A stretch of DNA of 57,514 bases. Source: Fibrobacterota bacterium. Lineage in GTDB: Bacteria; Fibrobacterota; Chitinivibrionia; Chitinivibrionales; FEN-1185. The translations under genes were made by a program, and so were the position numbers. This document shows positions 1 to 57,514 of this stretch, piece after piece. The notes beneath the pieces were generated by a model. It saw only the letters and a list, made by a program, of their open reading frames with translations, ran no database searches and was not told where the DNA came from. The DNA lies in the NCBI GenBank assembly GCA_003165595.1, contig PLWQ01000041.1:1-57514 (forward strand). The letters run 5' to 3'. How positions within the stretch are numbered: position 1 is the first letter of the stretch; each line of letters begins with the position of its first letter.

Positions 1-5
1 GACCT

Positions 6-245
6 TTATCTATATGTTATGTCCGTTGCGCTCTTGGTAACCCCGTTTACAGAGCCGATAAACGCTTTTGTCCCCAGGATTGTCGCGGCACGGTAGACGT
101 TGAATCCCTTGGTTGCGGAGCCAATCCATGAAAGGCTCACGGCGTAAGGGCATGCGGATTGAATTGTTACGCCTATGACTGTTGCAGCGTCAACCTGCAA
201 CAAGAAGCCCGTTGCAATTGTCATGGCCAGCGCACTGCTTCTCAT
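6..245 (-). CDS. Short exported FN3-like peptide, probably truncated
   Basis: A 79-residue product with an N-terminal signal peptide (hydrophobic stretch about residues 4-20, Ala-rich end) followed by about 55 residues that read like the first half of a fibronectin type III domain (AVSLSWIGSATKGFNVYRA). It stops at a TAA just where the later strands of an FN3 fold should follow. The ATG was chosen because AGAGGTG lies 8-9 bases upstream; a TTG 24 bases earlier would also be in frame. Downstream sequence is outside the window, so a frameshift just past the stop cannot be excluded. It follows the 689-residue secreted protein on the same strand after a 236-bp gap. That gap holds only a small hairpin (ACTTGGT/ACCAAGT, about 402-420) without a T-tract. 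Confidence 0.45.
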   Translation of the reverse strand: MRSSALAMTIATGFLLQVDAATVIGVTIQSACPYAVSLSWIGSATKGFNVYRAATILGTKAFIGSVNGVTKSATDITYR

Positions 246-481
246 GATGAAATTCACCTCTGCTCCCAACGGAGCAATCTGTACATCTCAACCTTTCCCG
301 TAACGCAAACGGTCTTGTGCAAATAGATTGATTCCGGCGCCCCATCGAACTTGGCCCGGTCCGAACCCCAAATCACAATAATCAGCGATTAACCACCTAC
401 AACTTGGTCCCGAACCAAGTGCCCTATCTTGAGCTCACACGCCGGCTCAATTCTAAATTTCATAGCCGAGATCATCTCTTA

Positions 482-2551
482 CTACCGCCGTTCCGCAACA
501 ACCATTCTCCGAGTGAAGCACGACCCGTCAAAGCGTATCAAACAAATCACCAATTGGCTGCTTGCTAAACCTGAGATATCACATTTCACCGTATTTCCTG
601 GATTCGGGAAGACCTTGGCTAAAGCAATTCTGCCGGAAAGGGTGAACAACTTTACCGCGACGTTTCTAGGCGGTGTACGGAAATTAAGCACCAGAAAGTT
701 GGAGGACATATGGCAAGACAACAACCGGTCATCGCGGACATCGCGTTTTTCACCGTTCTGTATTCCTGCACTGAAATCGGAAAGCTCAACCGTTTCGTCG
801 GGGCTCGTAATTGTCACCCATGCCGCGTCTTTGGGTACGTCCAGCGAGGCAACATCATCCGGCTCGACGACAGGCTTGAAGTATGTATCTCCCCCGTACC
901 ATGTAATCCTGGCATTCGGGGCTGAGCTGTCTGTTGGGTCTGCCAAAGCCAGCGCGTACCTTCCTGGAGGCAGACAGTTAATGGCAAACCGGACATTATA
1001 GGGTGGTGCGTATATTTGGTTAAAGTCGAAGCACATCCATCGGTACCCAGTGAGGTTCTGCAAATAATTGTAGAGCGGGATTTCCGTCATACTGATGCAC
1101 CGGCCAAGGGAATCAAAGCAAGCCACCAGAGGGTCTTTGCCGCAACGGATTGTGCCCAGAATGGATGCTCTTTGCAGAACGGGTCCCATATTCGAAAGTT
1201 GGCTTACCTGGCCGCTAACGACGCTTGCGGTATTCCCAATTGCGCCCCACCCGAATGCACGGTGATATCCGGTTGTGAACGGCACAAACCACAGCGAATA
1301 ATGCCCTTCCGGGGCCCACATTTGGAAATGGCCGAAGCTGTCGACATACGGTTCGCCGCCTATTGTCTTATAAGAGTTTTCTCTTGAGAGAATCGGCTGA
1401 TATTCAAGGTCACCATTTCCGAAGACAGGCAAAGCGCCGGTTATCTGGCCTCCCGATGCGATGGGGGCGAACACCGTGAGCGACTCACTTGGGGCAAGTC
1501 GAAGCGTGTCTGCACCGGACCGCAGGAAGGTGCCGGGAAAGTACGAAACAGACATGTTGAGCGGGCTGTACATGTTATTCACGCGAGCGAGGAAAAATGG
1601 ATCTCCAGGATTGACATTAAAGAACAACGAATCGCCGCCGGAAATGGATGAAAAACTCATTTCTGTCGAGCCGAGGTATCTTAGGGCGGCAGCAACGCCC
1701 ATGCTGGTGTCGTTCTTTTCCACGGTGAGGTACGAGGACCGGACTGCAGCGGTGTCGTTTCGTGCGTGCAGAGTCCACGAGATATTTTCGACTACCTGTC
1801 CAGCCGTGTCCAGCTTGATTCTTTGAGCGTCACTGGCGTATTTGTTGTCGGGATAGAAGCAATTGACATAATTCCAGTCCGCCGCGTACAGATAATAGGA
1901 ACCGACGGGAACGCAAGTTAAGTTGAAATGCCCGGACGTGTCACAGAAAGTGGAAAGGATCGTCAGACCGCATGTATCGAGGAGGGAAATCTCCTGGGAA
2001 TAATGAAGGGCGGCGGGCGGCACGGTGACCTTCCCGCCTATTTGGCATCCCGGCTGAAAGTGGAATTCGCAGTCGATCGTGTCCTTGTCAATTTCAACGA
2101 GAGACGGTTGGCCGTTCAAATTGCTTCCATCCCACCATTGCACAGCATACGGCGGAAAATAGACGGCAATGAAGTAGCTCCCGGTGTATTGATAAAACCA
2201 TCCGTTTAGATCGCCTGTGCCGGATACGGTTGCCGTTTGAAATACCTGGTCCCAATTGGAGCAATCGCTGGACCCGCCGGGATTTGCTGTGGATCCGAAA
2301 CAACATTTTAGGTCGCCTCCGCCTGCTGGAACGGCTGTGCCCTGGCCAACATAGCATTTTCCCCTTAAGACGACCTGAATCTGGTCGGCTTTCTTGGCCA
2401 GCCCGCCGGGCCGTCTGCTTTTCGTTTGCCCCAGGATTGACTTTACGGGATTGGCCCACAACTCGCGCGGAACGCCGGCTTGCACGTTCATTATCATCGC
2501 GGCAAGAATTGGTGCCGCGAAAAGGAATCGAGGAAAGCAGGGCTTGTTCAC
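482..2551 (-). CDS. Large secreted protein with carboxypeptidase-regulatory-like segments and C-terminal sorting module
   Basis: A 689-residue product starting at GTG with AAGGA seven bases upstream. It has a signal peptide (about residues 8-25, ending VQA). The interior is beta-rich and Cys/Tyr-rich. It contains segments resembling carboxypeptidase regulatory-like (Greek-key) repeats, for example around residues 170-260 (GGKVTVPP...GHFNLTCVPVGSYYLYA) and again near 360-470 (GQITGALP...GHFQMWAPEGHYSLWF). The last ~80 residues form a sorting-type module (VAVKLFTLSGRIALAK... ending RRMVVAERR) like those of the other secreted proteins here. No catalytic motif was recognised, so a cell-surface or adhesive role is inference. 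It follows the 806-residue gene by only 27 bp, so the two probably share a transcript. Confidence 0.7.
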   Translation of the reverse strand: MNKPCFPRFLFAAPILAAMIMNVQAGVPRELWANPVKSILGQTKSRRPGGLAKKADQIQVVLRGKCYVGQGTAVPAGGGDLKCCFGSTANPGGSSDCSNWDQVFQTATVSGTGDLNGWFYQYTGSYFIAVYFPPYAVQWWDGSNLNGQPSLVEIDKDTIDCEFHFQPGCQIGGKVTVPPAALHYSQEISLLDTCGLTILSTFCDTSGHFNLTCVPVGSYYLYAADWNYVNCFYPDNKYASDAQRIKLDTAGQVVENISWTLHARNDTAAVRSSYLTVEKNDTSMGVAAALRYLGSTEMSFSSISGGDSLFFNVNPGDPFFLARVNNMYSPLNMSVSYFPGTFLRSGADTLRLAPSESLTVFAPIASGGQITGALPVFGNGDLEYQPILSRENSYKTIGGEPYVDSFGHFQMWAPEGHYSLWFVPFTTGYHRAFGWGAIGNTASVVSGQVSQLSNMGPVLQRASILGTIRCGKDPLVACFDSLGRCISMTEIPLYNYLQNLTGYRWMCFDFNQIYAPPYNVRFAINCLPPGRYALALADPTDSSAPNARITWYGGDTYFKPVVEPDDVASLDVPKDAAWVTITSPDETVELSDFSAGIQNGEKRDVRDDRLLSCHMSSNFLVLNFRTPPRNVAVKLFTLSGRIALAKVFPNPGNTVKCDISGLASSQLVICLIRFDGSCFTRRMVVAERR

Positions 2552-2578
2552 GGTTCCGTCCTTTGTGCTCTTTTCAGA

Positions 2579-4999
2579 TTATCTTCCGACGGTACACACC
2601 TTTAGAGATTGAAAGGCTCCGCGTGCGCTTATTTGCGCAATGTACACACCCCTTGAAAAATGCTGCCGCCGTAAGGTTTCCGCGATGGCGCTCGATAACT
2701 TCGTCCCATGCAGTCTTGCAACGATTCTTCCCTTTGTATCATAAATCAAGGCATCCTGCATGTCATCAACGCCGTCATGCCCGAACAATGCTCGCCCGAT
2801 ATCTCTTTTGACATCAGCAAAAGCCGGGGACGAAAGCTGGTAACTTCCGATTCTTACGGGTGAGAATTCCAATGAATGTGAGACGCTGTCGTAATATGTC
2901 AGCACGGAAGACGTGGTGCCCATCGAATAGAAATAAAGATGGGAAAAGCTGGAGATATTGGGATTGATGATTGTGAGGATGCAGGGCAGCTCCGGTGCGC
3001 CGGGATGGGATATTTCAAAGTAAGTATAACCGACCCTCGGCTGCGTCGAGTCCGGGTTCTTGCACCACAACTGAATTGAATCGGAACAGGTGGCCCCGCA
3101 ATCCATTTTGAAGGCCGTGCCATCGGAATATATGACCTTTCGTGCGGTGTCTTTTGCGCTCACACAGTGAAGAACCGCCTCCTGCCCAATGGCGTAGACC
3201 GTGTCCCTTACTACCTGCAACTTGTAATGGAGCGTATCGTTGAGCGATCCGTCGCTCGCAATTATCCGGAAGTCGTGGCCTCCAATGTCCTTGTCTTCCG
3301 GAGTCCAAACGAGCACCCCTTTGTTGGTCACGCTAATCCCTTGGGGGGCCGAGAGGAAGGTAAAGGCCAGTATCGAGTCATCTTGGTCCGAAACGGGAAG
3401 CGTGTCGTAGAAAATCCGGTTTACTGTTACGACCTTATTGACGGAGCGGACTGCAAAACGCGGCGGATCGTTGACAGGCACTATGTGGACACGGATTTGA
3501 ATGCTGTCTTTCTGGCGCAACCTGTCGTACGCGAATAAAACCAGCGTGTCCTCGATCCTGTACGGTTCGTCCGGTTTCCAGTAAAAAGTCATTCCGGAAA
3601 TCCAGGCTCCCCTGTGCAACGTGTCACCAACCTCCAGGTGCACAACGTCGCCGGGGAAGCTGTCGCTCACTTGCAGGGTAAGCGAGTACGTTGAATCCTC
3701 TATTGCGGTGTCCGCGAAATTATGGGGCGGATAGGTGATTGCCGGGGGGTAATGCGGGCCGAATTTGTAAAGCAAATTTCCCTTGTTGTAAAGATTGTCG
3801 GCCGCTATAAAGAATCCCCTTCCCAGGCTGTCTATGAAAGCGACCTGGCCGTAGCACTGGGTGCTATCCTCATACGAGCCGAGAACGTTTCTCAATTGCC
3901 ATTTCGGGTTGCCGCTTCCATCGCAGCATAGCACGTCCCTGCCCGCGGGGGAGAACAAGAACCCGCCGCCCATCGGGGAACAGACCCCCGAAATGCCGTA
4001 TCTGGAACAGCACTTTGCCCAACTCACCGTGAAGGAGTCTGTCGCACCCGCGTCCAGTTCCCTTACCATGCGAAGGTTGTAATTAAAGGGAAACAGACAG
4101 ACAGCGCGGTCGTTTGCACATAGAAGACTTAGTGAACGAATAAATTCACCTGTCTGGTAAATGTTCCAGTCGAGTTGGTACCCCGGAAGTACCGCTGTCC
4201 ATTTGGTGCTCATGTCGGAAGCAACTCGGCAGATCGTCGTGCCCACCGGGGTTCCACCTTTTGTTGCAACAATGTACCCGCCGTCGGATGTTACCGTCAT
4301 TTGTGCTCCTGTCACCCCCGACGCGACTCTTGTCTTGTTCAGCAGGATACCTGCCGTGTCGAACCGCTCTATGTACGCGTTCCCATAGGAATATCCGGAA
4401 TCGACGACAACACCGGCGAAACCGTTTTGTGTCGGCAAGGGCCAATGTATCGCGGAAACCGACGTCGGATATACCTTGCTCCATAGCGGATTGCCGGCAA
4501 CGTCCGTCCGCAGTATAAGGTTCGCCTTGTCGTACCCGTAGTTTGGAGAGTACTGTGGAAACCCGACAACAAGAAAACCGCCGTCCGGCGTTTCGCAAAC
4601 CGACAGGCCGACAAAACCCCTGAACTGTTTGTACACCCTGCCCCAAAGAATCTGGCCGTTTGGTTTTAGCCTGAACAGAAGCATGCCTTCGGCTTCGGGA
4701 ACCGTGTCCTCGGCATAGCCATAACCGGTCAAGGCGATGTCACCATTCCCCAATTCGCACGCTCCGTGAAGCCGGTAGGACCGGCAGTTCCCGGAAGGTG
4801 TCATGCCTATCCCGCAGGTCCACACGGTGTCTCCGATTTGCGATGTGGCCGGCCAATGGAGAAGTACGCAAAGAAGTGCGAACAGAATAACCGGCTTTGA
4901 TCGTTTTGGTGGGAATTTGGAGGACGGGGGATCTAATTGATTCCGTCCAGCAAGGGAACCCGCATCAACTCCGAAATTCAAATGATCTTCCGTAAGCAT
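2579..4999 (-). CDS. Large secreted protein: propeller-like N-terminal half, cadherin/Ig-like middle, C-terminal sorting module
   Basis: An 806-residue product. The ATG at 4999 has AAGGA about 8 bases upstream. The n-region is unusually long (about 33 residues) before a clear hydrophobic signal (VILFALLCVLLHW, ending ATSQ). Residues ~60-420 contain repeated short units with GD/DGG turns and LxxTDxxGNxLWSKVY-type strands, like delayed beta-propeller or SBBP proteins. Residues ~420-600 look like two dystroglycan/cadherin-like or putative-Ig domains (IVPVNDPPRFAV, then APQGISVTNKGVLVWTPEDK, a typical He_PIG-like signature). The C-terminus (ALIYDTKGRIVARLHG...GVYIAQISARG) is a sorting-type module. 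No enzyme motif was seen. It is the first gene of a two-gene unit with the 689-residue protein. Confidence 0.7.
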   Translation of the reverse strand: MLTEDHLNFGVDAGSLAGRNQLDPPSSKFPPKRSKPVILFALLCVLLHWPATSQIGDTVWTCGIGMTPSGNCRSYRLHGACELGNGDIALTGYGYAEDTVPEAEGMLLFRLKPNGQILWGRVYKQFRGFVGLSVCETPDGGFLVVGFPQYSPNYGYDKANLILRTDVAGNPLWSKVYPTSVSAIHWPLPTQNGFAGVVVDSGYSYGNAYIERFDTAGILLNKTRVASGVTGAQMTVTSDGGYIVATKGGTPVGTTICRVASDMSTKWTAVLPGYQLDWNIYQTGEFIRSLSLLCANDRAVCLFPFNYNLRMVRELDAGATDSFTVSWAKCCSRYGISGVCSPMGGGFLFSPAGRDVLCCDGSGNPKWQLRNVLGSYEDSTQCYGQVAFIDSLGRGFFIAADNLYNKGNLLYKFGPHYPPAITYPPHNFADTAIEDSTYSLTLQVSDSFPGDVVHLEVGDTLHRGAWISGMTFYWKPDEPYRIEDTLVLFAYDRLRQKDSIQIRVHIVPVNDPPRFAVRSVNKVVTVNRIFYDTLPVSDQDDSILAFTFLSAPQGISVTNKGVLVWTPEDKDIGGHDFRIIASDGSLNDTLHYKLQVVRDTVYAIGQEAVLHCVSAKDTARKVIYSDGTAFKMDCGATCSDSIQLWCKNPDSTQPRVGYTYFEISHPGAPELPCILTIINPNISSFSHLYFYSMGTTSSVLTYYDSVSHSLEFSPVRIGSYQLSSPAFADVKRDIGRALFGHDGVDDMQDALIYDTKGRIVARLHGTKLSSAIAETLRRQHFSRGVYIAQISARGAFQSLKVCTVGR

Positions 5000-5341
5000 T
5001 CCAAATTTCCTTTTGCAAAACTACGTCATTGATTTTCAGACTTTCAGGCCCTCTGACCTCGCCGAATCCGGGCCCAGGCAAGCACTCTCTCCCCTCAAAA
5101 CTTCCCCAAACATTCCGTAATATCAAAGTAAAGAGATACATTTCTATCTTTCCTAACAATTTTCATCTCCATCAAATCATACATTCTTCTCTTATTTTGA
5201 ATCTCAGACTGTCGAGCCATTTGCCAATCAACGCCTTTTCGTCTTTGACTATTTCCCCTCTTTACCGACGACATTCTCGCCGGAACTCTCTTCAACTTCT
5301 CAACTTTTCTGCCCGTATTCCCCCTACCCATTCAATCTTCC

Positions 5342-5549
5342 CTTTTCTTCTCTGTGCCCTCTGTGTCTCTGTGGTGAAATTCTTGATCTCTGTCTTTATG
5401 GAGATTGCTTCGCTCTGCTCGCAATGACATTCTCGCTCCTCGCTTCTCGATTCTCACTTCTTCTTCTCTGCGTTCCTTTGCGGTCTTTGCGTCTTTGCGG
5501 TGAATCTTCTTCTTCTCTGTGTCCTCTGTGTCTCTGTGGTGAATCTTCT
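5342..5549. repeat. Cluster of interspersed intergenic repeats (HRDTEDTE and RAERSNL types)
   Basis: Three imperfect copies of a pyrimidine-rich unit (core CTCTGTGTCTCTGTGGTGAA, or the variant GTCTTTGCGTCTTTGCGGTG) lie at about 5342-5381, 5461-5510 and 5511-5549. A different unit with core GATTGCTTCGCTCTGCTCGC lies at 5400-5433. Read on the minus strand they give the spurious peptides HRDTEDTEKK, HRKDAKTAK and LRAERSNL, which are familiar mis-annotations in many phyla. Further copies in this window are at 40496-40567 (first type) and 27806-27850 (second type). Confidence 0.75.
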
Positions 5550-5901
5550 CCCCTGTCATCCTGCCCAAGTCAAGTCGCTCGTCCGGGCACCACAAAATCA
5601 ATATACAATGGCGTATTCCCGCTGTCAACGTCGACTGTATTCATTTTTCATTTCTAACAATCTCAATTTATTCGGCCGTTGCTTCCTGGTTTCCTTGGTG
5701 GATCGGGATTTGGGTGTGTATTCCGGAGACAGTTTCGTCGTGCGGATTATACGCTTCGTTAGCGTCAGGAGCTCCGCTCCCGACACCCTGGCCAGGGCGG
5801 CCTCAGCAGCGAGGCCCCCTGGACCCCGCGCCGCGCCTGCAGTGCCGGCTTGTCCTCGGGCCCGCGGGCCGCTCGCAAACTCACCCGGCAGGACAATTGT
5901 A

Positions 5902-5986
5902 ACGCTTGACAAAAGATGCCGGGCTCAAACAACGCGAGCAGCCAAACCTTGGGCCCGAGGGGCCGTCACTGATGGCGAAAGAGAAG
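5902..5986 (+). repeat. 85-bp repeat, copy 1
   Basis: An 85-bp segment beginning ACGCTTGACAAAAGATGCC and ending near GGCGAAAGAGAAG. By eye it differs from copy 2 (6639-6723) at three positions. The upstream flank (about 5855-5900, with CTCACCCGGCAGGACAA) is shared with the inverted copy at 6842-6930 but not with copy 2, so the family is mosaic. Confidence 0.8.
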
Positions 5987-6154
5987 AAGATCAAGAACGC
6001 CCTTGTTGCACTGTTGTTGTATTGGTTTCTTCTTCCCCCTCAGTGGCGCAGACGCGACCGGAGGATCCGCGGCGAGGACGAGTCCCGCCTTTCTCGCCAG
6101 AGAAAGGCTTTTCGATATCCTTCCATTGTTCCGCAGCCGCCCGGAGGTCGAGGC

Positions 6155-6250
6155 GATCAGCGCCACTGCGGGGCGGCACGGGGATCCAAGGGGTGGCTGC
6201 TGCTGGCCACCCCTTGGTCTGGGTTCGGGAGTGAAGCTCCCGACTCCTAT
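6155..6250. repeat. Hairpin module 1 (conserved flanks, 12-bp stem)
   Basis: A left flank (GATCAGCG...GCGGGGCGGC, 6155-6177) and a right flank (6217-6250, containing TCGGGAGTGAAGCTCCCGA) enclose 39 bases at 6178-6216. These form, with the next base, a perfect 12-bp stem (CCAAGGGGTGGC / GCCACCCCTTGG, loop TGCTGCTG, 6186-6217). The right flank is itself a short hairpin. It is paired with module 2 at 6932-7028. Confidence 0.7.
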
Positions 6251-6426
6251 CTTGCGAGGCCATTTTGCTCAATACCATGAGAAAAGAAGATCTCGCTTGC
6301 CCAAAATCCTTCGCCAGGATGGCCCCCATTCCCTCGCCAAACGCGCAGTACCCTCAAAATCTCGCCAATTTCGCCACATCCAAGGCGCGAACCAAGCTCG
6401 GGAGCCCGTTTTTTCGCACGCCAACC

Positions 6427-6551
6427 CGCGAGGCTCCAGCAGGAATCCATCCGCACACCTCGCGCACTCGCGAGGCTTCAGTAGGAATCTTTCCGGAGAC
6501 CTCGCGGACTCGCGAGGCATCAGCGACAAAATTTCTCCGGCTTCGCGGGTT
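6427..6551. repeat. 42-bp tandem repeat, about three units
   Basis: Units at 6427-6468, 6469-6510 and 6511-6551 (42, 42 and 41 bases) each begin CGCGAGGC and end near a TCGCG(G/C) motif. A degenerate fourth start (CGCGTGGC) follows at 6552. Units 1 and 2 are closest and unit 3 is more diverged. The period equals 14 codons, but no frame has a start with a ribosome-binding site. Spacing and sequence do not fit CRISPR. Confidence 0.65.
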
Positions 6552-6638
6552 CGCGTGGCTCTGGCAAGGCTCCCCCAATGCAATTCGCATTTTGGCGGAA
6601 GCAAATCGCCGCGCAATTGCGGCCCTGCAACTTCCTGT

Positions 6639-6723
6639 ACGTTTGACAAAAGATGCCGGGCTCAAACAGCGCGAGCGGCCAAACCTTGGGCCCGAGGGGC
6701 CGTCACTGATGGCGAAAGAGAAG
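6639..6723 (+). repeat. 85-bp repeat, copy 2
   Basis: Same length and orientation as copy 1 at 5902-5986, with only three differences seen by eye. About 80-90 bases further on, both copies are followed by a similar TTCCCCCTCAG(T/C)GGCG block, which suggests duplication of a larger module with diverged interior. Confidence 0.8.
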
Positions 6724-6841
6724 ACGGCGCAATTGGTTTTTGGCCAATTGTTCTTTCGATGTCCATGACTTGGATGTTTTCGGGCATCGTGCATTTGGTC
6801 TTGTGTTCCCCCTCAGCGGCGGCCCTGAGGCCGGAGGAGTG

Positions 6842-6930
6842 GTCCGCTTGTGCTGTCCGAGCCCGGCATCTTGGTACAAAGTCTACGGTTGTCCTGCCGG
6901 GTGAGTTCACAAGCGGCCCGACCGGGCGAA
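6842..6930 (-). repeat. Inverted, diverged copy of the 85-bp repeat with its upstream flank
   Basis: On the minus strand this reads GGGCCGCTTGTGAACTCACC, then CGGCAGGACAA, then a diverged AGATGCCGGGCTC block. It matches positions ~5855-5935 of the first copy in order and spacing. It lies opposite to copies 1 and 2 and directly precedes hairpin module 2. Confidence 0.65.
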
Positions 6931-6931
6931 G

Positions 6932-7028
6932 GATCAGCTGACGCTGCGGGGCGGCGTTCTTTGCTCACTTTCTTTCGCTGCAGAAAGAAAGTGAGTCTGG
7001 GTTCGGGAGTGAAGCTCCCGACCCCTAT
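6932..7028. repeat. Hairpin module 2 (same flanks, unrelated 13-bp stem)
   Basis: The left flank (6932-6955) and right flank (6995-7028, one mismatch to module 1) match module 1. The enclosed 39 bases (6956-6994) have an unrelated sequence that with the next base still forms a perfect 13-bp stem (CTCACTTTCTTTC / GAAAGAAAGTGAG around GCTGCA, 6964-6995). Confidence 0.7.
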
Positions 7029-7210
7029 TGGTCGGGGGTGCCGGGGGGCGACCCTCCCGGCTCTTACTGTGCGAAGGCCGAACTCCGACGTTTGCGTTGA
7101 GCCCGTAAACAACCGTCAAGCGCACTGCCGGGACGGCAGCGGAATACGGCCGTTCACACGATGCCCCGGCCATTCCCGCGCACGCCGCCTGATGCCCGCC
7201 GCTTGACGGA

Positions 7211-7637
7211 TCAAGTCGCGCAGGTAAAGTGCAGGGAACGCGCGGCGCCGCGGACCAGGATCATGGCGCCGATGGCAAAGTGCGTGTGTTGGGATTGGAT
7301 TGTCGCGGGAATCTTCTGCTCGTCGGTTTCCTCTTTGACGAGGTAAACCGGATAATCTTTCGGGGCCGTCTCCCCTTTACGAAAGCTGACCGCCGCTGCC
7401 TGCACTTGTCCCAAAGGCCAGAATTGCGGCTTGAAGATCGAGGTTGCTGATGGACGTCTTGCGCCAAATCCTCTGATCCAGGTCCGACAGCGCGGGATAG
7501 ATGGTGTCGCGCATGAAGTTGCCGTAATCATCAAGAGAAAGAGCGCGAAGCTGTTCAATCCAATCTTCCCGGAAAACGATCGAGCTTTCCGGGGCGAGAT
7601 GCAGGACAAGGATGTTCAGTATGCGTTCAAGCTTCAA
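7211..7637 (-). pseudogene. Small cytoplasmic protein gene of unknown function, apparently frameshifted
   Basis: A very good ribosome-binding site (AAGGAGGG) precedes a TTG start at 7637. The first frame gives MKLERILNILVLHLAPESSI...DLQAAILAFGTSAGSGGQLS and stops at 7377 after 86 residues. A second frame, open across the same region, continues with protein-like sequence (AAAVSFRKGETAPKDYPVYL, then KEETDEQKIPATIQSQHTHF...) to a stop at 7211. Joining the frames somewhere around 7380-7440 would give one ~140-residue protein. I do not recognise the family. Either the gene is broken, or a sequencing indel lies there, or the 86-residue product is the real one. It sits downstream of the GH16 terminator, beside the repeat island. 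Confidence 0.45.
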
Positions 7638-7681
7638 AAAACCCTCCTTCTGTGCAGCGGACCAAGTAACCCGTGCCGGCC

Positions 7682-7717
7682 AAAAAAATACCCCCCGACC
7701 GCTTCGGACGGGGGGTA
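7682..7717 (-). terminator. Intrinsic terminator of the GH16 gene
   Basis: A stem TACCCCCCG-A-CCG / CGG-A-CGGGGGGTA (7689-7717, one internal mismatch, CTT loop) is followed on the minus strand by a run of seven T (7682-7688). It lies 29 bases past the stop of the GH16 gene. Confidence 0.85.
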
Positions 7718-7745
7718 TCCGTCAAAAAAAATCTCTCGCTCCGGA

Positions 7746-8831
7746 TTAACGCGTTGCAACCAACTTCTCCGACATGGTCCGGCCGTTGTCGACAAGCCGT
7801 ACCACGTAGGCGCCGGTAGAGAGCGATGCCGGAAGCATCTTCATCACGTTCTGGCCGGCCTTCATTGTCCGCACCTTGCTGGTAAAATCGGCGATCTGCC
7901 TTCCGCTCACGTCGTACACCTTGAGCTGTGCGGTAGCAGGATTTACAAGCACGAAGGAGGAACGTGCCGCCTGGTTCTTTACGTTCTTGGCAACGCCAAG
8001 GCCCTTCTGGTAGACGCGGATATAGTCCACGTACATTGTCGCGGGAAAAGTGGTGGGATCGATATCGTTCCCTTGATAGTTTCCGCCAACGGCCATGTTG
8101 AACAGCATGAACATGTCCTGGTGGAAACACGTGAGATAGCTTGCGGTGATCGGATATTCCCAGAATTGCTGTCCGTCAAAGAAGTACTTAAAGCTGGTTT
8201 CGTCCCATTGCACGGCATACAAATGATAGTCTTTGCACAGGCAATCGGAATAGGGAAAGCCCTGTGAATGATACGACGGGCCGCCCGTGCCGTTTGCCGC
8301 GTAGTGGCAGGTGGATATGAAATAATCGTCTCCGGCCGTGCCGCTGTACTGCTGCGGACCGGTCCTCTGCTCGTACAATTCCACTTCGCCGCATTGCGGC
8401 CACGGAGTCATGGTTCCGGGCACATTTGCATTCTGGAAGTCCTCACCGAGCATCCAGACCGCGTTCCACAGGCCTGCGCCTTTGGCGGCCTTCATTTTGC
8501 ACTCGATGTAACCATACGTGAAGAATTTCTTTCCCTGCGAGGTGAACCGCGCGGAGGTGTAGCTTTGGCCGCCCATAGCTTCTTGTTTAGCAATCATGGC
8601 CAGGGCGCCATCGGCGAATTGAAGGTTCGCTCCGTCGGTATAGTACTCCAGCTCCTGGTTGCCCCAGCCCATAACGCCGGTTCCCACGTCGTTTGTCCAA
8701 AGCGAAGTATCCAGAGCGGTCCCGTCAAATTCGTCGGACCAAAGCAAACCGTATCCGTCCGGCGGAGCGGCGAGAGCAGCGGTCGCGGAAACAAGAAGTG
8801 CGGCAAAAATCAGGGCAATCGACTTCTTCAT
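7746..8831 (-). CDS. Secreted GH16-family glycosidase (laminarinase/beta-glucanase-like) with sorting module
   Basis: A 361-residue product with signal peptide (residues 1-22, ending ALAA). Of the tandem ATGATG, the second (8831) was chosen because it sits five bases after AGGGGG. Residues ~25-275 are a GH16 jelly-roll domain: LLWSDEFDGTALDTSLW, GNQELEYYT, SARFTSQGK...YGYIECKMK, GLWNAVWML, WPQCGEVELYE (148-154), then YAVQWDETSFKYFFDGQ and YVDYIRVYQ. The usual catalytic signature is E-x-D-x-x-E. Here it is E149-V-E151-L-Y-E154, so nucleophile and acid/base Glu are kept but the assisting Asp is Glu. The last ~75 residues are a sorting-type module (LKVYDVSGRQIADFTSKVRT...). Family activity is on beta-1,3 or beta-1,3/1,4-glucans or galactans; the substrate here is not determinable. 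It is a single-gene unit with its own terminator and a candidate promoter at 9041-9069. Confidence 0.92.
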   Translation of the reverse strand: MKKSIALIFAALLVSATAALAAPPDGYGLLWSDEFDGTALDTSLWTNDVGTGVMGWGNQELEYYTDGANLQFADGALAMIAKQEAMGGQSYTSARFTSQGKKFFTYGYIECKMKAAKGAGLWNAVWMLGEDFQNANVPGTMTPWPQCGEVELYEQRTGPQQYSGTAGDDYFISTCHYAANGTGGPSYHSQGFPYSDCLCKDYHLYAVQWDETSFKYFFDGQQFWEYPITASYLTCFHQDMFMLFNMAVGGNYQGNDIDPTTFPATMYVDYIRVYQKGLGVAKNVKNQAARSSFVLVNPATAQLKVYDVSGRQIADFTSKVRTMKAGQNVMKMLPASLSTGAYVVRLVDNGRTMSEKLVATR

Positions 8832-9245
8832 CATGTCCCCCTGTGGGTGGTTGTTGGGTGTATTGAGACGATTTCTTTTCAATTGACTAGGCAGATCGTA
8901 CTCGAAAGACTGCGTGATTTTCCATTTTCATATTACGCTTTGGTACCGTTCCCTCCTCCCGCGATTTGCAAGAAGCATGGCTCCCTTTTTTTCAACATCG
9001 ATTTGCTCTTGGAATTGAGGAAAGTCCAAATTGGTCATATAATATAACAGAAATTTGACAAACTGTCACCAAAAATATCGCCTTAGCCTGGTTCACGCCG
9101 GATGGCAATCTCCAGGCAAGCCGGAAACAAAGAGGCCCGCCGCACGCGCGCCCGGTCTGCTTTGTGAGGGGGGGCAGTTTACCGGACACCACGCACGGCG
9201 GACTTTCTTTGTATTAGTTCACCTTTCCATCCGCACTTTGCCTCT
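8832..9245. other. Intergenic leader region of the GH16 gene
   Basis: About 410 bases without a gene, between the GH16 and DUF5107-like genes. They hold the GH16 ribosome-binding site, a candidate minus-strand promoter (9041-9069) giving a ~200-base leader, and a short GCCTGG/CCAGGC inverted repeat near 9087-9116 without a T-tract. Nothing else was recognised. Confidence 0.5.
9041..9069 (-). promoter_or_regulatory. Candidate sigma70-type promoter for the GH16 gene
   Basis: On the minus strand GTGACA (9069-9064), a 17-base spacer and TATATT (9046-9041), each one mismatch from consensus. It is the best-spaced pair in the intergenic region. Confidence 0.45.
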
Positions 9246-10958
9246 TTATTGAATCGTGAACGGCGCCATTTTTTGAACGTGATTATTTTCCGTCGTCAGG
9301 AAGTACACGCCTTTGCCGAGCCGCAGTTTCCCTGCCTGGGAAGCGTTCCTGAGAGTGCTTACAAGCCTTCCGTCAAGCGAGTATACCTTCCCGGTCCCCT
9401 GTTCGCGGAGGCCCGGTTCCGCCGTTGTCCCCGGATTCTTCACCGCCAGCATGGAGCAGGACTGCGCGTTGGTGATGGTTACGGGAAGATCGGCGCTGAT
9501 AAGCTGCACGTTTTGCGGCGATGTCGCCTTCAGGGTAACTTTTGTCAAGCTGTTGCACAGGTTTGAAAACGGCACGGTCTTTGTAATGACGTTGCCCAGC
9601 GGATCCGCGGTAACGGTGGAATCCAGGACCACAACATTCTGCGATCCGGAGAAGGTGAGCGTCACCCTGTTCTGCGTGTTGGGCGCGGTGAAAAACATCT
9701 CCGCGGTAATGGTCACTCCCGCGTCGGAGGTCGCATTGTAGCTTGCTTTATTGGTCTTGAAATTGCACACCACGTCCTGGTTGGCATTAGTAACGCTGTC
9801 GATATTGACGGTGGGAACAAAATATTCTTTCCATGTCTTCTGCTGTCCCGCTCCGATTTGCGCGGCAGAGAAAAATTGCTTTGACACTCCCGCCCAAAGC
9901 TCTATGTAGGGAAGCGCGGTGTTGGTGTTGCTGTTGTTGTCGGAGTTGAGGCTTTGCGGATATCCCCAAGTCCACATCTTGTTGCCTATGGTCTGGTCGT
10001 TATTGGAAACGCGGATTATGCCTTCGCGGTCGTCGTGATTGATCACTCCCCAGAACGTGTTGATCGGCGTTGTTGCGTCGGGCCAGGCATACACAATGCC
10101 CATATCGGGCCAGTTCTTGAACCACCTGAGTTTGTTGAAAACAAAGACATCTCCGCCCACATTCTGTTCCTGGCCACGGCACGCGCCGTATTCACCAGGG
10201 ATGTCGCAGTTCTTGACAGCGGAGACTATTTCCGCGCCCGCCGTGCACCTCGGATCCGTTTTCGACGAGCCCGGCGCCAGCGCGCAGCAGGTCCAGTACT
10301 CGAAGTTCTTCGACTGCGCCGCAGGGTTGTTCAGCAGCACGCCGATTTCGATGTCATTCCGTCCGGATATGATTGAAATGGTGAATGTGCACTCTATCCC
10401 CGTGGCGCCATAACCGAATTTACCCGGATGGCCGCCGAAATTCACCGTGTCCTTCTGGCTCATCGACAGGGTGACCGTGTCGGCGGTCTGCTTCACAATC
10501 TGGAAAAGCCAGGGGCGCAGCCAGAATTTCCCGTGTTCAGGCTCCGAAAACGTGGGCATGATGCCCGCATACACCATGAGCCAGTTGTAGTAGAAATTCC
10601 CCTGATTTATTCCATACGGCACGCCGCAGGGAGTGGTGTAAAGCTCTTCGTGATTGGTCGGCTTGTACACCATGGAAACGATCCTGCCGCCGAAGTCCGG
10701 CACCACGATGATTTTGAGGTATTCATTGTCAATAACCTTGCAGTTGAACGTTCTCGCCACCCTGGTGTTTGCCTGGGCCGACGCCAACCCGTAGTCGGCG
10801 CCGACGGAATAGGTGTTGGTATGCCACGTCGTCGTCGAATCAATAATCGTTACGGCGGGCAAGGCCGGCGCGAAGGCCCCCGTTGCCACAAGCAGCGCCG
10901 CAAGCCCCATCAAAGTCCTGGCTCCCTTCCCCCGTGTTCCCTTTCGATCGGACTCCAT
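9246..10958 (-). CDS. Secreted DUF5107/galactose-mutarotase-like protein with sorting module
   Basis: A 570-residue product. The start was set at the ATG four bases after GGAGG; the eight residues upstream in frame are unlikely. Signal peptide about residues 14-35 (LMGLAALLVATGAFAPALPA). The segment VIDNEYLKIIVVPDFGGRIV plus SMVYKPTNHEELYTTP is the typical opening of DUF5107 domains, which share the aldose-epimerase (mutarotase-like) supersandwich. The beta-rich domain runs to about residue 380 (ending around PYIELWAGVSKQFFSAAQIG). A ~120-residue Ig-like stretch follows, then a sorting module (KVYSLDGRLVSTLRN...GVYFLTTENN). Such domains bind or isomerise carbohydrates, but no catalytic residues can be assigned. 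The gene is separated by ~190 bp from the lipoprotein gene upstream. Confidence 0.65.
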   Translation of the reverse strand: MESDRKGTRGKGARTLMGLAALLVATGAFAPALPAVTIIDSTTTWHTNTYSVGADYGLASAQANTRVARTFNCKVIDNEYLKIIVVPDFGGRIVSMVYKPTNHEELYTTPCGVPYGINQGNFYYNWLMVYAGIMPTFSEPEHGKFWLRPWLFQIVKQTADTVTLSMSQKDTVNFGGHPGKFGYGATGIECTFTISIISGRNDIEIGVLLNNPAAQSKNFEYWTCCALAPGSSKTDPRCTAGAEIVSAVKNCDIPGEYGACRGQEQNVGGDVFVFNKLRWFKNWPDMGIVYAWPDATTPINTFWGVINHDDREGIIRVSNNDQTIGNKMWTWGYPQSLNSDNNSNTNTALPYIELWAGVSKQFFSAAQIGAGQQKTWKEYFVPTVNIDSVTNANQDVVCNFKTNKASYNATSDAGVTITAEMFFTAPNTQNRVTLTFSGSQNVVVLDSTVTADPLGNVITKTVPFSNLCNSLTKVTLKATSPQNVQLISADLPVTITNAQSCSMLAVKNPGTTAEPGLREQGTGKVYSLDGRLVSTLRNASQAGKLRLGKGVYFLTTENNHVQKMAPFTIQ

Positions 10959-11149
10959 CAATCCTCCTTTTTTGCGCCGCAACAGCGAAATGGAAAGACC
11001 GCTGTGCCGGCATTTTTCCGTTAGGCTAATTTCTCAACCGTTTTCGGCGGCTCCATCACCCGCGGGTTTCCCGTTGCAAATTACTCTTTGACGTCAATGT
11101 GCCATGTCAACTGATCGGCCCGGCAAACAGACTCCGCTTCCCGCCCCGT

Positions 11150-12598
11150 TTACTTGAAATCGGCGTCGGAGAGGCCGTGGATTACAATGTTGTCGAGCCC
11201 CATCACTACCGTGTCACCCCTGTTTTGCCAGGCGGCGAACTCTATTCTGTCAATGCTGTCGCGTACCGACGCCCAGGTGAGCCCGTTTGCAAGCTGCTTC
11301 GAGTTCGCCGGCGCCTTGATGTCGCCCGGAAGAATGGTGATTTTCTGCCACGCGGGCGGACTTGGAATCACCACGCTCAACTGTCCCCACCACTGGTCCG
11401 GGGTATATCCGGCAAGCGCCTTGTGGGACCGGAACACCACCCGGATGTTGCCTTTTCCCATCAGTTCGAACGTGAGCGCCGTCATAGCCGTGAAGTTTGC
11501 GTACCCGCTGCCGCGCGGTGAAATCGGGCACGAAATATAGGCGTACGGCGCGAGTGTCGGGGGCTTTGTTCCCATCAGGAAGGTCGCGATGAAGCTTTTC
11601 CCGCTGTAGGCGTTGACATCGGTGATCGCAGGCCAGAAATGCTGCGCCGTTCCGGCCGGCAACAGTTGGGTGGTGCCGCTGTCCTTGGCGTCGGTGATCA
11701 CCAGCCAGTCGCTGTGGCCCGTTACCGGGTTGAGACTGCTCAGGCTGTCGCCGTCGTCGAAATCGTCGAGTACCGCAAAAACGTCGCCCAGGCTGTCAAC
11801 CTCTTCGAGACTGCCGTCCACAACGCGGTAGTACTTCACAAGAGCGAAATTCTTGCCCGCATACCATTGGGGAGCGGCGGCGGAGTCGTATGCCGTGAAC
11901 AGCACGGAAAATGCCTGCGACATGGTTGTCTGGTAGAAGCTGTAGGTGACGTTCGTGGAAGAACCGCTCTGGACAAATGCCACATCCTTGAGATATATGG
12001 TATCGGCGGTTGCGCGGTCGACCCGTACGGGAAGGTAATTGACGACGGTATTGTACCGGAAGCTGATATCGTGCTGGCCGAGCGGCACGTTCGGCAGGAC
12101 ATAAAAACCGTTTGCATCGGGCCGTGCGCTCCTGAGGCAACCCGGCACGAAAACGGAGACGGAGGCCGGATCGATTCCGGCCGGCGCCAGCAACCGGCCT
12201 TTGTAGGTAATGGTAGGTTCTATATACAAAACGAAGGTTGAGTCCATGTCCGAGTGGATCTTTGAAACAAGGGCCGCCGCCCCGCTGTCCCTGTTGCCGC
12301 AGCCGGCGACAAAACTTCCGGGGGGCAGGCTGTCGAATCCGCAGAACCCGTTTTCATCAGTCAATTTAGTCCACTGGGCCATAACGCTGTCGTCGTGCTG
12401 GGTTATTTCTATTCTTCTCAGAATCACGAGGGCATTGGAGTACACGGTCCCGTTGTAGTCGGTAACCAGGCACTCGACCCTGCCGTTTCCCGCCTGCGAT
12501 CCGGTGCCGGCTACGGTGGTCCGGGAAGAACATGCCAGCAGAACCGGGACGACAAGCCCGGCTGCAATCGCGAGTAATAGACGAACGCGAGTACTCAT
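11150..12598 (-). CDS. Lipoprotein with regulatory-like and carbohydrate-binding-like domains
   Basis: A 482-residue product with a lipobox (VLLAC, Cys23) after a basic n-region, hence probably anchored to a membrane. Residues ~40-135 resemble a carboxypeptidase regulatory-like fold (GRVECLVTDYNGTVYSNALV...ENGFCGFDSLPPGSFVAG), with a second unit at ~145-215 (GRLLAPAGIDPASVSVFVPG...GFYVLPNVPLGQHDISF). From about residue 278 the sequence AVLDDFDDGDSLSSLNPVTG is the usual opening of CBM11/CIA30-like jelly-rolls, and the rest (SDWLVIT...WQKITIL...IDRIEFAAW) fits. There is no sorting module, consistent with lipid anchoring instead. Its ATG overlaps the TGA of the TIGR02147-type gene upstream (ATGA), so the two are translationally coupled. 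Surface carbohydrate sensing or capture is an inference. Confidence 0.75.
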   Translation of the reverse strand: MSTRVRLLLAIAAGLVVPVLLACSSRTTVAGTGSQAGNGRVECLVTDYNGTVYSNALVILRRIEITQHDDSVMAQWTKLTDENGFCGFDSLPPGSFVAGCGNRDSGAAALVSKIHSDMDSTFVLYIEPTITYKGRLLAPAGIDPASVSVFVPGCLRSARPDANGFYVLPNVPLGQHDISFRYNTVVNYLPVRVDRATADTIYLKDVAFVQSGSSTNVTYSFYQTTMSQAFSVLFTAYDSAAAPQWYAGKNFALVKYYRVVDGSLEEVDSLGDVFAVLDDFDDGDSLSSLNPVTGHSDWLVITDAKDSGTTQLLPAGTAQHFWPAITDVNAYSGKSFIATFLMGTKPPTLAPYAYISCPISPRGSGYANFTAMTALTFELMGKGNIRVVFRSHKALAGYTPDQWWGQLSVVIPSPPAWQKITILPGDIKAPANSKQLANGLTWASVRDSIDRIEFAAWQNRGDTVVMGLDNIVIHGLSDADFK

Positions 12599-13473
12599 GA
12601 TGGCTTTGGCTCCCCTGCATGATGATCCGGCGGTTGTTTCTTATGGTCGGCAACGAGCGGAAAAAACTGAAAATTGAGCTGGCAAACGGTTTGCGAATGC
12701 GTCTTGTCCTCTACGACAAGATTAAGGATTTCCTCCTTGAAATCCCTGATTCGCTGCTTGATGGTCTCGAAAGAGGACGCGGACACTCCAAGGGTAAGCG
12801 AACTCACTTCGCGTTCCGAGGGGCCGAACCGTTCCAGCGCCTCCTGTCCGAGGTGAATCATTGCGTGATGATAATTCCTGAGCAACATGGAATTCATTTC
12901 GGCCCTCGAAGAAATCACCGTGTCGCAGAGCTCGAGCTTTCCACCGGCATTTCGCCGGGCAAGGTTGAGGTGCAGCAGCACATCGATGGCCTTTCTTGCC
13001 TGGCCGGAGCTTATGGGAGGACAAATGCTTCTGGCGATCCAGTCGTAGTCTTCCCGGAATTCAGGCAGGGTAACGAGTTCCCGGATAGCCGCGTAATACC
13101 AGTTGGAATAAAACTCGTATTGTTCTTCGTCGAGGAACGTCAGGTTTGTCCGGCGCCGCAGCTGCATCATTCCCGCAAATGCGTCGTTCTTCCTCTGATT
13201 GTTCTTTGCATTTACAAATTCAACAAGCACGCGAAAGTAGTCGGTCTCACGCTCCGACAGGTGCATGGCCCGTGCGTATTTTTCCATCACCTTGAGCGTG
13301 AGCTGGCGCCTCCCGGAAATAATGTCTTTGAACAGGCTCGGCGAAACCCCCGATTGCGCCGCAAACGCGCGGAATGAGAAACCGCGGCTGTTTCTTTTCT
13401 GATAAGAATAATAGTCTTTCAGAAAGAATCGGTAGTCGGTGTATTCGAAAATCTTGAGAGCCCGTGATGCCAT
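12595..13473 (-). CDS. TIGR02147-family (DUF4423) regulator
   Basis: A 292-residue product starting MASRALKIFEYTDYRFFLKD. The segment FEYTDYRFFLKDYYSYQK, then GFSFRAFAAQSGVSPSLFKD and ISGRRQLTLKVMEKYARAM, is diagnostic of TIGR02147 proteins, which are expanded in Fibrobacter. The AAQSGVSPSLFKDIISGRRQ part looks like an XRE-type helix-turn-helix. The rest (ERETDYFRVLVEFVNAK, later SSLTLGVSASSFETIKQRIR) is the helical DUF4423-like body, ending FNFQFFPLV. The start was placed at the Met opening the conserved domain; 86 upstream in-frame residues are uncharacteristic. No strong ribosome-binding site is visible, and TATTATAT lies close upstream, so a very short leader is possible. It is coupled by a 4-base overlap to the lipoprotein and divergent from the saccharolytic locus, so it is the obvious candidate local regulator. 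Confidence 0.82.
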   Translation of the reverse strand: MASRALKIFEYTDYRFFLKDYYSYQKRNSRGFSFRAFAAQSGVSPSLFKDIISGRRQLTLKVMEKYARAMHLSERETDYFRVLVEFVNAKNNQRKNDAFAGMMQLRRRTNLTFLDEEQYEFYSNWYYAAIRELVTLPEFREDYDWIARSICPPISSGQARKAIDVLLHLNLARRNAGGKLELCDTVISSRAEMNSMLLRNYHHAMIHLGQEALERFGPSEREVSSLTLGVSASSFETIKQRIRDFKEEILNLVVEDKTHSQTVCQLNFQFFPLVADHKKQPPDHHAGEPKPS

Positions 13474-13785
13474 GCTCAGAATATAATAAGAAAAGTGGGA
13501 AATGGGAACAGGTTTTTGACAAATCCAGTGCATTATTGCGAACGATAACATCTGCAAGATATTGATAAGATGAATGTTGCATATATAACATAATTGCGAA
13601 CGGGATAAGTTTGCGAACAGATTCTCTTTGTGAACGCAAGGATTTTGCCGGCAGGAAAGAACTGTTGCAAAGATGCTGCTTCTCTTACCGGAAAATATTT
13701 CAGATGGTCGGATTCCATGCCGGATGTCCAAAAAATAAGCAGTTATTGCTCAAGGAGATATGCGGGACGGCGCAGCCCTTTTCTA

Positions 13786-13802
13786 TCTTACTCTGAGTAA
13801 GA
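13786..13802. promoter_or_regulatory. Candidate operator palindrome, copy 1
   Basis: TCTTACTC-T-GAGTAAGA, perfect 8-bp arms around one base. The same site with a less perfect right arm lies at 50081-50097, upstream of the aldo/keto reductase operon; the 22-base context matches except for three positions. At both sites a weak or good promoter-like pair starts 9-10 bases downstream. Confidence 0.55.
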
Positions 13803-13940
13803 AAAAATAGGTGGTTACCTTCCCAATTATTTGATAAATTAATCACTGACAGATTGGGGAATTGTGTCGTGCGTTTGAAACGCGCGCAAGAGGCATTCGG
13901 AAGGGTTTCATATTATATTGATCTCGTCTCTTGATCTCAA

Positions 13941-13970
13941 TTGAAAATCGTGGTATCATTGTTACATTAT
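13941..13970 (+). promoter_or_regulatory. Candidate promoter of the saccharolytic locus
   Basis: TTGAAA (13941-13946), an 18-base spacer and CATTAT (13965-13970), about 95 bases before the first ATG. TACATT with a 16-base spacer is an alternative -10. Confidence 0.4.
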
Positions 13971-14064
13971 AGTCACGCGGTTAAGCGGGTTACCTTGAAA
14001 CGCGGTTGATGCCAAGAGAATAATTTCAATCACCCGGCGGACCACCAGAGGAAACTTTCATATC

Positions 14065-15318
14065 ATGAAAAGTTCTGCGAAGAGAAGTACCGCCATTGTC
14101 CTTGCCGCCGTCTGCGTTGCGGGAGTACTGGCACTTACGGTTGGGCATTACCGCTGGTCTTCATGCGGTCAACGGATAACCCCGTGGGCGGCAGTTGGAG
14201 GATGCGGTTCCGGCGCCGGCGGTCCTTCCGGGGACATGCAGCTGAAATGGATCGGCAACGGGGTGGAAGGCGCCCTGTTCGATGCGGAAGTCGTCATCGG
14301 CAGAAGCGTGCTTTCCGACTCTTCATTGGTAAACGGCTCCCAGTACGACGGACGGTTGCGACTTCAGACCACCACGGCCATGCTCAATCTCTACTATCAC
14401 CCTCCCAGAATCATGGATGTCAAGTTGACGCTGCCGCTGGTGTTCAAGGAAGGGAACGCTAACAACATCAAGACCGGCCCGATAAGCGACCTGTCTTTGG
14501 ATCTCACGCGCAAATGGGGAACCGTCGGAAACATCCTGACCGCTCTCACCATAGTATTTCCAACAGGAAATGCCTCAATGACCGACGGCGTTGCCCAGCC
14601 AATGTCTTCCGATAATCTCCTGGGAGGCGGGGTGTTCGGTGCCTCTTTGAGGGCCAGCTACACGTTCGATCACGATTGGGGAATCGTGAGCGTAGGGGGC
14701 TCGTATTCCGCAGGACTTTTTGCCATGCTAACATCTGAGTACAGTTTTCAAGAGAACCCTTACTATAACATGACCCCCAGCAAGCAGGTTTTCAAGTTTT
14801 CTCGCAGCGGGTTTGGTTCTATCAACGATGCCGGAATAGTTGGCCCCGACTTTGTCGGGGTTTTTACCGACATTGGAATAAAAACCGAAGCGCTTACCCA
14901 CGGATTCTCTTTTAACCTTGGGATTCCCATGGAGAACGGGCGTTCGGAGCTTCGCACGATGCAAGTCAGTGATTTGACGACAACCGACTTTCCAACAAGA
15001 GAAGCAGCGCAGGCCTACGTAGACACAACAAAATCGGAATTACTCCGGCCCGGAGACTCCGCTTACACTTTCATTGTGGCAAACACCACGGCCAACGGTC
15101 ACTGGCCGCTCTTGCGAAAATACTCAGTCCAAAAACCCGTCCCGCCTTCCCTGACCCTCCAGTACAGCATTGAAAAACACGATATGGCGTTACCGATTCT
15201 CATCGGCGGGGCGATCAAATTGGAAGACGATAATCTCGTTTTGTACAAGGGCGCTCTTGGCAACCCTGTTTTTGCCGGATTTGCCATGGGCATAGGATTC
15301 AAATTCCCTGTTTATTAG
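14065..15318 (+). CDS. Outer-membrane beta-barrel protein, first paralogue
   Basis: A 417-residue product with an N-terminal hydrophobic export signal (about residues 11-28). Alternating amphipathic strands fill the rest (AMLNLYYHPPRIMDVKLTLP, LSLDLTRKWGTVGNILTALT, ASLRASYTFDHDWGIVSVGG, GFAMGIGFKFPVY). The last residue is Tyr, the aromatic ending typical of BAM substrates. It resembles transporter-type barrels of the phenol_MetA_deg/porin class in style, without a firm family assignment. It is clearly paralogous to the next gene: MQLKWxGxx, DVKL(T/S)(L/M)P, KWGxxxNxxTALTIxFPTG and YSAGLFA are shared. As first genes of a polysaccharide locus with no SusC/SusD, the pair may supply oligosaccharide uptake; that is inference. 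Confidence 0.75.
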   Translation: MKSSAKRSTAIVLAAVCVAGVLALTVGHYRWSSCGQRITPWAAVGGCGSGAGGPSGDMQLKWIGNGVEGALFDAEVVIGRSVLSDSSLVNGSQYDGRLRLQTTTAMLNLYYHPPRIMDVKLTLPLVFKEGNANNIKTGPISDLSLDLTRKWGTVGNILTALTIVFPTGNASMTDGVAQPMSSDNLLGGGVFGASLRASYTFDHDWGIVSVGGSYSAGLFAMLTSEYSFQENPYYNMTPSKQVFKFSRSGFGSINDAGIVGPDFVGVFTDIGIKTEALTHGFSFNLGIPMENGRSELRTMQVSDLTTTDFPTREAAQAYVDTTKSELLRPGDSAYTFIVANTTANGHWPLLRKYSVQKPVPPSLTLQYSIEKHDMALPILIGGAIKLEDDNLVLYKGALGNPVFAGFAMGIGFKFPVY

Positions 15319-15361
15319 GATCACAACATCCGTAACGGTTCTTACAGGAGATAATTGTCGT

Positions 15362-16495
15362 ATGCGCTTCGCACCAAACAAACTCGCCTTGATTGCAGCC
15401 GCGGCTCTTTGCGCGCTTAATGCGTTTGGAGATCCCGTCCAAACCGGAGAAGGCTCTACCGATCTATCGGGCAACATGCAGCTCAAGTGGCTCGGCAAGA
15501 GTCTTCCCGGAAACTTTCTGAGTGCGGAGGTTATGCTGAGCCTGGGAATGCTTCCGGACACTTCGGACGGCAGGTTCTCCGGGAAAGTATCCATGGCGAG
15601 GGTGGGCCTCGATTTTCATCCTCCAAAGGTGCTCGACGTCAAGTTGAGCATGCCCTTTCTTGTCAAACAGGGACCGGATGGGTTTACGGGCCCGTTTGGC
15701 GACATGGACCTGGATATCTGCAAAAAATGGGGCAAAAACGAAAATGTCCAGACCGCTCTCACCATAGGTTTCCCCACCGGCTATTCGGCCATCCAGAAAC
15801 CGAACCCGCAGGGAACCGTTGACGGAGTCACGTTTCTCGATCCGGAAAACCAACCGGGAAACGGGCTTTTTGATGCGCAGGTTCGCGCAAGCTACATGTT
15901 TCTTCCTGAGTGGGGTTTTGTCAACGTGGGCGGCGCATACTCGGCAGGACTTTTTGCGGTACGGACAAGTGAATATATTTATGACACATCTACACAGAAA
16001 GCCTCCCGCAAGTCAATGGACTTTCAGATTGCGCGCGATGGACTCGGCGCCACCAACGAAGCTGGAGTTCGAACACCGGATCATATTAGTATTTCCGCTG
16101 ACCTTGGCATCAAGACGGACATGCTGATGCAATGCTTCAGCCTTGGATTTTCATTTCCTATGGAATCCATCAAAATATACAACTTAATGGGAAATACAAC
16201 TCAATTTACTCGTTCCACAAGAGATTCAGTGACCGACTCATTACAACATCTTTACAGCGGCACAGATACTACCTTTCAAGTTCTGGGTGAACAACCCAAC
16301 CAAGCATGGTACTATCTCCAAAAATGGACTCATGAGATAAAAGCCGATCCGTATCTGACGATTCAATACAATGTGGAAAAAAACGACATGGCGTTTCCGA
16401 TTTTTCTCGGCGCAATGTTCAAGTTCGATCTCGACAATCAGATAAAGTTCGGTGGATTGAATGTGGGGCTCGGTTTCAGGTTCCCTGTCTTCTAG
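15362..16495 (+). CDS. Outer-membrane beta-barrel protein, second paralogue
   Basis: A 377-residue product with AGGAG about 10 bases before the ATG and a signal peptide ending around residue 21 (ALCALNAFG). It shares with the previous protein the motif order MQLKWLG, DVKLSMPF, KKWGKNENVQTALTIGFPTG, RASYMF, GGAYSAGLFA and DLGIKTD, and ends GLGFRFPVF with a C-terminal Phe. It is about 40 residues shorter, mainly from a shorter N-terminal part and shorter loops. It is separated from its paralogue by 43 bp and from the esterase gene by 64 bp, so co-transcription is likely. Confidence 0.78.
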   Translation: MRFAPNKLALIAAAALCALNAFGDPVQTGEGSTDLSGNMQLKWLGKSLPGNFLSAEVMLSLGMLPDTSDGRFSGKVSMARVGLDFHPPKVLDVKLSMPFLVKQGPDGFTGPFGDMDLDICKKWGKNENVQTALTIGFPTGYSAIQKPNPQGTVDGVTFLDPENQPGNGLFDAQVRASYMFLPEWGFVNVGGAYSAGLFAVRTSEYIYDTSTQKASRKSMDFQIARDGLGATNEAGVRTPDHISISADLGIKTDMLMQCFSLGFSFPMESIKIYNLMGNTTQFTRSTRDSVTDSLQHLYSGTDTTFQVLGEQPNQAWYYLQKWTHEIKADPYLTIQYNVEKNDMAFPIFLGAMFKFDLDNQIKFGGLNVGLGFRFPVF

Positions 16496-16559
16496 TTGCA
16501 ATAGGAATTACCATGACCATCGCTAAACAAACATCATCCATCCTGAGAAAGGACATCGT

Positions 16560-17684
16560 ATGAACTTCTCTTCCAAGGTTGCGAGAATCGCGACTGTTTC
16601 TGCACTTGTCGCGTTTGCATTCTCAATTTGCTCGGCTGCGCCCGGCATCACTCTGCCCAGCGGCAAATTCGTTCCCAAGGACAGTTTTTACGTTTTCCTC
16701 TGTGTGGGCAATTCGGCAATGTCCGGCCGTGACTCACAACCGGATCTCACTACGCAGGCCAACCAATGGAAGTTCAGGATATCTCCCGCCAAGCACGACT
16801 GGGTGCCGGCCAAGGAACCCGGAAGCCAGGATGCTTACAACACCGAATCGTCTCCAAAGGGCGGGCCGACCATTCCGATGATCAGGGAATTCGGCAGGCT
16901 GAATCCTTCACTCACTATAGGCTTGATGCAATATTCCTATTCCGGATGGACAGAGGCCGACCATTTCGCTTACGGCAAAGATGGCTACGATTCTATCATC
17001 AAATATGCCAAGCTTGTCGCGCCCAACGTCACGATCGCCGGAATTGTCTCAATGTTTAACCTGGTCGAAGTGCAGAACTGCGGCAGCGCAACCTGTATCG
17101 GGGACTACTCCGGCAGCATTTCCGCTATGGTAGCTTCAATGAGAAACGATCTCAAGACGGCTGATGCCGCATGTGCAAATGTCCCGTATATTCACGCAGG
17201 ATACCCTGTGATGGCCGGCAGCGGCGGCAGCGGCAACTATCTGCCCACAACACCCCAGGCCGTAGCAATGATTGCAGAAATCGCCAAGATCCCTGGCCTT
17301 GTGACCAATTCCGTTGTGGTCCCCACCGATAGCTGTTCAATCTGCCACTCGTGCAATCCGCTCGGATACTATTCGCATTACGACAGCACGGGCAACCATC
17401 GCTTTGGCAAACGCGCCGCGGACACGATTTCTGCTCATGGTTGGTTCCCGCAAATTGGTACGGACGCCACCTTGCAGTTGCGCAGCGCTTCCGTGCCACA
17501 TTCGCAGGCCATGCAGAAAGTTCTGTTCGACGGCTCCAACTGGTCCGTATTCGACAAAGCAGGAAAGTCGTTCAGCGTCTATTCGCCCAACGGCAAATCG
17601 GTGTCCATCGCCGCTGGCACGGCAATCGGAAGCCAGAAGCTTCTGCCGGGTATTTATTTCGTACACACAGAGGTCAAGAACTGA
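16560..17684 (+). CDS. Secreted SGNH hydrolase, sialate/xylan acetylesterase-like (CE6/SASA), with sorting module
   Basis: A 374-residue product, AAAGGA seven bases before ATG, signal peptide ending about residue 27 (CSAAPG). DSFYVFLCVGNSAMSGRDSQ fits the SASA/DUF303 block I (GQSNM in relatives), with the nucleophile Ser in GNSAMSG; the usual oxyanion Asn is Ala. A late block GYYSHYDSTGNHRFGKRAAD provides the expected catalytic His region. The last ~60 residues (FSVYSPNGKSVSIAAG...GIYFVHTEVKN) are a short sorting-type module. Family members deacetylate xylan, pectin-like or other acetylated glycans. It is paralogous to the next gene and placed ahead of the BNR_4 array, so removal of O-acetyl groups before backbone cleavage is plausible. 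Confidence 0.78.
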   Translation: MNFSSKVARIATVSALVAFAFSICSAAPGITLPSGKFVPKDSFYVFLCVGNSAMSGRDSQPDLTTQANQWKFRISPAKHDWVPAKEPGSQDAYNTESSPKGGPTIPMIREFGRLNPSLTIGLMQYSYSGWTEADHFAYGKDGYDSIIKYAKLVAPNVTIAGIVSMFNLVEVQNCGSATCIGDYSGSISAMVASMRNDLKTADAACANVPYIHAGYPVMAGSGGSGNYLPTTPQAVAMIAEIAKIPGLVTNSVVVPTDSCSICHSCNPLGYYSHYDSTGNHRFGKRAADTISAHGWFPQIGTDATLQLRSASVPHSQAMQKVLFDGSNWSVFDKAGKSFSVYSPNGKSVSIAAGTAIGSQKLLPGIYFVHTEVKN

Positions 17685-17786
17685 TTTCTCGCTCTGCATA
17701 ACATGGCCTGTTTTCCAAATACATTGGGACGTCGGGAACAGGCCAAAAGTAACCAGGAAACACCCGAGGGAGAGAGGGTTTTCAAC

Positions 17787-18947
17787 ATGGTACGTTCGGT
17801 TCTATTTGGAAGGAAGACATTCTTCTGCGCATCCGCGATGGCGTTGCTTTCCTTTTCCGCTTTTGCACAGCAGGCCGGCGTCACGCTCGGCGGGAAATTC
17901 GTCCCGAAAGATTCCATGTACGTGTTTCTGTTGTGGGGGAATTCGGTGATGTCGGGCAGGGACACGCCGGCAGACACCATCACAAATAATTACGCCTGGA
18001 AATATGTGATGACAGCCGATTGCGGAACGTACAAGGGAACCTGCCCGCCGCAATATTCCTGGCAGCCCGGCGTCGACCCCATGTGTTTTGACTCAAAGAA
18101 CCCTCTCAACGGCGCGATCAAATACAGCCCCGGCACGCCGCTGGTCAAGAGGCTGGTCAAGGATTATCCGGGATATCATTTCGGCATTGCGCAGTTGTCC
18201 GGTTCGGCGTGGAAGTTCACCAATTACCTGCCCACGTCCGGCGACTACAAGGCCATGGTGGCACAAGTAGACTCGCTCAAGCCGAAGGCGCATATAGCGG
18301 GAATAATCATGATTTTCAACATTGTCGAAATTCAGTACTCAAACGGGGATTCCACCTATGCGGATGTCGTCAACTACTTCAACAATATAGACACGGTAAT
18401 CACCCATTTCCGGCGCGACGTGGGCATCGACACCCTGCCTCTCATTCAGTCCGACTACCCCCTCCTTGGAGGCAAAGATACCACCTCCGATTACAGTGTA
18501 AAAGGCCCCTGGGCTTCCGCGATCCGGGTCTTGATGCGCAACAATGCCAAGGTGCCTCAGTTGATCGGAAACGCGCTCCTGATTCCAACGGACAGCCTTA
18601 CCATGTACACCGAAGACGGGTTATATACCCATTACAACCACAATGGCGACTACAAATGGGCAAACCGGGTGGCCGACTCCATACGGGCAAGAAATTGGGG
18701 GCCAACCAGGCTCACCACCGTCGCTCTGCCGCAAATCAATCGGTCGGGCAGGGCGGTCTCCCCTGCCCTGCGCGCGGTCCTTTTTAACGGGACAAACCCT
18801 GCGGTGTTTTCGGACGGCGGCAACCCGGTTGCGGTGTATTTGCCGAACGGAAAGATCGTCCGGTGCGCACCGGGCGCTGTATTGACAACAGGTAACCTTC
18901 GGCCCGGCGTCTATTTCGTTCGCCGGCGGGATTTGAAACAGGAATAA
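17787..18947 (+). CDS. Secreted SGNH hydrolase, CE6/SASA-like, second paralogue with sorting module
   Basis: A 386-residue product. The start at 17787 is supported by AGAGAGG about nine bases upstream and by a clean signal peptide (ending SAFAQQ). It shares GKFVPKDSMYVFLLWGNSVM plus SGRD with its neighbour (catalytic Ser in GNSVMSG), then HIAGIIMIFNIVEIQY. A C-terminal block YTHYNHNGDYKWANRVADSI aligns with the His block of the paralogue. It carries a longer insertion after the first block (CGTYKGTCPPQYSWQPGVDP), which could alter substrate reach. The tail (VAVYLPNGKIVRCAPGAVLT...GVYFVRRRDLK) is a sorting-type module. The stop is followed after 44 bases by the first BNR_4 gene. Confidence 0.78.
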   Translation: MVRSVLFGRKTFFCASAMALLSFSAFAQQAGVTLGGKFVPKDSMYVFLLWGNSVMSGRDTPADTITNNYAWKYVMTADCGTYKGTCPPQYSWQPGVDPMCFDSKNPLNGAIKYSPGTPLVKRLVKDYPGYHFGIAQLSGSAWKFTNYLPTSGDYKAMVAQVDSLKPKAHIAGIIMIFNIVEIQYSNGDSTYADVVNYFNNIDTVITHFRRDVGIDTLPLIQSDYPLLGGKDTTSDYSVKGPWASAIRVLMRNNAKVPQLIGNALLIPTDSLTMYTEDGLYTHYNHNGDYKWANRVADSIRARNWGPTRLTTVALPQINRSGRAVSPALRAVLFNGTNPAVFSDGGNPVAVYLPNGKIVRCAPGAVLTTGNLRPGVYFVRRRDLKQE

Positions 18948-18991
18948 TGGTCGATATTCATACCCCCCTATCACAAAAGAAAGGACCACAC

Positions 18992-20650
18992 ATGGTCAGC
19001 ATTTTCAAACCGCTCGCGCTTGCAGCATTCGCGGTAGCGATCTTTAGCGCCTCTTCCGTTCAATCAGCCGAATACCCGAAAGCCGGTGCGAGTTGCGCCA
19101 CGCTTGCGACGCAAGGCTGCTGGACGTGGTATCACGATTCCCGGGCGGTTTACTACAAGGGAACAAAGGAAAAGACCTACGTCGGCTACTTTTGCAGCTA
19201 CAAAAATCCCGGCGCCGCGGCTATTGCCTCGTACGATCATGCCACCGGGAAGATCGACACGTTTTACCTGAAAACCAATTTCGGGTTTGACGACCACAAC
19301 ACCGTCACGGTTCATGTCCTGCCCAACGGCCACATCATCACCTTTTACAGCGAACACTACGGTACGACGCTGTTCAGCCGCATTTCGACAAATGCGGAAG
19401 ACATTACCGCCTGGGGCGCGGAGAATGCAATCAACGTCAATTGCACGTATCCGAACGTCTGCCAGCTGAGCGCGGAAGGAACAAACGGCAACAGGCTCTA
19501 CGTGTTCTACCGTGGACCGTCAACACAGAGCGGCGATGCCGGCATGCCGTTTTTCATCACCAGCGATGACGGCGGCGTCACATGGACCGCGGAAACCAAA
19601 TACTTCTTTGGCGGCACGGAAGGCGCGGGCATGAGGCCTTATTGCAAATACGTGTCGAACGGCAAAGACAAGATTTACATGCTCATCGAAGGGGACAACC
19701 GCAACAACCTGCCGCCCAAACCCACCTATTTCATGTACTACTACAATGGCGGGTTCTATAAGATGAACGGCACCCTTATCAAGACAATGGCTCAAGTAAA
19801 GGCCGCGCCCATCACCACGGCCGACGTCGACACCGTGTTCTTCCCGGCCAAACCTCCGGACGGCCTGTCCAACGTGATCGGAACGGGCTGGGACGTTGCG
19901 CTTGACGGCGATGGTTATCCGGTTTTCGTCTATGATATTTACGATAACGCTACGGGCGGCCCCAACCACCGGTATTATTATTACCGATGGGACGGAACAA
20001 AATGGAACTCACATTTCCTTGTCAACAGCGGAATGCCCATGACGGAAGGCAATGTTGAAACGGGTTTCGGCGGCGGACTCATTCTGGATCATGCCAACCC
20101 GAATCTCATATATCTCAGCACCCATGTCAACGGCGTTTTCGAACTCCAGCGCTGGCTCACCGCCGACAAGGGATCGTCGTGGACAACCTGGCAAATCACG
20201 TCCGGCTCGGCTGCAAAGAACTGCCGTCCCATCGTGCCGCGTAATACTCCCGGCGGAAAGATCGACGTTGTCTGGAACTACGGCACGTACACAACTTGGG
20301 GCGGCCCGTTTTCCATGGACGTCAAGATGTACACGTTTGACTCGACTAAAATCGCCTCCGGCGTAACGCCGGTCAAGACCGGTTTCGAACGCCGCGCTCC
20401 CAAGGAGACCGGTTTCAACCTGCTGGTGAGCGGTCTGTCGTTTACGCTTGCCTCTCCAGCTTTGTCGACGCTCCGGATTTACAACGTGGAAGGCCGGATG
20501 GTGTCGGACCTTACATCGAGTGTCTGGCGGATGCATGCCGGCGTGAATGCCGTGCAATACAAGTCGGTAGGCCTCACCCGCGGCATGTATATCGCCCGGT
20601 TGTTCGACGGAGCGCAGAATTATTCGCAGAGTTTCGTGGTTCAGCGCTAA
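18992..20650 (+). CDS. BNR_4-family secreted beta-propeller, array member 1
   Basis: A 552-residue product. The ATG at 18992 follows AAAGGA by six bases and opens a clear signal peptide (ending VQSAEY); an in-frame start 45 bases earlier is not supported. Family landmarks are CWTWYHDSRAVYYKG (43-57), DDHNTV (100-105), GHIITFYSEHYG (113-124), TYPNVCQLSAEG, SDDGGVTW, RPYCKYVSNGKDKIYMLIEG, MYYYNGGFYKMNGT, FGGGLILDHANPNLIYLS and GSAAKNCRPIVPRNTPGGKI. It differs from most array members by HYG instead of HDG after the second blade and by DDHNTV instead of DDHNHP, features partly shared with member 2. It ends in a sorting module (LRIYNVEGRMVSDLTSSVWR). PF15892 relatives include PL24 ulvan lyases and other rhamnose-uronate enzymes; activity here is unproven. 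Confidence 0.88.
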   Translation: MVSIFKPLALAAFAVAIFSASSVQSAEYPKAGASCATLATQGCWTWYHDSRAVYYKGTKEKTYVGYFCSYKNPGAAAIASYDHATGKIDTFYLKTNFGFDDHNTVTVHVLPNGHIITFYSEHYGTTLFSRISTNAEDITAWGAENAINVNCTYPNVCQLSAEGTNGNRLYVFYRGPSTQSGDAGMPFFITSDDGGVTWTAETKYFFGGTEGAGMRPYCKYVSNGKDKIYMLIEGDNRNNLPPKPTYFMYYYNGGFYKMNGTLIKTMAQVKAAPITTADVDTVFFPAKPPDGLSNVIGTGWDVALDGDGYPVFVYDIYDNATGGPNHRYYYYRWDGTKWNSHFLVNSGMPMTEGNVETGFGGGLILDHANPNLIYLSTHVNGVFELQRWLTADKGSSWTTWQITSGSAAKNCRPIVPRNTPGGKIDVVWNYGTYTTWGGPFSMDVKMYTFDSTKIASGVTPVKTGFERRAPKETGFNLLVSGLSFTLASPALSTLRIYNVEGRMVSDLTSSVWRMHAGVNAVQYKSVGLTRGMYIARLFDGAQNYSQSFVVQR

Positions 20651-20704
20651 GCACGCGCCGGGGCAAAGGAACCGGTTTTTCTTCGATCACGAAGGACGAT
20701 GCTT

Positions 20705-20738
20705 GAGGACTCCCTGCGGCCTAATGCGGGGAGTCCTC
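20705..20738 (+). other. Stable intergenic hairpin between BNR_4 members 1 and 2
   Basis: GAGGACTCCC...GGGAGTCCTC with inner pairing (12 of 13 positions) and an 8-base loop. No T-tract follows, so it looks more like an mRNA processing or stabilising structure than a terminator. Confidence 0.5.
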
Positions 20739-20787
20739 AAACCATAGTGTAGATGGAAATCGCATAGCTCTTTTCCGGAGGACAACA

Positions 20788-20817
20788 ATGCGGAACGCGC
20801 TGTTGTCCGGAGGATAA
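20788..20817 (+). CDS. Nine-codon leader ORF coupled to BNR_4 member 2
   Basis: GGAGGACAACA is followed by ATG and nine codons (MRNALLSGG) and a TAA at 20815. The last two Gly codons and the stop (GGAGGATAA) are the ribosome-binding site of the next gene, whose ATG is two bases on at 20820. GGACAACA (20780-20787) pairs perfectly with TGTTGTCC (20801-20808), so a hairpin could occlude the first ribosome-binding site and start. The arrangement predicts translational coupling. There is no run of rare or single amino acids, so classic attenuation is not indicated. Confidence 0.5.
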   Translation: MRNALLSGG

Positions 20818-20819
20818 TC

Positions 20820-22460
20820 ATGAAGACCGGTGTCTGTTTCATCCACGGCAGCATGGCGGTTATGCTATGCGCGATCGCCGGGGTCCGCGGCCAGACACTT
20901 CCCCAGCCCGGAGCCAGTTTCCAGACATTCATGACCAAGTGCGTCTGGACCTGGTATGGCGAACCAAAAGCGGTTTACTACAAGGGAACCGCGGAAAAAA
21001 CGTATGTCGGCTATCTGCGCACTCTCACGAATCCGGCGACCGTGGAAATCGCCTCGTATAATCACAAGAACGGCGAGATCGACACCTTTCTGCTCAAATC
21101 AAACTTCGGCAACGACGACCATAATCACCCGAGCATCATTGTGAGAAACGACGGTCGAATCATGGCGTTCTACAGCCAGCATTACGGCGCCGGGCTCTTC
21201 ATGCGAATTTCACACAATGCCGAAGACATTACGCAGTGGGACGCGGAGCGCGTGATTTATCCCGACTCGTTCACCTATCCGAACGTCTATCAGATGAGCA
21301 ACCAGGGCAAGAACGGAAACAGGATCTACGTGTTCTTCCGCGGGAGCGGCGGCGCGGGACAGCCGAATCTCATCTACAGCGACGACGGCGGAACCACGTG
21401 GACCCCGCCGGTTGAGTTCTTCCAGGGAACCACCGCGGCAAACGACAGACCATATGTCAAATACGAATCCGACGGCACAAGCGTTGTTCACATGATCATT
21501 GAGCGGGACAACCGCAACAACGGTCCGGTTCCGTCCTTTTACCTCTGCTTCAAGGACAGCGCGTTTTACAAATCGGACGGCACGCTCATCCGCACCCTTG
21601 CCCAGGTGCGCGGCGGCGGGGGCTTCCTCACTCCCGCGGACGTGGAAACGGTGTACGATCCGGCCAATCCGCACCTCGATTCAAACCCGGGTCTCACCAA
21701 CCTGAAAGGGTCGGTCTGGGACGTGGGCATCGGCAGCGACGGACGGCCCGTCTTCCTGTTTGACATTTTCGACAACGACGGCACGAACCACTGGTATCAT
21801 TATTACCGGTACGACGGAACATCCTGGCGTCGCACGTTCCTTATCAATAGCGGCACGTTCATCGGCGCGGCCGGCACCGCCGAAACCGGATTTGCCGGCG
21901 GCCTCACCCTCGACCACGTCAATCCGAACGTCATTTACATATCCGCACAGGTCAATAGTGTTTTTGAACTTTCCCGGTGGGAATCACCGGACACAGGCAC
22001 AACATGGCAAAAGACCCAGATCACCAGCGGCTCCGGACTCAACCAGAACTTCCGGCCGTGCGTGCCGCGGGGATACGTGGGCGGAAAGGTCGGCGTTATC
22101 TGGCTGTGCGGACAGTACAGTTATTACACCGGCCCGTTTTCCTGCGACATAAGGACGTATTCGTTTGATCAGATTCAGTCGGTTCGGCAGAAATCGGCGG
22201 TTCTCGTTGCCTCCCCTTTCGGGCTTGATGTCCGGCGCAGCGGCATATCCTTTACGCTCGCGAATCCGCGCGCATCTTCGCTGCGACTGTATACCCTGGG
22301 CGGCAAGCTTGCGCTCGATTGCACCCGGCAGGTGCGGAGTTTGGGCGCGGGAAAGAACATGATTTCATGGAGCGGCACGGCGCTGGAGAATGGGGGGTAC
22401 GTTGCGTGTTTGGATAACGGAGCGTCATGCGTTTCGAGGACCGTAGCAATCGTAAGATAG
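20820..22460 (+). CDS. BNR_4-family secreted beta-propeller, array member 2
   Basis: A 546-residue product with signal peptide (ending GVRGQ). Landmarks: CVWTWYGEPKAVYYKG (41-56), DDHNHP (99-104), RIMAFYSQHYG, TYPNVYQMSNQG, SDDGGTTWTPP, RPYVKYESDGTSVVHMIIER, FKDSAFYKSDGT, FAGGLTLDHVNPNVIYIS and FRPCVPRGYVGGKVGVIW. It shares the KTYVGY and HYG variants with member 1, so the two form a subgroup. It ends with a sorting module (LRLYTLGGKLALDCTRQVRS). Its ribosome-binding site is embedded in a nine-codon leader ORF, unlike any other member. Confidence 0.88.
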   Translation: MKTGVCFIHGSMAVMLCAIAGVRGQTLPQPGASFQTFMTKCVWTWYGEPKAVYYKGTAEKTYVGYLRTLTNPATVEIASYNHKNGEIDTFLLKSNFGNDDHNHPSIIVRNDGRIMAFYSQHYGAGLFMRISHNAEDITQWDAERVIYPDSFTYPNVYQMSNQGKNGNRIYVFFRGSGGAGQPNLIYSDDGGTTWTPPVEFFQGTTAANDRPYVKYESDGTSVVHMIIERDNRNNGPVPSFYLCFKDSAFYKSDGTLIRTLAQVRGGGGFLTPADVETVYDPANPHLDSNPGLTNLKGSVWDVGIGSDGRPVFLFDIFDNDGTNHWYHYYRYDGTSWRRTFLINSGTFIGAAGTAETGFAGGLTLDHVNPNVIYISAQVNSVFELSRWESPDTGTTWQKTQITSGSGLNQNFRPCVPRGYVGGKVGVIWLCGQYSYYTGPFSCDIRTYSFDQIQSVRQKSAVLVASPFGLDVRRSGISFTLANPRASSLRLYTLGGKLALDCTRQVRSLGAGKNMISWSGTALENGGYVACLDNGASCVSRTVAIVR

Positions 22461-22524
22461 AAACATTTGTTTGTGTTCTATGGCGTACGCTAAAAAGGCA
22501 CTTCTTTAACAATCGGGGGCCTCT

Positions 22525-24249
22525 ATGATCAGGAGAAGCGTTGTCGCTTGCCCTGTAGCATTTGTCATCTGCGCTCTTGCATCTCACTTAAGCGCTCAGG
22601 CAATTCCCAAACCGGGCGAGCAATTCTCGTCGATCACTAAAGATGCCATTTACACCTGGTATGCCGAACCGAAGGCGATCTATTACGAAGGCGTGCACAA
22701 ACGTACTTATATGGCGTGGAACACGTCGACCGGCACCAAGGGCATCGCGTACTACGATCACGACACCAAGGACACCCTCGTCACCACGCTGCCGCCCATG
22801 CCCTACGGCGCAGACGACCATAACCACCCGGCAATCATTGTCCGGCCCGACGGCAGAATCGTTATCTTCTGCACCGGCCATGACGGCGGGACCATCACCG
22901 AATTGATATCCAAGAATCCCGAAGACATCACTTCGTGGCAGACGGCAATCAATCCCGGCGGCAACGGCGGCTATTGCTATCCCAACGCGATCTTCCTCAA
23001 GGGAGAAGGCACCCAGGGCCGCTTGTACCTTTTTTTCCGCGACAACGCCGGCGGCTATCCCGACGGTACGGTGGTTTGGGAACCGTGCTTTTGCTTCAGC
23101 GATGACTGGGGAGTCACCTGGAGCAGGAAGTACCACATGTTCACGGGCGGCAGCTACAAGCCCTATTGCAAGTACGCATCAGACGACAGTACCGAAATCC
23201 ACGTTGTTGTCGAACGGGAAAACAGGCAGGGCAATTCCGCGGTCAAGCCCATCTATTTCATGAAATACAAGAACGGAACGTTCTACTGCGCCAACGGCCG
23301 CCAGCTCGCCACCATGGCAACGCTCCCTGTTCACGATTATCAGATGGACACGATCTTCTATGCCAACCGGTTCGGCTGCAGCAATACCTGCTATGATCTT
23401 GCGCTCGATGCCAACAAGAATCCTGTAACGGTGATGGACATGTTTAAGGACACGTCGATAAATATTTACTGGTATATGCGCTGGACCGGAACCACATGGT
23501 TCAAGACACCTTTTGTCAACAGCGGTATGTACCGCGGCTGCCAGAGCGGTTTTGCGGCAGGCGTCACGCTCGATCACGAGAACCCGAGTAACGTGTATCT
23601 TTGCCGCCAGATGCTTACACCAACGGCGACGCCGTTTAATATGGCGGACACAAGCTATACAAACTACAAGAATAATCTCAAAGCCACGTGCTGGACAACG
23701 TCGGCATATCCTCACGAACTTGAGAAATGGACTACGCCGGACGGTGGCGCCACGTGGGACACCTTGCCTATCACACGTAATACTTTGTCAAGTGTGTATA
23801 TGAACACCAACTGCCTGCCGTGCGTTCCCCGCCACCACAAAGCGGGGACAAAGATCGAGGTGATGTGGCTCAACGGCATCTACCAGAGCATGAGCCCCAC
23901 GCCCATCAACGGCATTCCCGGATATCAGCTGGCGCTGCGCGTGTACCCGTTCCTGGAAACCGTGGGGACGCAGCCATCCGGCGAATCGAAGATCTCGGCC
24001 CGCGCTTCTAGTCTCAAGATTAGCCGTGCGGGAATCGCGTTCGCGCTTGTTAGCCCGGCGCGCGCGTCGCTCTCGTTGTACTATTCCAATGGCAAGTTGA
24101 TGGGCAATTTCACGCCGCTTGTCCGCGGCATGAATCCCGGCGCCGCGTATCTGCCGTTCTCCGCACTATCCGTAAAGGGTGGCGTGTATATCGCGAAACT
24201 TGACAATGGACAATCGATAACAACAAACAGAATCGTAATCCCCCAATAA
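22525..24249 (+). CDS. BNR_4-family secreted beta-propeller, array member 3
   Basis: A 574-residue product with signal peptide (ending HLSAQA). Landmarks: YTWYAEPKAIYYEG (43-56), DDHNHP (97-102), FCTGHDG (115-121), YCYPNAIFLKGEG, SDDWGVTWSRK, KPYCKYASDDSTEIHVVVER, MKYKNGTFYCANGR, FAAGVTLDHENPSNVYLC and LPCVPRHHKAGTKIEVMWLN. Cys-rich insertions (WEPCFCF, RFGCSNTCYD) suggest disulphides. It ends with a sorting module (LSLYYSNGKLMGNFTPLVRG). Start ATG follows a GGGGGCC tract. It stops 12 bp before member 4. Confidence 0.9.
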   Translation: MIRRSVVACPVAFVICALASHLSAQAIPKPGEQFSSITKDAIYTWYAEPKAIYYEGVHKRTYMAWNTSTGTKGIAYYDHDTKDTLVTTLPPMPYGADDHNHPAIIVRPDGRIVIFCTGHDGGTITELISKNPEDITSWQTAINPGGNGGYCYPNAIFLKGEGTQGRLYLFFRDNAGGYPDGTVVWEPCFCFSDDWGVTWSRKYHMFTGGSYKPYCKYASDDSTEIHVVVERENRQGNSAVKPIYFMKYKNGTFYCANGRQLATMATLPVHDYQMDTIFYANRFGCSNTCYDLALDANKNPVTVMDMFKDTSINIYWYMRWTGTTWFKTPFVNSGMYRGCQSGFAAGVTLDHENPSNVYLCRQMLTPTATPFNMADTSYTNYKNNLKATCWTTSAYPHELEKWTTPDGGATWDTLPITRNTLSSVYMNTNCLPCVPRHHKAGTKIEVMWLNGIYQSMSPTPINGIPGYQLALRVYPFLETVGTQPSGESKISARASSLKISRAGIAFALVSPARASLSLYYSNGKLMGNFTPLVRGMNPGAAYLPFSALSVKGGVYIAKLDNGQSITTNRIVIPQ

Positions 24250-24261
24250 AAGGAGTCCGGT

Positions 24262-25977
24262 ATGTCGATCGGAAAATTGCTTGTCTTGGCAGCATGCGCG
24301 TGTGCCGCGCTGTGCATTGCACCCGCGAACACCACGGCCCAGGCCATTCCCAAGCCCGGAGAACAGTTTGCCCCCATTGCCACCGACGGCATGTGGACCT
24401 GGTACGGCGAGCCGAAAGCTGTTTACTATGAAGGTACCTACAGAAGAACCTACATGACGTGGAATACCTCCTCCGGAACAAAAGGGATCGCCTATTACGA
24501 TCACGATACAAAAGACACGGCAAATGCGTCACTGCCGGCAATGCCCTATAATGGCAGCGACCACAATCATCCTGCGATTATCATGCGGCCCGACGGAAAG
24601 ATCATGGTTTTCTGCACCGGCCACGACGGCGGCGAAGTAACGGAGTACATTTCCAAAAATCCCGAAGACATTAAAGGCGGATGGGACGGCCCGTATTATC
24701 CGGGCGGCAAAGGCGGCTATTGCTATTGCAACGCAATATTCCTGAAGAACGAAGGCACGAAGGGACGTTTCTACATTTTCTACCGTGACAATACGCAATA
24801 TACCGGAGAAACGACCAATTACTGTCCTGCCTTCTGCACCAGCGACGACTGGGGCGTCACGTGGAGCGGCAAGACCCGTTTGTATACATACGCGGGCAGT
24901 GCATATAAGCCCTATCTCAAGTATGCTTCCGATGGACTTTCCGAAATATACATATCCATCGAATACCAGAACCGTGAAGGAGCCGGACAAGGCAGACCCG
25001 ATTATTTTATGAAATACCATAACGGCACTTTCTATACTGTCGACAACAGGGTGCTCGCCACCATGGCCACGCTGCCGGTTATCAACACGCAGCTCGATAC
25101 TATATTCTACCCATACACCTACGGAGCCGGATTCAGCAACACATGCTGCGACATTGCAATCGACGCAAACAACAATCCGGTGATCCTCTACTGCGCTTTC
25201 CAGAGCACGACGCTGTACGAATACTGGTATATGCGCTGGACCGGCACGACGTGGTACAAGAGGCCGCTTATCAACAGCGGAGCCTATCGCGGCGCACAGA
25301 GCGGATTTTTTGCCGGCCTCACGTTCGACCACGAGAACCCCAACAACATTTACCTGTGCAGGCAGCTGCTCAAGCCTGCGGGCACGCCCTTCAATCTTAT
25401 GGATACCTCTGTCGCAAATTACAAAACCCTTACGCCAGCCGCATGGACAACCGTCGACGCCGTGCATGAACTTGACAGATGGACAACCAGCGACGGCGGC
25501 GTCACCTGGGACAGCCTCGCCATCACCCGGGGCTCAACCAACAAGAACATGCTGCCCTGCGTTCCGCGGAACCACAAGCCCAATATGAAGGTGGACTGCA
25601 TGTGGCTCAACGGCGTGTACACGAGCATGGATCCGAGCGGCTATAATTGCGCGGTTAGAATATTCCCCTTCAAAGACGGAGAAACGCTGCCTACCACGTC
25701 TGCGCAGCCCGTGTTCCAATCCATGCCTGCGCCGCACGGAATGGTCTGCAACAGTACCGCTGTAACCTTCTTCCTGGCGCATCCGGAAAAGGCATCCTGC
25801 AAAGTGTATTCGCTGAAGGGAAGCCTGGTTGCGGACCTGACGCCGCTTGTTCGTTCAATGAAGGCCGGCCATGCCGTCCTGCCCTTTTCGGCCCTGCGCA
25901 CTGCCAGCGGGGCATGCATCATTGCTCTTGACAATGGCAGCACGAGGATCACCGGCAACGTGTTCGTCACCAAGTAA
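24262..25977 (+). CDS. BNR_4-family secreted beta-propeller, array member 4
   Basis: A 571-residue product, AAGGAG six bases before ATG, signal peptide ending about residue 27 (NTTAQA). Landmarks: MWTWYGEPKAVYYEG (44-58), SDHNHP (99-104, first Asp replaced by Ser relative to DDHNHP), FCTGHDG (117-123), GYCYCNAIFLKNEG, SDDWGVTWSGK, YKPYLKYASDGLSEIYISIE, MKYHNGTFYTVDNR, FAGLTFDHENPNNIYLCRQ and NMLPCVPRNHKPNMKVDCMW. It is very close to member 5, including the EYQNREGAG(Q/A)GRPDYF stretch, and so a recent duplicate. It ends with a sorting module (CKVYSLKGSLVADLTPLVRS). Confidence 0.9.
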   Translation: MSIGKLLVLAACACAALCIAPANTTAQAIPKPGEQFAPIATDGMWTWYGEPKAVYYEGTYRRTYMTWNTSSGTKGIAYYDHDTKDTANASLPAMPYNGSDHNHPAIIMRPDGKIMVFCTGHDGGEVTEYISKNPEDIKGGWDGPYYPGGKGGYCYCNAIFLKNEGTKGRFYIFYRDNTQYTGETTNYCPAFCTSDDWGVTWSGKTRLYTYAGSAYKPYLKYASDGLSEIYISIEYQNREGAGQGRPDYFMKYHNGTFYTVDNRVLATMATLPVINTQLDTIFYPYTYGAGFSNTCCDIAIDANNNPVILYCAFQSTTLYEYWYMRWTGTTWYKRPLINSGAYRGAQSGFFAGLTFDHENPNNIYLCRQLLKPAGTPFNLMDTSVANYKTLTPAAWTTVDAVHELDRWTTSDGGVTWDSLAITRGSTNKNMLPCVPRNHKPNMKVDCMWLNGVYTSMDPSGYNCAVRIFPFKDGETLPTTSAQPVFQSMPAPHGMVCNSTAVTFFLAHPEKASCKVYSLKGSLVADLTPLVRSMKAGHAVLPFSALRTASGACIIALDNGSTRITGNVFVTK

Positions 25978-25994
25978 AGGAATAAGGGGGAGCC

Positions 25995-27716
25995 ATGAAG
26001 TCCTGGAAAACAGTCTCTTTGTACTTGTGTGCGGTCGCTCTGATGTGCTTTGTTTCGAATGCCCGGGCTCAGGCGATCCCGAAACCCGGCGAGCAATTCG
26101 CCGCAATCAACAACGACGGCATGTGGACCTGGTATGGCGAACCCAAGGCGGTTTACTTCGAAGGGACGCACCGGCGCACCTACATGGCCTGGAACAAGAG
26201 CACCGGCGACAAGCAGGTCGGCTATTACGATCACGACACCAAGGAAACCCTCTCGGTGATCATGCCGAAAATGCCGTATAACGGGGATGATCACGATCAT
26301 CCGTCAATCATCATGCGGCCGGACGGAAAGCTCATTCTTTTTTGCACCGGGCACGACGGCAATCAGGTGACGGAGTACATCATGAAGAACGCCGAAGACC
26401 TGTCGTCCGGTTGGGACGGCCCCTATTATCCGGGCGGTAACGGCGGCTATTGCTATCCCAACGCTGTGTTCCTGAAGAATGAGGGAACGAAAGGACGGTT
26501 CTACATTTTCTACCGGGATAATACAAAGCTTTCTGCCGCGGATACCGTCAATTATTGCCCGTCTTTCTGCACCAGCGACGACTGGGGTGTCACCTGGAGC
26601 GCCAAGAAGCGGCTGTACCAATACGTGGGGAGCGCGTACAAACCCTATCTCAAGTACGCGACCGACGGGCTTTCGGAAATATACATATCAATCGAATTCC
26701 AGAACCGGGAAGGCGCGGGAGCCGGACGGCCTGACTACTTCATGAAATACCAGAATGGGACATTTTACGCGGCAGACAACCACGTGCTTGCCACGATGGC
26801 CACGCTGCCGGTTTTCAACACGCAGCTCGACACCATTTTCTACGCATACCGGTACGGCGCCGGCTTCAGCAACACCGCGTGCGACATAGCAATCGACCCG
26901 AACAATAACCCGGTGATCCTGTACTGCTCGTTTTTAGACACGTCGCTGTACGAGTATTGGTACATGCGTTGGACGGGCACGTCCTGGTTCAAGCGGCCGA
27001 TTGTCAACAGCGGAGCCTACCGCGGCGCCCAGAGCGGATTCTTTGCCGGCCTCACCTTCGACCACGAGAACGCCAACAACATTTACGTATGCCGTCAGCT
27101 CCTGAAGCCGGGCGCTGTAGCATTCAACCTTCAGGACACATCCGTCGCCAATTACAAAACCATCAAGGCATCGGACTGGGTAACCCTCGACGCCGTGCAT
27201 GAGCTTGAGCGTTGGACGACCACCGACGGCGGCATCACCTGGGACACCGTTGCGATTACCCGCGGTTCCGCGAACAAGAATATGCTGCCCTGCGTCCCAC
27301 GGAATCACAAGCCGAACATGCAAGTGGACGTTATGTGGCTCAATGGCGTTTACACGAGCATGGCCCCCGACAATGGCGGCTACAATTGCGCAGTAAGAAT
27401 GTTTCCCCTTAAAGCCGGAGAAGCCCTCCCTCTTACCGCTGCTGTGCCGTCGTATCAGTCGCCGATCGCGCCGCGGGGAATGGTTTACAACAACAAAGGC
27501 GTGACTTTCTTTCTGACACATCCGGAACGGGCTTCGTGCAGGGTGTACTCGCTCAACGGCGGATTGATTGCAGATCTTACACCTCTGGTTCGCTCGATGA
27601 AGGCGGGGCATGCGACGCTACCCTTCTCGTCATTTTGCGGCGCCAGCGGCGCCTGCGTCGTGGCACTTGACAATGGCACTACGAGGATTACAGGGGGCGT
27701 GTTCGTTACCAAATAA
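25995..27716 (+). CDS. BNR_4-family secreted beta-propeller, array member 5
   Basis: A 573-residue product, ATG preceded by AAGGGGGAG at good spacing, signal peptide ending NARAQA (about residue 26). Landmarks: MWTWYGEPKAVYFEG (43-57), DDHDHP (98-103), FCTGHDG, GYCYPNAVFLKNEG, SDDWGVTWSAK, YKPYLKYATDGLSEIYISIE, MKYQNGTFYAADNH, FAGLTFDHENANNIYVCRQ and NMLPCVPRNHKPNMQVDVMW. It is nearest to member 4 over its whole length. It ends with a sorting module (CRVYSLNGGLIADLTPLVRS). The following 240-bp gap, one of the longest inside the array, carries an interspersed repeat. Confidence 0.9.
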   Translation: MKSWKTVSLYLCAVALMCFVSNARAQAIPKPGEQFAAINNDGMWTWYGEPKAVYFEGTHRRTYMAWNKSTGDKQVGYYDHDTKETLSVIMPKMPYNGDDHDHPSIIMRPDGKLILFCTGHDGNQVTEYIMKNAEDLSSGWDGPYYPGGNGGYCYPNAVFLKNEGTKGRFYIFYRDNTKLSAADTVNYCPSFCTSDDWGVTWSAKKRLYQYVGSAYKPYLKYATDGLSEIYISIEFQNREGAGAGRPDYFMKYQNGTFYAADNHVLATMATLPVFNTQLDTIFYAYRYGAGFSNTACDIAIDPNNNPVILYCSFLDTSLYEYWYMRWTGTSWFKRPIVNSGAYRGAQSGFFAGLTFDHENANNIYVCRQLLKPGAVAFNLQDTSVANYKTIKASDWVTLDAVHELERWTTTDGGITWDTVAITRGSANKNMLPCVPRNHKPNMQVDVMWLNGVYTSMAPDNGGYNCAVRMFPLKAGEALPLTAAVPSYQSPIAPRGMVYNNKGVTFFLTHPERASCRVYSLNGGLIADLTPLVRSMKAGHATLPFSSFCGASGACVVALDNGTTRITGGVFVTK

Positions 27717-27805
27717 GACCGAGGGGGAAACGCCGGAACGGTGAACAGTGTGGTGATACGATATGCCGGGGATACAATTTCCGCGGGCTCAAAAGGGGAC
27801 GCTCG

Positions 27806-27850
27806 TTATTGCGAGCGAAGCGAGGCAATCGCTTCTCATTGGAGAACCTG
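27806..27850. repeat. Interspersed repeat of the RAERSNL type
   Basis: Contains TATTGCGAGCGAAGCGAGGC followed by AATCGCTTCTCA, the reverse-complement form of the unit at 5400-5433. It lies in the 27717-27956 gap between array members 5 and 6. I saw nothing else in that gap beyond the next gene's ribosome-binding site. Confidence 0.65.
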
Positions 27851-27956
27851 CACAGAATGACACCCGGCCAATTGGGAAAATTGTCTTAGACGAGTTCGGC
27901 AGTACTTGACGTATCGAAGAATCTCTGCTGCCGGGTTATCGAAAAAGGGGGATCAA

Positions 27957-29531
27957 ATGTCATTTCGCTCATCAGCCATTCTCATTTCTTGTCTATCCTT
28001 TGTTCTCGCGGCGGCTTTCCACCCGCAAGCACAGACGCTCCCGGCTCCGGGCGCAAATTTCTCGCACATTACCAACAACGGCGTCTGGACCTGGTACGGC
28101 GAGCCCAAGGCGGTTTACTATGAGGGAGCGCATAAGCGCACCTACATTGGCTGGCTTTCGAATACGGGTACAGTCGGGGTAACGTCCTACGATCAAGAAA
28201 CCGGCGACACGCTTACGCACGTCATCCGAACCAACTACGATCTCGACGACCATGCACACCCGAGTATTATCATGAGGCCCGACGGCAGGTTGCTGGTTGC
28301 CCTGGCCGCGCACGACGGCGCAATCTTGAGCATCTACATTGCCACGAACCCTGAGGATGTTTCGTCCTTTGGACCCGAAAACCAGATCCATGCGGACCCG
28401 GGCGCGGGGTTCTGCTATCCCAACCTCCTGTGGCTTTCCGCCGAAGGCAACAGCGGCAGGCTCTATTGCTTTATCCGCGGCCTGGAAACGCTGCCCTCTT
28501 ATTTGTACTCCGACGACTGGGGAACTACGTGGACGCACGCGCGGGTGTTTTTCCATAGCACCGACAGCACACCCAAGCCTTATTGCAAATATGCGAGCAA
28601 CGGGAAAGATGAAGTCCACATGGTTATCGAGCGCGGCAATCGACAAGCCAGTTATCCTTCATATTATATGAAATACAAAGCCGGCGTGTTTTCCCAGGCG
28701 GATGGGACGCCGATCGCCGACACGGCACATCTCCCAATCTGGAATTCCCTCATCGATACTTTGCACAATCCGGCTCTTGCTAAAAGCAATGGATCCGTAT
28801 GGGATGTGGCGATTGATGCGTTCGGAAGACCCGTCATAGTGTATGATCAATTCCCGGATGGGAACAATCATTATTATATGTACATGCGCTGGACCGGGAC
28901 CTCATGGTTCAAGAAAACCCTGCTCAACTCAGGAATGAATATGGGGGGGCAGGACGGATTTGCCTCCGGCATAACTCTTGATCACGAAAACCCGTCCATC
29001 GTTTATCTCGCCCGCCAGATAGGGTCGGTGCCGGAACTAGATAAATGGGTTACTCACGACAGCGGTACAACCTGGGATACCACAGCGATAACACGCGGCT
29101 CGGCCAAGAAGAACTGCAGGCCGTGCGTACCGCGCGGGCACAAGGCGGGTGGAAACATCGAACTGATCTGGCTCTACGGGGACTACACTGGTTATGATGG
29201 CGGCGCATGGAACATGGCGGTGGACATGTATCCGTTTAGGCAACCGGTTGCAGCGCAGGTGCCTGCGCGCGAAGTAGTGTCATTTGCCGCAGCTTTGAGA
29301 GTCACTTCTTCGGGATTGTCCATGATGATTCCCGATCCCGCCGCATCGTCGCTGAGGTTGTATTCCCTCAACGGACGGCTCGCAGCCGACCTTTCCGCAC
29401 GGGTCAGGGCAATGCAAGCCGGACGATCGTTCGTTCCTTTCACCGCGTTACACCATGCAAACGGAGCATTTATCGTTATATTCAATGATGGTACGCGGGT
29501 GTCAACCCAAACATTTGTTCTAAACAGGTAA
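27957..29531 (+). CDS. BNR_4-family secreted beta-propeller, array member 6
   Basis: A 524-residue product. The ATG at 27957 follows AAGGGGGATCAA and opens the signal peptide (ending HPQAQ); 17 residues upstream in frame are unlikely. Landmarks: VWTWYGEPKAVYYEG (43-57), DDHAHP (97-102), LAAHDG (116-121), FCYPNLLWLSAEG, SDDWGTTWTHA, KPYCKYASNGKDEVHMVIER, MKYKAGVFSQADGT, FASGITLDHENPSIVYLARQ and CRPCVPRGHKAGGNIELIWL. The FCTG before HDG in members 3-5 is replaced by ALAA. It ends with a sorting module (LRLYSLNGRLAADLSARVRA). Sixteen bp to member 7, its closest relative. Confidence 0.9.
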   Translation: MSFRSSAILISCLSFVLAAAFHPQAQTLPAPGANFSHITNNGVWTWYGEPKAVYYEGAHKRTYIGWLSNTGTVGVTSYDQETGDTLTHVIRTNYDLDDHAHPSIIMRPDGRLLVALAAHDGAILSIYIATNPEDVSSFGPENQIHADPGAGFCYPNLLWLSAEGNSGRLYCFIRGLETLPSYLYSDDWGTTWTHARVFFHSTDSTPKPYCKYASNGKDEVHMVIERGNRQASYPSYYMKYKAGVFSQADGTPIADTAHLPIWNSLIDTLHNPALAKSNGSVWDVAIDAFGRPVIVYDQFPDGNNHYYMYMRWTGTSWFKKTLLNSGMNMGGQDGFASGITLDHENPSIVYLARQIGSVPELDKWVTHDSGTTWDTTAITRGSAKKNCRPCVPRGHKAGGNIELIWLYGDYTGYDGGAWNMAVDMYPFRQPVAAQVPAREVVSFAAALRVTSSGLSMMIPDPAASSLRLYSLNGRLAADLSARVRAMQAGRSFVPFTALHHANGAFIVIFNDGTRVSTQTFVLNR

Positions 29532-29546
29532 TCCAGGAGGCAATTC

Positions 29547-31121
29547 ATGCTGTCACGAAAATTGATTTTAAAGAGTGCGGTGCTTTTCCTGCTGGCGTCA
29601 GGGTATGCGTACCTTGGCTGTGCACAAGCCATTCCCAAGGCCGGGGCCAATTTCACCTCGGCCACCGACAACGGCGCATGGACGTGGTACGGCAATCCCG
29701 ATGCCGTTTACCACGAAGGCACGTACAAGAAAACCTATATGGGCTGGATCTCCAATGCCGGCGTTGTCTCCGTCGCGTCTTACGACCACACTTCGGGTAC
29801 CATGGCAACCAAAGCCCTGCAGACCATGGCCGCCGACGATCACAGCCATCCAAGCCTTCTCATGCGTCCGGACGGCCGGCTCATGGTATTTGTCACCGGC
29901 CACGACGGCCCGACACTTAACATGTACGTTTCAACAAGTCCGGAGGACATCTCCGCGTTCCAGCCGGCGGTGTCAATAACGCCCGGCGATCTCCACTGCT
30001 ATCCCAATCCGATGTTCCTGAGTGCGGAAGGCGACAGCGGCAGGATCTATTGCTTTTACCGAAGCATGGGACTCAAACCATGTTTTTCGTACAGCGATGA
30101 CTGGGGAAAGACCTGGACGCCTACGAAGAACTATTATACCAATCCCGACAGTACACCCAAGTCATATGTCAACTACTGCTGCAACGGGAAAGACGAAATC
30201 GACATCGTGATAGAAAAAGGCCACCGCGCCGGGTATTGGCCGCTGTATTACCTCAAGTACAAAAACGGCGCGTTCTGGAAAGTCGATGGCACGAAACTGG
30301 CGACAATGGACCAGTTGCCTGTTATCAATACGAAGCTGGACACGGTGATGGATCCGCAAGCCGCTGGTTGTCACGGTTCTGCCTGGGACATCGCCCTTGA
30401 CAATTCCGGACTGCCGGTGATCGCCTACGACCAGTTCAAGGACGCAAACAACCATGTTTACTATTATATCCGCTGGACCGGCACATCGTGGTTCAAGAAA
30501 ATGCTTGTCAACAGCGGCGCTACCATGGGCGCCGAAGACGGGTTCGCCGGCGGCATCACCCTGGATCACGACAACACCGCCAACATCTATATGTCGAGAC
30601 AGATAAGCGGCATGCATGAAATTGACAAGTGGACAACCCTTGACGGTGGAACCACCTGGGATTCCACCGCCATCACCCGCGGTTCGGCCAACAAAAACAC
30701 AAGGCCGATCGTGCCGAGATTCCACAAGCCGTACGACAAAATCGACGTGGTGTGGATGTACGGCAGTTACAGCGCCTTCACCGGTACCGGGTACAATACG
30801 GCGGTGAAGATGTACCCGTTCTCCGAGCCGGTAAGCGCTCGCCCGCTCGCCCTCAACAGCCGCGGCGCCGGCCCTGGCCGGCTGGAACTTTGTGCTCGCG
30901 GGATTTCTTTCTTGCTTGCCGATCCTGGCCGTGCGTTTCTCAAAGTATATGCCATGAATGGCGCCCTTGTGAGCGATCTTTCCGGATCGCTGCGCGACAT
31001 GCGTGTCGGCAAGGTATTTCTTTCTTTTTCGCAATTGCGGTGCGCCACCGGCGCGTATGTGATCGCTGTCGGAAACGGAGCGTACGTGGTCGCTCAGCGT
31101 GTGGCAGTTTCCCCACGGTAA
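29547..31121 (+). CDS. BNR_4-family secreted beta-propeller, array member 7
   Basis: A 524-residue product, AGGAGG six bases before ATG, export signal ending around LGCAQA; Cys25 sits in a poor lipobox (YLGC), so lipidation is possible but not convincing. Landmarks: AWTWYGNPDAVYHEG (44-58; N, D and H replace the E, K and Y of most members), DDHSHP (97-102), VTGHDG, HCYPNPMFLSAEG, SDDWGKTWTPT, KSYVNYCCNGKDEIDIVIEK, LKYKNGAFWKVDGT, FAGGITLDHDNTANIYMSRQ and TRPIVPRFHKPYDKIDVVWM. It ends with a sorting module (LKVYAMNGALVSDLSGSLRD). Changes in the first conserved block suggest altered specificity. Confidence 0.9.
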   Translation: MLSRKLILKSAVLFLLASGYAYLGCAQAIPKAGANFTSATDNGAWTWYGNPDAVYHEGTYKKTYMGWISNAGVVSVASYDHTSGTMATKALQTMAADDHSHPSLLMRPDGRLMVFVTGHDGPTLNMYVSTSPEDISAFQPAVSITPGDLHCYPNPMFLSAEGDSGRIYCFYRSMGLKPCFSYSDDWGKTWTPTKNYYTNPDSTPKSYVNYCCNGKDEIDIVIEKGHRAGYWPLYYLKYKNGAFWKVDGTKLATMDQLPVINTKLDTVMDPQAAGCHGSAWDIALDNSGLPVIAYDQFKDANNHVYYYIRWTGTSWFKKMLVNSGATMGAEDGFAGGITLDHDNTANIYMSRQISGMHEIDKWTTLDGGTTWDSTAITRGSANKNTRPIVPRFHKPYDKIDVVWMYGSYSAFTGTGYNTAVKMYPFSEPVSARPLALNSRGAGPGRLELCARGISFLLADPGRAFLKVYAMNGALVSDLSGSLRDMRVGKVFLSFSQLRCATGAYVIAVGNGAYVVAQRVAVSPR

Positions 31122-31278
31122 GAAAACAAACAGGGCGAAAAGCGGCAATTGGGCTTATAATATAAGGGCGGCATGGTCATTGACCTCCATTATTGCTGAT
31201 CAAATGACCTTGCTGAAGAAAGAACGAAAAGGAGTTCTAATCGATTAAATTGCTGGTCTCTTTAAAAGGGGGGGAATC

Positions 31279-32955
31279 ATGCGATCTTCAAGTACTTCGT
31301 TGCTGGGTCTTTTGTCGGCGGCGGTATTGGTGGCAATCCCGCTGACACTTCGCGCCCAAACAATTCCGCAGCCGGGAGAGAGCTTCCCGGCAATCACCAC
31401 CAACGGCATGTGGACATGGTACGGCGAACCAAAAGCCGTTTACTACGAGGGAACTCACCGGCGTACCTATATCGGCTGGAATTCCAACATCAGCACCGGA
31501 GCCCAATTCGTCGGCTACTACGATCACGACACAAAAACAACTGCTCAGGTAGAGCTTCCCAGGCATTATCCCGCAGACGACCACAATCATCCGAGCGTGA
31601 TCGTTCGTCCCGACGGCAGAATCATGATTTTCCATACCGGGCATGACGGCAAAGAAATCTCGGAATATATTTCCAAACAGCCGGAAGATATTACTGCTCT
31701 GGACACCTTTACGGTCACGATCCTCGATTGGTGCTGTTACCCCAACGTCTGCTTCCTCAAGAATGAAGGGACCAAGGGCAGATACTACCTGTTCTTCCGC
31801 GACCTGAACCAGGAGCCCTGGTTCCGTACCAGCGACGACTGGGGAGTAACATGGAGCAAGGAACTCAATCTTTACACCAACAACCCGCATGGCTACAAGC
31901 CGTATTTCAAATGCGCCTCCAACGGCATTGACGAAATCCATATCGACGTAGAGCGTGAAAACCGAGCCGGCGGCGGCAACATCCCCACCTATTACATGAA
32001 ATACAAGAACGGCGCGTTTTACCAGGCAAGCGGTAAGCTGATCACCACCATCGACAAGCTGCCCATTGTCAACACCGTTCTCGACACCGTGATTTATCCC
32101 GGCGCCTACGGTGCCGGCGGCACGGTGTGGGACATCATGTACGATGCGAACGACAATCCCGTTATCCTCTACGACATGTTTTTTAATAACAACTCGACTC
32201 ATGTGTACTGGTATTTACGGTGGAACGGAAGCTATTGGTTTAAAAGGCCGCTGATTAACAGCGGCAATAACATGGGCGTCGCCGGGCAGCAGTTCTGCGG
32301 CGGGTTTACCTTCGACCACGAAAACCCGAACACTATTTACATGTCGCGCCAGTTGCTTAAGTCCAGCGCTACTCCGTTCAACCTTGCGGACACAAGCTTT
32401 GCAAATTACAAGAAGATTGCCCTCACGAATTTTGTGACGGTAGATTCCGATTTCGAACTTGACAAGTGGACCACCGCCGACGGCGGCCTTACCTGGGACT
32501 CGGTGGCAATCACGCGTGGGTCGGCGGCAAAGAACATCCGTCCCTGCGTACCGCGCGGTCACAAAGACAATATGAACGTCAACCTTATCTGGCTCGACGG
32601 CACCTGCACAAGCATGGGCGGCGACGGGTACAACATGGCGGTGAGAATGTATCCGACCGACCGGACCGTGTCCGTTTCGGATGCACACCGGGCCGTTGCA
32701 GGAAGCACTGCTTTGAGCCTGCAGATTACCGGAACCGGCGTACAGTTCGTTCTTGACAATCCGCTGCGGGCATCCCTAAAAATCTTCACTCTCAAGGGAT
32801 CTCTGGTTGCGGATCTTTCAAAACGAGTGCGGGCCATGGCCTCCGGGGCGGGCATGATCCCCTTTGCCGACCTGGGCTGCCGCAGCGGCACCTACATGCT
32901 TGAACTTGACAATGGACAGAACAGCGCCGCCCGGAGCATGGTGATGGTCAGGTAA
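31279..32955 (+). CDS. BNR_4-family secreted beta-propeller, array member 8
   Basis: A 558-residue product, ATG after AAAAGGGGGGGAATC, signal peptide ending TLRAQT. Landmarks: MWTWYGEPKAVYYEG (44-58), DDHNHP (100-105), FHTGHDG, CCYPNVCFLKNEG, SDDWGVTWSKE, YKPYFKCASNGIDEIHIDVE, MKYKNGAFYQASGK, FCGGFTFDHENPNTIYMSRQ and IRPCVPRGHKDNMNVNLIWL. It groups with members 3-5. It ends with a sorting module (LKIFTLKGSLVADLSKRVRA). The preceding 157-bp gap contains TATAATATAA (31156-31165) without an obvious -35. Confidence 0.9.
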   Translation: MRSSSTSLLGLLSAAVLVAIPLTLRAQTIPQPGESFPAITTNGMWTWYGEPKAVYYEGTHRRTYIGWNSNISTGAQFVGYYDHDTKTTAQVELPRHYPADDHNHPSVIVRPDGRIMIFHTGHDGKEISEYISKQPEDITALDTFTVTILDWCCYPNVCFLKNEGTKGRYYLFFRDLNQEPWFRTSDDWGVTWSKELNLYTNNPHGYKPYFKCASNGIDEIHIDVERENRAGGGNIPTYYMKYKNGAFYQASGKLITTIDKLPIVNTVLDTVIYPGAYGAGGTVWDIMYDANDNPVILYDMFFNNNSTHVYWYLRWNGSYWFKRPLINSGNNMGVAGQQFCGGFTFDHENPNTIYMSRQLLKSSATPFNLADTSFANYKKIALTNFVTVDSDFELDKWTTADGGLTWDSVAITRGSAAKNIRPCVPRGHKDNMNVNLIWLDGTCTSMGGDGYNMAVRMYPTDRTVSVSDAHRAVAGSTALSLQITGTGVQFVLDNPLRASLKIFTLKGSLVADLSKRVRAMASGAGMIPFADLGCRSGTYMLELDNGQNSAARSMVMVR

Positions 32956-33085
32956 CCGCCTGGTCGGCCGGTTTCTTTCCCGTTGAGATGTCTATGGCAA
33001 AAAGAACGGGTGCGCGACGTATGAATGTTTGTACGAGCAAATTTAATCGCTTCAATTGCTTGTCACGGCATAAAGGTTCGACATT

Positions 33086-34396
33086 ATGAAAGCAAAAACG
33101 TGGGTGGCCGGCTTCTGTGTCGTGTTCGCTGCGCAGATTGTTCTTGCTCAGCCGGAATTCACCTCGGACAGTATCGTGAGCGTTTGCAAACGTGTTGCGC
33201 AGGGCAGGCTCAAGACGACCATGGGCAACGGCTGGGAAGAAGGGACATACTATGCAGGCGTCATGGCGCTGTACAACTTGACAAAAGACTCCCGTTACCT
33301 GGACAGCGCAATTGCCTGGAGTACCTATCACAAATGGCTTTCCGGCAATGGCGACACCCTGGGGACCAATGCCAACGACGCCGCGTGCTTTCAAACGTAT
33401 CTTGAGATCTATTTCAAGGATCCTCAGCCTGCCGGAATTGCGGCAGCAGTCCGGTACGTGGATTACTATCATGCCATTACCTCGCCCACCTACAGCATTA
33501 TCGATTATTACTTCATGGCTGCGCCAAATTTTACCCGGGTCTACACAATCAATCATGATTCCACGATCCCTGATTCGCTCCTGTCTATTTCCGTTGCGGT
33601 CGCAAAAAGGCATTTCAACGCCAAGGACAGCGTCTATTCTTCCAACAGCAGCGACACCACCGTCGACCACAACTTCTGGGGACGCGGATGCGGCTGGGGT
33701 GTCGGGTCAATTTGCAGAATATTGCAGTATCTCCCGCTGGATCACCCGTCACGGCCGTTCTATGTTGATAAGTTGCGCCGCGTCCTTGCCAGACTCATAC
33801 ATCTTCAGGACAAGACCGACTGGATGTGGCGCAGCAACCTTACGCATCCGACACTGACCCCGAACAAGGAAGCCAGTTGCACCAGCCTGTTCTGTTTTGG
33901 ACTTTTCTACGCCATTAACAACGGGATCGTGGATACGACAACCTATTTGGAGCCTGCGAAGAAAGCATGGAAGGCGCTTCTGGATTGCATCGGCGTTGAT
34001 CCCCAGAGTCCCAACCTCATCGGCTGGTCGCAGGGCGTAGGAGGATCCCCGTCAAACAATTTCGGTGCAACGAATCATGATCCGTACACCGAGGGCGCGT
34101 TCTTTATGGCGGGAAACGAGTTCAACAAATTTCTTAATCCGTCAACCGCAACCGGCGGCACCGTACGCTCCTCGCTTTCTGCCCCTCTGCGCAGGCCGGA
34201 TCGGATTGCGCTTCATCCCGTGCTCGGCGGTCTTCGCGTTGCTTTGCCGGAAAACGCCAGAGGGTTTGAGGTCTATGCCCTCGACGGGCGCAAGGTGTGT
34301 GAGCAAGGGGCCATTGCGCCGGGAACCGCGGCTTGCGTGATTCCGCGAAGCATGCTGGCGGGCGGCACAACAGTCGTTGTACGATTCACATATTGA
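33086..34396 (+). CDS. Secreted GH105/GH88-like unsaturated uronyl hydrolase, first paralogue, with sorting module
   Basis: A 436-residue product with signal peptide ending IVLAQP. GH105 landmarks: NGWEEGTYYAGVMALYNLTK, NANDAACFQTYLEIY (a position matching the first catalytic Asp of YteR), IIDYYFMAAPNFTRVY (second catalytic Asp region, DxxFMA), FWGRGCGWGV, LARLIHLQDKTDWMWRSNL, NKEASCTSLFCFGLFYAINN and KAWKALLDCIG. The family removes the 4,5-unsaturated uronate left at the non-reducing end by polysaccharide lyases, usually from rhamnose-linked disaccharides. The tail (FEVYALDGRKVCEQGAIAPG) is a sorting-type module, so it acts outside the cytoplasm, unlike many family members. Placement right after eight candidate lyases fits this role. 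Confidence 0.87.
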   Translation: MKAKTWVAGFCVVFAAQIVLAQPEFTSDSIVSVCKRVAQGRLKTTMGNGWEEGTYYAGVMALYNLTKDSRYLDSAIAWSTYHKWLSGNGDTLGTNANDAACFQTYLEIYFKDPQPAGIAAAVRYVDYYHAITSPTYSIIDYYFMAAPNFTRVYTINHDSTIPDSLLSISVAVAKRHFNAKDSVYSSNSSDTTVDHNFWGRGCGWGVGSICRILQYLPLDHPSRPFYVDKLRRVLARLIHLQDKTDWMWRSNLTHPTLTPNKEASCTSLFCFGLFYAINNGIVDTTTYLEPAKKAWKALLDCIGVDPQSPNLIGWSQGVGGSPSNNFGATNHDPYTEGAFFMAGNEFNKFLNPSTATGGTVRSSLSAPLRRPDRIALHPVLGGLRVALPENARGFEVYALDGRKVCEQGAIAPGTAACVIPRSMLAGGTTVVVRFTY

Positions 34397-34427
34397 CAGC
34401 TCATAGTTTCACATCAAAGGAGGGTGC

Positions 34428-35759
34428 ATGAAGGCACAGCATGCCGCGATAGCGGCAACCGTCGCGGTTTTTGCCGCCTCCGCCTTTGCCCAGCCGGAGT
34501 TCACTCCGGACAGCATCAAGAATGTCTGCAAACGGGTTGCAAAGGCCCGCTTGAGCTCAAAGCAGGGAAACGGCTGGCAGCAGGGAACGTATTATGAAGG
34601 CGTCATGGCCCTGTACTACATGACCAAGGACTCGCAGTATCTCGACAGCACCATTGCCTGGGGAAAATACCACAACTGGCTCTCGTCGTCCGGCGACACG
34701 GCTCCCACGAACTCCGACAACGTCGGCTGTTACCAGGGATACCTTGAAGCATATATGCAACAACCCCTGGCGGCGAACGCAGGCTGGATCGCGGCGCCAA
34801 TCGCGTATGTGAAAAGGAATACCTATCAGATCCAGCCCTCTTGGCCCATTGTCGACCAATACCACATGTCGGCCGCCAACTTCGTTCGCGTGGCGGCCAT
34901 TACCGGCGACAGCGTTATCCTCGACTCTCTGTACAAATTCTGCACGACCATCGCGGTGCGCCATTACAACGTAAAAGACAGTCTGTTCAACAGCAACTGC
35001 AGCGACACGTCGCACCCGCGCGATTCGTACTGGGGCCGCGGCTGTGGTTGGGGTGTCATGGCGCAGGGCAGGATTCTGCAATTCCTTCCGAAAAATCACT
35101 ATTCGGCGCCCTGGTACAAGGAAAAACTGCGGGCTGTTCTGTACCGGCTGCTTCGTCTCCAGAACCAGACCGACGGCATGTGGCGAAGCGACCTCATCAA
35201 CCACCCGGAATGGAACAAGGAAGCGAGCAGCACCGCATTCTTCGCGTTCGGGTATTTCTATGCAATCCGCAACGGCATTATCGACAGCGCGACCTTCATT
35301 GGTCCGGCAAAGAAGGCCTGGAAAGGGTTGCTCGACTGTATCGGCGTTGATCCCAATCAGCCCAATCTGCTCGGCTGGTCCCAGGGCGTCGGCGGCAGCG
35401 CGTCGAACAATTTCGGCATCACCAATCACGATGAATACACCGAAGGCGGGTTCTTTCTTGCGGGAAACGAATTTTACCGTTTGCTTACCGAAGGAGTCGA
35501 CCACGGTTCCACGGGAATCCGATCGACTGTTGTTTCAACCTCCGCTCGTTTGGTAGAACGCGGATCCGCACACCTTGTATGCCGCGTTTCTCGTGCAAGA
35601 GCTGTTCCGCTTCCCGCCGGTGCAACCTCGATTACGATATTTTCATTGGCGGGAAAGCAGTTGTATGAGCAGGCCGGCATTGCTGCCGGAACAACGAGCA
35701 TTATTCTGCCGGCAGGAGTTGCAGAAAGAAACGGAGCAACCGTTGTTCGGTACCGGTAG
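34428..35759 (+). CDS. Secreted GH105/GH88-like unsaturated uronyl hydrolase, second paralogue, with sorting module
   Basis: A 443-residue product, AAGGAGGG just before the ATG, signal peptide ending SAFAQP. Closely related to the preceding gene: NGWQQGTYYEGVMALYYMTK, TNSDNVGCYQGYLEAY, PIVDQYHMSAANFVRVA, YWGRGCGWGVMAQGRILQFL, RLLRLQNQTDGMWRSDL, NKEASSTAFFAFGYFYAIRN and KAWKGLLDCIGVDPNQPNLL. The second Asp block reads DQYHMSAA here against DYYFMAAP in its neighbour, so substrate pockets may differ. The last ~75 residues (ITIFSLAGKQLYEQAGIAAG...) are a sorting-type module. It is the last gene of the plus-strand locus; the terminator at 35786-35830 lies 27 bases past its stop. Confidence 0.88.
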   Translation: MKAQHAAIAATVAVFAASAFAQPEFTPDSIKNVCKRVAKARLSSKQGNGWQQGTYYEGVMALYYMTKDSQYLDSTIAWGKYHNWLSSSGDTAPTNSDNVGCYQGYLEAYMQQPLAANAGWIAAPIAYVKRNTYQIQPSWPIVDQYHMSAANFVRVAAITGDSVILDSLYKFCTTIAVRHYNVKDSLFNSNCSDTSHPRDSYWGRGCGWGVMAQGRILQFLPKNHYSAPWYKEKLRAVLYRLLRLQNQTDGMWRSDLINHPEWNKEASSTAFFAFGYFYAIRNGIIDSATFIGPAKKAWKGLLDCIGVDPNQPNLLGWSQGVGGSASNNFGITNHDEYTEGGFFLAGNEFYRLLTEGVDHGSTGIRSTVVSTSARLVERGSAHLVCRVSRARAVPLPAGATSITIFSLAGKQLYEQAGIAAGTTSIILPAGVAERNGATVVRYR

Positions 35760-35785
35760 CAGCTTGGCAGAAGGCGAATTGTGCA

Positions 35786-35830
35786 TTTCCAAAAGAGAAG
35801 AGGCCCACCGGGCCTCTTCTCTTTTGGAAA
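35786..35830. terminator. Bidirectional terminator, 21-bp perfect stem
   Basis: A perfect inverted repeat (TTTCCAAAAGAGAAGAGGCC-C, loop ACC). The A/T-rich outer arm supplies CTTTTGGAAA or its complement on each side. It separates two convergent operons, the saccharolytic locus and the hydrogenase-cytochrome operon. Confidence 0.8.
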
Positions 35831-35896
35831 TCACGGTCGATATTTGATCTATCTATTCTGTCTCAGGGAAAACCGACAATTCTTTCTCATCGTCAC

Positions 35897-36622
35897 CTAT
35901 TTCAATCGCATCGACATCGGCGCCCCGGAACCTGCAAGTCTTTTTGCGGAGGGATGCGTCGCCTTGTATTCTTCCCACGTAGACCAGCCGTCCTGCGCGT
36001 GACAGGCGCCGCAGGTACCGGGATCGAACACGCCGTTGATATGCGCGGCGGAGTCCACGGTGCCGTTGGGAACGCTATACGCGGAATCGTGGCAATTGCC
36101 GCACTGATTCACGTTCCCGCCGCACGGATTTGCCCCGGAAGTAACCGCTCTTCGCGCGTGTCCGTAATGGTACGTTGCCATCCCGGCGGAGTCGTGACAG
36201 GCATAGCATCTTCCGCCTATCGGCTCACCCTGGTACCATTGGGCTGTTGCGTGAGTCCCCTGCGGAATTCCGCCATGGCAATACACGTTGCTGCATTGCG
36301 CGACCGATTTGTCGTAGGCGGCCTTGCCGCTGTCGTCCCAGGGCGCCGTAAAGACAACGTCCGTGTCGCCGTTCATGTGCGTCAATTGATTCACGGTAAA
36401 CGCGCCTGTCGCGCTGTCCGCTTCGTAGCCTATGCCGTGGCAATACGAGCACCTGTAGTGGAGCGTGTCAACATGATACAGATGCGCACGGTCTTTGGGC
36501 GGAAGGTCGTGGCACAGGCCGCAGGTTTTGGCCGAAACGGCCGACGGATCGCTCGCCCGCTCACTGCAACTCATCAATGCCGCAATTGCAAACCCCGCAA
36601 TAAGTACGTATGACTTTTTCAT
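35897..36622 (-). CDS. Multiheme c-type cytochrome lipoprotein (about 6 hemes)
   Basis: A 241-residue product. The start at 36622 opens MKKSYVLIAGFAIAALMSC, a lipoprotein signal with Cys19, and overlaps the TGA of the preceding cytochrome gene (ATGA); longer in-frame starts lie inside that gene. Heme motifs in order: CGLCH, CSYCH, CSNVYCH (CxxxxCH), CYACH, CGNCH and CGACH. The mixture of CxxCH and CxxxxCH with the spacing seen is typical of TIGR01904-type cytochromes of metal-reducing bacteria. Lipid anchoring and terminal position in the operon suggest the outer-surface or outer-membrane partner of the barrel encoded two genes upstream, comparable in role to OmcB/MtrC; that is inference. Confidence 0.85.
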   Translation of the reverse strand: MKKSYVLIAGFAIAALMSCSERASDPSAVSAKTCGLCHDLPPKDRAHLYHVDTLHYRCSYCHGIGYEADSATGAFTVNQLTHMNGDTDVVFTAPWDDSGKAAYDKSVAQCSNVYCHGGIPQGTHATAQWYQGEPIGGRCYACHDSAGMATYHYGHARRAVTSGANPCGGNVNQCGNCHDSAYSVPNGTVDSAAHINGVFDPGTCGACHAQDGWSTWEEYKATHPSAKRLAGSGAPMSMRLK

Positions 36623-37527
36623 CGTGGCAACCTGTTCTCGTGACATTGGCCGCACGAATTCCGCGTGGCATGACACATTGCACAATTGGAAATACCCATC
36701 CGTACGTCGTTGCCGTGGGTAAACCGGTACCCCGGCGGATGAACCCGGCACGACGTCTGCCCGAAGTGGCACCGGTCGCATTCCTGTTTGGCGTGGCACT
36801 GCATGCATTCCGCTTTGTCGTACTTGGCCTCCATGCCGTGACCGTACCTGCCGACCCACAGGTACGTGTGCGACTTGGGCTTGATCTGGGCAACGTCGTT
36901 ATGGCACGCGGAACACTGGCCGGACGCCTTGCGCTCATCGTGACAGGTGAGACACGTCTTCATGGCGGGGTAATCGTCGTGCGCCAGCCATTGGGCCCGC
37001 GCCGGTTCCGCATGGCAATACCGGCAATCCTTTTTTCTGGTATAGTGCTTTCCGTGGGAGAACCTGATCTTGAAAAGGTCCGCCTGCACGACCTTATTCT
37101 CGGGCGTTTTGTGGCAGCTCGTGCAGCTCATGTCCATGTTGCGCCGCACGTGGCACTGGCCGCACCCTTTGTGCATCGTCTCCATGCCCGCGACGCCCTT
37201 GTGGCACTGGCTGCATTGCTTTATGCGACCATCGTTGTTCTTCTTGTGGTGGCAGGTGACACAGGTAAGGCCGGCATTTTCAAGCCCGCGGTGCGACATG
37301 ATCACCGGTCCCGGCATCCAGCCGACCTTAAGTGCAGACAGCCCTGTGTCTTTCGGCGAAATGAAAGAATCGAGCGGGGTCATCACAACCGTATCGGTCT
37401 TAATGGAGTCGTGAAAAAACACATCGAGTTGACAATTGCCGGACGTCGGCGACAATACGACGATCATGCCCGCAACCAGGAGGCTGGACGCGAGCAGGCT
37501 TGCGCTGGGGCGATTCTTGATCGTCAT
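36619..37527 (-). CDS. Periplasmic 11-heme c-type cytochrome
   Basis: A 302-residue product. The ATG at 37527 follows GGAG by nine bases; upstream in-frame codons overlap the barrel gene. Export signal about residues 10-33 (LLASSLLVAGMIVVLSPTSG). Eleven CxxCH motifs: CVTCH, CSQCH, CGQCH, CTSCH, CRYCH, CLTCH, CSACH, CMQCH, CDRCH, CAMCH and CGQCH, with additional His for bis-His ligation (FSHGKH, MSHRG, GYRFTHG). The early CVTCHHKKN...CSQCH part resembles class III/c7 cytochromes. Stop of the barrel gene and this start are one base apart (TGATATG), and the stop overlaps the lipoprotein cytochrome start. It is the natural electron carrier between the hydrogenase and the outer membrane. Confidence 0.9.
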   Translation of the reverse strand: MTIKNRPSASLLASSLLVAGMIVVLSPTSGNCQLDVFFHDSIKTDTVVMTPLDSFISPKDTGLSALKVGWMPGPVIMSHRGLENAGLTCVTCHHKKNNDGRIKQCSQCHKGVAGMETMHKGCGQCHVRRNMDMSCTSCHKTPENKVVQADLFKIRFSHGKHYTRKKDCRYCHAEPARAQWLAHDDYPAMKTCLTCHDERKASGQCSACHNDVAQIKPKSHTYLWVGRYGHGMEAKYDKAECMQCHAKQECDRCHFGQTSCRVHPPGYRFTHGNDVRMGISNCAMCHATRNSCGQCHENRLPR

Positions 37528-37528
37528 A

Positions 37529-38827
37529 TCACTTTGCTCCGGCCGGCGTTGCCGCCTGGCCCGATTGCCAGAACCCATGGAAATTGAAACGCGACACAAA
37601 CATCACCCGAAAATCCTTCTTGTAATAATCGTTTACCAGGTATTCCACCTGGGGTTCGAGTACAAGGCTCACGGTCGGCGTAAACCACGGCACGAACCAC
37701 CGGCAGAAGGCAAGCGCGGTGTAGGCGCTGCGCCAGTCCGTGACGAGCAGGGTCTTGTAGCGGTCGACCTGGAATGACGCGCCGATATCGAAGACCTGCG
37801 CATACGTAAAGTCATAGCCGGGAATAATTTCGTAGGTGGTGCCGTGCACGCCGGTATTCGCGTTGAGCCGGAGCGATGCGCCCTTTGCCAGGATATTGCA
37901 GCTTGCCAGATGATCGACGCCCTCGCCGAAGTCGCGGAGCGAATACGCGCCGAGCAGCGAAATGTCGGGAGCGCCGAAGAACCCAAGCATGAAACCGGCT
38001 TCGTTGTACTTATTAAGAATGAGGCGTTCGTAGTAGTTCACCGAATCTATCTGCTCGGCCTGCCCGGCGGCGTGAAGCGCCAGCAGCACCCTGTCCCACT
38101 TCACGAGACGGGCCTCAAGGAAGTATTGATCGAGGACTTTTGAGGTGACGTCGAACCGTCCGTTTCCCCTGATGTCAACAAAATGTCCGATGTCCGATCG
38201 CACGCTTGCCGCAAGGCGGTACTGGCGGTCGTCTCCTTCCTGCTTGTCGGCAGAGGCCCCGAGCCCGACCTCCGTTCCGCGGAGAATGCGCCCGACGCCG
38301 TAGAATCCGGCCTGCACCCGCCTGGGGTCGAGGCTCAGAATGCTGTCCGAATACCGGGAGGGCGCGGCGGTGCCCGCGAAAGCCGAAAGCGACAGGAATT
38401 TTCCCGCGTCGTAGCCGGCGCTGAGTCCGTCCAGATAGCCCGCGTCAAGGGCAAAGTTGTTTACAAACTGCCTGCCCAGGCTGAGCCCCAGCCCCGAAGC
38501 TTCGTGGCTCCAGTCGAGGCTGGTGGACCGGAGTTCGTACTGCTTTGGCATGCCCGTTGTCTTGTCGTTGGTGGCGCTGAGATCCGACGAAAACGAAAGC
38601 CCCGTTGCTCCGGGATTCCGCACCGAAAGATTGACGTCTTCGTAGAAATTGTCAAGCGTTCCGGTTGTATCGAACTTGTCGCTGCGGCCGTAATAGGTGT
38701 TGCCTTCGTACAGGTCGAGCGAAACTGCGAACCCGCCCGACGCGAGCATCAGTAATAAAATCGCCGCCTCCCCGCAGCGCGCAGCGGCGGAAAAGTTCCG
38801 CGGGCCGGATTCCCGGAGACTCAGCAT
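37529..38827 (-). CDS. Outer-membrane beta-barrel, candidate porin of a porin-cytochrome conduit
   Basis: A 432-residue product. The ATG at 38827 overlaps the last codons of the hydrogenase large subunit (ATGCTGA), giving tight coupling. The signal is AAILLLMLASGGFAVS after an Arg-rich n-region. The rest is alternating strands with periplasmic turns (VNLSVRNPGATGLSFSSDLS, SLDWSHEASGLGLSLGRQFV, FYGVGRILRGTEVGLGASAD, FLEARLVKWDRVLLALHAAG, WFTPTVSLVLEPQVEYLVND, FRVMFVSRFNFHGFW), ending in a short polar tail rather than an aromatic residue. The size could make a ~20-strand barrel, like OmbB-type porins that sheath multiheme cytochromes. Homology to MtrB/PioB/OmbB is not evident by eye, so the role rests on operon context. 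Confidence 0.72.
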   Translation of the reverse strand: MLSLRESGPRNFSAAARCGEAAILLLMLASGGFAVSLDLYEGNTYYGRSDKFDTTGTLDNFYEDVNLSVRNPGATGLSFSSDLSATNDKTTGMPKQYELRSTSLDWSHEASGLGLSLGRQFVNNFALDAGYLDGLSAGYDAGKFLSLSAFAGTAAPSRYSDSILSLDPRRVQAGFYGVGRILRGTEVGLGASADKQEGDDRQYRLAASVRSDIGHFVDIRGNGRFDVTSKVLDQYFLEARLVKWDRVLLALHAAGQAEQIDSVNYYERLILNKYNEAGFMLGFFGAPDISLLGAYSLRDFGEGVDHLASCNILAKGASLRLNANTGVHGTTYEIIPGYDFTYAQVFDIGASFQVDRYKTLLVTDWRSAYTALAFCRWFVPWFTPTVSLVLEPQVEYLVNDYYKKDFRVMFVSRFNFHGFWQSGQAATPAGAK

Positions 38828-40389
38828 ACCCTGAACCTCGCTATCTCGGCGCCGGCCTTGACGCTGTGGATGGCGCATGCCAGGCACGGATCGAAGGTCC
38901 GCACCACGCGCGCGGCTTCCATGGGATTCTTTTCGTCGGAAACCGGCGTGCCCGCAAGCGCCTGTTCCATGGGCCCGGCAACGCCATTGTCGTCGCGCGG
39001 AGACGCGTTCCATGTGGTGGGAACGATGCACTGGTACCGGTCTATCTTTCCGTCCTTCACCGAAATCCAATGGCCAAGCGCGCCCCTCGCCGCCTCTCCA
39101 AGGCCCACGCCTTCTCCTTTGTCGGGGATGGCGCATTCCTGTCTCGGCTTCTCGCCTTCCTCCACCTGATCCAGCCAGCCGGAGATCTTCCTGCATAAAA
39201 GCTTGCTCTCTATTGCCCGAGCCGCGTGCCGTCCGATCGCCGATTGCAGCTGCGGCAGCGTAATCCCCACGGCGGATGCAAGAGCGTCGACTTCCTTCTT
39301 GATATCCGCGTTGCCGGCCGTGTATCCGACAATGATCCGGGCGAGCGGGCCCACTTCCATGGGCTTCCCGGCGTACCGTGGCGCCTTTATCCATGTGTAG
39401 GCCCCAGATTTGTCAACGGCAGGCTCTGTCTGGCCCAGCGACGGATGCAGGTTGGAGGGCGACGAATACCGTGAATGCAATACCTGTTCCGTGATCTCCG
39501 ACGGGTCCAGGGCCATCCGCTTTCCGCCCGACACGATGCCGCGCGGAAAGTACAGGTCCTTCTCGTCGGGCCCGTCTGGAAATTCCCCGTAGGCAAGGAA
39601 GTCGCCAAACCGGCCCACCTCGGTGTAGCCGGGCAGCAATTTGGCAAGGGCCACCACGTCGGGTACGTAAGAAGAATTGACAAATTCGCTTATTTCCGCC
39701 AGGATGTTTCTTGCGGCGGCAAGAGTGGCCTTGTCGGGCGTTTTGGAAACGCCGCCCGTAACAAGCCCGATGGCATGCGGAACTCTTCCCACAAAGAGCG
39801 CCACCATCCGGTGCGCCTTCATGCGTATGTCGAGCGCCTTTACATAATGCGCAATTGCCGCGATATTGAACTCGGTGTCTTTAATGTAGAATCCGTCCCC
39901 GCCGTAGCGCGGCAGGAACGGCGCGCAGGCCGTGGCCGCGCTCACGCCTGTTTTCTTCTCCGAAAGCTCGCTTGCGGCCCAGGCCTTCAGGTAGTTGAGC
40001 TTTTCGTCGTTCCCGGAATATTTCAGGATGGCCGTGATGTCGACAAAATCAAGCGCTGCCAGATGGTAAAAATGCAGGATGTGCGATTGCAGATAATTGG
40101 ACGCGAGCGCCAGGTTTCTCAGCAACCGCCCGTTCTTGTTGGGCACCACGCCGCAGGCGTTCTCCACGCACCGCGACGACTCTATGCCGTGGGAAATGGG
40201 GCACACGCCGCAAATGCGCTGCGCGATTTGCACGGCGTCGAAAGGATTCCTTCCGATGAGGATCTGTTCGAAACCGCGGAACATGTCGCCCCGCACGCGC
40301 GCCGATTTTACCCTTCCTGCTTCGACGTCAAGTTCGACGGAGAGGTGGCCTTCGATACGAGTAATGGGATCTATGACGATTTTTGACAT
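38821..40389 (-). CDS. [NiFe]-hydrogenase large subunit
   Basis: A 522-residue product counted from the ATG at 40389; a TTG nine bases earlier is an alternative and no clear ribosome-binding site is visible. It opens MSKIVIDPITRIEGHLSVEL. The N-terminal nickel ligand block is RICGVCPISHGIESSRCVEN (Cys60, Cys63) and the C-terminal block DPCLACAIH (Cys502, Cys505). Fourteen residues follow His508 and end in Cys; these would be removed by the maturation protease encoded in the operon. It catalyses H2 oxidation or evolution with the small subunit, and lacking its own signal it would be co-exported by the small subunit's TAT signal. No membrane cytochrome b gene is present; instead the barrel and cytochrome genes follow directly. 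A 180-bp repeat-containing gap separates it from the small subunit gene. Confidence 0.95.
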   Translation of the reverse strand: MSKIVIDPITRIEGHLSVELDVEAGRVKSARVRGDMFRGFEQILIGRNPFDAVQIAQRICGVCPISHGIESSRCVENACGVVPNKNGRLLRNLALASNYLQSHILHFYHLAALDFVDITAILKYSGNDEKLNYLKAWAASELSEKKTGVSAATACAPFLPRYGGDGFYIKDTEFNIAAIAHYVKALDIRMKAHRMVALFVGRVPHAIGLVTGGVSKTPDKATLAAARNILAEISEFVNSSYVPDVVALAKLLPGYTEVGRFGDFLAYGEFPDGPDEKDLYFPRGIVSGGKRMALDPSEITEQVLHSRYSSPSNLHPSLGQTEPAVDKSGAYTWIKAPRYAGKPMEVGPLARIIVGYTAGNADIKKEVDALASAVGITLPQLQSAIGRHAARAIESKLLCRKISGWLDQVEEGEKPRQECAIPDKGEGVGLGEAARGALGHWISVKDGKIDRYQCIVPTTWNASPRDDNGVAGPMEQALAGTPVSDEKNPMEAARVVRTFDPCLACAIHSVKAGAEIARFRVC

Positions 40390-40495
40390 AATGCTCAAAA
40401 GTTAAAAGTTGACAGCAAGGAAGCACAAGGATACCGCTTTAAGCGATAGATGTCAACCTTGGTATTACTTTCCAAATCATTCATTTCTCTATTTT

Positions 40496-40567
40496 GTTTT
40501 CTTCTCCGTGTTCTCTGTGGTGAATCCTTATTCTTTGCGTTCTTTGCGCCTTTGCGGTGAATCTGCT
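40496..40567. repeat. Interspersed HRDTEDTE-type repeat between the hydrogenase subunit genes
   Basis: Contains GTGTTCTCTGTGGTGAATCC and GTTCTTTGCGCCTTTGCGGT, matching the units at 5342-5549. It abuts the stop codon of the small subunit gene (40571-40573) and accounts for the unusually long gap before the large subunit gene. Confidence 0.7.
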
Positions 40568-40570
40568 TTC

Positions 40571-41485
40571 CTACGCCTTCTTCATAGGAAACAGCCCTCT
40601 GCCCCCGGTGTCCGGGAACACCGGTTCGGTGCAACCGACACACCCCCCGCCGCAGCCGGTGCACGAGTTGACGCCCAGCCATTTACGAACAGGAATATCG
40701 CAATTCGAATCGATGCCCAGGCACCCGAGCTTGTACAGGCACCCCGGATCGCCCCAGGCCCGTGCGAATACGTTCTTCTTGTATTCCTGGAGATGTTCGC
40801 ATTTGTCGTGTACGGTGTTCTTGTAGTACAAAAGCGGCCTGCCGAATGCATCGAGCTTGAGCCTCTTGTTCATGATGAGGTGTACGAGGCTGCCGATAAT
40901 CCAGTCCGGGTGCGCGGGACATCCCGGGATGTTGATCTGTTTCACGCCGGGCAGCACGCCCCACACCGAGGTGGCGCCCGTGGGGTTTGCGCCGCCCGTG
41001 CGCAGGCGCGCGCCGGGAATGCAGCCGTAGGTTGCGCAGGTTCCCACCGCGACAACGGCCCTGGCGTTTTTCGCAAGGAGCGTCACCCATTCCCGCACGC
41101 CCCTGGGTTTCCCCTGCACCTCCCCGATAGTGCAGAATGTGTCAGACTTCTGAGGAATCGACCCTTCCATCACCAGAACATAGTCTTTTGCACCTTGTTC
41201 AAGCGTCTTGAGCAGGATGTCTATGGCGGTATCGCCCGTTGCCGTGGAAAGCGTCTGGTGAAAATGGAGGCTGATGTGATTCGTGAGAAGCGTTGCGATG
41301 TCGGGATCGCCCGCATTGAGCAGCGATACCGAGTCGCCGGAGCACGACTGCCCCTGAAGCCAGATGACCGGTGTGCGCGAAGATGCCTTTCCCAGCGTGA
41401 GCTTTGTGCCGGCAAGCACAACCTCCGGAAACACTGCCAGGGCGGTTGCGCCCCCGACGATACGTATGAATTCGCGTCTGTTCAC
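40571..41485 (-). CDS. [NiFe]-hydrogenase small subunit, TAT-exported, with variant proximal cluster ligands
   Basis: A 304-residue product; the GTG start overlaps the protease stop (GTGA). A twin-arginine signal (NRREFIRIVGG) directs export. Proximal cluster block: GQSC48-S-G-D51, where other hydrogenases have CxxC, then C150-ATYG-C155 and PGC189. By position Cys48, Asp51, Cys150 and Cys189 would be the ligands, and Cys155 corresponds to the supernumerary Cys120 of O2-tolerant enzymes. Distal cluster: His226, Cys229, Cys249, Cys255. Medial region: Cys262, Cys275, Cys278, Cys282, Cys285, more Cys than a plain [3Fe-4S] site needs. It ends shortly after FPDTGGRG with no C-terminal membrane helix, so the enzyme is a soluble periplasmic one that must hand electrons to cytochromes. 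Confidence 0.94.
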   Translation of the reverse strand: MNRREFIRIVGGATALAVFPEVVLAGTKLTLGKASSRTPVIWLQGQSCSGDSVSLLNAGDPDIATLLTNHISLHFHQTLSTATGDTAIDILLKTLEQGAKDYVLVMEGSIPQKSDTFCTIGEVQGKPRGVREWVTLLAKNARAVVAVGTCATYGCIPGARLRTGGANPTGATSVWGVLPGVKQINIPGCPAHPDWIIGSLVHLIMNKRLKLDAFGRPLLYYKNTVHDKCEHLQEYKKNVFARAWGDPGCLYKLGCLGIDSNCDIPVRKWLGVNSCTGCGGGCVGCTEPVFPDTGGRGLFPMKKA

Positions 41486-41988
41486 CGTGCCGTTGTGCCT
41501 TCGGCTGATGCCGTATTGGATGACGTCGTTGCGTATTCGCGGATAATTGAATGAACCAAAGCCACCACTTCCGCAAGCGCCGCCTTTACCGCGGGCGTCA
41601 ACTCGGCGGCCATGGATTCAACATCGGCCGGAACAATACCGACAATTTCGGCCTGCGGCCGTTCTCCCAGCGCCCGCACTGCGGCGAGCGCACCAGCCAG
41701 ACTCGCCTCATGCACTGCGAATAGCGAGTCCGTTGCGTTTGTCAAATACAATGCCGGAAATCTGTAGACGCTGCCCGCAGGGCCCGGCGCCTTCACCGTG
41801 TCGATGGCGATTATCCGTTCCCTGCCTGCCACCAAGGCCGGCAAATCGAGGGCGCAGGTTCCCGTATCAATCGCTTCCACCCAGTCCGGCAAAAGCCCTG
41901 AGTCAAGGAGCAAATTAACCGCGTGAATTCCTGCCCCGTCATCACAACGAAGCAAGTTACCTATGCCGAGAACAAGGAAAGGCTTCAT
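41482..41988 (-). CDS. Hydrogenase maturation endopeptidase (HyaD/HybD family)
   Basis: A 168-residue product beginning MKPFLVLGIGNLLRCDDGAG, the family's GIGNxLxxDDGxG signature. The ATG at 41988 follows GGAAG at seven bases. Asp16/Asp17, the Asp in EAIDTGTCALDLPA and the His in SLFAVHEASL are the expected nickel-sensing positions. It clips the C-terminal peptide of the large subunit after nickel insertion. Unusually it is the first gene of the operon, ahead of the structural genes, and its stop overlaps the small subunit start. A weak promoter-like pair (TTGGCA, 17 bases, TATTTT) lies upstream on the minus strand around 42010-42040. Confidence 0.92.
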   Translation of the reverse strand: MKPFLVLGIGNLLRCDDGAGIHAVNLLLDSGLLPDWVEAIDTGTCALDLPALVAGRERIIAIDTVKAPGPAGSVYRFPALYLTNATDSLFAVHEASLAGALAAVRALGERPQAEIVGIVPADVESMAAELTPAVKAALAEVVALVHSIIREYATTSSNTASAEGTTAR

Positions 41989-42185
41989 CACGATCTTCCA
42001 CAAATAAAAATATTACAACGAATGAACTTTGCCAATTCTTTTTTCTTACCGACAGTAAATGATATCTTATTGCACAGCAGGGTTTTTGAGAATTTTCTTC
42101 CCGTGATTCACCAGGCAGACTATTATACTGCTGCGGCAGGCGACGCGCACCACGAAAACGGTCCCGGCGCCTGCCGGTTCGTAAC

Positions 42186-43283
42186 CTACCGCTGCACCCG
42201 CGCGCTTCCGCCCTTCATAATCTTTTCCACTTCCTTGAGCGTGGCGGTCGAGGTGTCGCCGGGCGTTGTCATGGCGTGCGCGCCATGGGCCGCTCCGCAA
42301 TCCACGCAGTACTGTGGGTCCTTTCCCGCGAGGAACCCGTAGATGCAACCCGAGGCGAAGCTGTCGCCGCCGCCCACGCGGTCGCAAATGGCAAGGTCCG
42401 GGTATTTGCGAGACTCGACAAATTTCCCGTCGCAATACAGGACCGCAGCCCAGTCGTTGACAGACGCGGTTTTCGCATCGCGAAGCGTGGTGGCAACGGC
42501 CTTGAAATTCGGGTAGGCCTTCACCGCCTTTTCGATCATCTTCTTGAAGCTGGCTGGGTCGAGGCCGCTCAGGTTTTCGTCAACGCCTTCAACTTCGAAC
42601 CCCAGCGCGGCGGTAAAATCCTCCTCGTTGCCGATCATCACGTCAACGTACTTGGCGATCTCGCGGTTCACTTCCTGCGACTTTGCCTTGCCGCCGATGG
42701 ATTTCCAGAGTGATTCGCGGTAGTTAAGGTCGTAACTGATTATTGTGCCGCTGGCCTTGGCAGCCTTCATCGCCTCAATGACCACGTCGGCCGTGGTCGC
42801 CGACAGCGCGGCGAAAATACCGCCGCAATGGAACCAGCGGGCGCCCTCTTCCTTGAAAAGTTTGTTCCAGTCGATATCGCCGACCTTCATTTGTGAAGCT
42901 GCCGAATTGCCGCGGTCCGATACCCCCAGCGCCGCGCGCACGCCGAAACCGCGCTCGGTAAAGTTGAGGCCCACCCGGACGTTGCGGCCGATGCCGTCGA
43001 ATGGCACCCACTTTATATGCGACGGATCGACGCCGCCTTGATAAACAAGATCGAGCAGAAGCTGCCCCACGTCGTTTTCCGGAATCGCGGTGACGATGGA
43101 GGTGCTCATGCCGAAACAGCGCTTGAGCCCGCGCGCCACGTTATACTCCCCGCCGCCTTCCCACACCCTAAATTCGCGCGCGCATTTGATGCGGCTCTCG
43201 CCCGGGTCGAGCCTGAGCATGATTTCACCGAGAGAGACTTCGTCCCATTTGCACTGTGATTTGGGCTTGATCGAAAGGGGCAT
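42186..43283 (-). CDS. kdgK: 2-keto-3-deoxygluconate kinase (PfkB family)
   Basis: A 365-residue cytoplasmic protein, AGGAG nine bases before ATG. The PfkB fold is evident from EIMLRLDPGE, FRVWEGGGEYNVARGLKRCF (substrate block), DLNYRESLW, MIGNEEDFTAALG and the C-terminal signature DRVGGGDSFASG (301-312; catalytic base Asp307). The N-terminal block and the adjacent KDPG aldolase gene favour KDG kinase over other PfkB sugar kinases. It would phosphorylate 2-keto-3-deoxygluconate, the common product of unsaturated-uronate catabolism. It is the last gene of the minus-strand catabolic operon, 64 bp after eda. The 197 bp to the hydrogenase operon hold no gene and no clear terminator. Confidence 0.88.
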   Translation of the reverse strand: MPLSIKPKSQCKWDEVSLGEIMLRLDPGESRIKCAREFRVWEGGGEYNVARGLKRCFGMSTSIVTAIPENDVGQLLLDLVYQGGVDPSHIKWVPFDGIGRNVRVGLNFTERGFGVRAALGVSDRGNSAASQMKVGDIDWNKLFKEEGARWFHCGGIFAALSATTADVVIEAMKAAKASGTIISYDLNYRESLWKSIGGKAKSQEVNREIAKYVDVMIGNEEDFTAALGFEVEGVDENLSGLDPASFKKMIEKAVKAYPNFKAVATTLRDAKTASVNDWAAVLYCDGKFVESRKYPDLAICDRVGGGDSFASGCIYGFLAGKDPQYCVDCGAAHGAHAMTTPGDTSTATLKEVEKIMKGGSARVQR

Positions 43284-43346
43284 GGATTGATCTCCTGTTT
43301 ACTAGTTGAAAAGTTGAAAGGTCGAAAGAATGCAGGCAGTCTTCGG

Positions 43347-43994
43347 CTATTTCTTCGCCCCTGCCATCTTCGCAATCTCCACCGCACGTTTCGTAATGTC
43401 GGCGATCTGGTCGAACGCCTTGGCGTTGATGAGATCGGCCTTTGCAATCCAGGTGCCGCCGCAGCACAGAGTCTTTGCAAACGCGAGATATGCCGCAAGG
43501 TTCTTCTCATCTACGCCGCCCGTGGGAACGAACCGCACCTTGCCGTACGGCGCGCTGATGGCGGTGAGCGTCTTGAGCCCGCCCATCGCCTCCGCAGGAA
43601 AGAATTTGAGCACATCGATGCCCATGTCGAGTCCCATTTCAATTTCGGTGGGGGTGGCAACGCCCGGCGTTACCGGGATGCCGTTTGCGACGCAGTACTC
43701 CACCACCTTCGGGTTGAACCCCGGTGCCACGATAAATTTCGCGCCGCAGTCAATCGCCTGCTTCACCGTGTCGACGGAAAGCACGGTGCCTGCGCCCACG
43801 AGCATGTCGCTACGCGAGGCCATTTTCTTTATCGCATCAGCCGCGGCCGCCGTCCTGAAGGTGATCTCGGCGCAGGGCAACCCGCCCTGCACAAATGCTT
43901 CGGCAAGCGGTAACGCGTCGTTTGCGTCGTCGATCTTGACCACTGGAATCACCTTCAACTGCTCGAATTTCCTGAAAAGTTCGATTTTGTCCAT
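43347..43994 (-). CDS. eda: 2-dehydro-3-deoxyphosphogluconate (KDPG) aldolase
   Basis: A 215-residue TIM-barrel protein with AAGGAG five bases before ATG. Landmarks are VIPVVKIDDANDALPLAEAF, the active-site Glu in EITFRT (Glu43), VGAGTVLSVDTVKQAIDCGA, FIVAPGFNP, IPVTPGVATPTEI, the Schiff-base Lys130 in VLKFFPAE, and VPTGGVDEKN. It splits KDPG into pyruvate and glyceraldehyde 3-phosphate, completing the route fed by the kinase encoded downstream. Size and motifs are complete. Confidence 0.93.
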   Translation of the reverse strand: MDKIELFRKFEQLKVIPVVKIDDANDALPLAEAFVQGGLPCAEITFRTAAAADAIKKMASRSDMLVGAGTVLSVDTVKQAIDCGAKFIVAPGFNPKVVEYCVANGIPVTPGVATPTEIEMGLDMGIDVLKFFPAEAMGGLKTLTAISAPYGKVRFVPTGGVDEKNLAAYLAFAKTLCCGGTWIAKADLINAKAFDQIADITKRAVEIAKMAGAKK

Positions 43995-44019
43995 TGCTGC
44001 TCCTTGGTGTTGATGCCGA

Positions 44020-46017
44020 TTATTCTTTGTAAATTTCCCCGTTCCGGTAGGCCTGCCACGCAGTCTCGAACCACGCGTCGGCGGTGGGAAGCGGACGGCG
44101 CGGCACCCAGCGGTGCGAAAACTCGGCCTTTGCCGCGGACATCACGTCGGTTTCCATCACCCTGTCCTGGAACGCGGCGTCCTGCTCCGCGAACCGCCAT
44201 CGCTCGCCGAGGTCCTTGTGCGCCCGGGTCCCGCGCTTGTCGAGTACAATGGCAGATCCTCTGCTGCCCACCCCGCTGTCCACGGCGAATTTTACCGCGT
44301 CGAGGTAGGCGACATGCGCGAAGCACAACTGCAGGTTGCGCAGAGACTCGACGGCGTCTTTGAGCGTATCGGTCCGGGAGCCCCGGCTCACGAGACGCAG
44401 GTATTGGTCCCGAGCTTCCACGAGCGCCGTTGCGAGCGTCTCCGAACTGCGGATATGCGCGCCGGCGCGCGTCATACGGGCCTGGAACTCCCGCCGCGCG
44501 TCCTGCCACTTGACACGAGACAATGCGCCTTTGTCAAGCCATGTCAGCAGCGCAGCGACAGTCTTCCTGGCGGATGCGGCCGCAGCGCCCTCGCGCAAAT
44601 CGCTCTTTACGTACCGGTTCGCGATGAATTCCGCGGCCCGGAACCCGGCAACCTGTCCGGAGTTGAGCGCGGAGCCGCCCGGCCGGTAAATGCCGTGCGA
44701 CCCGTTCACCTCGCCCACGGGAAACAAGTGACTTATGTTGAGCGATTCCCACCACACGTTTCCTGCAAGCCCGCCGTTATTGTGCTGGGAGCACACTGCA
44801 ATTTCGAGCGGTTCCCTGACCAGGTCGATGCCATGGTCTTTGTATAAATCAATTGCGGGCTGGTTCATTTTCCTGAGGCGCTCAAGGGGAGTCCCGAACA
44901 GGGCGCCCGATCTTTCGAGATACTCCCGAGCTTCTCTGGAAAGGCCGCCAAAATCGAACTCCGCCGGGTTCATCCTATAATCGAGAAACACCCGCCGCCC
45001 CTTGAGAACAGTCTCGATGTAAACGAGAATATCGACGATGGATGAGCCTCCGACAACCTTGCGCGGATCGAACGGCCACTGGTATCCCTTGAGAAAGACC
45101 ATGCTGTCCATCTCGCCGGCGGCGGCAAAAAAGGGCCGCATGAACTCCCGGACGTCGCCGGCGCCGTCCGCCGCGGTACTGATGAATCGCGGGATCACCT
45201 GCATGTACGTGCCGGACACGTTCCACCGGAACTTGATTGAGGCCATGCCGTACTGCGATTCCGGCAGGCTCTGCGCTCGGGCGCCCGCCAGCAGCGCCAG
45301 CCCGATGCCGCCGGTGTGCACGGTGGGATACACGCTTGTCCGGTACAACCCGCCGGGCCCGCCGGCGGCAAAAACAACATTGTCGGCGAAATACAACTCA
45401 AAGGCGGCGTGCGAGCTTTTGGCGCCGCAGTTCATCACCACCGCACCCGCGGCCCGCTTCGAATGGCCTTCTCCTGTTGTCAAGAGCGCCACAGCGACGC
45501 GCTTTTCCCGAACCGCAATTCCACGGCGTTTGACTTCGTCGATGAGGACGCGGCACATTTCCCGCGACGTATAGGGCCCGAACGACGTGGCGCGCTGGCG
45601 CGGGTCGTGGTCGGTCTTGTATCCCACGAACTGGCCGTACTTATCCGATGGAAATTTTACGCCAAGGTTGACAAGGTTGAAAAACGCCCTCACCGACACA
45701 GAGGCCTCCGCGAGCGCCAAATCTCCGTGCATGCCGCCGTTGGCAAAAAAAGATTCGGCAAGAGCCATGGGGGAATCGTCCTGGCTGCCGTACATACCGA
45801 GCTTGTAGTAAGTCTGCTTGTCGCTGCCCGTGTTGATGGAGGTTCCCATGTGCAAACCTTCCGTCACGATGCACAGGTCCCTCATGCCGTTTGCATGGAG
45901 CTGGACCGCGGCGTTGAGTCCGGCCGCGCCCGAGCCGACAACGAGGGTATGAACACGATGGCAGGGGATGAAGAATTTCTTGTTGTTGTGTTTGATGGCA
46001 AGTTTGGTGATTTTCAT
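44020..46017 (-). CDS. Fumarate-reductase/succinate-dehydrogenase-like FAD flavoprotein
   Basis: A 665-residue cytoplasmic protein. Of two in-frame ATGs the second (46017) has GGAA at proper distance. FAD-binding Rossmann motif VHTLVVGSGAAGLNAAVQLH (about 23-42), then GTSINTGSDKQTYYKLG and MHGDLALAEASVSVRAFFNL, the second dinucleotide-site block ADNVVFAAGGPGGLYRTSVY, and the C-terminal FPVGEVNGSHGIYRPGGSAL block, followed by a helical domain. Overall layout is that of SdhA/FrdA/NadB, but no SdhB-like partner is encoded, so it likely works as a soluble redox enzyme. It is encoded between the SDR and KDPG aldolase genes. The reaction is unknown; acting on a sugar-acid intermediate or analogous to flavoproteins of reductive dehydroxylation pathways are possibilities. 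Confidence 0.8.
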   Translation of the reverse strand: MKITKLAIKHNNKKFFIPCHRVHTLVVGSGAAGLNAAVQLHANGMRDLCIVTEGLHMGTSINTGSDKQTYYKLGMYGSQDDSPMALAESFFANGGMHGDLALAEASVSVRAFFNLVNLGVKFPSDKYGQFVGYKTDHDPRQRATSFGPYTSREMCRVLIDEVKRRGIAVREKRVAVALLTTGEGHSKRAAGAVVMNCGAKSSHAAFELYFADNVVFAAGGPGGLYRTSVYPTVHTGGIGLALLAGARAQSLPESQYGMASIKFRWNVSGTYMQVIPRFISTAADGAGDVREFMRPFFAAAGEMDSMVFLKGYQWPFDPRKVVGGSSIVDILVYIETVLKGRRVFLDYRMNPAEFDFGGLSREAREYLERSGALFGTPLERLRKMNQPAIDLYKDHGIDLVREPLEIAVCSQHNNGGLAGNVWWESLNISHLFPVGEVNGSHGIYRPGGSALNSGQVAGFRAAEFIANRYVKSDLREGAAAASARKTVAALLTWLDKGALSRVKWQDARREFQARMTRAGAHIRSSETLATALVEARDQYLRLVSRGSRTDTLKDAVESLRNLQLCFAHVAYLDAVKFAVDSGVGSRGSAIVLDKRGTRAHKDLGERWRFAEQDAAFQDRVMETDVMSAAKAEFSHRWVPRRPLPTADAWFETAWQAYRNGEIYKE

Positions 46018-46133
46018 AGGAATTTCCATTCACGATGATGGAGTTTCTCTTCCAGCAATTTCTCTGGGTGCCCCCTAACGTAAACTTCTCTCTTGCATCT
46101 TAACCCGCTTGGGGGCTACCCGCGAGGGGGTGT

Positions 46134-46215
46134 GGGTCCAGACGACCGGCGCGCGAATCCAACCGGGGCACAGAATTCTGTGCCCCTACAAGAAACGCGC
46201 CGGTTGGCTGGACCC
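46134..46215. repeat. Nested palindromic intergenic element
   Basis: Outer arms of 20 bases (GGGTCCAG...CCGGCGCG and its complement, 18 of 20 paired) enclose a perfect 22-bp palindrome at 46165-46186 (GGGGCACAG-AATT-CTGTGCCCC). A further GGGGGAA/TTCCCCC hairpin follows near 46218-46233. The GGGGCACAG...CTGTGCCCCTAC core resembles palindromic repeats scattered in many bacterial genomes. It lies between the SDR stop and the flavoprotein start, within the operon. Confidence 0.6.
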
Positions 46216-46253
46216 CAGGGGGAAACTTCCCCCACCTGGAAACTCATTCCATT

Positions 46254-47024
46254 CTACAATCTCGATATCGAAAATCCTCCGTCCACATTGACAACCTGGC
46301 CCGTGGAATATCCAATGTCGCCCCGCGCCATCATGGCAGCCGTTTTGGCGATGTCTTCGGGCAACCCCCACCGTTTCTGCAGGAGAATTCCATCCGCGAT
46401 CATGGTGTCGTACTTCTCCTTGACAACGGACGTCATGTCGGTCATGATGATGCCCGGCCGGATTTCGTACACGGGAATATTCTCCTGCGCCAGCCGGACG
46501 GCCCACAGCCTGGTCGCCATGCTCACGCCGGCTTTCGAGATGCAGTATTCCCCCCTGCTTATTGAGGCGGTTTCCGCCGATGTCGACGAGATGTTGACGA
46601 CGCAGCCGGACCATGATGCGTCGGCATTTTTCTGCTCTATCATCCATCGGGCAACAAGCTGCGTGAGAAAATACGGTCCCTGCAGGTTGATCTTCATGAC
46701 GCGCTCGTAACTCTCCTCGGATGCGTCCAGGATGTCGGCGCGGACCTTGGGAGCCACGCCGGCGTTGTTGACAAGTACGTTGAGCCCGCCGAAGTTCTTC
46801 TTGATTGCGCCCAGGGCGGCCAGCCTGTCGGCCGGGTTGCTCACGTCTCCTTTGCAATAGAGAACCTTTGCGCCTCCGGCTCTGAGCCCATCCATGTTCT
46901 TTGCAACGTCGTCCTGCCCAAGCACATCGAACACCGCAATGTCGTATTCCTCTTTCGCAAACTGCTGTGCAATCGCGTAGCCGATACCCCGAGCCGCTCC
47001 GGTAACCAGAACTGTCTTTTTCAC
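46254..47024 (-). CDS. Short-chain dehydrogenase/reductase
   Basis: A 256-residue classical SDR with a GTG start after AGGGGAG. Cofactor motif VTGAARGIG (7-15), NNAG (86-89), and the catalytic set Ser147 (NISSTSA), Tyr160 and Lys164 (YCISK), followed by RPGIIMTDM and ending VVNVDGGFSISRL. Length and motifs are complete. Within this operon the natural suggestions are a KduD-like 2,5-diketo-3-deoxygluconate reductase or another sugar-acid dehydrogenase; sequence alone does not separate these from generic 3-ketoacyl reductase-like SDRs. It lies between the OYE-type fusion and the FAD flavoprotein. Confidence 0.88.
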   Translation of the reverse strand: MKKTVLVTGAARGIGYAIAQQFAKEEYDIAVFDVLGQDDVAKNMDGLRAGGAKVLYCKGDVSNPADRLAALGAIKKNFGGLNVLVNNAGVAPKVRADILDASEESYERVMKINLQGPYFLTQLVARWMIEQKNADASWSGCVVNISSTSAETASISRGEYCISKAGVSMATRLWAVRLAQENIPVYEIRPGIIMTDMTSVVKEKYDTMIADGILLQKRWGLPEDIAKTAAMMARGDIGYSTGQVVNVDGGFSISRL

Positions 47025-47148
47025 ACCACTCCCCTTCCGTGCTATTGAAATTCGATTCCAGATTCCAGATTACAGATTGCAAATTCCGGTTGACCGCGAC
47101 GCTTCGGTCTCTCTTGAATCTGGAGTCTGCACTTTGTAATTACATCTG

Positions 47149-49746
47149 TCAACGAGCCAAATAGGCGTTGACGCTTTCGGCCGCCTTCATCCCCTCGGCC
47201 ACGCCCCGTACCGCCGTTTCCCCGCCGCTCACGCAGTCGCCCGCGGCGAACATGCCTTTCGCATTCGTCGCAAACGTCACGGGATCGGCGACAATAAGGC
47301 CATCCCTGGAAACCGCAACCGCGCCCAGAGCCCCAATCACATCGCTCGAAAGCCGCTGCCCCGTAGCCTCGATAACGAGACCCACGTCGAGAACGCTCCC
47401 GGTGCCCGGTAGTACCTCCGGCCTGCGCCTCCCCGAAGCATCGGGTTCGCCGAGCCTGGTTCTCTCGATTTTAAGTCCCTTGAGTTCCCCGTTTTCGGAG
47501 ATGTAGCCGGCAGGCTGGGTGAGTATCATAAGATGAACACCGGCATCGAGCAGGCCTTCGCGCTCGCTTTTCCAGGCAGGCATTTGGCCGAACGACCTAC
47601 GATACACCAGGTATACGTCGCGGACGCCGAGTTTTTTTGCAGTTGTCGCCGCGTCAATGGCAGTGTTTCCGCCGCCAACGACGGCAACGCTGGCGGGAAG
47701 GCTCGGCAGTTTGCCTTTTTTCGCCTGCGAAAGGAACGACAAGGCGTCGATCACGCCTTCGCGCTTGTCGCCGTTTGCGTCGAGTCCCATTGCCAGAACA
47801 AGCGCGTCATGCCGCTCCCGTATATCCGCAAGGCTGATGGTGGCCCCGAGAGCGGTATTGAACTGAACCGAACAGCGCTTCTTGTCAATTGCGGGGTTGA
47901 GTATCGCATTCACCTCGCTGCTTGCTTCGCCGTAGCGATACAGGGGTATGATGTTCGACGGAGTTCCGCCGAGCGCCCCGCTCTTTTCGTATATGGTAAC
48001 GCAATGCCCCATTTCGATGAGCCGGACCGCGCAGGCTATTCCGGCCGGCCCGCCGCCGACGATTCCGATTGACTTGCCGGAAGACCTGTCCGGCACGGCA
48101 ACGCCCGTAATGCCCTGCAGCCTGGCCGAACGCGCAACAACGAGCTGAATATCCGCCACCGAAATCGGGTTGAGGCAAAAAATCTTTTCCAGACACCCGC
48201 CCTGGCATTGCTCGTCCGCGGGACAAACGGATGCGCACATTTCGGGCAGAACATTGGACTTGCGCAGAATGCCGTAGGCTTCCCTGATATCATTGTGCGA
48301 AAACGCCTTGATGAAACCGGGCACGTCGACATGGGCCGGACACGCCTCGCCGCATGTGGGCTGGGTGCAGTTGCGGCATCGTGCGGCTTCGGCAAGCAGC
48401 CGGTCGAGCGAAAACCTGCGGGCGAGCCGGTACTCGGGGCCGTAGATTTCCTTGTCGCGCACGACGCACCCGGTCCGGCCGCCGTCGCGCATGATCTGCG
48501 TACAGGCCGAACAGGTGACGCAGCACTTTGCAGGGTCCATCTTCCCCTTTGTGAGGATATCGTTTACCGAATCGGGATACGCAAACATGCCCCGGCCTTG
48601 ACCGATGAGCGTTGCGCTTCCTTCGCGAACAAGGCCCGCGGCAACTTGGGGCATGAATTCCCTGAGCCATCCCAGCCCGGAACCCACAACCGGGAGCCTG
48701 GGATATTTCTTCTGGATTGCGCTGTAGATGTCAACGAAGCGAACCAGGCCAAGAAGCGGATGTTCGTCCGGCACGTCTACGCCCTTGATGGGAAAATCGT
48801 AGGGTCTGCCCACGTGGGGATTGTAATAGGGATTGCCGATGGAAATATTGACCACCGAAATCCCTATTTCCTCAAGAATTCCGATCAACGCAAGGGGTTC
48901 GGAAAGGTCGGGCTTCAGGCAGTCACTTTTGTCTACTCCCCACCCGTAGGGATACCGGTATGCGTCGAAAGCATTGAGCCGGGTGGCGGTGAATACCTGC
49001 GGAACATCCTGCGATATTCTCGTGAGTGTTTCGCGCAGCATGCGCGTGCGGTTTTCGAACGAGCCGCCGTACTTGCCCGGCCGCGTGTACGAGGCAAGAA
49101 TTTCGGACAGCAGATAGCCGTGGCAACTCTTGAGGTCAATGCCGTCGAAGCCCGCCGCTGCCGCCATCCTGGCCGCTTCCACATACCGATCCTGCAGCTT
49201 ATCCAGGTATGCATCCGATACTGTCGGGTAGTCCGAGCCGAGGTTGTGCCGCGGGTCCAGGACCGCGCTGCGTTGCGCGATAATGGGCGCAGGGATTCCG
49301 GCCGGCTTGCTGTACCGTCCCGAATGCGTAAGCTGCATCACCATCACCACGTCGCGGCCGCAGGCCCGCTGCGCAGCCTCTTTGACATCCGCAACAAGGC
49401 GTTTGAATGCATCGGCGTTCTCTTTGTGGATGTACATTTGCCCCGGGTTGGAACGGGCCTCGGCCAAAACCGCCGTCGCTTCAAACCAGATGAGCCCCAC
49501 CCCGCCGCGTGCGTATCGCACATATCGCCGCAGCGTAAGCTCCTGGGGAGTTCCATCGGTGGTGGCGTCGAAACCTTCCATCGGCTGGGCAACAAGACGG
49601 TTGGGAACGGAAAAACGACCGTTGCGCACCTGATCGCCCAAATTGCTCACATTCGTGTCGAACGGAAGGCGCAGATTCAAGTTTGCCAGCTCTTCCTGCA
49701 GTTCTTCCACTTTCTTGTAATGGAATCTATCGTGCTTCCCCAACAT
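47149..49746 (-). CDS. Old-yellow-enzyme/GltD-like multidomain iron-sulfur flavoenzyme
   Basis: An 865-residue product, AAGGA shortly before ATG. Residues ~30-400 are an NADH:flavin oxidoreductase (OYE) TIM barrel (LVAQPMEGFDATTDGTP, MQLTHSGRYSKP, GIDLKSCHGYLLSEILASYT, then GSFENRTRMLRE, IGQGRGMFAYPD). Residues 408-427 hold a Cys cluster (CCVTCSAC...C427) like the [4Fe-4S] site of 2,4-dienoyl-CoA reductase. Residues 457-518 (CRNCTQPTCGEACP, MCASVCPADEQCQGGC) are a DPYD/GltD-type two-cluster ferredoxin domain. From 558 there is a GltD-like pyridine nucleotide-disulfide reductase with GIVGGGPAGIACA and VVGGGNTAIDAATTAKKLG. Unlike ordinary DCR/BaiCD enzymes (~650 residues) it has the extra ferredoxin domain inserted. 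It is first gene of the operon. Likely a reductase of an unsaturated or keto substrate; identity unknown. Confidence 0.85.
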   Translation of the reverse strand: MLGKHDRFHYKKVEELQEELANLNLRLPFDTNVSNLGDQVRNGRFSVPNRLVAQPMEGFDATTDGTPQELTLRRYVRYARGGVGLIWFEATAVLAEARSNPGQMYIHKENADAFKRLVADVKEAAQRACGRDVVMVMQLTHSGRYSKPAGIPAPIIAQRSAVLDPRHNLGSDYPTVSDAYLDKLQDRYVEAARMAAAAGFDGIDLKSCHGYLLSEILASYTRPGKYGGSFENRTRMLRETLTRISQDVPQVFTATRLNAFDAYRYPYGWGVDKSDCLKPDLSEPLALIGILEEIGISVVNISIGNPYYNPHVGRPYDFPIKGVDVPDEHPLLGLVRFVDIYSAIQKKYPRLPVVGSGLGWLREFMPQVAAGLVREGSATLIGQGRGMFAYPDSVNDILTKGKMDPAKCCVTCSACTQIMRDGGRTGCVVRDKEIYGPEYRLARRFSLDRLLAEAARCRNCTQPTCGEACPAHVDVPGFIKAFSHNDIREAYGILRKSNVLPEMCASVCPADEQCQGGCLEKIFCLNPISVADIQLVVARSARLQGITGVAVPDRSSGKSIGIVGGGPAGIACAVRLIEMGHCVTIYEKSGALGGTPSNIIPLYRYGEASSEVNAILNPAIDKKRCSVQFNTALGATISLADIRERHDALVLAMGLDANGDKREGVIDALSFLSQAKKGKLPSLPASVAVVGGGNTAIDAATTAKKLGVRDVYLVYRRSFGQMPAWKSEREGLLDAGVHLMILTQPAGYISENGELKGLKIERTRLGEPDASGRRRPEVLPGTGSVLDVGLVIEATGQRLSSDVIGALGAVAVSRDGLIVADPVTFATNAKGMFAAGDCVSGGETAVRGVAEGMKAAESVNAYLAR

Positions 49747-50080
49747 AGTCCTTTTTTCCTTTATATATAATTAAAATCGTTGCGATAGCATCGTTTTGGT
49801 GGTACAATTAATGTAATGTAAGAACCAGTTTCTGGCAAAATCGGTCCCCGCGCCGAATCTGCTGCAATAGCGGGGTATCTCAGTTTCGAACCGCGAAGAC
49901 CCAATGGTTGAATCCGGGAACCGGGTCTTCCCGCAGCGCAACAGGCAAATGGGGCGAACGAGTGGATTAACATAGGCGAATTATTCACGCGGCATGCTAC
50001 CGAATGTTCTTGCGTTTTGGTTCTGCAAAACCGTCGGGAATAATATAAGTCTGCAATATCTTATCGTTCATCAAGATATA

Positions 50081-50097
50081 TCTTACTCAAGGTAAGA
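50081..50097. promoter_or_regulatory. Candidate operator palindrome, copy 2
   Basis: TCTTACTC-A-AGGTAAGA, arms with two mismatches, in the same 22-base context as 13786-13802. Its centre lies about 17 bases upstream of the -35 hexamer, a position suiting an activator. Confidence 0.55.
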
Positions 50098-50105
50098 AAA
50101 TACTT

Positions 50106-50134
50106 TTGGCAAACCGGCCATTTGGTTTTATATT
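50106..50134 (+). promoter_or_regulatory. Sigma70-type promoter for the aldo/keto reductase-ThuA operon
   Basis: TTGGCA, a 17-base spacer and TATATT: each hexamer one mismatch from consensus, optimal spacing, about 100 bases before the ATG. Confidence 0.6.
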
Positions 50135-50239
50135 AAGAAACGTATAAGAACAAATGGGAGGAAAATACTCATAATTCTGTTCTCTGTAAACGGTTAACTA
50201 TCAAGTTGTTATAACTCATACCCAAAAAAGGAGTATGCC

Positions 50240-51355
50240 ATGGAAAACAAGAAGAAAGATGTGAGCAGGCGAGCGTTCCTTGCAAGTGCCGCAGCCCTGT
50301 CCTCTGTTCCGATTATCGCCTCATGCGGCGGAGAAAGCAAAATGCCGCTTTCCGGAAGCGTGCAGTCGCAGAATAACCCTAATCAGTCGACCCCAAAGTC
50401 TAATGCAGCCGCCCCTCTCATGACGACGCGTCAACTTGGAAACACGGGATTGTGCGTTTCGATACTCGGGTTTGGCGGCGGATCGAAGTTCGCCGCGCTC
50501 TCCGCCGCAGACAGGCTCCTTGCCATGGACGCGGCGATTGCCGGCGGCGTCAACTATTTCGACAACTGCATTGAATACGGAACTTCGGCCACCTACGGGA
50601 CATACTTCACCAGCGCAACCTGCCCGGTCAAGAGAAGCGAGGTCATAATAGTCGACAAGATTGATGATCGCGACTACGCTGGGGCCAAGAAGTCCTTTGC
50701 GAGCGAGCTTGCCAAATTGCAAACCTCCTATGTAGACCTCCTGCTGTGCCACAATGTCGCTTCGGGCGAGAATCTCACCAACATTGCAGCGACAACCGGC
50801 GTATGGCAATTCCTAAAGGAAGCAAAGGCTGCCGGTACAGCCAGATTCATCGGTTTTTCCAGTATGGACAACACGGCCGGCGCAGGAACTCTCGTGGATT
50901 GGATAAACAGTGCCATGAATCCTGACGTTTGCACCCTGGCGATGAACATTACAGGTTACGGCAACATGCAGAAAACAGCCGCTCCCGCTGCCCGCGCAAA
51001 AGGGATGGGCGTTTCCTGCATCAAGACCGTGCTCGGCGTTGTCGGTGCAGCCCATACTATTTCGGCATGCTTCGGTGGCCTGCTCAGCCTGAAGGACGCA
51101 ACCGGAGCCCCGCTGGTTTCGACCCTGATTGTGGGCCATGATGGCGGAGCGGCCCAGGTAACAGCCAACTGCGCCGTCATGAACCAGCTTTACCCTCCTA
51201 CGGCGTGCCCGACAACGGGAGTACTGTCCAGCAACAACAACCCTTACAATTACGACGAACTCGAACGCAGCGCAAGACACCTTGCCGGACCCCATGCTCT
51301 TCCTTGGGCAAGGCCCGATTTCAAAGATGATGGCAAGCCGTACATCTGGGCGTGA
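50240..51355 (+). CDS. Exported aldo/keto reductase, twin-arginine lipoprotein
   Basis: A 371-residue product, AAAGGAG before ATG. The N-terminus VSRRAFLASAAALSSVPIIA is a twin-arginine signal ending in a lipobox (IASC, Cys29), so the folded NAD(P)-type enzyme would be exported and lipid-anchored. After a low-complexity linker (about 35-58) comes an AKR barrel: TTRQLGNTGLCVSILGFGGG, and the tetrad Asp108 and Tyr113 (YFDNCIEYG), Lys140 (IIVDKID), His171 (LLLCHN). All four residues are present. The absence of NAD(P) in the periplasm implies a tightly bound cofactor, as in exported Gfo/Idh/MocA-type oxidoreductases. It is paired with a ThuA-like gene, suggesting oxidised-sugar chemistry outside the cytoplasm. 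Confidence 0.85.
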   Translation: MENKKKDVSRRAFLASAAALSSVPIIASCGGESKMPLSGSVQSQNNPNQSTPKSNAAAPLMTTRQLGNTGLCVSILGFGGGSKFAALSAADRLLAMDAAIAGGVNYFDNCIEYGTSATYGTYFTSATCPVKRSEVIIVDKIDDRDYAGAKKSFASELAKLQTSYVDLLLCHNVASGENLTNIAATTGVWQFLKEAKAAGTARFIGFSSMDNTAGAGTLVDWINSAMNPDVCTLAMNITGYGNMQKTAAPAARAKGMGVSCIKTVLGVVGAAHTISACFGGLLSLKDATGAPLVSTLIVGHDGGAAQVTANCAVMNQLYPPTACPTTGVLSSNNNPYNYDELERSARHLAGPHALPWARPDFKDDGKPYIWA

Positions 51356-51440
51356 GTAAGTGATAGTGTTGACAAGGAAATTCTAAACAGCGATCATTAT
51401 ATTGTTTTTTTTCAAATGATCCTCTTGAAAGGGGGCCGAA

Positions 51441-52469
51441 ATGTTTAAATTGAAATTCTGTGGCATGGCTGCTGCCCTATTTGCTGTGGTGTTCTGTGTC
51501 GGTGTTTCTTTTGGATTTCCAAGGCAGAATGGGCTCAAGAGCGTGTTGGATCTTTCGGACATGGGCCCGGTGGGGCATCCGGTTGCCGAGCCGGACACAA
51601 TGCTAAAACACCTATCTGCTAAGTTTGGTTTTCAGCTTACTATCACCAAAACCCCGGTGCCAATCACAAGAGCCAATCTCCAGCAGTACGATGTGGTTAT
51701 TTTCAACCAGACATCGTATGCCGGTACAACCCTTAATGCAGATGAACAGCTGGCAATACATGATTATCTGTTACTTGATCACGGGAGTTGGATGGGCTGG
51801 CACGGCGCAGGGGCAACTCATGCCAGCTGGAAGTGGTATATTGATTCCATGATCGGCGCTGATTTTACGAATCACGGCGGTGTTGTAAAAGCGAATATGT
51901 ACACCAACTTTAAGCAATACGCCACAAACGATACATTCAAGATCTTCTTTGGCAATGTGCCGGATACCTTCTCCACCAGTGAAGAATGGTACAATCTGAC
52001 TCCCAATCCGTACAATCTTCCTTTCTTGCATATGCTCCAATTCGTCGACGAATCGTCGTATGGAAGCACGGCAATGGGTCCGCATCACCCCGTTACGTGG
52101 TGCCAGATTCTTCCCGGCGGAGGAAGAACTTTTTATTGCAGCCGCGGACACGTGGGAACCTGTTTTTCGGAAGTGACAATGGACTCCACGATTTGGGACG
52201 CTTTGCAATGGTGCGGCGACACATTGAAAGGTTCCTCTGTTGAGCCGAGTGAGAACTTTTTGCATTCCAAGGGTGTTGAGGACTTTGCAAAATGGAATTT
52301 TAGCGAGCCGACACGTTTGAACGTCTACAATCTTGCAGGAAAACTCATAACATCAAAATCGGTTAGAAGTCTAGCTGAGATTCAGAATGCGCTGCCTTTC
52401 GGTTGTCATGTTGTCCGCATCATGGATGGGTCGGGACGCACTGCGCAGCAAATGACAGTAGTCAGGTAA
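51441..52469 (+). CDS. Secreted ThuA-like domain protein with sorting module
   Basis: A 342-residue product, AAAGGGGG before ATG, signal peptide ending about residue 26 (SFGFP). ThuA (class I glutamine-amidotransferase-like) landmarks: YDVVIFNQTSYAGTTLNADE, LAIHDYLLLDHGSWMGWHGA, SMIGADFTNHGG, HPVTWCQILPGGGRTFYCSR and GHVGTCFSEV. The typical H-G fold turn (GWHGAGA) is kept. The final ~70 residues (LNVYNLAGKLITSKSVRSLA...VVRIMDG) are a sorting-type module. Some ThuA proteins act in 3-keto-glycoside metabolism with oxidoreductases; with the preceding AKR this could be an extracytoplasmic version. It is 85 bp after the AKR gene and followed by a terminator. Confidence 0.8.
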   Translation: MFKLKFCGMAAALFAVVFCVGVSFGFPRQNGLKSVLDLSDMGPVGHPVAEPDTMLKHLSAKFGFQLTITKTPVPITRANLQQYDVVIFNQTSYAGTTLNADEQLAIHDYLLLDHGSWMGWHGAGATHASWKWYIDSMIGADFTNHGGVVKANMYTNFKQYATNDTFKIFFGNVPDTFSTSEEWYNLTPNPYNLPFLHMLQFVDESSYGSTAMGPHHPVTWCQILPGGGRTFYCSRGHVGTCFSEVTMDSTIWDALQWCGDTLKGSSVEPSENFLHSKGVEDFAKWNFSEPTRLNVYNLAGKLITSKSVRSLAEIQNALPFGCHVVRIMDGSGRTAQQMTVVR

Positions 52470-52498
52470 GGCTTCTTACTGTCTATCGTTTTATGTGC

Positions 52499-52545
52499 AA
52501 AGGGAAGCTCTTCTGAAACGAGCTTCCCTTTTGTATTTTTTGACG
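52499..52545 (+). terminator. Intrinsic terminator of the AKR-ThuA operon
   Basis: AAAGGGAAGCTC / GAGCTTCCCTTT, a 12-bp perfect stem with a nine-base loop, followed by TTGTATTTTTT. Confidence 0.88.
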
Positions 52546-52607
52546 CAGTGCCGATTGCATTTCGCCGATCATGTGCGGGTTCTAATGATTTTCAGAGGAA
52601 GTAATCC

Positions 52608-54227
52608 ATGAGTAGCTTTTTGCTCAAGACCGGTAAAGCGATTCTTATTTCCGGATTGTTTGTAGTCTTGCCGGCAATTCCCGCTCTTGCCCACAATACC
52701 AGTTGGAATAAAGCACTCATCATACAAAATGGAACTCAATTAACCTTGGAATTGCGAATAGTTCAGGTCGATCTGCTGGGCGCTGTAAGCAAAGGGATAG
52801 ACAGCTCAAGGGTACTCAGCACAGGAGAATGGAACGAGCTGCTGCCTCAAATCAAGAACTACGTTTTTAACAATATTTCTCTTAAAATCGACGGCAGTCC
52901 GGTAACAGGAGTTGCCGATGAAAGCTGGGCGCTTGAAGACAACTCAAACGGCGCAACGGCAGTTGACACTCTAATGCGCGCAATCAAGATCTCCCGGACG
53001 TGGAACATCACCGGCATTCCGCACAAAATTGAATTCAGGCCCGATCTCCTGGAAAATGTTGTGCTGCCGGTCAAGTGGGTTGTCGTGCTGGCTACAGAAA
53101 CCACGAAAGACCGAAGACTATTCAAGGTCATTTCACGCGGGGAAACGGTCTATTTCGATTTTGACAAGAGTGCATTCGTCAATCAATCAGGCAAATCCTT
53201 GTCCGGTCCGGATGAGAATAGGCTATGGGGCAAGATTTCGCAGTTTGTAAAGATTGGCTTCAATAGTATCAGCCTTGAAAAGATATTCAAACCGGGCGAA
53301 AATACCGGCATGCTTATTATTTACCTGTTCCTTGCAATTGTAATCGGCGCACTCCATTCGCTTTCCCCTGGCCACGGAAAAACGCTGATTGGGGCATATA
53401 TCATCGGGAACAGGGGTACCGTTGCCGATGCCGTTACGCTCGGTGTCGTCACGGCGCTCAGCCACACCATCAGCGTTCTCATTCTCGGTCTTTTTATTTT
53501 GATCGTGTTCAACTCCGTGGTCCCGCCTCAGATCAATATGTATCTCAATATCGCGTCAGGTTCGGTAATCATTATCATCGGTATCTTCATGTTCAGAAGA
53601 CGTCTCATGGAATTGAATCATGCCGACCAGCATCATAGCCATTCCCATGATCACCACCTGCATTCGCATGACCTCAATGAGGCATACGGTCATTCGCACT
53701 ATGATCATAGCGATAATGAACATTCGCATCATCCGCACGATCACGAGCATCCGCACGATCACGAGCATCCGCACGATCACGAGCATTCGCACGATCACGA
53801 GCATTCGCACGATCACGAGCATTCGCACGATCACGAGCATTCGCACGATCACGAGCATCCGCACGGGCACGAGCATCCGCACGGGCATCAGCACATCACA
53901 ATGGAATCGATCCAGAAAAAAGGATTCATGACGAATGTAATAATGGGGATTTCCGGCGGGATGGTTCCTTGTCCAACAGCACTGGTTGTTCTTTTCCTGG
54001 CCGTCTCGGTCAAGAAAGTAGCACTTGGTTTACTGCTCATCGTTTTCTTCAGTTTTGGCCTGGCCGCAACGTTGACCGTCCTGGGAATTCTATTTGTAAA
54101 AGGTTCGTCGCTCATCAGCAGATACGACAATAACAAATTCTTACCGAAATTGCCTGTTCTCAGCTCGATACTAATTATGCTGATCGGCGCGGCAATCGTG
54201 ATAAGAGTGTTGTTTGTTCGGGGATAA
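52608..54227 (+). CDS. NicO-family nickel/cobalt transporter with His-rich loop
   Basis: A 539-residue integral membrane protein. Signal (ending PALAHN), then a ~200-residue extracytoplasmic domain of DUF-like beta sequence. NicO motifs: IGALHSLSPGHGKTLIGAYI (about 245-265), TLGVVTALSHTISVLILGLF, and after the loop MGISGGMVPCPTALVVLFLA. Four to six helices are visible, with the two halves separated by a His/Asp/Glu-rich cytoplasmic-type loop (about 345-430). It includes seven HDHEH(P/S) units plus HGHEHP and HGHQH. The family contains RcnA-like exporters and importers; the direction cannot be read from sequence. The [NiFe] hydrogenase operon ~10 kb away gives a reason for nickel handling, though they are separate units. 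Confidence 0.87.
   Translation: MSSFLLKTGKAILISGLFVVLPAIPALAHNTSWNKALIIQNGTQLTLELRIVQVDLLGAVSKGIDSSRVLSTGEWNELLPQIKNYVFNNISLKIDGSPVTGVADESWALEDNSNGATAVDTLMRAIKISRTWNITGIPHKIEFRPDLLENVVLPVKWVVVLATETTKDRRLFKVISRGETVYFDFDKSAFVNQSGKSLSGPDENRLWGKISQFVKIGFNSISLEKIFKPGENTGMLIIYLFLAIVIGALHSLSPGHGKTLIGAYIIGNRGTVADAVTLGVVTALSHTISVLILGLFILIVFNSVVPPQINMYLNIASGSVIIIIGIFMFRRRLMELNHADQHHSHSHDHHLHSHDLNEAYGHSHYDHSDNEHSHHPHDHEHPHDHEHPHDHEHSHDHEHSHDHEHSHDHEHSHDHEHPHGHEHPHGHQHITMESIQKKGFMTNVIMGISGGMVPCPTALVVLFLAVSVKKVALGLLLIVFFSFGLAATLTVLGILFVKGSSLISRYDNNKFLPKLPVLSSILIMLIGAAIVIRVLFVRG
53736..53894 (+). repeat. 18-bp in-frame tandem repeat in the NicO gene
   Basis: Seven near-identical units of CACGATCACGAGCATYCG, then CACGGGCACGAGCATCCG and a partial unit. 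Each encodes one His-rich hexapeptide, so copy-number change would preserve frame. Near-identity at DNA level suggests recent slippage expansion. Confidence 0.9.
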
Positions 54228-54262
54228 GTATTTCGCTCCGGCAAACGCAGCCAACCGCATGT

Positions 54263-56011
54263 TTAATCCGGCAGCTTTGCGAAACGATAGGTTAGCGTTG
54301 CGCCCAAACTGAAATTTCCGTGGAATCTTGCGACGACGGATTGGCGAAGAATCGGACTATCGTAAAACGCGAAAGCGTACGATGCCTGGATTCTCAGCAT
54401 ATGAGCCAGCTCCAGCGCAACAAAGGGAGCTATAATATGCGTATTGACTGCCTCCCTTTCCCACTTTGCCGGATCATTGTCGACAAACTCAAAATTGTTT
54501 CCGTTTGGTTCCAATGTCGTGTAATCGTTGACAACCGGTTCGATGTCGGGAATGTTGGAATGGGCATCGGGAGTGAAGAAGTGTATCTCATCATAGCGTG
54601 TTCCTACGTAGATATTTTTAGCAAGAGGATAAGAGATGCTGAGCGCGCATTTTATCGCCTTGAAATCCTGGGCGGTGAGAGTGGCGGTGTCTTTGTACCC
54701 ACCCTCCTGATAGAGAGATGCGGAATCCAGATAATAATAAGTATGATCAAATGCATAGGTAACGCTGTTTTTTTTCGGAATCCGCCACGACCCGGCTACA
54801 CCTCCGTCAACTACCAGCTTCTTCAAACGCCAATTCATCCAGTACATGCCGTTGAGGACCGAGCTTCCTTCCATTGAGAAATTCGGTATCATTTCGTTCC
54901 AGTTCCAGCTGTCGACGACGGCTCCAACTTTGGCACTTGGTCTGTTTACGTAATCGGGCGATCCGCTGGCCAAAAAAACAGTTCCGCTGCCATAGGCAAG
55001 TATTGCATGCTGGACCAACCCCTTGGTGTTCAGGGCAAGCTCTGTCCCGATGTGCCATCCGCTTGTTTTGGGAAGGTAGTACGTTTTGGTGATGATTGCA
55101 TTTCCGGGCCAGTCAAGAATATTCGGGTTGCCGGTACTGGTTTGGGTTGAATCTGCCGGGCATTGCTGGTAACCCCCGATTAATTTAAAGCCAAAGATTC
55201 TCTTATACCCGTATTGAGCCCGCAGGAAAAGGTGATTGAGGTTTCGTATATTGTCAAGTTGTTCAAACAGCAGCTGCTGATTTCCGGTTGTGTCACTGAA
55301 CCAGAGGCTCCTGCCAAGAAACTGCTGGCCGGCCGCAGCTTCCCAGGAAAAAAAGTGGGTCTGCCCGATATCGCAGCCATAATTAAGAACCAATCCATTG
55401 AAATTCCAATTTTCGAGCGGCATCTGATCAAAAATCGGGCAATAGGACCCCGAAATGTTTATTCGGCCGATTTCTCCCGAAAAACCTTTCAAGAACGGGG
55501 GCGCCCACTTGATGTTGAGCGAGCCGATCTGGAGATAATCGCCCACGCTTTGCGCGTTTTCCGCGAGATTGTCAAGATTGCAATTCAAGGACAGGGTACC
55601 CCAGACATCAGGAAGGAAACGATACCGTAACCTTGTGCTGATGGAGTTCCCTTGCCAGAGCGGAACGTACCCGAAATCGCCTTGTGAAATATAACCATCA
55701 GTTCTGAAGGGGAGCGGGGTTTTGCTGGTTGATTCCATGTAGAGAAAGGAATTATACACATTTGAGATGTCCCCTCCCGGCCCGAGCGGTTCTCCCCCAT
55801 GCAAGTCTTGACTGAGTGACTGTCCCAAATTGGCATACAGGTCGAACGCCAATTTTACGGAGTCGTTGAGATCATAAATGGATGCGCCGGAAAAGCTTTG
55901 GCCGGCTCCCGGCCCGCCGAATGCGCCTCCTTGCCCATTCATGGATTGGTGAGCAAACCCTTCATGCCATATGAGGAACATCAGGAGACAAAAGAATGCG
56001 GCTTTTCTCAT
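54263..56011 (-). CDS. Outer-membrane beta-barrel protein of unknown function
   Basis: A 582-residue product, AGGTGG seven bases before ATG, signal peptide ending about residue 20 (GFAHQ). After a Gly-rich stretch (MNGQGGAFGGPGAGQSFSG) it consists of alternating amphipathic strands (STRLRYRFLPDVWGTLSLNC, LFLRAQYGYKRIFGFKLIGG, GSLNIKWAPPF, LRIQASYAFAFYDSP, FSLGATLTYRFAKLPD). No family was recognised. It shares no obvious motifs with the barrel pair at 14.1-16.5 kb. It is convergent with the NicO gene and follows the 308-residue gene on the same strand at 131 bp. Confidence 0.65.
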   Translation of the reverse strand: MRKAAFFCLLMFLIWHEGFAHQSMNGQGGAFGGPGAGQSFSGASIYDLNDSVKLAFDLYANLGQSLSQDLHGGEPLGPGGDISNVYNSFLYMESTSKTPLPFRTDGYISQGDFGYVPLWQGNSISTRLRYRFLPDVWGTLSLNCNLDNLAENAQSVGDYLQIGSLNIKWAPPFLKGFSGEIGRINISGSYCPIFDQMPLENWNFNGLVLNYGCDIGQTHFFSWEAAAGQQFLGRSLWFSDTTGNQQLLFEQLDNIRNLNHLFLRAQYGYKRIFGFKLIGGYQQCPADSTQTSTGNPNILDWPGNAIITKTYYLPKTSGWHIGTELALNTKGLVQHAILAYGSGTVFLASGSPDYVNRPSAKVGAVVDSWNWNEMIPNFSMEGSSVLNGMYWMNWRLKKLVVDGGVAGSWRIPKKNSVTYAFDHTYYYLDSASLYQEGGYKDTATLTAQDFKAIKCALSISYPLAKNIYVGTRYDEIHFFTPDAHSNIPDIEPVVNDYTTLEPNGNNFEFVDNDPAKWEREAVNTHIIAPFVALELAHMLRIQASYAFAFYDSPILRQSVVARFHGNFSLGATLTYRFAKLPD

Positions 56012-56142
56012 GAGTGTCCACCTGTTCTAGAATCAATCATTTTAATCAATCGCTTTTGTGAATTATCAACTATCCGTGCATCGCCCCATCCTCTTGGCCA
56101 TGATCGGGCAAGAAGCAGGCATTGCCAGCAATAGGGATTTGC

Positions 56143-57069
56143 TTATTTGAGCAGAATCGTATCTTTCTTTTCTTTCTTCTTTTCGTGTTCTTTATCGTAA
56201 AAATAACTCCGCATTTCTGTTTCCGATTTCTTCAATTCGTCGTTTAACCAAATCAAGTCCTGTGCGCTCGCTGTAAATTCTCCAAGATCAAAATACTGAT
56301 GTATCCTGGTCGTCTTGTTCTTTAATTTGTCCACCTTCTCAAAAACCACATTCCACATTTTGTGGCCGGCGGTGTCCGGAGCGATCTCGAATTTGAGCAG
56401 ATACTTCTGGAAAGAGGTATCGTCCCAGGAGAGCGAAAGAGAGGGCACGTTGCCGGAAAAGCTGCTATCTTTATTGACCTTTGAAGGATTGAGGTTTCTC
56501 AAATCGATTCGGGGGCCAATTGACAACCGCTGCGACGGAGAGGAACCGGACAATTTGCCGGTGTCAATTACCAGGTTCATAGAGGAGCCCTTGCGCGCGG
56601 GAAGACTATCCACGCCGGTTGACATACTGATATCTGTTGCGCCAAAGTTCCTTTTCACCAACGTCGAATCCGCTTTCCCGGGCCGGGCCGCCAGACTGTC
56701 GGCGGCATCAAGAGATAAGAGGCGCAATTCATTGTAGAGCGAATAGATGACCTTTAAATGGGGATGAACCCTGTCGAAGTTGAAATCCTCCATATCGCTA
56801 TTCATTGCCCGCAGAACCGCATTCAGCGCTTCGAAAATCTCCTCCGGAGTTCTCTTCTTGAAGGCCTGTTTCTCAACCGGGTCCGCAGTGCCGGGTGCAA
56901 CCGACATCTGCGGCTTCGGAGATTCTTTGGAAATATTCTCTTGCGCTTCGGAACGTTCGGAGACCAAGAACAAAAAGAGTACTGCCGGAAGGGCTATCCA
57001 TGGCCTGACCGAATGGAACACAAGCGAAGTCGCTTCTTTCAAGAATCCGCCGTTCAAGCTGACTGACAA
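56143..57069 (-). CDS. Exported protein of unknown function
   Basis: A 308-residue product from a TTG start preceded by GGAG at nine bases; no better start precedes the hydrophobic segment WIALPAVLFLFLVSERSEAQ (about 24-43), a signal peptide or single anchor. The mature part is hydrophilic, Ser/Asp/Lys-rich, with a helical EEIFEALNAVLRAMNSDMED region and a Lys/Glu-rich C-terminus (KEHEKKKEKKDTILLK). No family was recognised. Probably co-transcribed with the downstream barrel gene, so a periplasmic partner of that barrel is possible but unproven. Confidence 0.55.
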   Translation of the reverse strand: MSVSLNGGFLKEATSLVFHSVRPWIALPAVLFLFLVSERSEAQENISKESPKPQMSVAPGTADPVEKQAFKKRTPEEIFEALNAVLRAMNSDMEDFNFDRVHPHLKVIYSLYNELRLLSLDAADSLAARPGKADSTLVKRNFGATDISMSTGVDSLPARKGSSMNLVIDTGKLSGSSPSQRLSIGPRIDLRNLNPSKVNKDSSFSGNVPSLSLSWDDTSFQKYLLKFEIAPDTAGHKMWNVVFEKVDKLKNKTTRIHQYFDLGEFTASAQDLIWLNDELKKSETEMRSYFYDKEHEKKKEKKDTILLK

Positions 57070-57514
57070 TTGCCACTTCTCCGGTGAGACGGGGTGTGTG
57101 CAAAAATCTTGCTCATGCGCCGTTCTTGTCCTGCTGCCGTGATCTAAAGGATCATATCCTTCTGGATCGCTCGCCCGCAGAGGATGTTTGGGACCGGGAT
57201 TCCAATACAGCCGCCCGGCAGTCCCTTATTGACCGGATAGGTATGCATTGTGGCTGCGAACACCTTCAAGAAAGCCGCGGACAAAAGCCTCTCCAAATCA
57301 AAAAACGGCATACGTGAGAATAATATACTCATGCCTGATTTGATTATCAATATTCTTCCTTGGAAACGCGCCCCGCGCCTTGCGGGATTCCGGCCCTGCG
57401 AATTCGCGTTTGGGCAAGATGTCTCGTCACTTTCGCTGCGAGACGTCCGCCGGGACGGCACCGACGAGTAACTGAAGGACCTCGCAGCACCACGACTACG
57501 ACTGCATGCAACAC
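57070..57514. other. Right-end gene-free stretch
   Basis: No frame here has a convincing start, ribosome-binding site or domain. There is a hairpin GTCTCG / CGAGAC at 57421-57444 in GC-rich sequence and an AAACGCG / CGCGTTT inverted pair around 57364-57411, both reminiscent of the palindromic repeat island on the left. The region is cut by the window edge. Confidence 0.45.

Follow-up and report, generated by a model that had tools for sequence, protein, structure and literature searches.

A Tandem Array of Eight BNR_4 Propeller Genes, Predicted to Encode Uronate Lyases, in a Conserved Operon of a Fibrobacterota Bacterium

The window analyzed here, the whole stretch of 57,514 nucleotides from contig PLWQ01000041.1 of a Fibrobacterota genome, carries eight consecutive BNR_4 (PF15892) propeller genes. 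Sequence and structural models give good support to the prediction that these genes encode a battery of uronate beta-elimination lyases, since the fold matches PL25, PL42 and GH145 enzymes, the His, His, Tyr and Arg of the centre are invariant, and a related propeller is fused to GH105 in Chlorobiota.

Results

Organization of the Array and the Surrounding Operon

Eight uninterrupted ORFs, none with an internal stop, lie head to tail on one strand between positions 18,992 and 32,955 (Table 1). All eight products exceeded the curated PF15892 cut-off (27.3 bits, whole-protein score), reaching 66.5 to 108.9 bits, so that the row of eight intact BNR_4 genes described in the first-pass annotation was confirmed. 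The array is not an assembly artefact, because its members are 30–77% identical to one another and seven orthologues stand in the same order in a second congeneric genome.

Table 1. Features of the array operon and its upstream region (positions in the window).
Feature	Position	Strand	Evidence
Divergent regulator, TIGR02147/DUF4423 with HTH	12595..13731	-	TIGR02147 E 4.5e-83; PF14394 E 4e-34
Candidate divergent promoter region, regulator/operon	13732..14064	.	region's two best sigma-70-like matches
Secreted or outer-membrane-like protein	14065..15318	+	37% identical to next gene; 51% to congener counterpart
Paralogue of the preceding protein	15362..16495	+	37% identity to preceding gene
SASA-type carbohydrate esterase	16560..17684	+	PF03629 E 3.2e-11
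SASA-type carbohydrate esterase	17703..18947	+	PF03629 E 2.4e-11
Array member 1, predicted BNR_4 lyase	18992..20650	+	ORF opens 18947; PF15892 103 bits; orthologue 77%; D-x-H, H, Y, R of centre all present
Array member 2, predicted BNR_4 lyase	20820..22460	+	PF15892 90 bits; no counterpart in congener's array
Array member 3, predicted BNR_4 lyase	22525..24249	+	PF15892 77 bits; orthologue 85%, dN/dS 0.078
Array member 4, BNR_4 with altered catalytic centre	24262..25977	+	PF15892 68.5 bits
Ser99 codon, member 4	24556..24558	+	place of FoRham1 Asp83
Cys156 codon, member 4	24727..24729	+	directly after catalytic-site Tyr
Array member 5, predicted BNR_4 lyase	25995..27716	+	PF15892 66.5 bits; orthologue 81%; nearest paralogue member 4
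Array member 6, predicted BNR_4 lyase	27957..29531	+	ORF opens 27906, TTG; PF15892 89.8 bits; orthologue 79%
Array member 7, predicted BNR_4 lyase	29547..31121	+	PF15892 108.9 bits
Array member 8, predicted BNR_4 lyase	31279..32955	+	PF15892 75.8 bits; orthologue 76%
GH88/105 unsaturated uronyl hydrolase	33086..34396	+	PF07470 E 2.6e-46; matches 4q88, 5noa, 4ce7
GH88/105 unsaturated uronyl hydrolase	34428..35759	+	PF07470 E 1.1e-37; 73% to congener's gene

The sequence blocks previously listed as common to all members were present in general, with several departures. SDDWGxTW reads SDDGGxTW in members 1 and 2, which also carry VPRNT/VPRGY at the place of VPRxHK; DHENP is replaced by DHANP, DHVNP, DHENA and DHDNT in members 1, 2, 5 and 7, respectively, and the WTWYxxP block differs in member 1 (which has S) and member 3 (YTWY). 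The proposed subgroups 1–2 and 3–5 with 8 were recovered, and the tree did not resolve 6 and 7 as sisters.

The eight proteins are probably secreted, with signal peptides assessed by eye only. The C-terminal module ascribed to them recurs across the phylum, where dozens of genomes encode other proteins with the same tail, the matches being confined to the C-terminal part; member 1 alone passed the T9SS sorting profile TIGR04183 (23.2 bits vs. a cut-off of 23).

The gene order is operon-like: a TIGR02147 regulator pointing the other way, two mutually related, secreted or outer-membrane-like proteins, two SASA esterases, the eight propellers and two GH88/105 genes. Intergenic gaps from 14,065 to 35,759 are about 12–240 bases, the exact values varying with the start codons chosen for members 1 and 6. 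The protein encoded at 14065..15318 had no match in Pfam or NCBIfam. Both GH88/105 proteins retain the two family Asp residues, which we take to be catalytic. Two of the three SASA esterases found genome-wide (5.39 Mb in 42 contigs, 98% complete) are located in this operon. A genome placed in the same order has a contig encoding a BNR_4 protein identical to one from a Chitinispirillaceae MAG (JAFGIN010000028.1), which assigns the window to that order of Fibrobacterota. The candidate promoter region contains one sigma-70-like match in each direction, at 13940–13912 (minus strand, 11/12) and 13995–14024 (plus strand, 10/12), in a scan whose total was not above chance; promoter and terminator scans of the region overall gave totals no higher than chance. 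DUF4423-like genes, recognized by position and sequence rather than by a profile, are also divergent from the congener's array and lie near the BNR_4–GH105 pair of locus L089.

Age and Distribution of the Expansion

The sole other genome of the genus that was compared, with genes matched to those of the window by sequence, carries the same operon: a divergent regulator, two family-less proteins and two esterases, along with seven BNR_4 genes whose order is unchanged and a single GH105, the counterpart of 34428..35759. Orthologue pairs are 75–85% identical, and in the tree, where the array proteins form one clade, they pair up within each subgroup. Only member 2 has no counterpart in the congener's operon; as it branches as a deep sister of member 1, it was most likely lost there. 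Members 4 and 5 are 76% identical, and the tree places their split before the separation of the two species. The seven shared lyases are better conserved between the species than the esterases, family-less proteins and GH105 of the same operon (48–73%). The dN/dS values of 0.08–0.16, rough ratios because dS is near saturation (1.1–1.7), indicate purifying selection on all seven shared members; the expansion is therefore older than the two species. A recent amplification was considered and rejected on the basis of the orthologue table and the tree.

Three further copies, dispersed in the same genome, fall into the subgroups of members 1, 7 and 8. PF15892 matches occur in 20 of 168 genomes of the phylum, with at most four BNR_4 copies in any other genus, and the 20 genomes of other phyla carrying relatives have one to three copies each. 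The large paralogous expansion proposed earlier is supported; larger arrays elsewhere are still possible because the genome sets compared are samples. A scan of genome contigs with member 7 as the leading sequence found 22 loci. A literature search for tandem BNR_4 arrays found no paper.

The copies lie in a single operon and have a common active site, as would be expected if the array served dosage, i.e., eight copies of one activity raising enzyme output. Such amplification usually yields near-identical copies, whereas these are 30–55% identical except for members 4 and 5, their subgroup differences are old and every orthologue pair has been conserved separately, which makes the dosage explanation unlikely. 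Given the age and divergence of the paralogues and the purifying selection on them, a battery acting on several linkage variants, as envisaged in the first-pass annotation, is plausible, and the copies may differ in the neighbouring sugars that they accept.

Fold, Family and Active Site

Member 8 alone matched no chain in the PDB. A profile of the eight array sequences found PL25 and sialidases, but not PL42, with the PL25 ulvan lyase 5uam as the best match (E 1.6e-8). AlphaFold2 models of members 7 and 4 (pLDDT 85.7 and 83.2) matched GH145 structures with Z of 37.0 and 35.4, PL25 structures with 35.9 and 34.1 (member 7 vs. 5uas: 2.6 Å over 360 residues), PL42 structures with 34.2 and 31.6, these three families spanning Z 30–37 overall, and PL24 structures with about 21–24; propeller lectins scored below GH145, PL25 and PL42, at 26.8 and 26.5. 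Identity to any characterized lyase is below 20%.

The PL25 residues His123, His143, Tyr188 and Arg204 have invariant counterparts throughout the 18 array-type proteins of the genus, including the eight array members. The pivot Asp, two residues ahead of the first His, is present in seven of the eight; member 4 and its orthologue carry Ser there. In PL42, full activity requires the equivalent residues His85, His105, Tyr150 and Arg166 together with the pivot Asp83 (PMC8377490, PMC10951650). Among relatives, the residues of the centre are nearly invariant across phyla. With the PF15892 scores, these fold matches and residues uphold the earlier assignment to propellers of the PL24/25/42 lyase kind, which is what the array members are, as judged by modelled fold and centre. 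They are not PL25 enzymes, as judged by sequence and the zinc site.

The latter distinction bears on an ulvan reading, hinted at earlier, in which these would be true PL25 or PL24 lyases acting on a sulfated algal rhamnoglucuronan. Besides the best profile match, the GH105 encoded at 33086 fits it by also matching 4ce7, an ulvan-specific unsaturated 3S-rhamnoglycuronyl hydrolase. However, the complete set of PL25 zinc ligands (His208, His264, Cys266, His278) was found in none of the eight members, nor are Lys125 and Tyr246 conserved, and no sulfatase above the cut-off was found anywhere in the 98% complete genome. Identity to PL25 is low as well, at 19% in the structure-based alignment, whereas SH2L_Ulv3 is 45–51% identical to other characterized PL25 enzymes (PMC13193363). 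As ulvan is not known to be acetylated, the esterases of the operon would moreover be left unexplained. With no sulfatase found in the genome and no PL25 zinc site, ulvan is an unlikely substrate, and we regard this reading as quite improbable.

Link to GH105

A linkage of BNR_4 to GH105 was found four times: in the operons of the window and the congener, in a Chitinispirillaceae pair and in one Chlorobiota fusion. The fusion, a single 782-residue protein of a Chlorobiota MAG with BNR_4 at residues 57–318 and GH88/105 at 439–780, is the strongest functional link and lies outside the window. In the Chitinispirillaceae MAG, the propeller gene stands beside GH105, and a regulator-like gene next to them resembles that of the window. 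A BNR_4 relative in Mangrovibacterium marinum has a weaker GH88-like neighbour. The link is recurrent, not universal, because for most remaining relatives in other phyla GH105 was not found within reach; the neighbours of rumen Prevotella relatives gave no consistent partner (GH78 in one, GH2 and GH43 in others).

This linkage has to be weighed against the possibility that the propellers are lectin-like and non-catalytic, holding cells or enzymes on the polymer. The first-pass annotation had named missing active-site residues as the finding that would tell for binding propellers; the full site is present in seven of eight members, and member 4 departs at the pivot Asp. The propeller fold can be non-catalytic, as both His are gone in a distant relative (L102), and the lectin structures do match at Z about 26.5. 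On the other hand, lyase structures score about 5–10 Z units higher, and binding alone requires neither the invariance of catalytic residues among deep paralogues, nearly retained across phyla, nor fusion and linkage to GH105. Binding as the role of the whole array is thus very unlikely. Least probable of all, to a degree that we can nearly set it aside, are GH145-type alpha-L-rhamnosidases using the posterior face: GH145 gives the top Z, level with PL25 within about 1, but the column of the posterior His48 holds Thr, Ala, Val, Ile or Lys in the array (in a loop of uncertain alignment), about half of the members lack the adjacent His, and GH145 itself retains the anterior lyase site (PMC8406133).

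Member 4

Member 4 and its orthologue share just two departures from columns that do not vary among the remaining array proteins of the genus: the pivot Asp is changed to Ser, and the Pro that follows the catalytic Tyr to Cys. Both changes adjoin catalytic residues. In FoRham1 (PL42), activity of D83A and D83E was undetected, and D83N retained 13% (PMC10951650). Since its SDHNHP variant replaces the essential pivot Asp, member 4 is probably not an ordinary catalyst but altered or inactive, in our reading a sister of member 5 whose catalysis has been changed or lost. Its dN/dS of 0.136 indicates purifying selection. Without the pivot Asp, the protein would probably be slow, act in a shifted pH range or serve as a binding protein; alternatively, the Asp directly preceding the His may take over the pivot role. 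Members 4 and 5 offer a natural experiment on the His-His-Asp triad described by neutron work on PL42.

Discussion

Proposed Mechanism and Substrate

The scheme that we consider probable is that the array encodes exported seven-bladed lyases of the PL25/PL42 kind, the unsaturated uronate product being trimmed by the GH88/105 enzymes of the operon and the esterases deacylating. The gene order, family, fold, residues, conservation and GH105 linkage and fusion are observations, from which we infer the catalysis, the order of its steps and the substrate. In members 1–3 and 5–8, a His acting as base and acid would take the C5 proton of the uronic acid and protonate the leaving oxygen, the second His and Arg with Tyr would neutralize the carboxylate, and the Asp would hold the two His. 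The new product end would be an unsaturated uronic acid, to be removed by the GH88/105 enzymes, and the SASA esterases would strip acyl groups. In agreement with such a sequence of steps, GH105 consumes the product of the lyase located at the anterior site of GH145 (PMC8406133).

The most likely substrate is a uronic-acid polymer from plants or microbes, unsulfated and probably acetylated; this is suggested by the absence of any sulfatase match above the cut-off and of the PL25 zinc ligands, and by the location of two of three SASA esterases in the operon. Searches of the bacterium's own genome found no RhaA, KduI or GH78, and there is thus no clear sign that it grows on rhamnose-uronate products. 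A PL8 search of this genome gave no match, but none was obtained in the control either. Fibrobacter succinogenes degrades matrix polymers that it does not use (PMC3079729); by analogy, the bacterium may strip off the polymer without consuming it, or alternative product routes may exist.

More tentatively, and with clearly less confidence than in the scheme above, the array may found an unclassified family of propeller lyases for an unsulfated acetylated uronic polymer, with member 4 as a conserved pseudo-lyase. Equally tentative is the role of member 4 in that proposal, in which, beside its active sister 5, it would bind the substrate or use Ser in place of Asp in a changed chemistry. If true, this enzyme group, known at present from ulvan and arabinogalactan, would be broadened by a lyase family that acts on a polymer without sulfate. 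The array is an unusually large natural test set for the diversification of such enzymes, and with it one could directly examine how duplicates built on a single scaffold divide the substrate range among themselves.

Comparison with Known Systems

The PL25 ulvan lyase PLSV_3936 (5UAM/5UAS) shares with the array the seven-bladed propeller and the conserved His123, His143, Tyr188 and Arg204. The array proteins differ from it in being 19% identical, in lacking the zinc site and conserved Lys125 and Tyr246, and in having a C-terminal tail, eight copies, and esterases in place of sulfatases. The PL42/former GH145 enzymes FoRham1 (7ESK) and BT3686 (5MUK) have the same fold and the anterior His-His-Asp, Tyr, Arg centre, but are only about 15% identical and act on the capping rhamnose of arabinogalactan protein; the posterior His of GH145 is not retained in the array. 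PL24 LOR_107 and Uly1 are likewise propeller lyases with a His-His-Asp motif (PMC10951650), although their structural match is clearly weaker (Z about 21–24).

The nearest relatives found outside the genus are the Chlorobiota fusion (L098) and the Chitinispirillaceae pair (L099), 34–37% identical to the array proteins and with the same five centre residues. Unlike the window, each of these loci holds a single array-type gene and no tandem array; the Chlorobiota genome has one BNR_4 gene in all, and the Chitinispirillaceae genome has three on separate contigs.

The expansion in this genome extends to the second pathway step, the proposed removal of unsaturated uronic acid by GH88/105 enzymes, since four such genes stand in a row on a contig (C32) on which no BNR_4 gene was found and the genome holds ten in total. 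Four tandem secreted proteins adjoin a GH105 gene (L096), and sequences resembling their N-termini recurred next to another GH105 gene (L097) and, together with a CBM6, next to one of the dispersed BNR_4 genes (L025). BNR_4 and PL8 genes alternated (BNR_4, PL8, BNR_4, PL8) in a Fibrobacterota genome that is more distantly related.

An A run follows the palindrome-like TCTTACT...GTAAGA. This element was kept in the regulator-operon gap of the congener, the rest of which was poorly conserved, and is a candidate operator.

The BNR_4 relative from an Eisenbacteria MAG, with an arylsulfotransferase and a C25 peptidase as neighbours, has lost both catalytic histidines and is probably a natural non-catalytic member.

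Coordinates of the features discussed
Feature	Locus	Position	Context
Palindrome and A run	window	about 13780-13815	regulator-operon gap
Cytochrome c7-like multihaem gene	window	35897-36859	directly 3' of operon, opposite strand
Four GH88/105 genes	L088	6557-12204	own genome
Four tandem secreted proteins, ~325 residues each	L096	10070-14057	GH105 adjoining
Similar N-terminus	L097	10277	
Similar N-terminus	L025	8840	
BNR_4 relative	L102	2759-4444	
BNR_4/PL8 alternation	L095	3683-14342

Follow-up and report, generated by a model that had tools for sequence, protein, structure and literature searches.

A periplasmic [NiFe] hydrogenase probably wired to its own porin-cytochrome conduit in Fibrobacterota

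The operon described here probably encodes a periplasmic uptake [NiFe] hydrogenase that is wired to a porin-cytochrome conduit of its own. It occupies positions 35897-41988, on the minus strand, of the window, by which we mean the whole 57,514-nucleotide stretch that was analysed (contig PLWQ01000041.1 of Fibrobacterota bacterium GCA_003165595.1; lineage Fibrobacterota; Chitinivibrionia; Chitinivibrionales; FEN-1185). Known conduits are usually described as being fed by quinol dehydrogenases or by shared periplasmic cytochromes, and extracellular respiration is therefore thought to need a respiratory chain. The initial annotation had instead coupled the hydrogenase to an outer-membrane conduit, an interpretation that is supported by the analysis below.

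Results

The six genes lie in the order and over the span first proposed for them:

41482..41988, minus strand: protease, a maturation endopeptidase of the HyaD/HybD/HycI family (PF01750, 9e-14; TIGR00072, 1.8e-31)
40571..41485, minus strand: HydS, TAT-exported [NiFe] small subunit (twin-arginine leader, PF01058, PF14720)
40399..40570, minus strand: HydS-HydL intergenic gap, containing a putative dispersed repeat
38821..40398, minus strand: HydL, [NiFe] large subunit (PF00374, 502 bits; NF033181, 635 bits)
37529..38827, minus strand: outer-membrane beta-barrel with a signal peptide (AlphaFold2 model, 22 strands, no plug)
36619..37527, minus strand: 11-heme periplasmic cytochrome (11 CXXCH motifs and 11 other His; domain matches)
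35897..36622, minus strand: lipoprotein cytochrome (lipobox LMSC; TIGR01904, 2e-12; PF09698)

The best starts are ATG 41988 for the protease, GTG 41485 for HydS, TTG 40398 or ATG 40389 for HydL, and ATG at 38827, 37527 and 36622 for the barrel, 11-heme and lipoprotein genes. The genes had been described as mostly overlapping by 1-8 bases, which is true of three junctions (protease/HydS, 4 bases; HydL/barrel, 7; 11-heme/lipoprotein, 4), whereas the other two are gaps, of 172 bases between HydS and HydL and of 1 base between the barrel and 11-heme genes. No gene for a cytochrome b, HybA or HybB is present among the operon's reading frames and their Pfam/NCBIfam matches, as had been noted at the outset.

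Judging from their motifs and domains, HydS and HydL form a soluble, TAT-exported, periplasmic group 1 [NiFe] uptake hydrogenase. HydS (P0002) combines Oxidored_q6 (PF01058) and NiFe_hyd_SSU_C (PF14720) domains behind a TAT signal, NRREFIRIVGG, that is kept in its homologues, and it carries no C-terminal membrane anchor. Its nearest solved structures are [NiFeSe] enzymes (1.2e-52 to the small subunit 4kl8). HydL has the group 1 motifs RICGVC (L1) and DPCLACAIH (L2), followed by a 14-residue C-terminal tail for removal by the protease, which itself matches HycI/TIGR00072; the NiFeSe_Hases domain (PF00374) and NF033181, whose cut-off is 600 bits, identify the subunit. Group 1 hydrogenases are normally uptake enzymes. 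In the proximal-cluster motif of HydS, CSGD, an Asp replaces a Cys, leaving incomplete the four-Cys proximal [4Fe-4S] site that is typical, not universal, for group 1 [NiFe] hydrogenases. This Asp occurs only in the two species of the window genus, the other HydS proteins inspected having Cys. Since Asp or Asn at this position is known from groups 1f, 1h and 2a, of which group 1h is O2-insensitive (PMC5364354), the substitution does not exclude a group 1 enzyme.

Key evidence for a link between hydrogenase and conduit, beyond what the initial annotation had, lies in the 11-heme protein, a c3/c7-type multiheme cytochrome by Pfam/NCBIfam with a signal-like leader, whose gene adjoins that of the barrel. 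It contains exactly 11 His outside its CXXCH motifs, distributed as 4+4 (CXXCH + His) in the N-terminal domain and 7+7 in the C-terminal domain, which is the number that bis-His ligation needs; a chance heme count is ruled out by this agreement and by conservation. The c3-like tetraheme domain (residues 31-145) matches the hydrogenase-linked tetraheme cytochromes of Spirochaetota (42% identity, E 3e-23 and 2e-22 for the two best) and hydrogenase-less conduits only at background level (E > 3e-4). The seven-heme conduit domain (residues 146-302), in contrast, matches every conduit cytochrome (those of other genera at E 1e-31 to 1e-55), with no match to the Spirochaetota tetrahemes (E > 0.05). 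A stand-alone tetraheme gene lies directly upstream of protease-HydS-HydL in 8/8 Spirochaetota genomes, and in G043 the two domains are encoded by adjacent separate genes with a barrel gene alongside. By these relationships the 11-heme protein is a chimera of a hydrogenase-specific tetraheme acceptor and a putative trans-outer-membrane conduit cytochrome. Its AlphaFold2 model (pLDDT 37) was set aside.

For the barrel's role as a conduit barrel, part of the earlier reading, the outcome is neutral: the barrel is predicted to have a plugless 22-strand fold and is paired with cytochromes, but its structural matches are generic. The AlphaFold2 model (pLDDT 75, pTM 0.64) has no plug domain, as the outer-membrane barrel of a Pcc-like conduit would. 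Its VIA-align scores against TonB-receptor, usher and OccK barrels lie at Z about 19. No match to MtrB, OmbB or PioB was found by sequence, and the matches listed by Foldseek and VIA-align are generic barrels, a result in which the missing MtrB does not count as evidence of absence. The barrel cannot be assigned to an annotated family, having no match in Pfam or NCBIfam and none by sequence in the PDB. As a single query against the genome collection it found no relatives; its profile family is common to other conduit barrels, and a wider profile reached G227, G043 and G209, while the match of the A3 profile to the more distant conduit barrels L126 and L127 was not significant. At every locus of the family that was inspected the barrel is paired with a multiheme cytochrome. 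We note that such a pairing could in principle serve a donor other than hydrogenase.

The last gene encodes a 241-residue protein with a lipoprotein-type leader, found also in its homologues. It does carry the six heme motifs first ascribed to it, but only five are CXXCH; the sixth is a CX4CH (CSNVYCH), one of the motifs of the Geobacter family GSu_C4xC__C2xCH to which the protein matches (TIGR01904, PF09698). It would provide the outer lipoprotein multiheme cytochrome of a Pcc-like conduit, its surface location being putative.

Conservation of gene order beyond the window, the check that the initial annotation had proposed, was borne out. The HydSL type occurs in 5/168 Fibrobacterota genomes, from 3 families, and all 5 have the conduit genes; conduit and hydrogenase genes are contiguous in G001 and G035, broken by contig ends in G006 and on two contigs in G015. 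Because the order is kept in other genera at 32-85% protein identity, the operon is not a chance arrangement, nor is it confined to one genome, and its presence in independent MAGs rules out an assembly artefact. The barrel-cytochrome set is also found without hydrogenase, adjoining Rnf or NapC/NrfD genes, and is therefore a modular porin-cytochrome conduit. Conduit-linked hydrogenases form one clade in the HydL tree (99/97), which joins the tetraheme-linked clade at 99/98. The hydrogenase-linked members are weakly united in the conduit-protein tree (73/89), where forcing G002 together with the window genus gave p-AU 0.03. There is a weak indication that the cassette may have moved between families as a unit.

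The host genome also encodes two [FeFe] hydrogenases, HydF, a HydG/E-like maturase, HypD and a c-type cytochrome assembly gene. No NapC/NirT-type (NapC/CymA) quinol dehydrogenase is detectable in that genome at E <= 0.1, and the class Chitinivibrionia has been described as without major electron-transport components (PMC4704652).

Discussion

The combination had been thought undescribed. A hydrogenase beside a conduit is in fact already known from Geobacter, where extEFG and a Hox-type hydrogenase belong to one transcription unit (PMC6148476). The two units share a barrel, a periplasmic cytochrome (12-heme in Geobacter), a lipoprotein (5-heme in Geobacter) and a hydrogenase (PMC6148476), but the Geobacter enzyme is Hox-like and follows a YedY homologue, whereas the present one is TAT-exported, soluble and periplasmic, with its acceptor domain fused to the conduit cytochrome. 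By Pfam/NCBIfam the operon has no Hox-type or diaphorase subunits, only TAT-exported group 1 subunits. Hox hydrogenases are cytoplasmic and NAD-linked.

Like Pcc (OmbB-OmaB-OmcB) and MtrCAB, the operon joins a porin-like barrel to a periplasmic multiheme cytochrome and an outer lipoprotein cytochrome. Those systems receive their electrons from quinol dehydrogenases or periplasmic shuttles, here replaced by an encoded hydrogenase, and have larger outer cytochromes; homology of the barrel to MtrB was not detected, and in place of the >90 kDa extracellular cytochrome of MtrCAB the operon has only the 241-residue lipoprotein. Desulfovibrio and Spirochaetota (L054-L062, HydS 54-60% identical) likewise have a group 1 enzyme that is soluble, TAT-exported and served by a c3-like acceptor, but their tetraheme is a separate protein and the electrons are believed to go back to complexes of the inner membrane. 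In G263, a genome sampled from the phylum of a deltaproteobacterial MAG, a barrel-13-heme conduit adjoins HydSL on the same strand, the cytochrome having an ortholog alongside a barrel in G227. The hydrogenase subunits there are only 35-40% identical, no tetraheme fusion was seen and a LysR/ModE-like regulator gene intervenes; this pairing is apparently independent.

We suggest that the cytoplasmic [FeFe] hydrogenases would make fermentative H2, the main source of substrate, which would diffuse outward into the periplasm and there be split by HydSL. The electrons would travel along the iron-sulfur relay of HydS into the c3-like tetraheme domain, on to the seven-heme domain docked within or against the 22-strand barrel, and through the 6-heme lipoprotein to an extracellular acceptor, be it a mineral, humic matter or a partner cell. 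Protons would be consumed in the cytoplasm and set free in the periplasm, with the electrons exiting the cell, and such H2 cycling could for that reason conserve energy as well, in a lineage that has been described as without a respiratory chain. A tentative and somewhat doubtful extension is that HydSL, the 11-heme cytochrome, the barrel and the lipoprotein may form a stable supercomplex for H2-cycling energy conservation in fermenters that have neither respiratory chain nor quinol dehydrogenase, and so exemplify a plug-in principle whereby a conduit is joined directly to one of several modules: hydrogenase, molybdopterin (formate-dehydrogenase-like) or Rnf.

The wire might instead run inward, with a mineral, cathode or partner cell donating electrons through the conduit and HydSL forming H2 in the periplasm. 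In principle both conduits and [NiFe] hydrogenases can work in either direction, and syntrophic bacteria are thought to take up electrons through conduits (PMC10553843). We nonetheless consider this direction unlikely: external electrons have to be near -400 mV to reduce protons, the enzyme belongs to a group normally of the uptake type, and with [FeFe] enzymes already present for H2 production there would be little gain. It is quite improbable that the operon merely houses separate circuits, HydSL passing electrons to the inner membrane and the conduit serving another donor. The Spirochaetota hydrogenase at L059 does adjoin a pentaheme, molybdopterin, Fe-S and NrfD set resembling Qrc, but a conduit cytochrome that carries the hydrogenase-linked tetraheme as a fused domain speaks against such a separation here, as do the NapC-type cytochrome not detected in the genome and the operon's want of cytochrome b, HybA and HybB.

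The generic outer-membrane proteins among the barrel's best structural matches, and the resemblance of the proximal Asp to that of O2-insensitive group 1h enzymes (PMC5364354), would also fit an ordinary porin that admits a soluble oxidant to a terminal reductase formed by the cytochromes in the periplasm, or an oxidative-stress sink. This we regard as very improbable, there being no catalytic subunit besides the c3/c7-type hemes, no open heme in the 11-heme protein given its exact bis-His count, and a pairing of barrel and heme proteins at each family locus inspected.

The fusion of tetraheme and conduit cytochrome is a clear evolutionary record of an enzyme plugged into a conduit. The outward-directed, hydrogenase-fed conduit suggests that a sugar-fermenting host, though it has no classical respiratory chain, can release the electrons of H2 to the outside. 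If true, H2 would serve as the electron carrier over the inner membrane, with the hydrogenase having its own wire through the outer membrane. The circuit is open to trial with purified parts, and through it a fermentative phylum would be able to reach minerals, humics, electrodes or partner cells.

The hydrogenase-conduit operon and its distribution

The six minus-strand genes that the initial annotation placed at window 35897-41988 are all present, in the order it gave. They had been described as mostly overlapping by 1-8 bases; three junctions do overlap (by 4, 7 and 4 bases), whereas two are gaps (172 and 1 bases), and from these lengths HydS-HydL is the single real gap in the operon.

Genes of the operon, with the junction to the next gene
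Minus strand: hydrogenase maturation protease (PF01750 9e-14; TIGR00072); 4-base overlap with HydS
Minus strand: HydS, small subunit (PF01058, PF14720); 172-base gap to HydL, window 40399-40570
Minus strand: HydL, large subunit (PF00374 502 bits; NF033181 635 bits, above the cut-off of 600); 7-base overlap with the barrel gene
Minus strand: barrel (no family match in the Pfam and NCBIfam search of the operon proteins); 1-base gap to the 11-heme gene
Minus strand: 11-heme protein (c3/c7 domains); 4-base overlap with the lipoprotein gene
Minus strand: lipoprotein (Geobacter CX4CH...CX2CH domain, TIGR01904 2e-12)

The HydS-HydL gap, whose length varies from genome to genome, contains what we take to be sequence like a dispersed repeat (GCAAAGGCGCAAAGAACGCAAAG).

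Of the 168 genomes covered in this phylum, five from three families (G000, G001, G006, G015 and G035) carry the small subunit of the hydrogenase; one further, distant enzyme (32%) is in G029, on a short contig without conduit genes. The gene order is kept outside the window, the six genes being contiguous in G001 and G035; in G006 the barrel is broken by contig ends, where its two parts lie, and in G015 HydS and the barrel are on different contigs. The HydS of G015 also occurs, identical, in a Chitinivibrionales MAG, and G015 shares its order with the window, which probably belongs to Chitinivibrionales or a closely related group. The operon is real, conserved and well supported, its function being predicted. 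Its parts are of known kinds, and the novelty is in their combination and in a domain fusion.

HydS begins with a twin-arginine leader and has no membrane helix at its C-terminal end. Among solved structures it is closest to [NiFeSe] enzymes of the periplasm (E about 1e-52), but a Cys in the HydL L2 motif indicates a [NiFe] enzyme. HypD is encoded in the genome, making maturation plausible. A gene for c-type cytochrome assembly is present as well. At the proximal cluster, both species of the window genus carry CSGD and the remaining HydS homologues inspected carry CSGC or similar. The Asp (residue 51, window 41333-41335), replacing one proximal Fe-S Cys in this genus only, resembles groups 1f/1h and may change oxygen tolerance. 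Asp or Asn at this position is reported for groups 1f, 1h and 2a, where it has been discussed in relation to oxygen tolerance (PMC5364354).

The barrel set as a probable conduit

An AlphaFold2 model of the barrel built from 11 sequences (pLDDT 75, pTM 0.64) has 22 strands and no plug. By VIA-align it matches TonB-receptor barrels (Z about 19 across some 330 residues), ushers and OccK porins; none of these is informative on function, and the absence of MtrB among the matches listed carries no weight. By analogy with TonB-receptor barrels, which accommodate a plug domain, an open barrel of 22 strands should in principle have room for a cytochrome.

In other members of the phylum the barrel is also found hydrogenase-free, together with a cytochrome of 9-11 hemes and a multiheme lipoprotein. 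In G039 the set lies upstream of Rnf genes and ResB/CcsA, with similar arrangements in G027 and G031; in G002 it accompanies NapC-type, Fe-S and NrfD genes, the barrel being divided between two contigs; and related sets occur in G041, G158 (two copies), G055, G160 and G043. A profile from Fibrobacterota barrels matches, at 60-79 bits, a barrel preceding a 13-heme cytochrome in G227, a genome from the phylum of a deltaproteobacterial MAG. Since the cytochrome partners are kept while the electron source varies, the barrel set behaves as a conduit.

At locus L030 (283-12004; also L027 and L028) a porin-cytochrome conduit is followed by RnfD, RnfE, RnfA and RnfB (by Pfam) and ResB/CcsA assembly genes, with an Fe-S protein in the RnfC position, a possible ferredoxin-to-outside route. 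In two Spirochaetota (L128 6644-9960; L129 6986-10256) the gene immediately preceding that of a dCache methyl-accepting chemoreceptor encodes a c3-like lipoprotein with 12 hemes, and the two may form a redox-sensing chemotaxis pair.

Origin of the 11-heme cytochrome

The 11-heme protein has 11 CXXCH motifs and 11 other His, the count that bis-His ligation at every heme needs; four of each are in residues 31-145, the N-domain, and seven of each in residues 146-302, the C-domain. The N-domain matches a stand-alone Spirochaetota tetraheme cytochrome (42%; the two best at E 3e-23 and 2e-22) as well as the N-domains of other hydrogenase-linked cytochromes, with only background matches (E > 3e-4) to hydrogenase-less conduit cytochromes. 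Residues 146-302, in contrast, match every one of the conduit cytochromes, with E 1e-31 to 1e-55 for those from outside the genus, and no tetraheme (E > 0.05). These E-values were computed on small sets, yet the contrast spans many orders of magnitude.

The tetraheme gene lies directly upstream of protease-HydS-HydL in 8/8 Spirochaetota genomes having the sister hydrogenase (match positions were hand-converted into locus coordinates), and likewise in G431. In the HydL tree, the conduit-linked enzymes form one clade (99/97) adjoining the clade of these tetraheme-linked enzymes (joint node 99/98). In G043 (L112 7527-11193), tetraheme and seven-heme genes are separate, adjacent and divergent, with genes for a barrel and a 12-heme lipoprotein next to them. 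The most economical history would be that a hydrogenase already had a tetraheme acceptor of its own, and that fusion of this acceptor to a conduit cytochrome linked the enzyme to a conduit.

Precedents and parallel cases

The complex had been proposed as possibly undescribed. In Geobacter, extEFG and a Hox-like hydrogenase already belong to one transcription unit (PMC6148476). Of a TAT-exported hydrogenase and conduit in one operon we found no description in the literature searched, with partial coverage. Additional cytochromes are common in Pcc clusters, and the parts of that account consulted describe no hydrogenase partners (PMC4245776).

G263 is apparently a second, independent case of the association. 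Its gene for a 13-heme conduit-type cytochrome lies on one strand with HydS and HydL, a LysR/ModE-like regulator gene standing between, and a barrel is predicted from the orthologous G227 locus. This association, at L143 5594-10130 and L131 958-3268, is in genomes from the phylum of the deltaproteobacterial MAG, the barrel being observed in L131. In G209 a barrel-13-heme pair and two regulator genes precede a TAT-exported, formate-dehydrogenase-like molybdopterin oxidoreductase. In this arrangement, at L145 (7838-17184), two-component genes follow the barrel and 13-heme conduit; the oxidoreductase there has an Fe-S subunit and a split reading frame, possibly due to selenocysteine.

A proposed electron circuit

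The genome encodes two [FeFe] hydrogenases, HydF and a HydG/E-like maturase, which point to a fermentative H2 producer as the likely lifestyle; a sugar kinase and a hydrolase of family GH88 are encoded in the window itself. A 2016 survey of Fibrobacteres found the Chitinivibrionia genomes studied to be without major electron-transport components (PMC4704652). No NapC/NirT-type quinol dehydrogenase was found in the genome at E <= 0.1, and the conduit-cytochrome profile matches a single locus.

We suggest that HydSL would take electrons from H2 and hand them to the tetraheme domain of the 11-heme cytochrome, from which they would likely pass to the seven-heme domain located in the barrel, then to the lipoprotein and the outside of the cell. 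Electron flow in the reverse direction is possible. With flow outward from H2, hydrogen made inside the cell and oxidised in the periplasm would shift protons outward, and in this way the H2 path could conserve energy.
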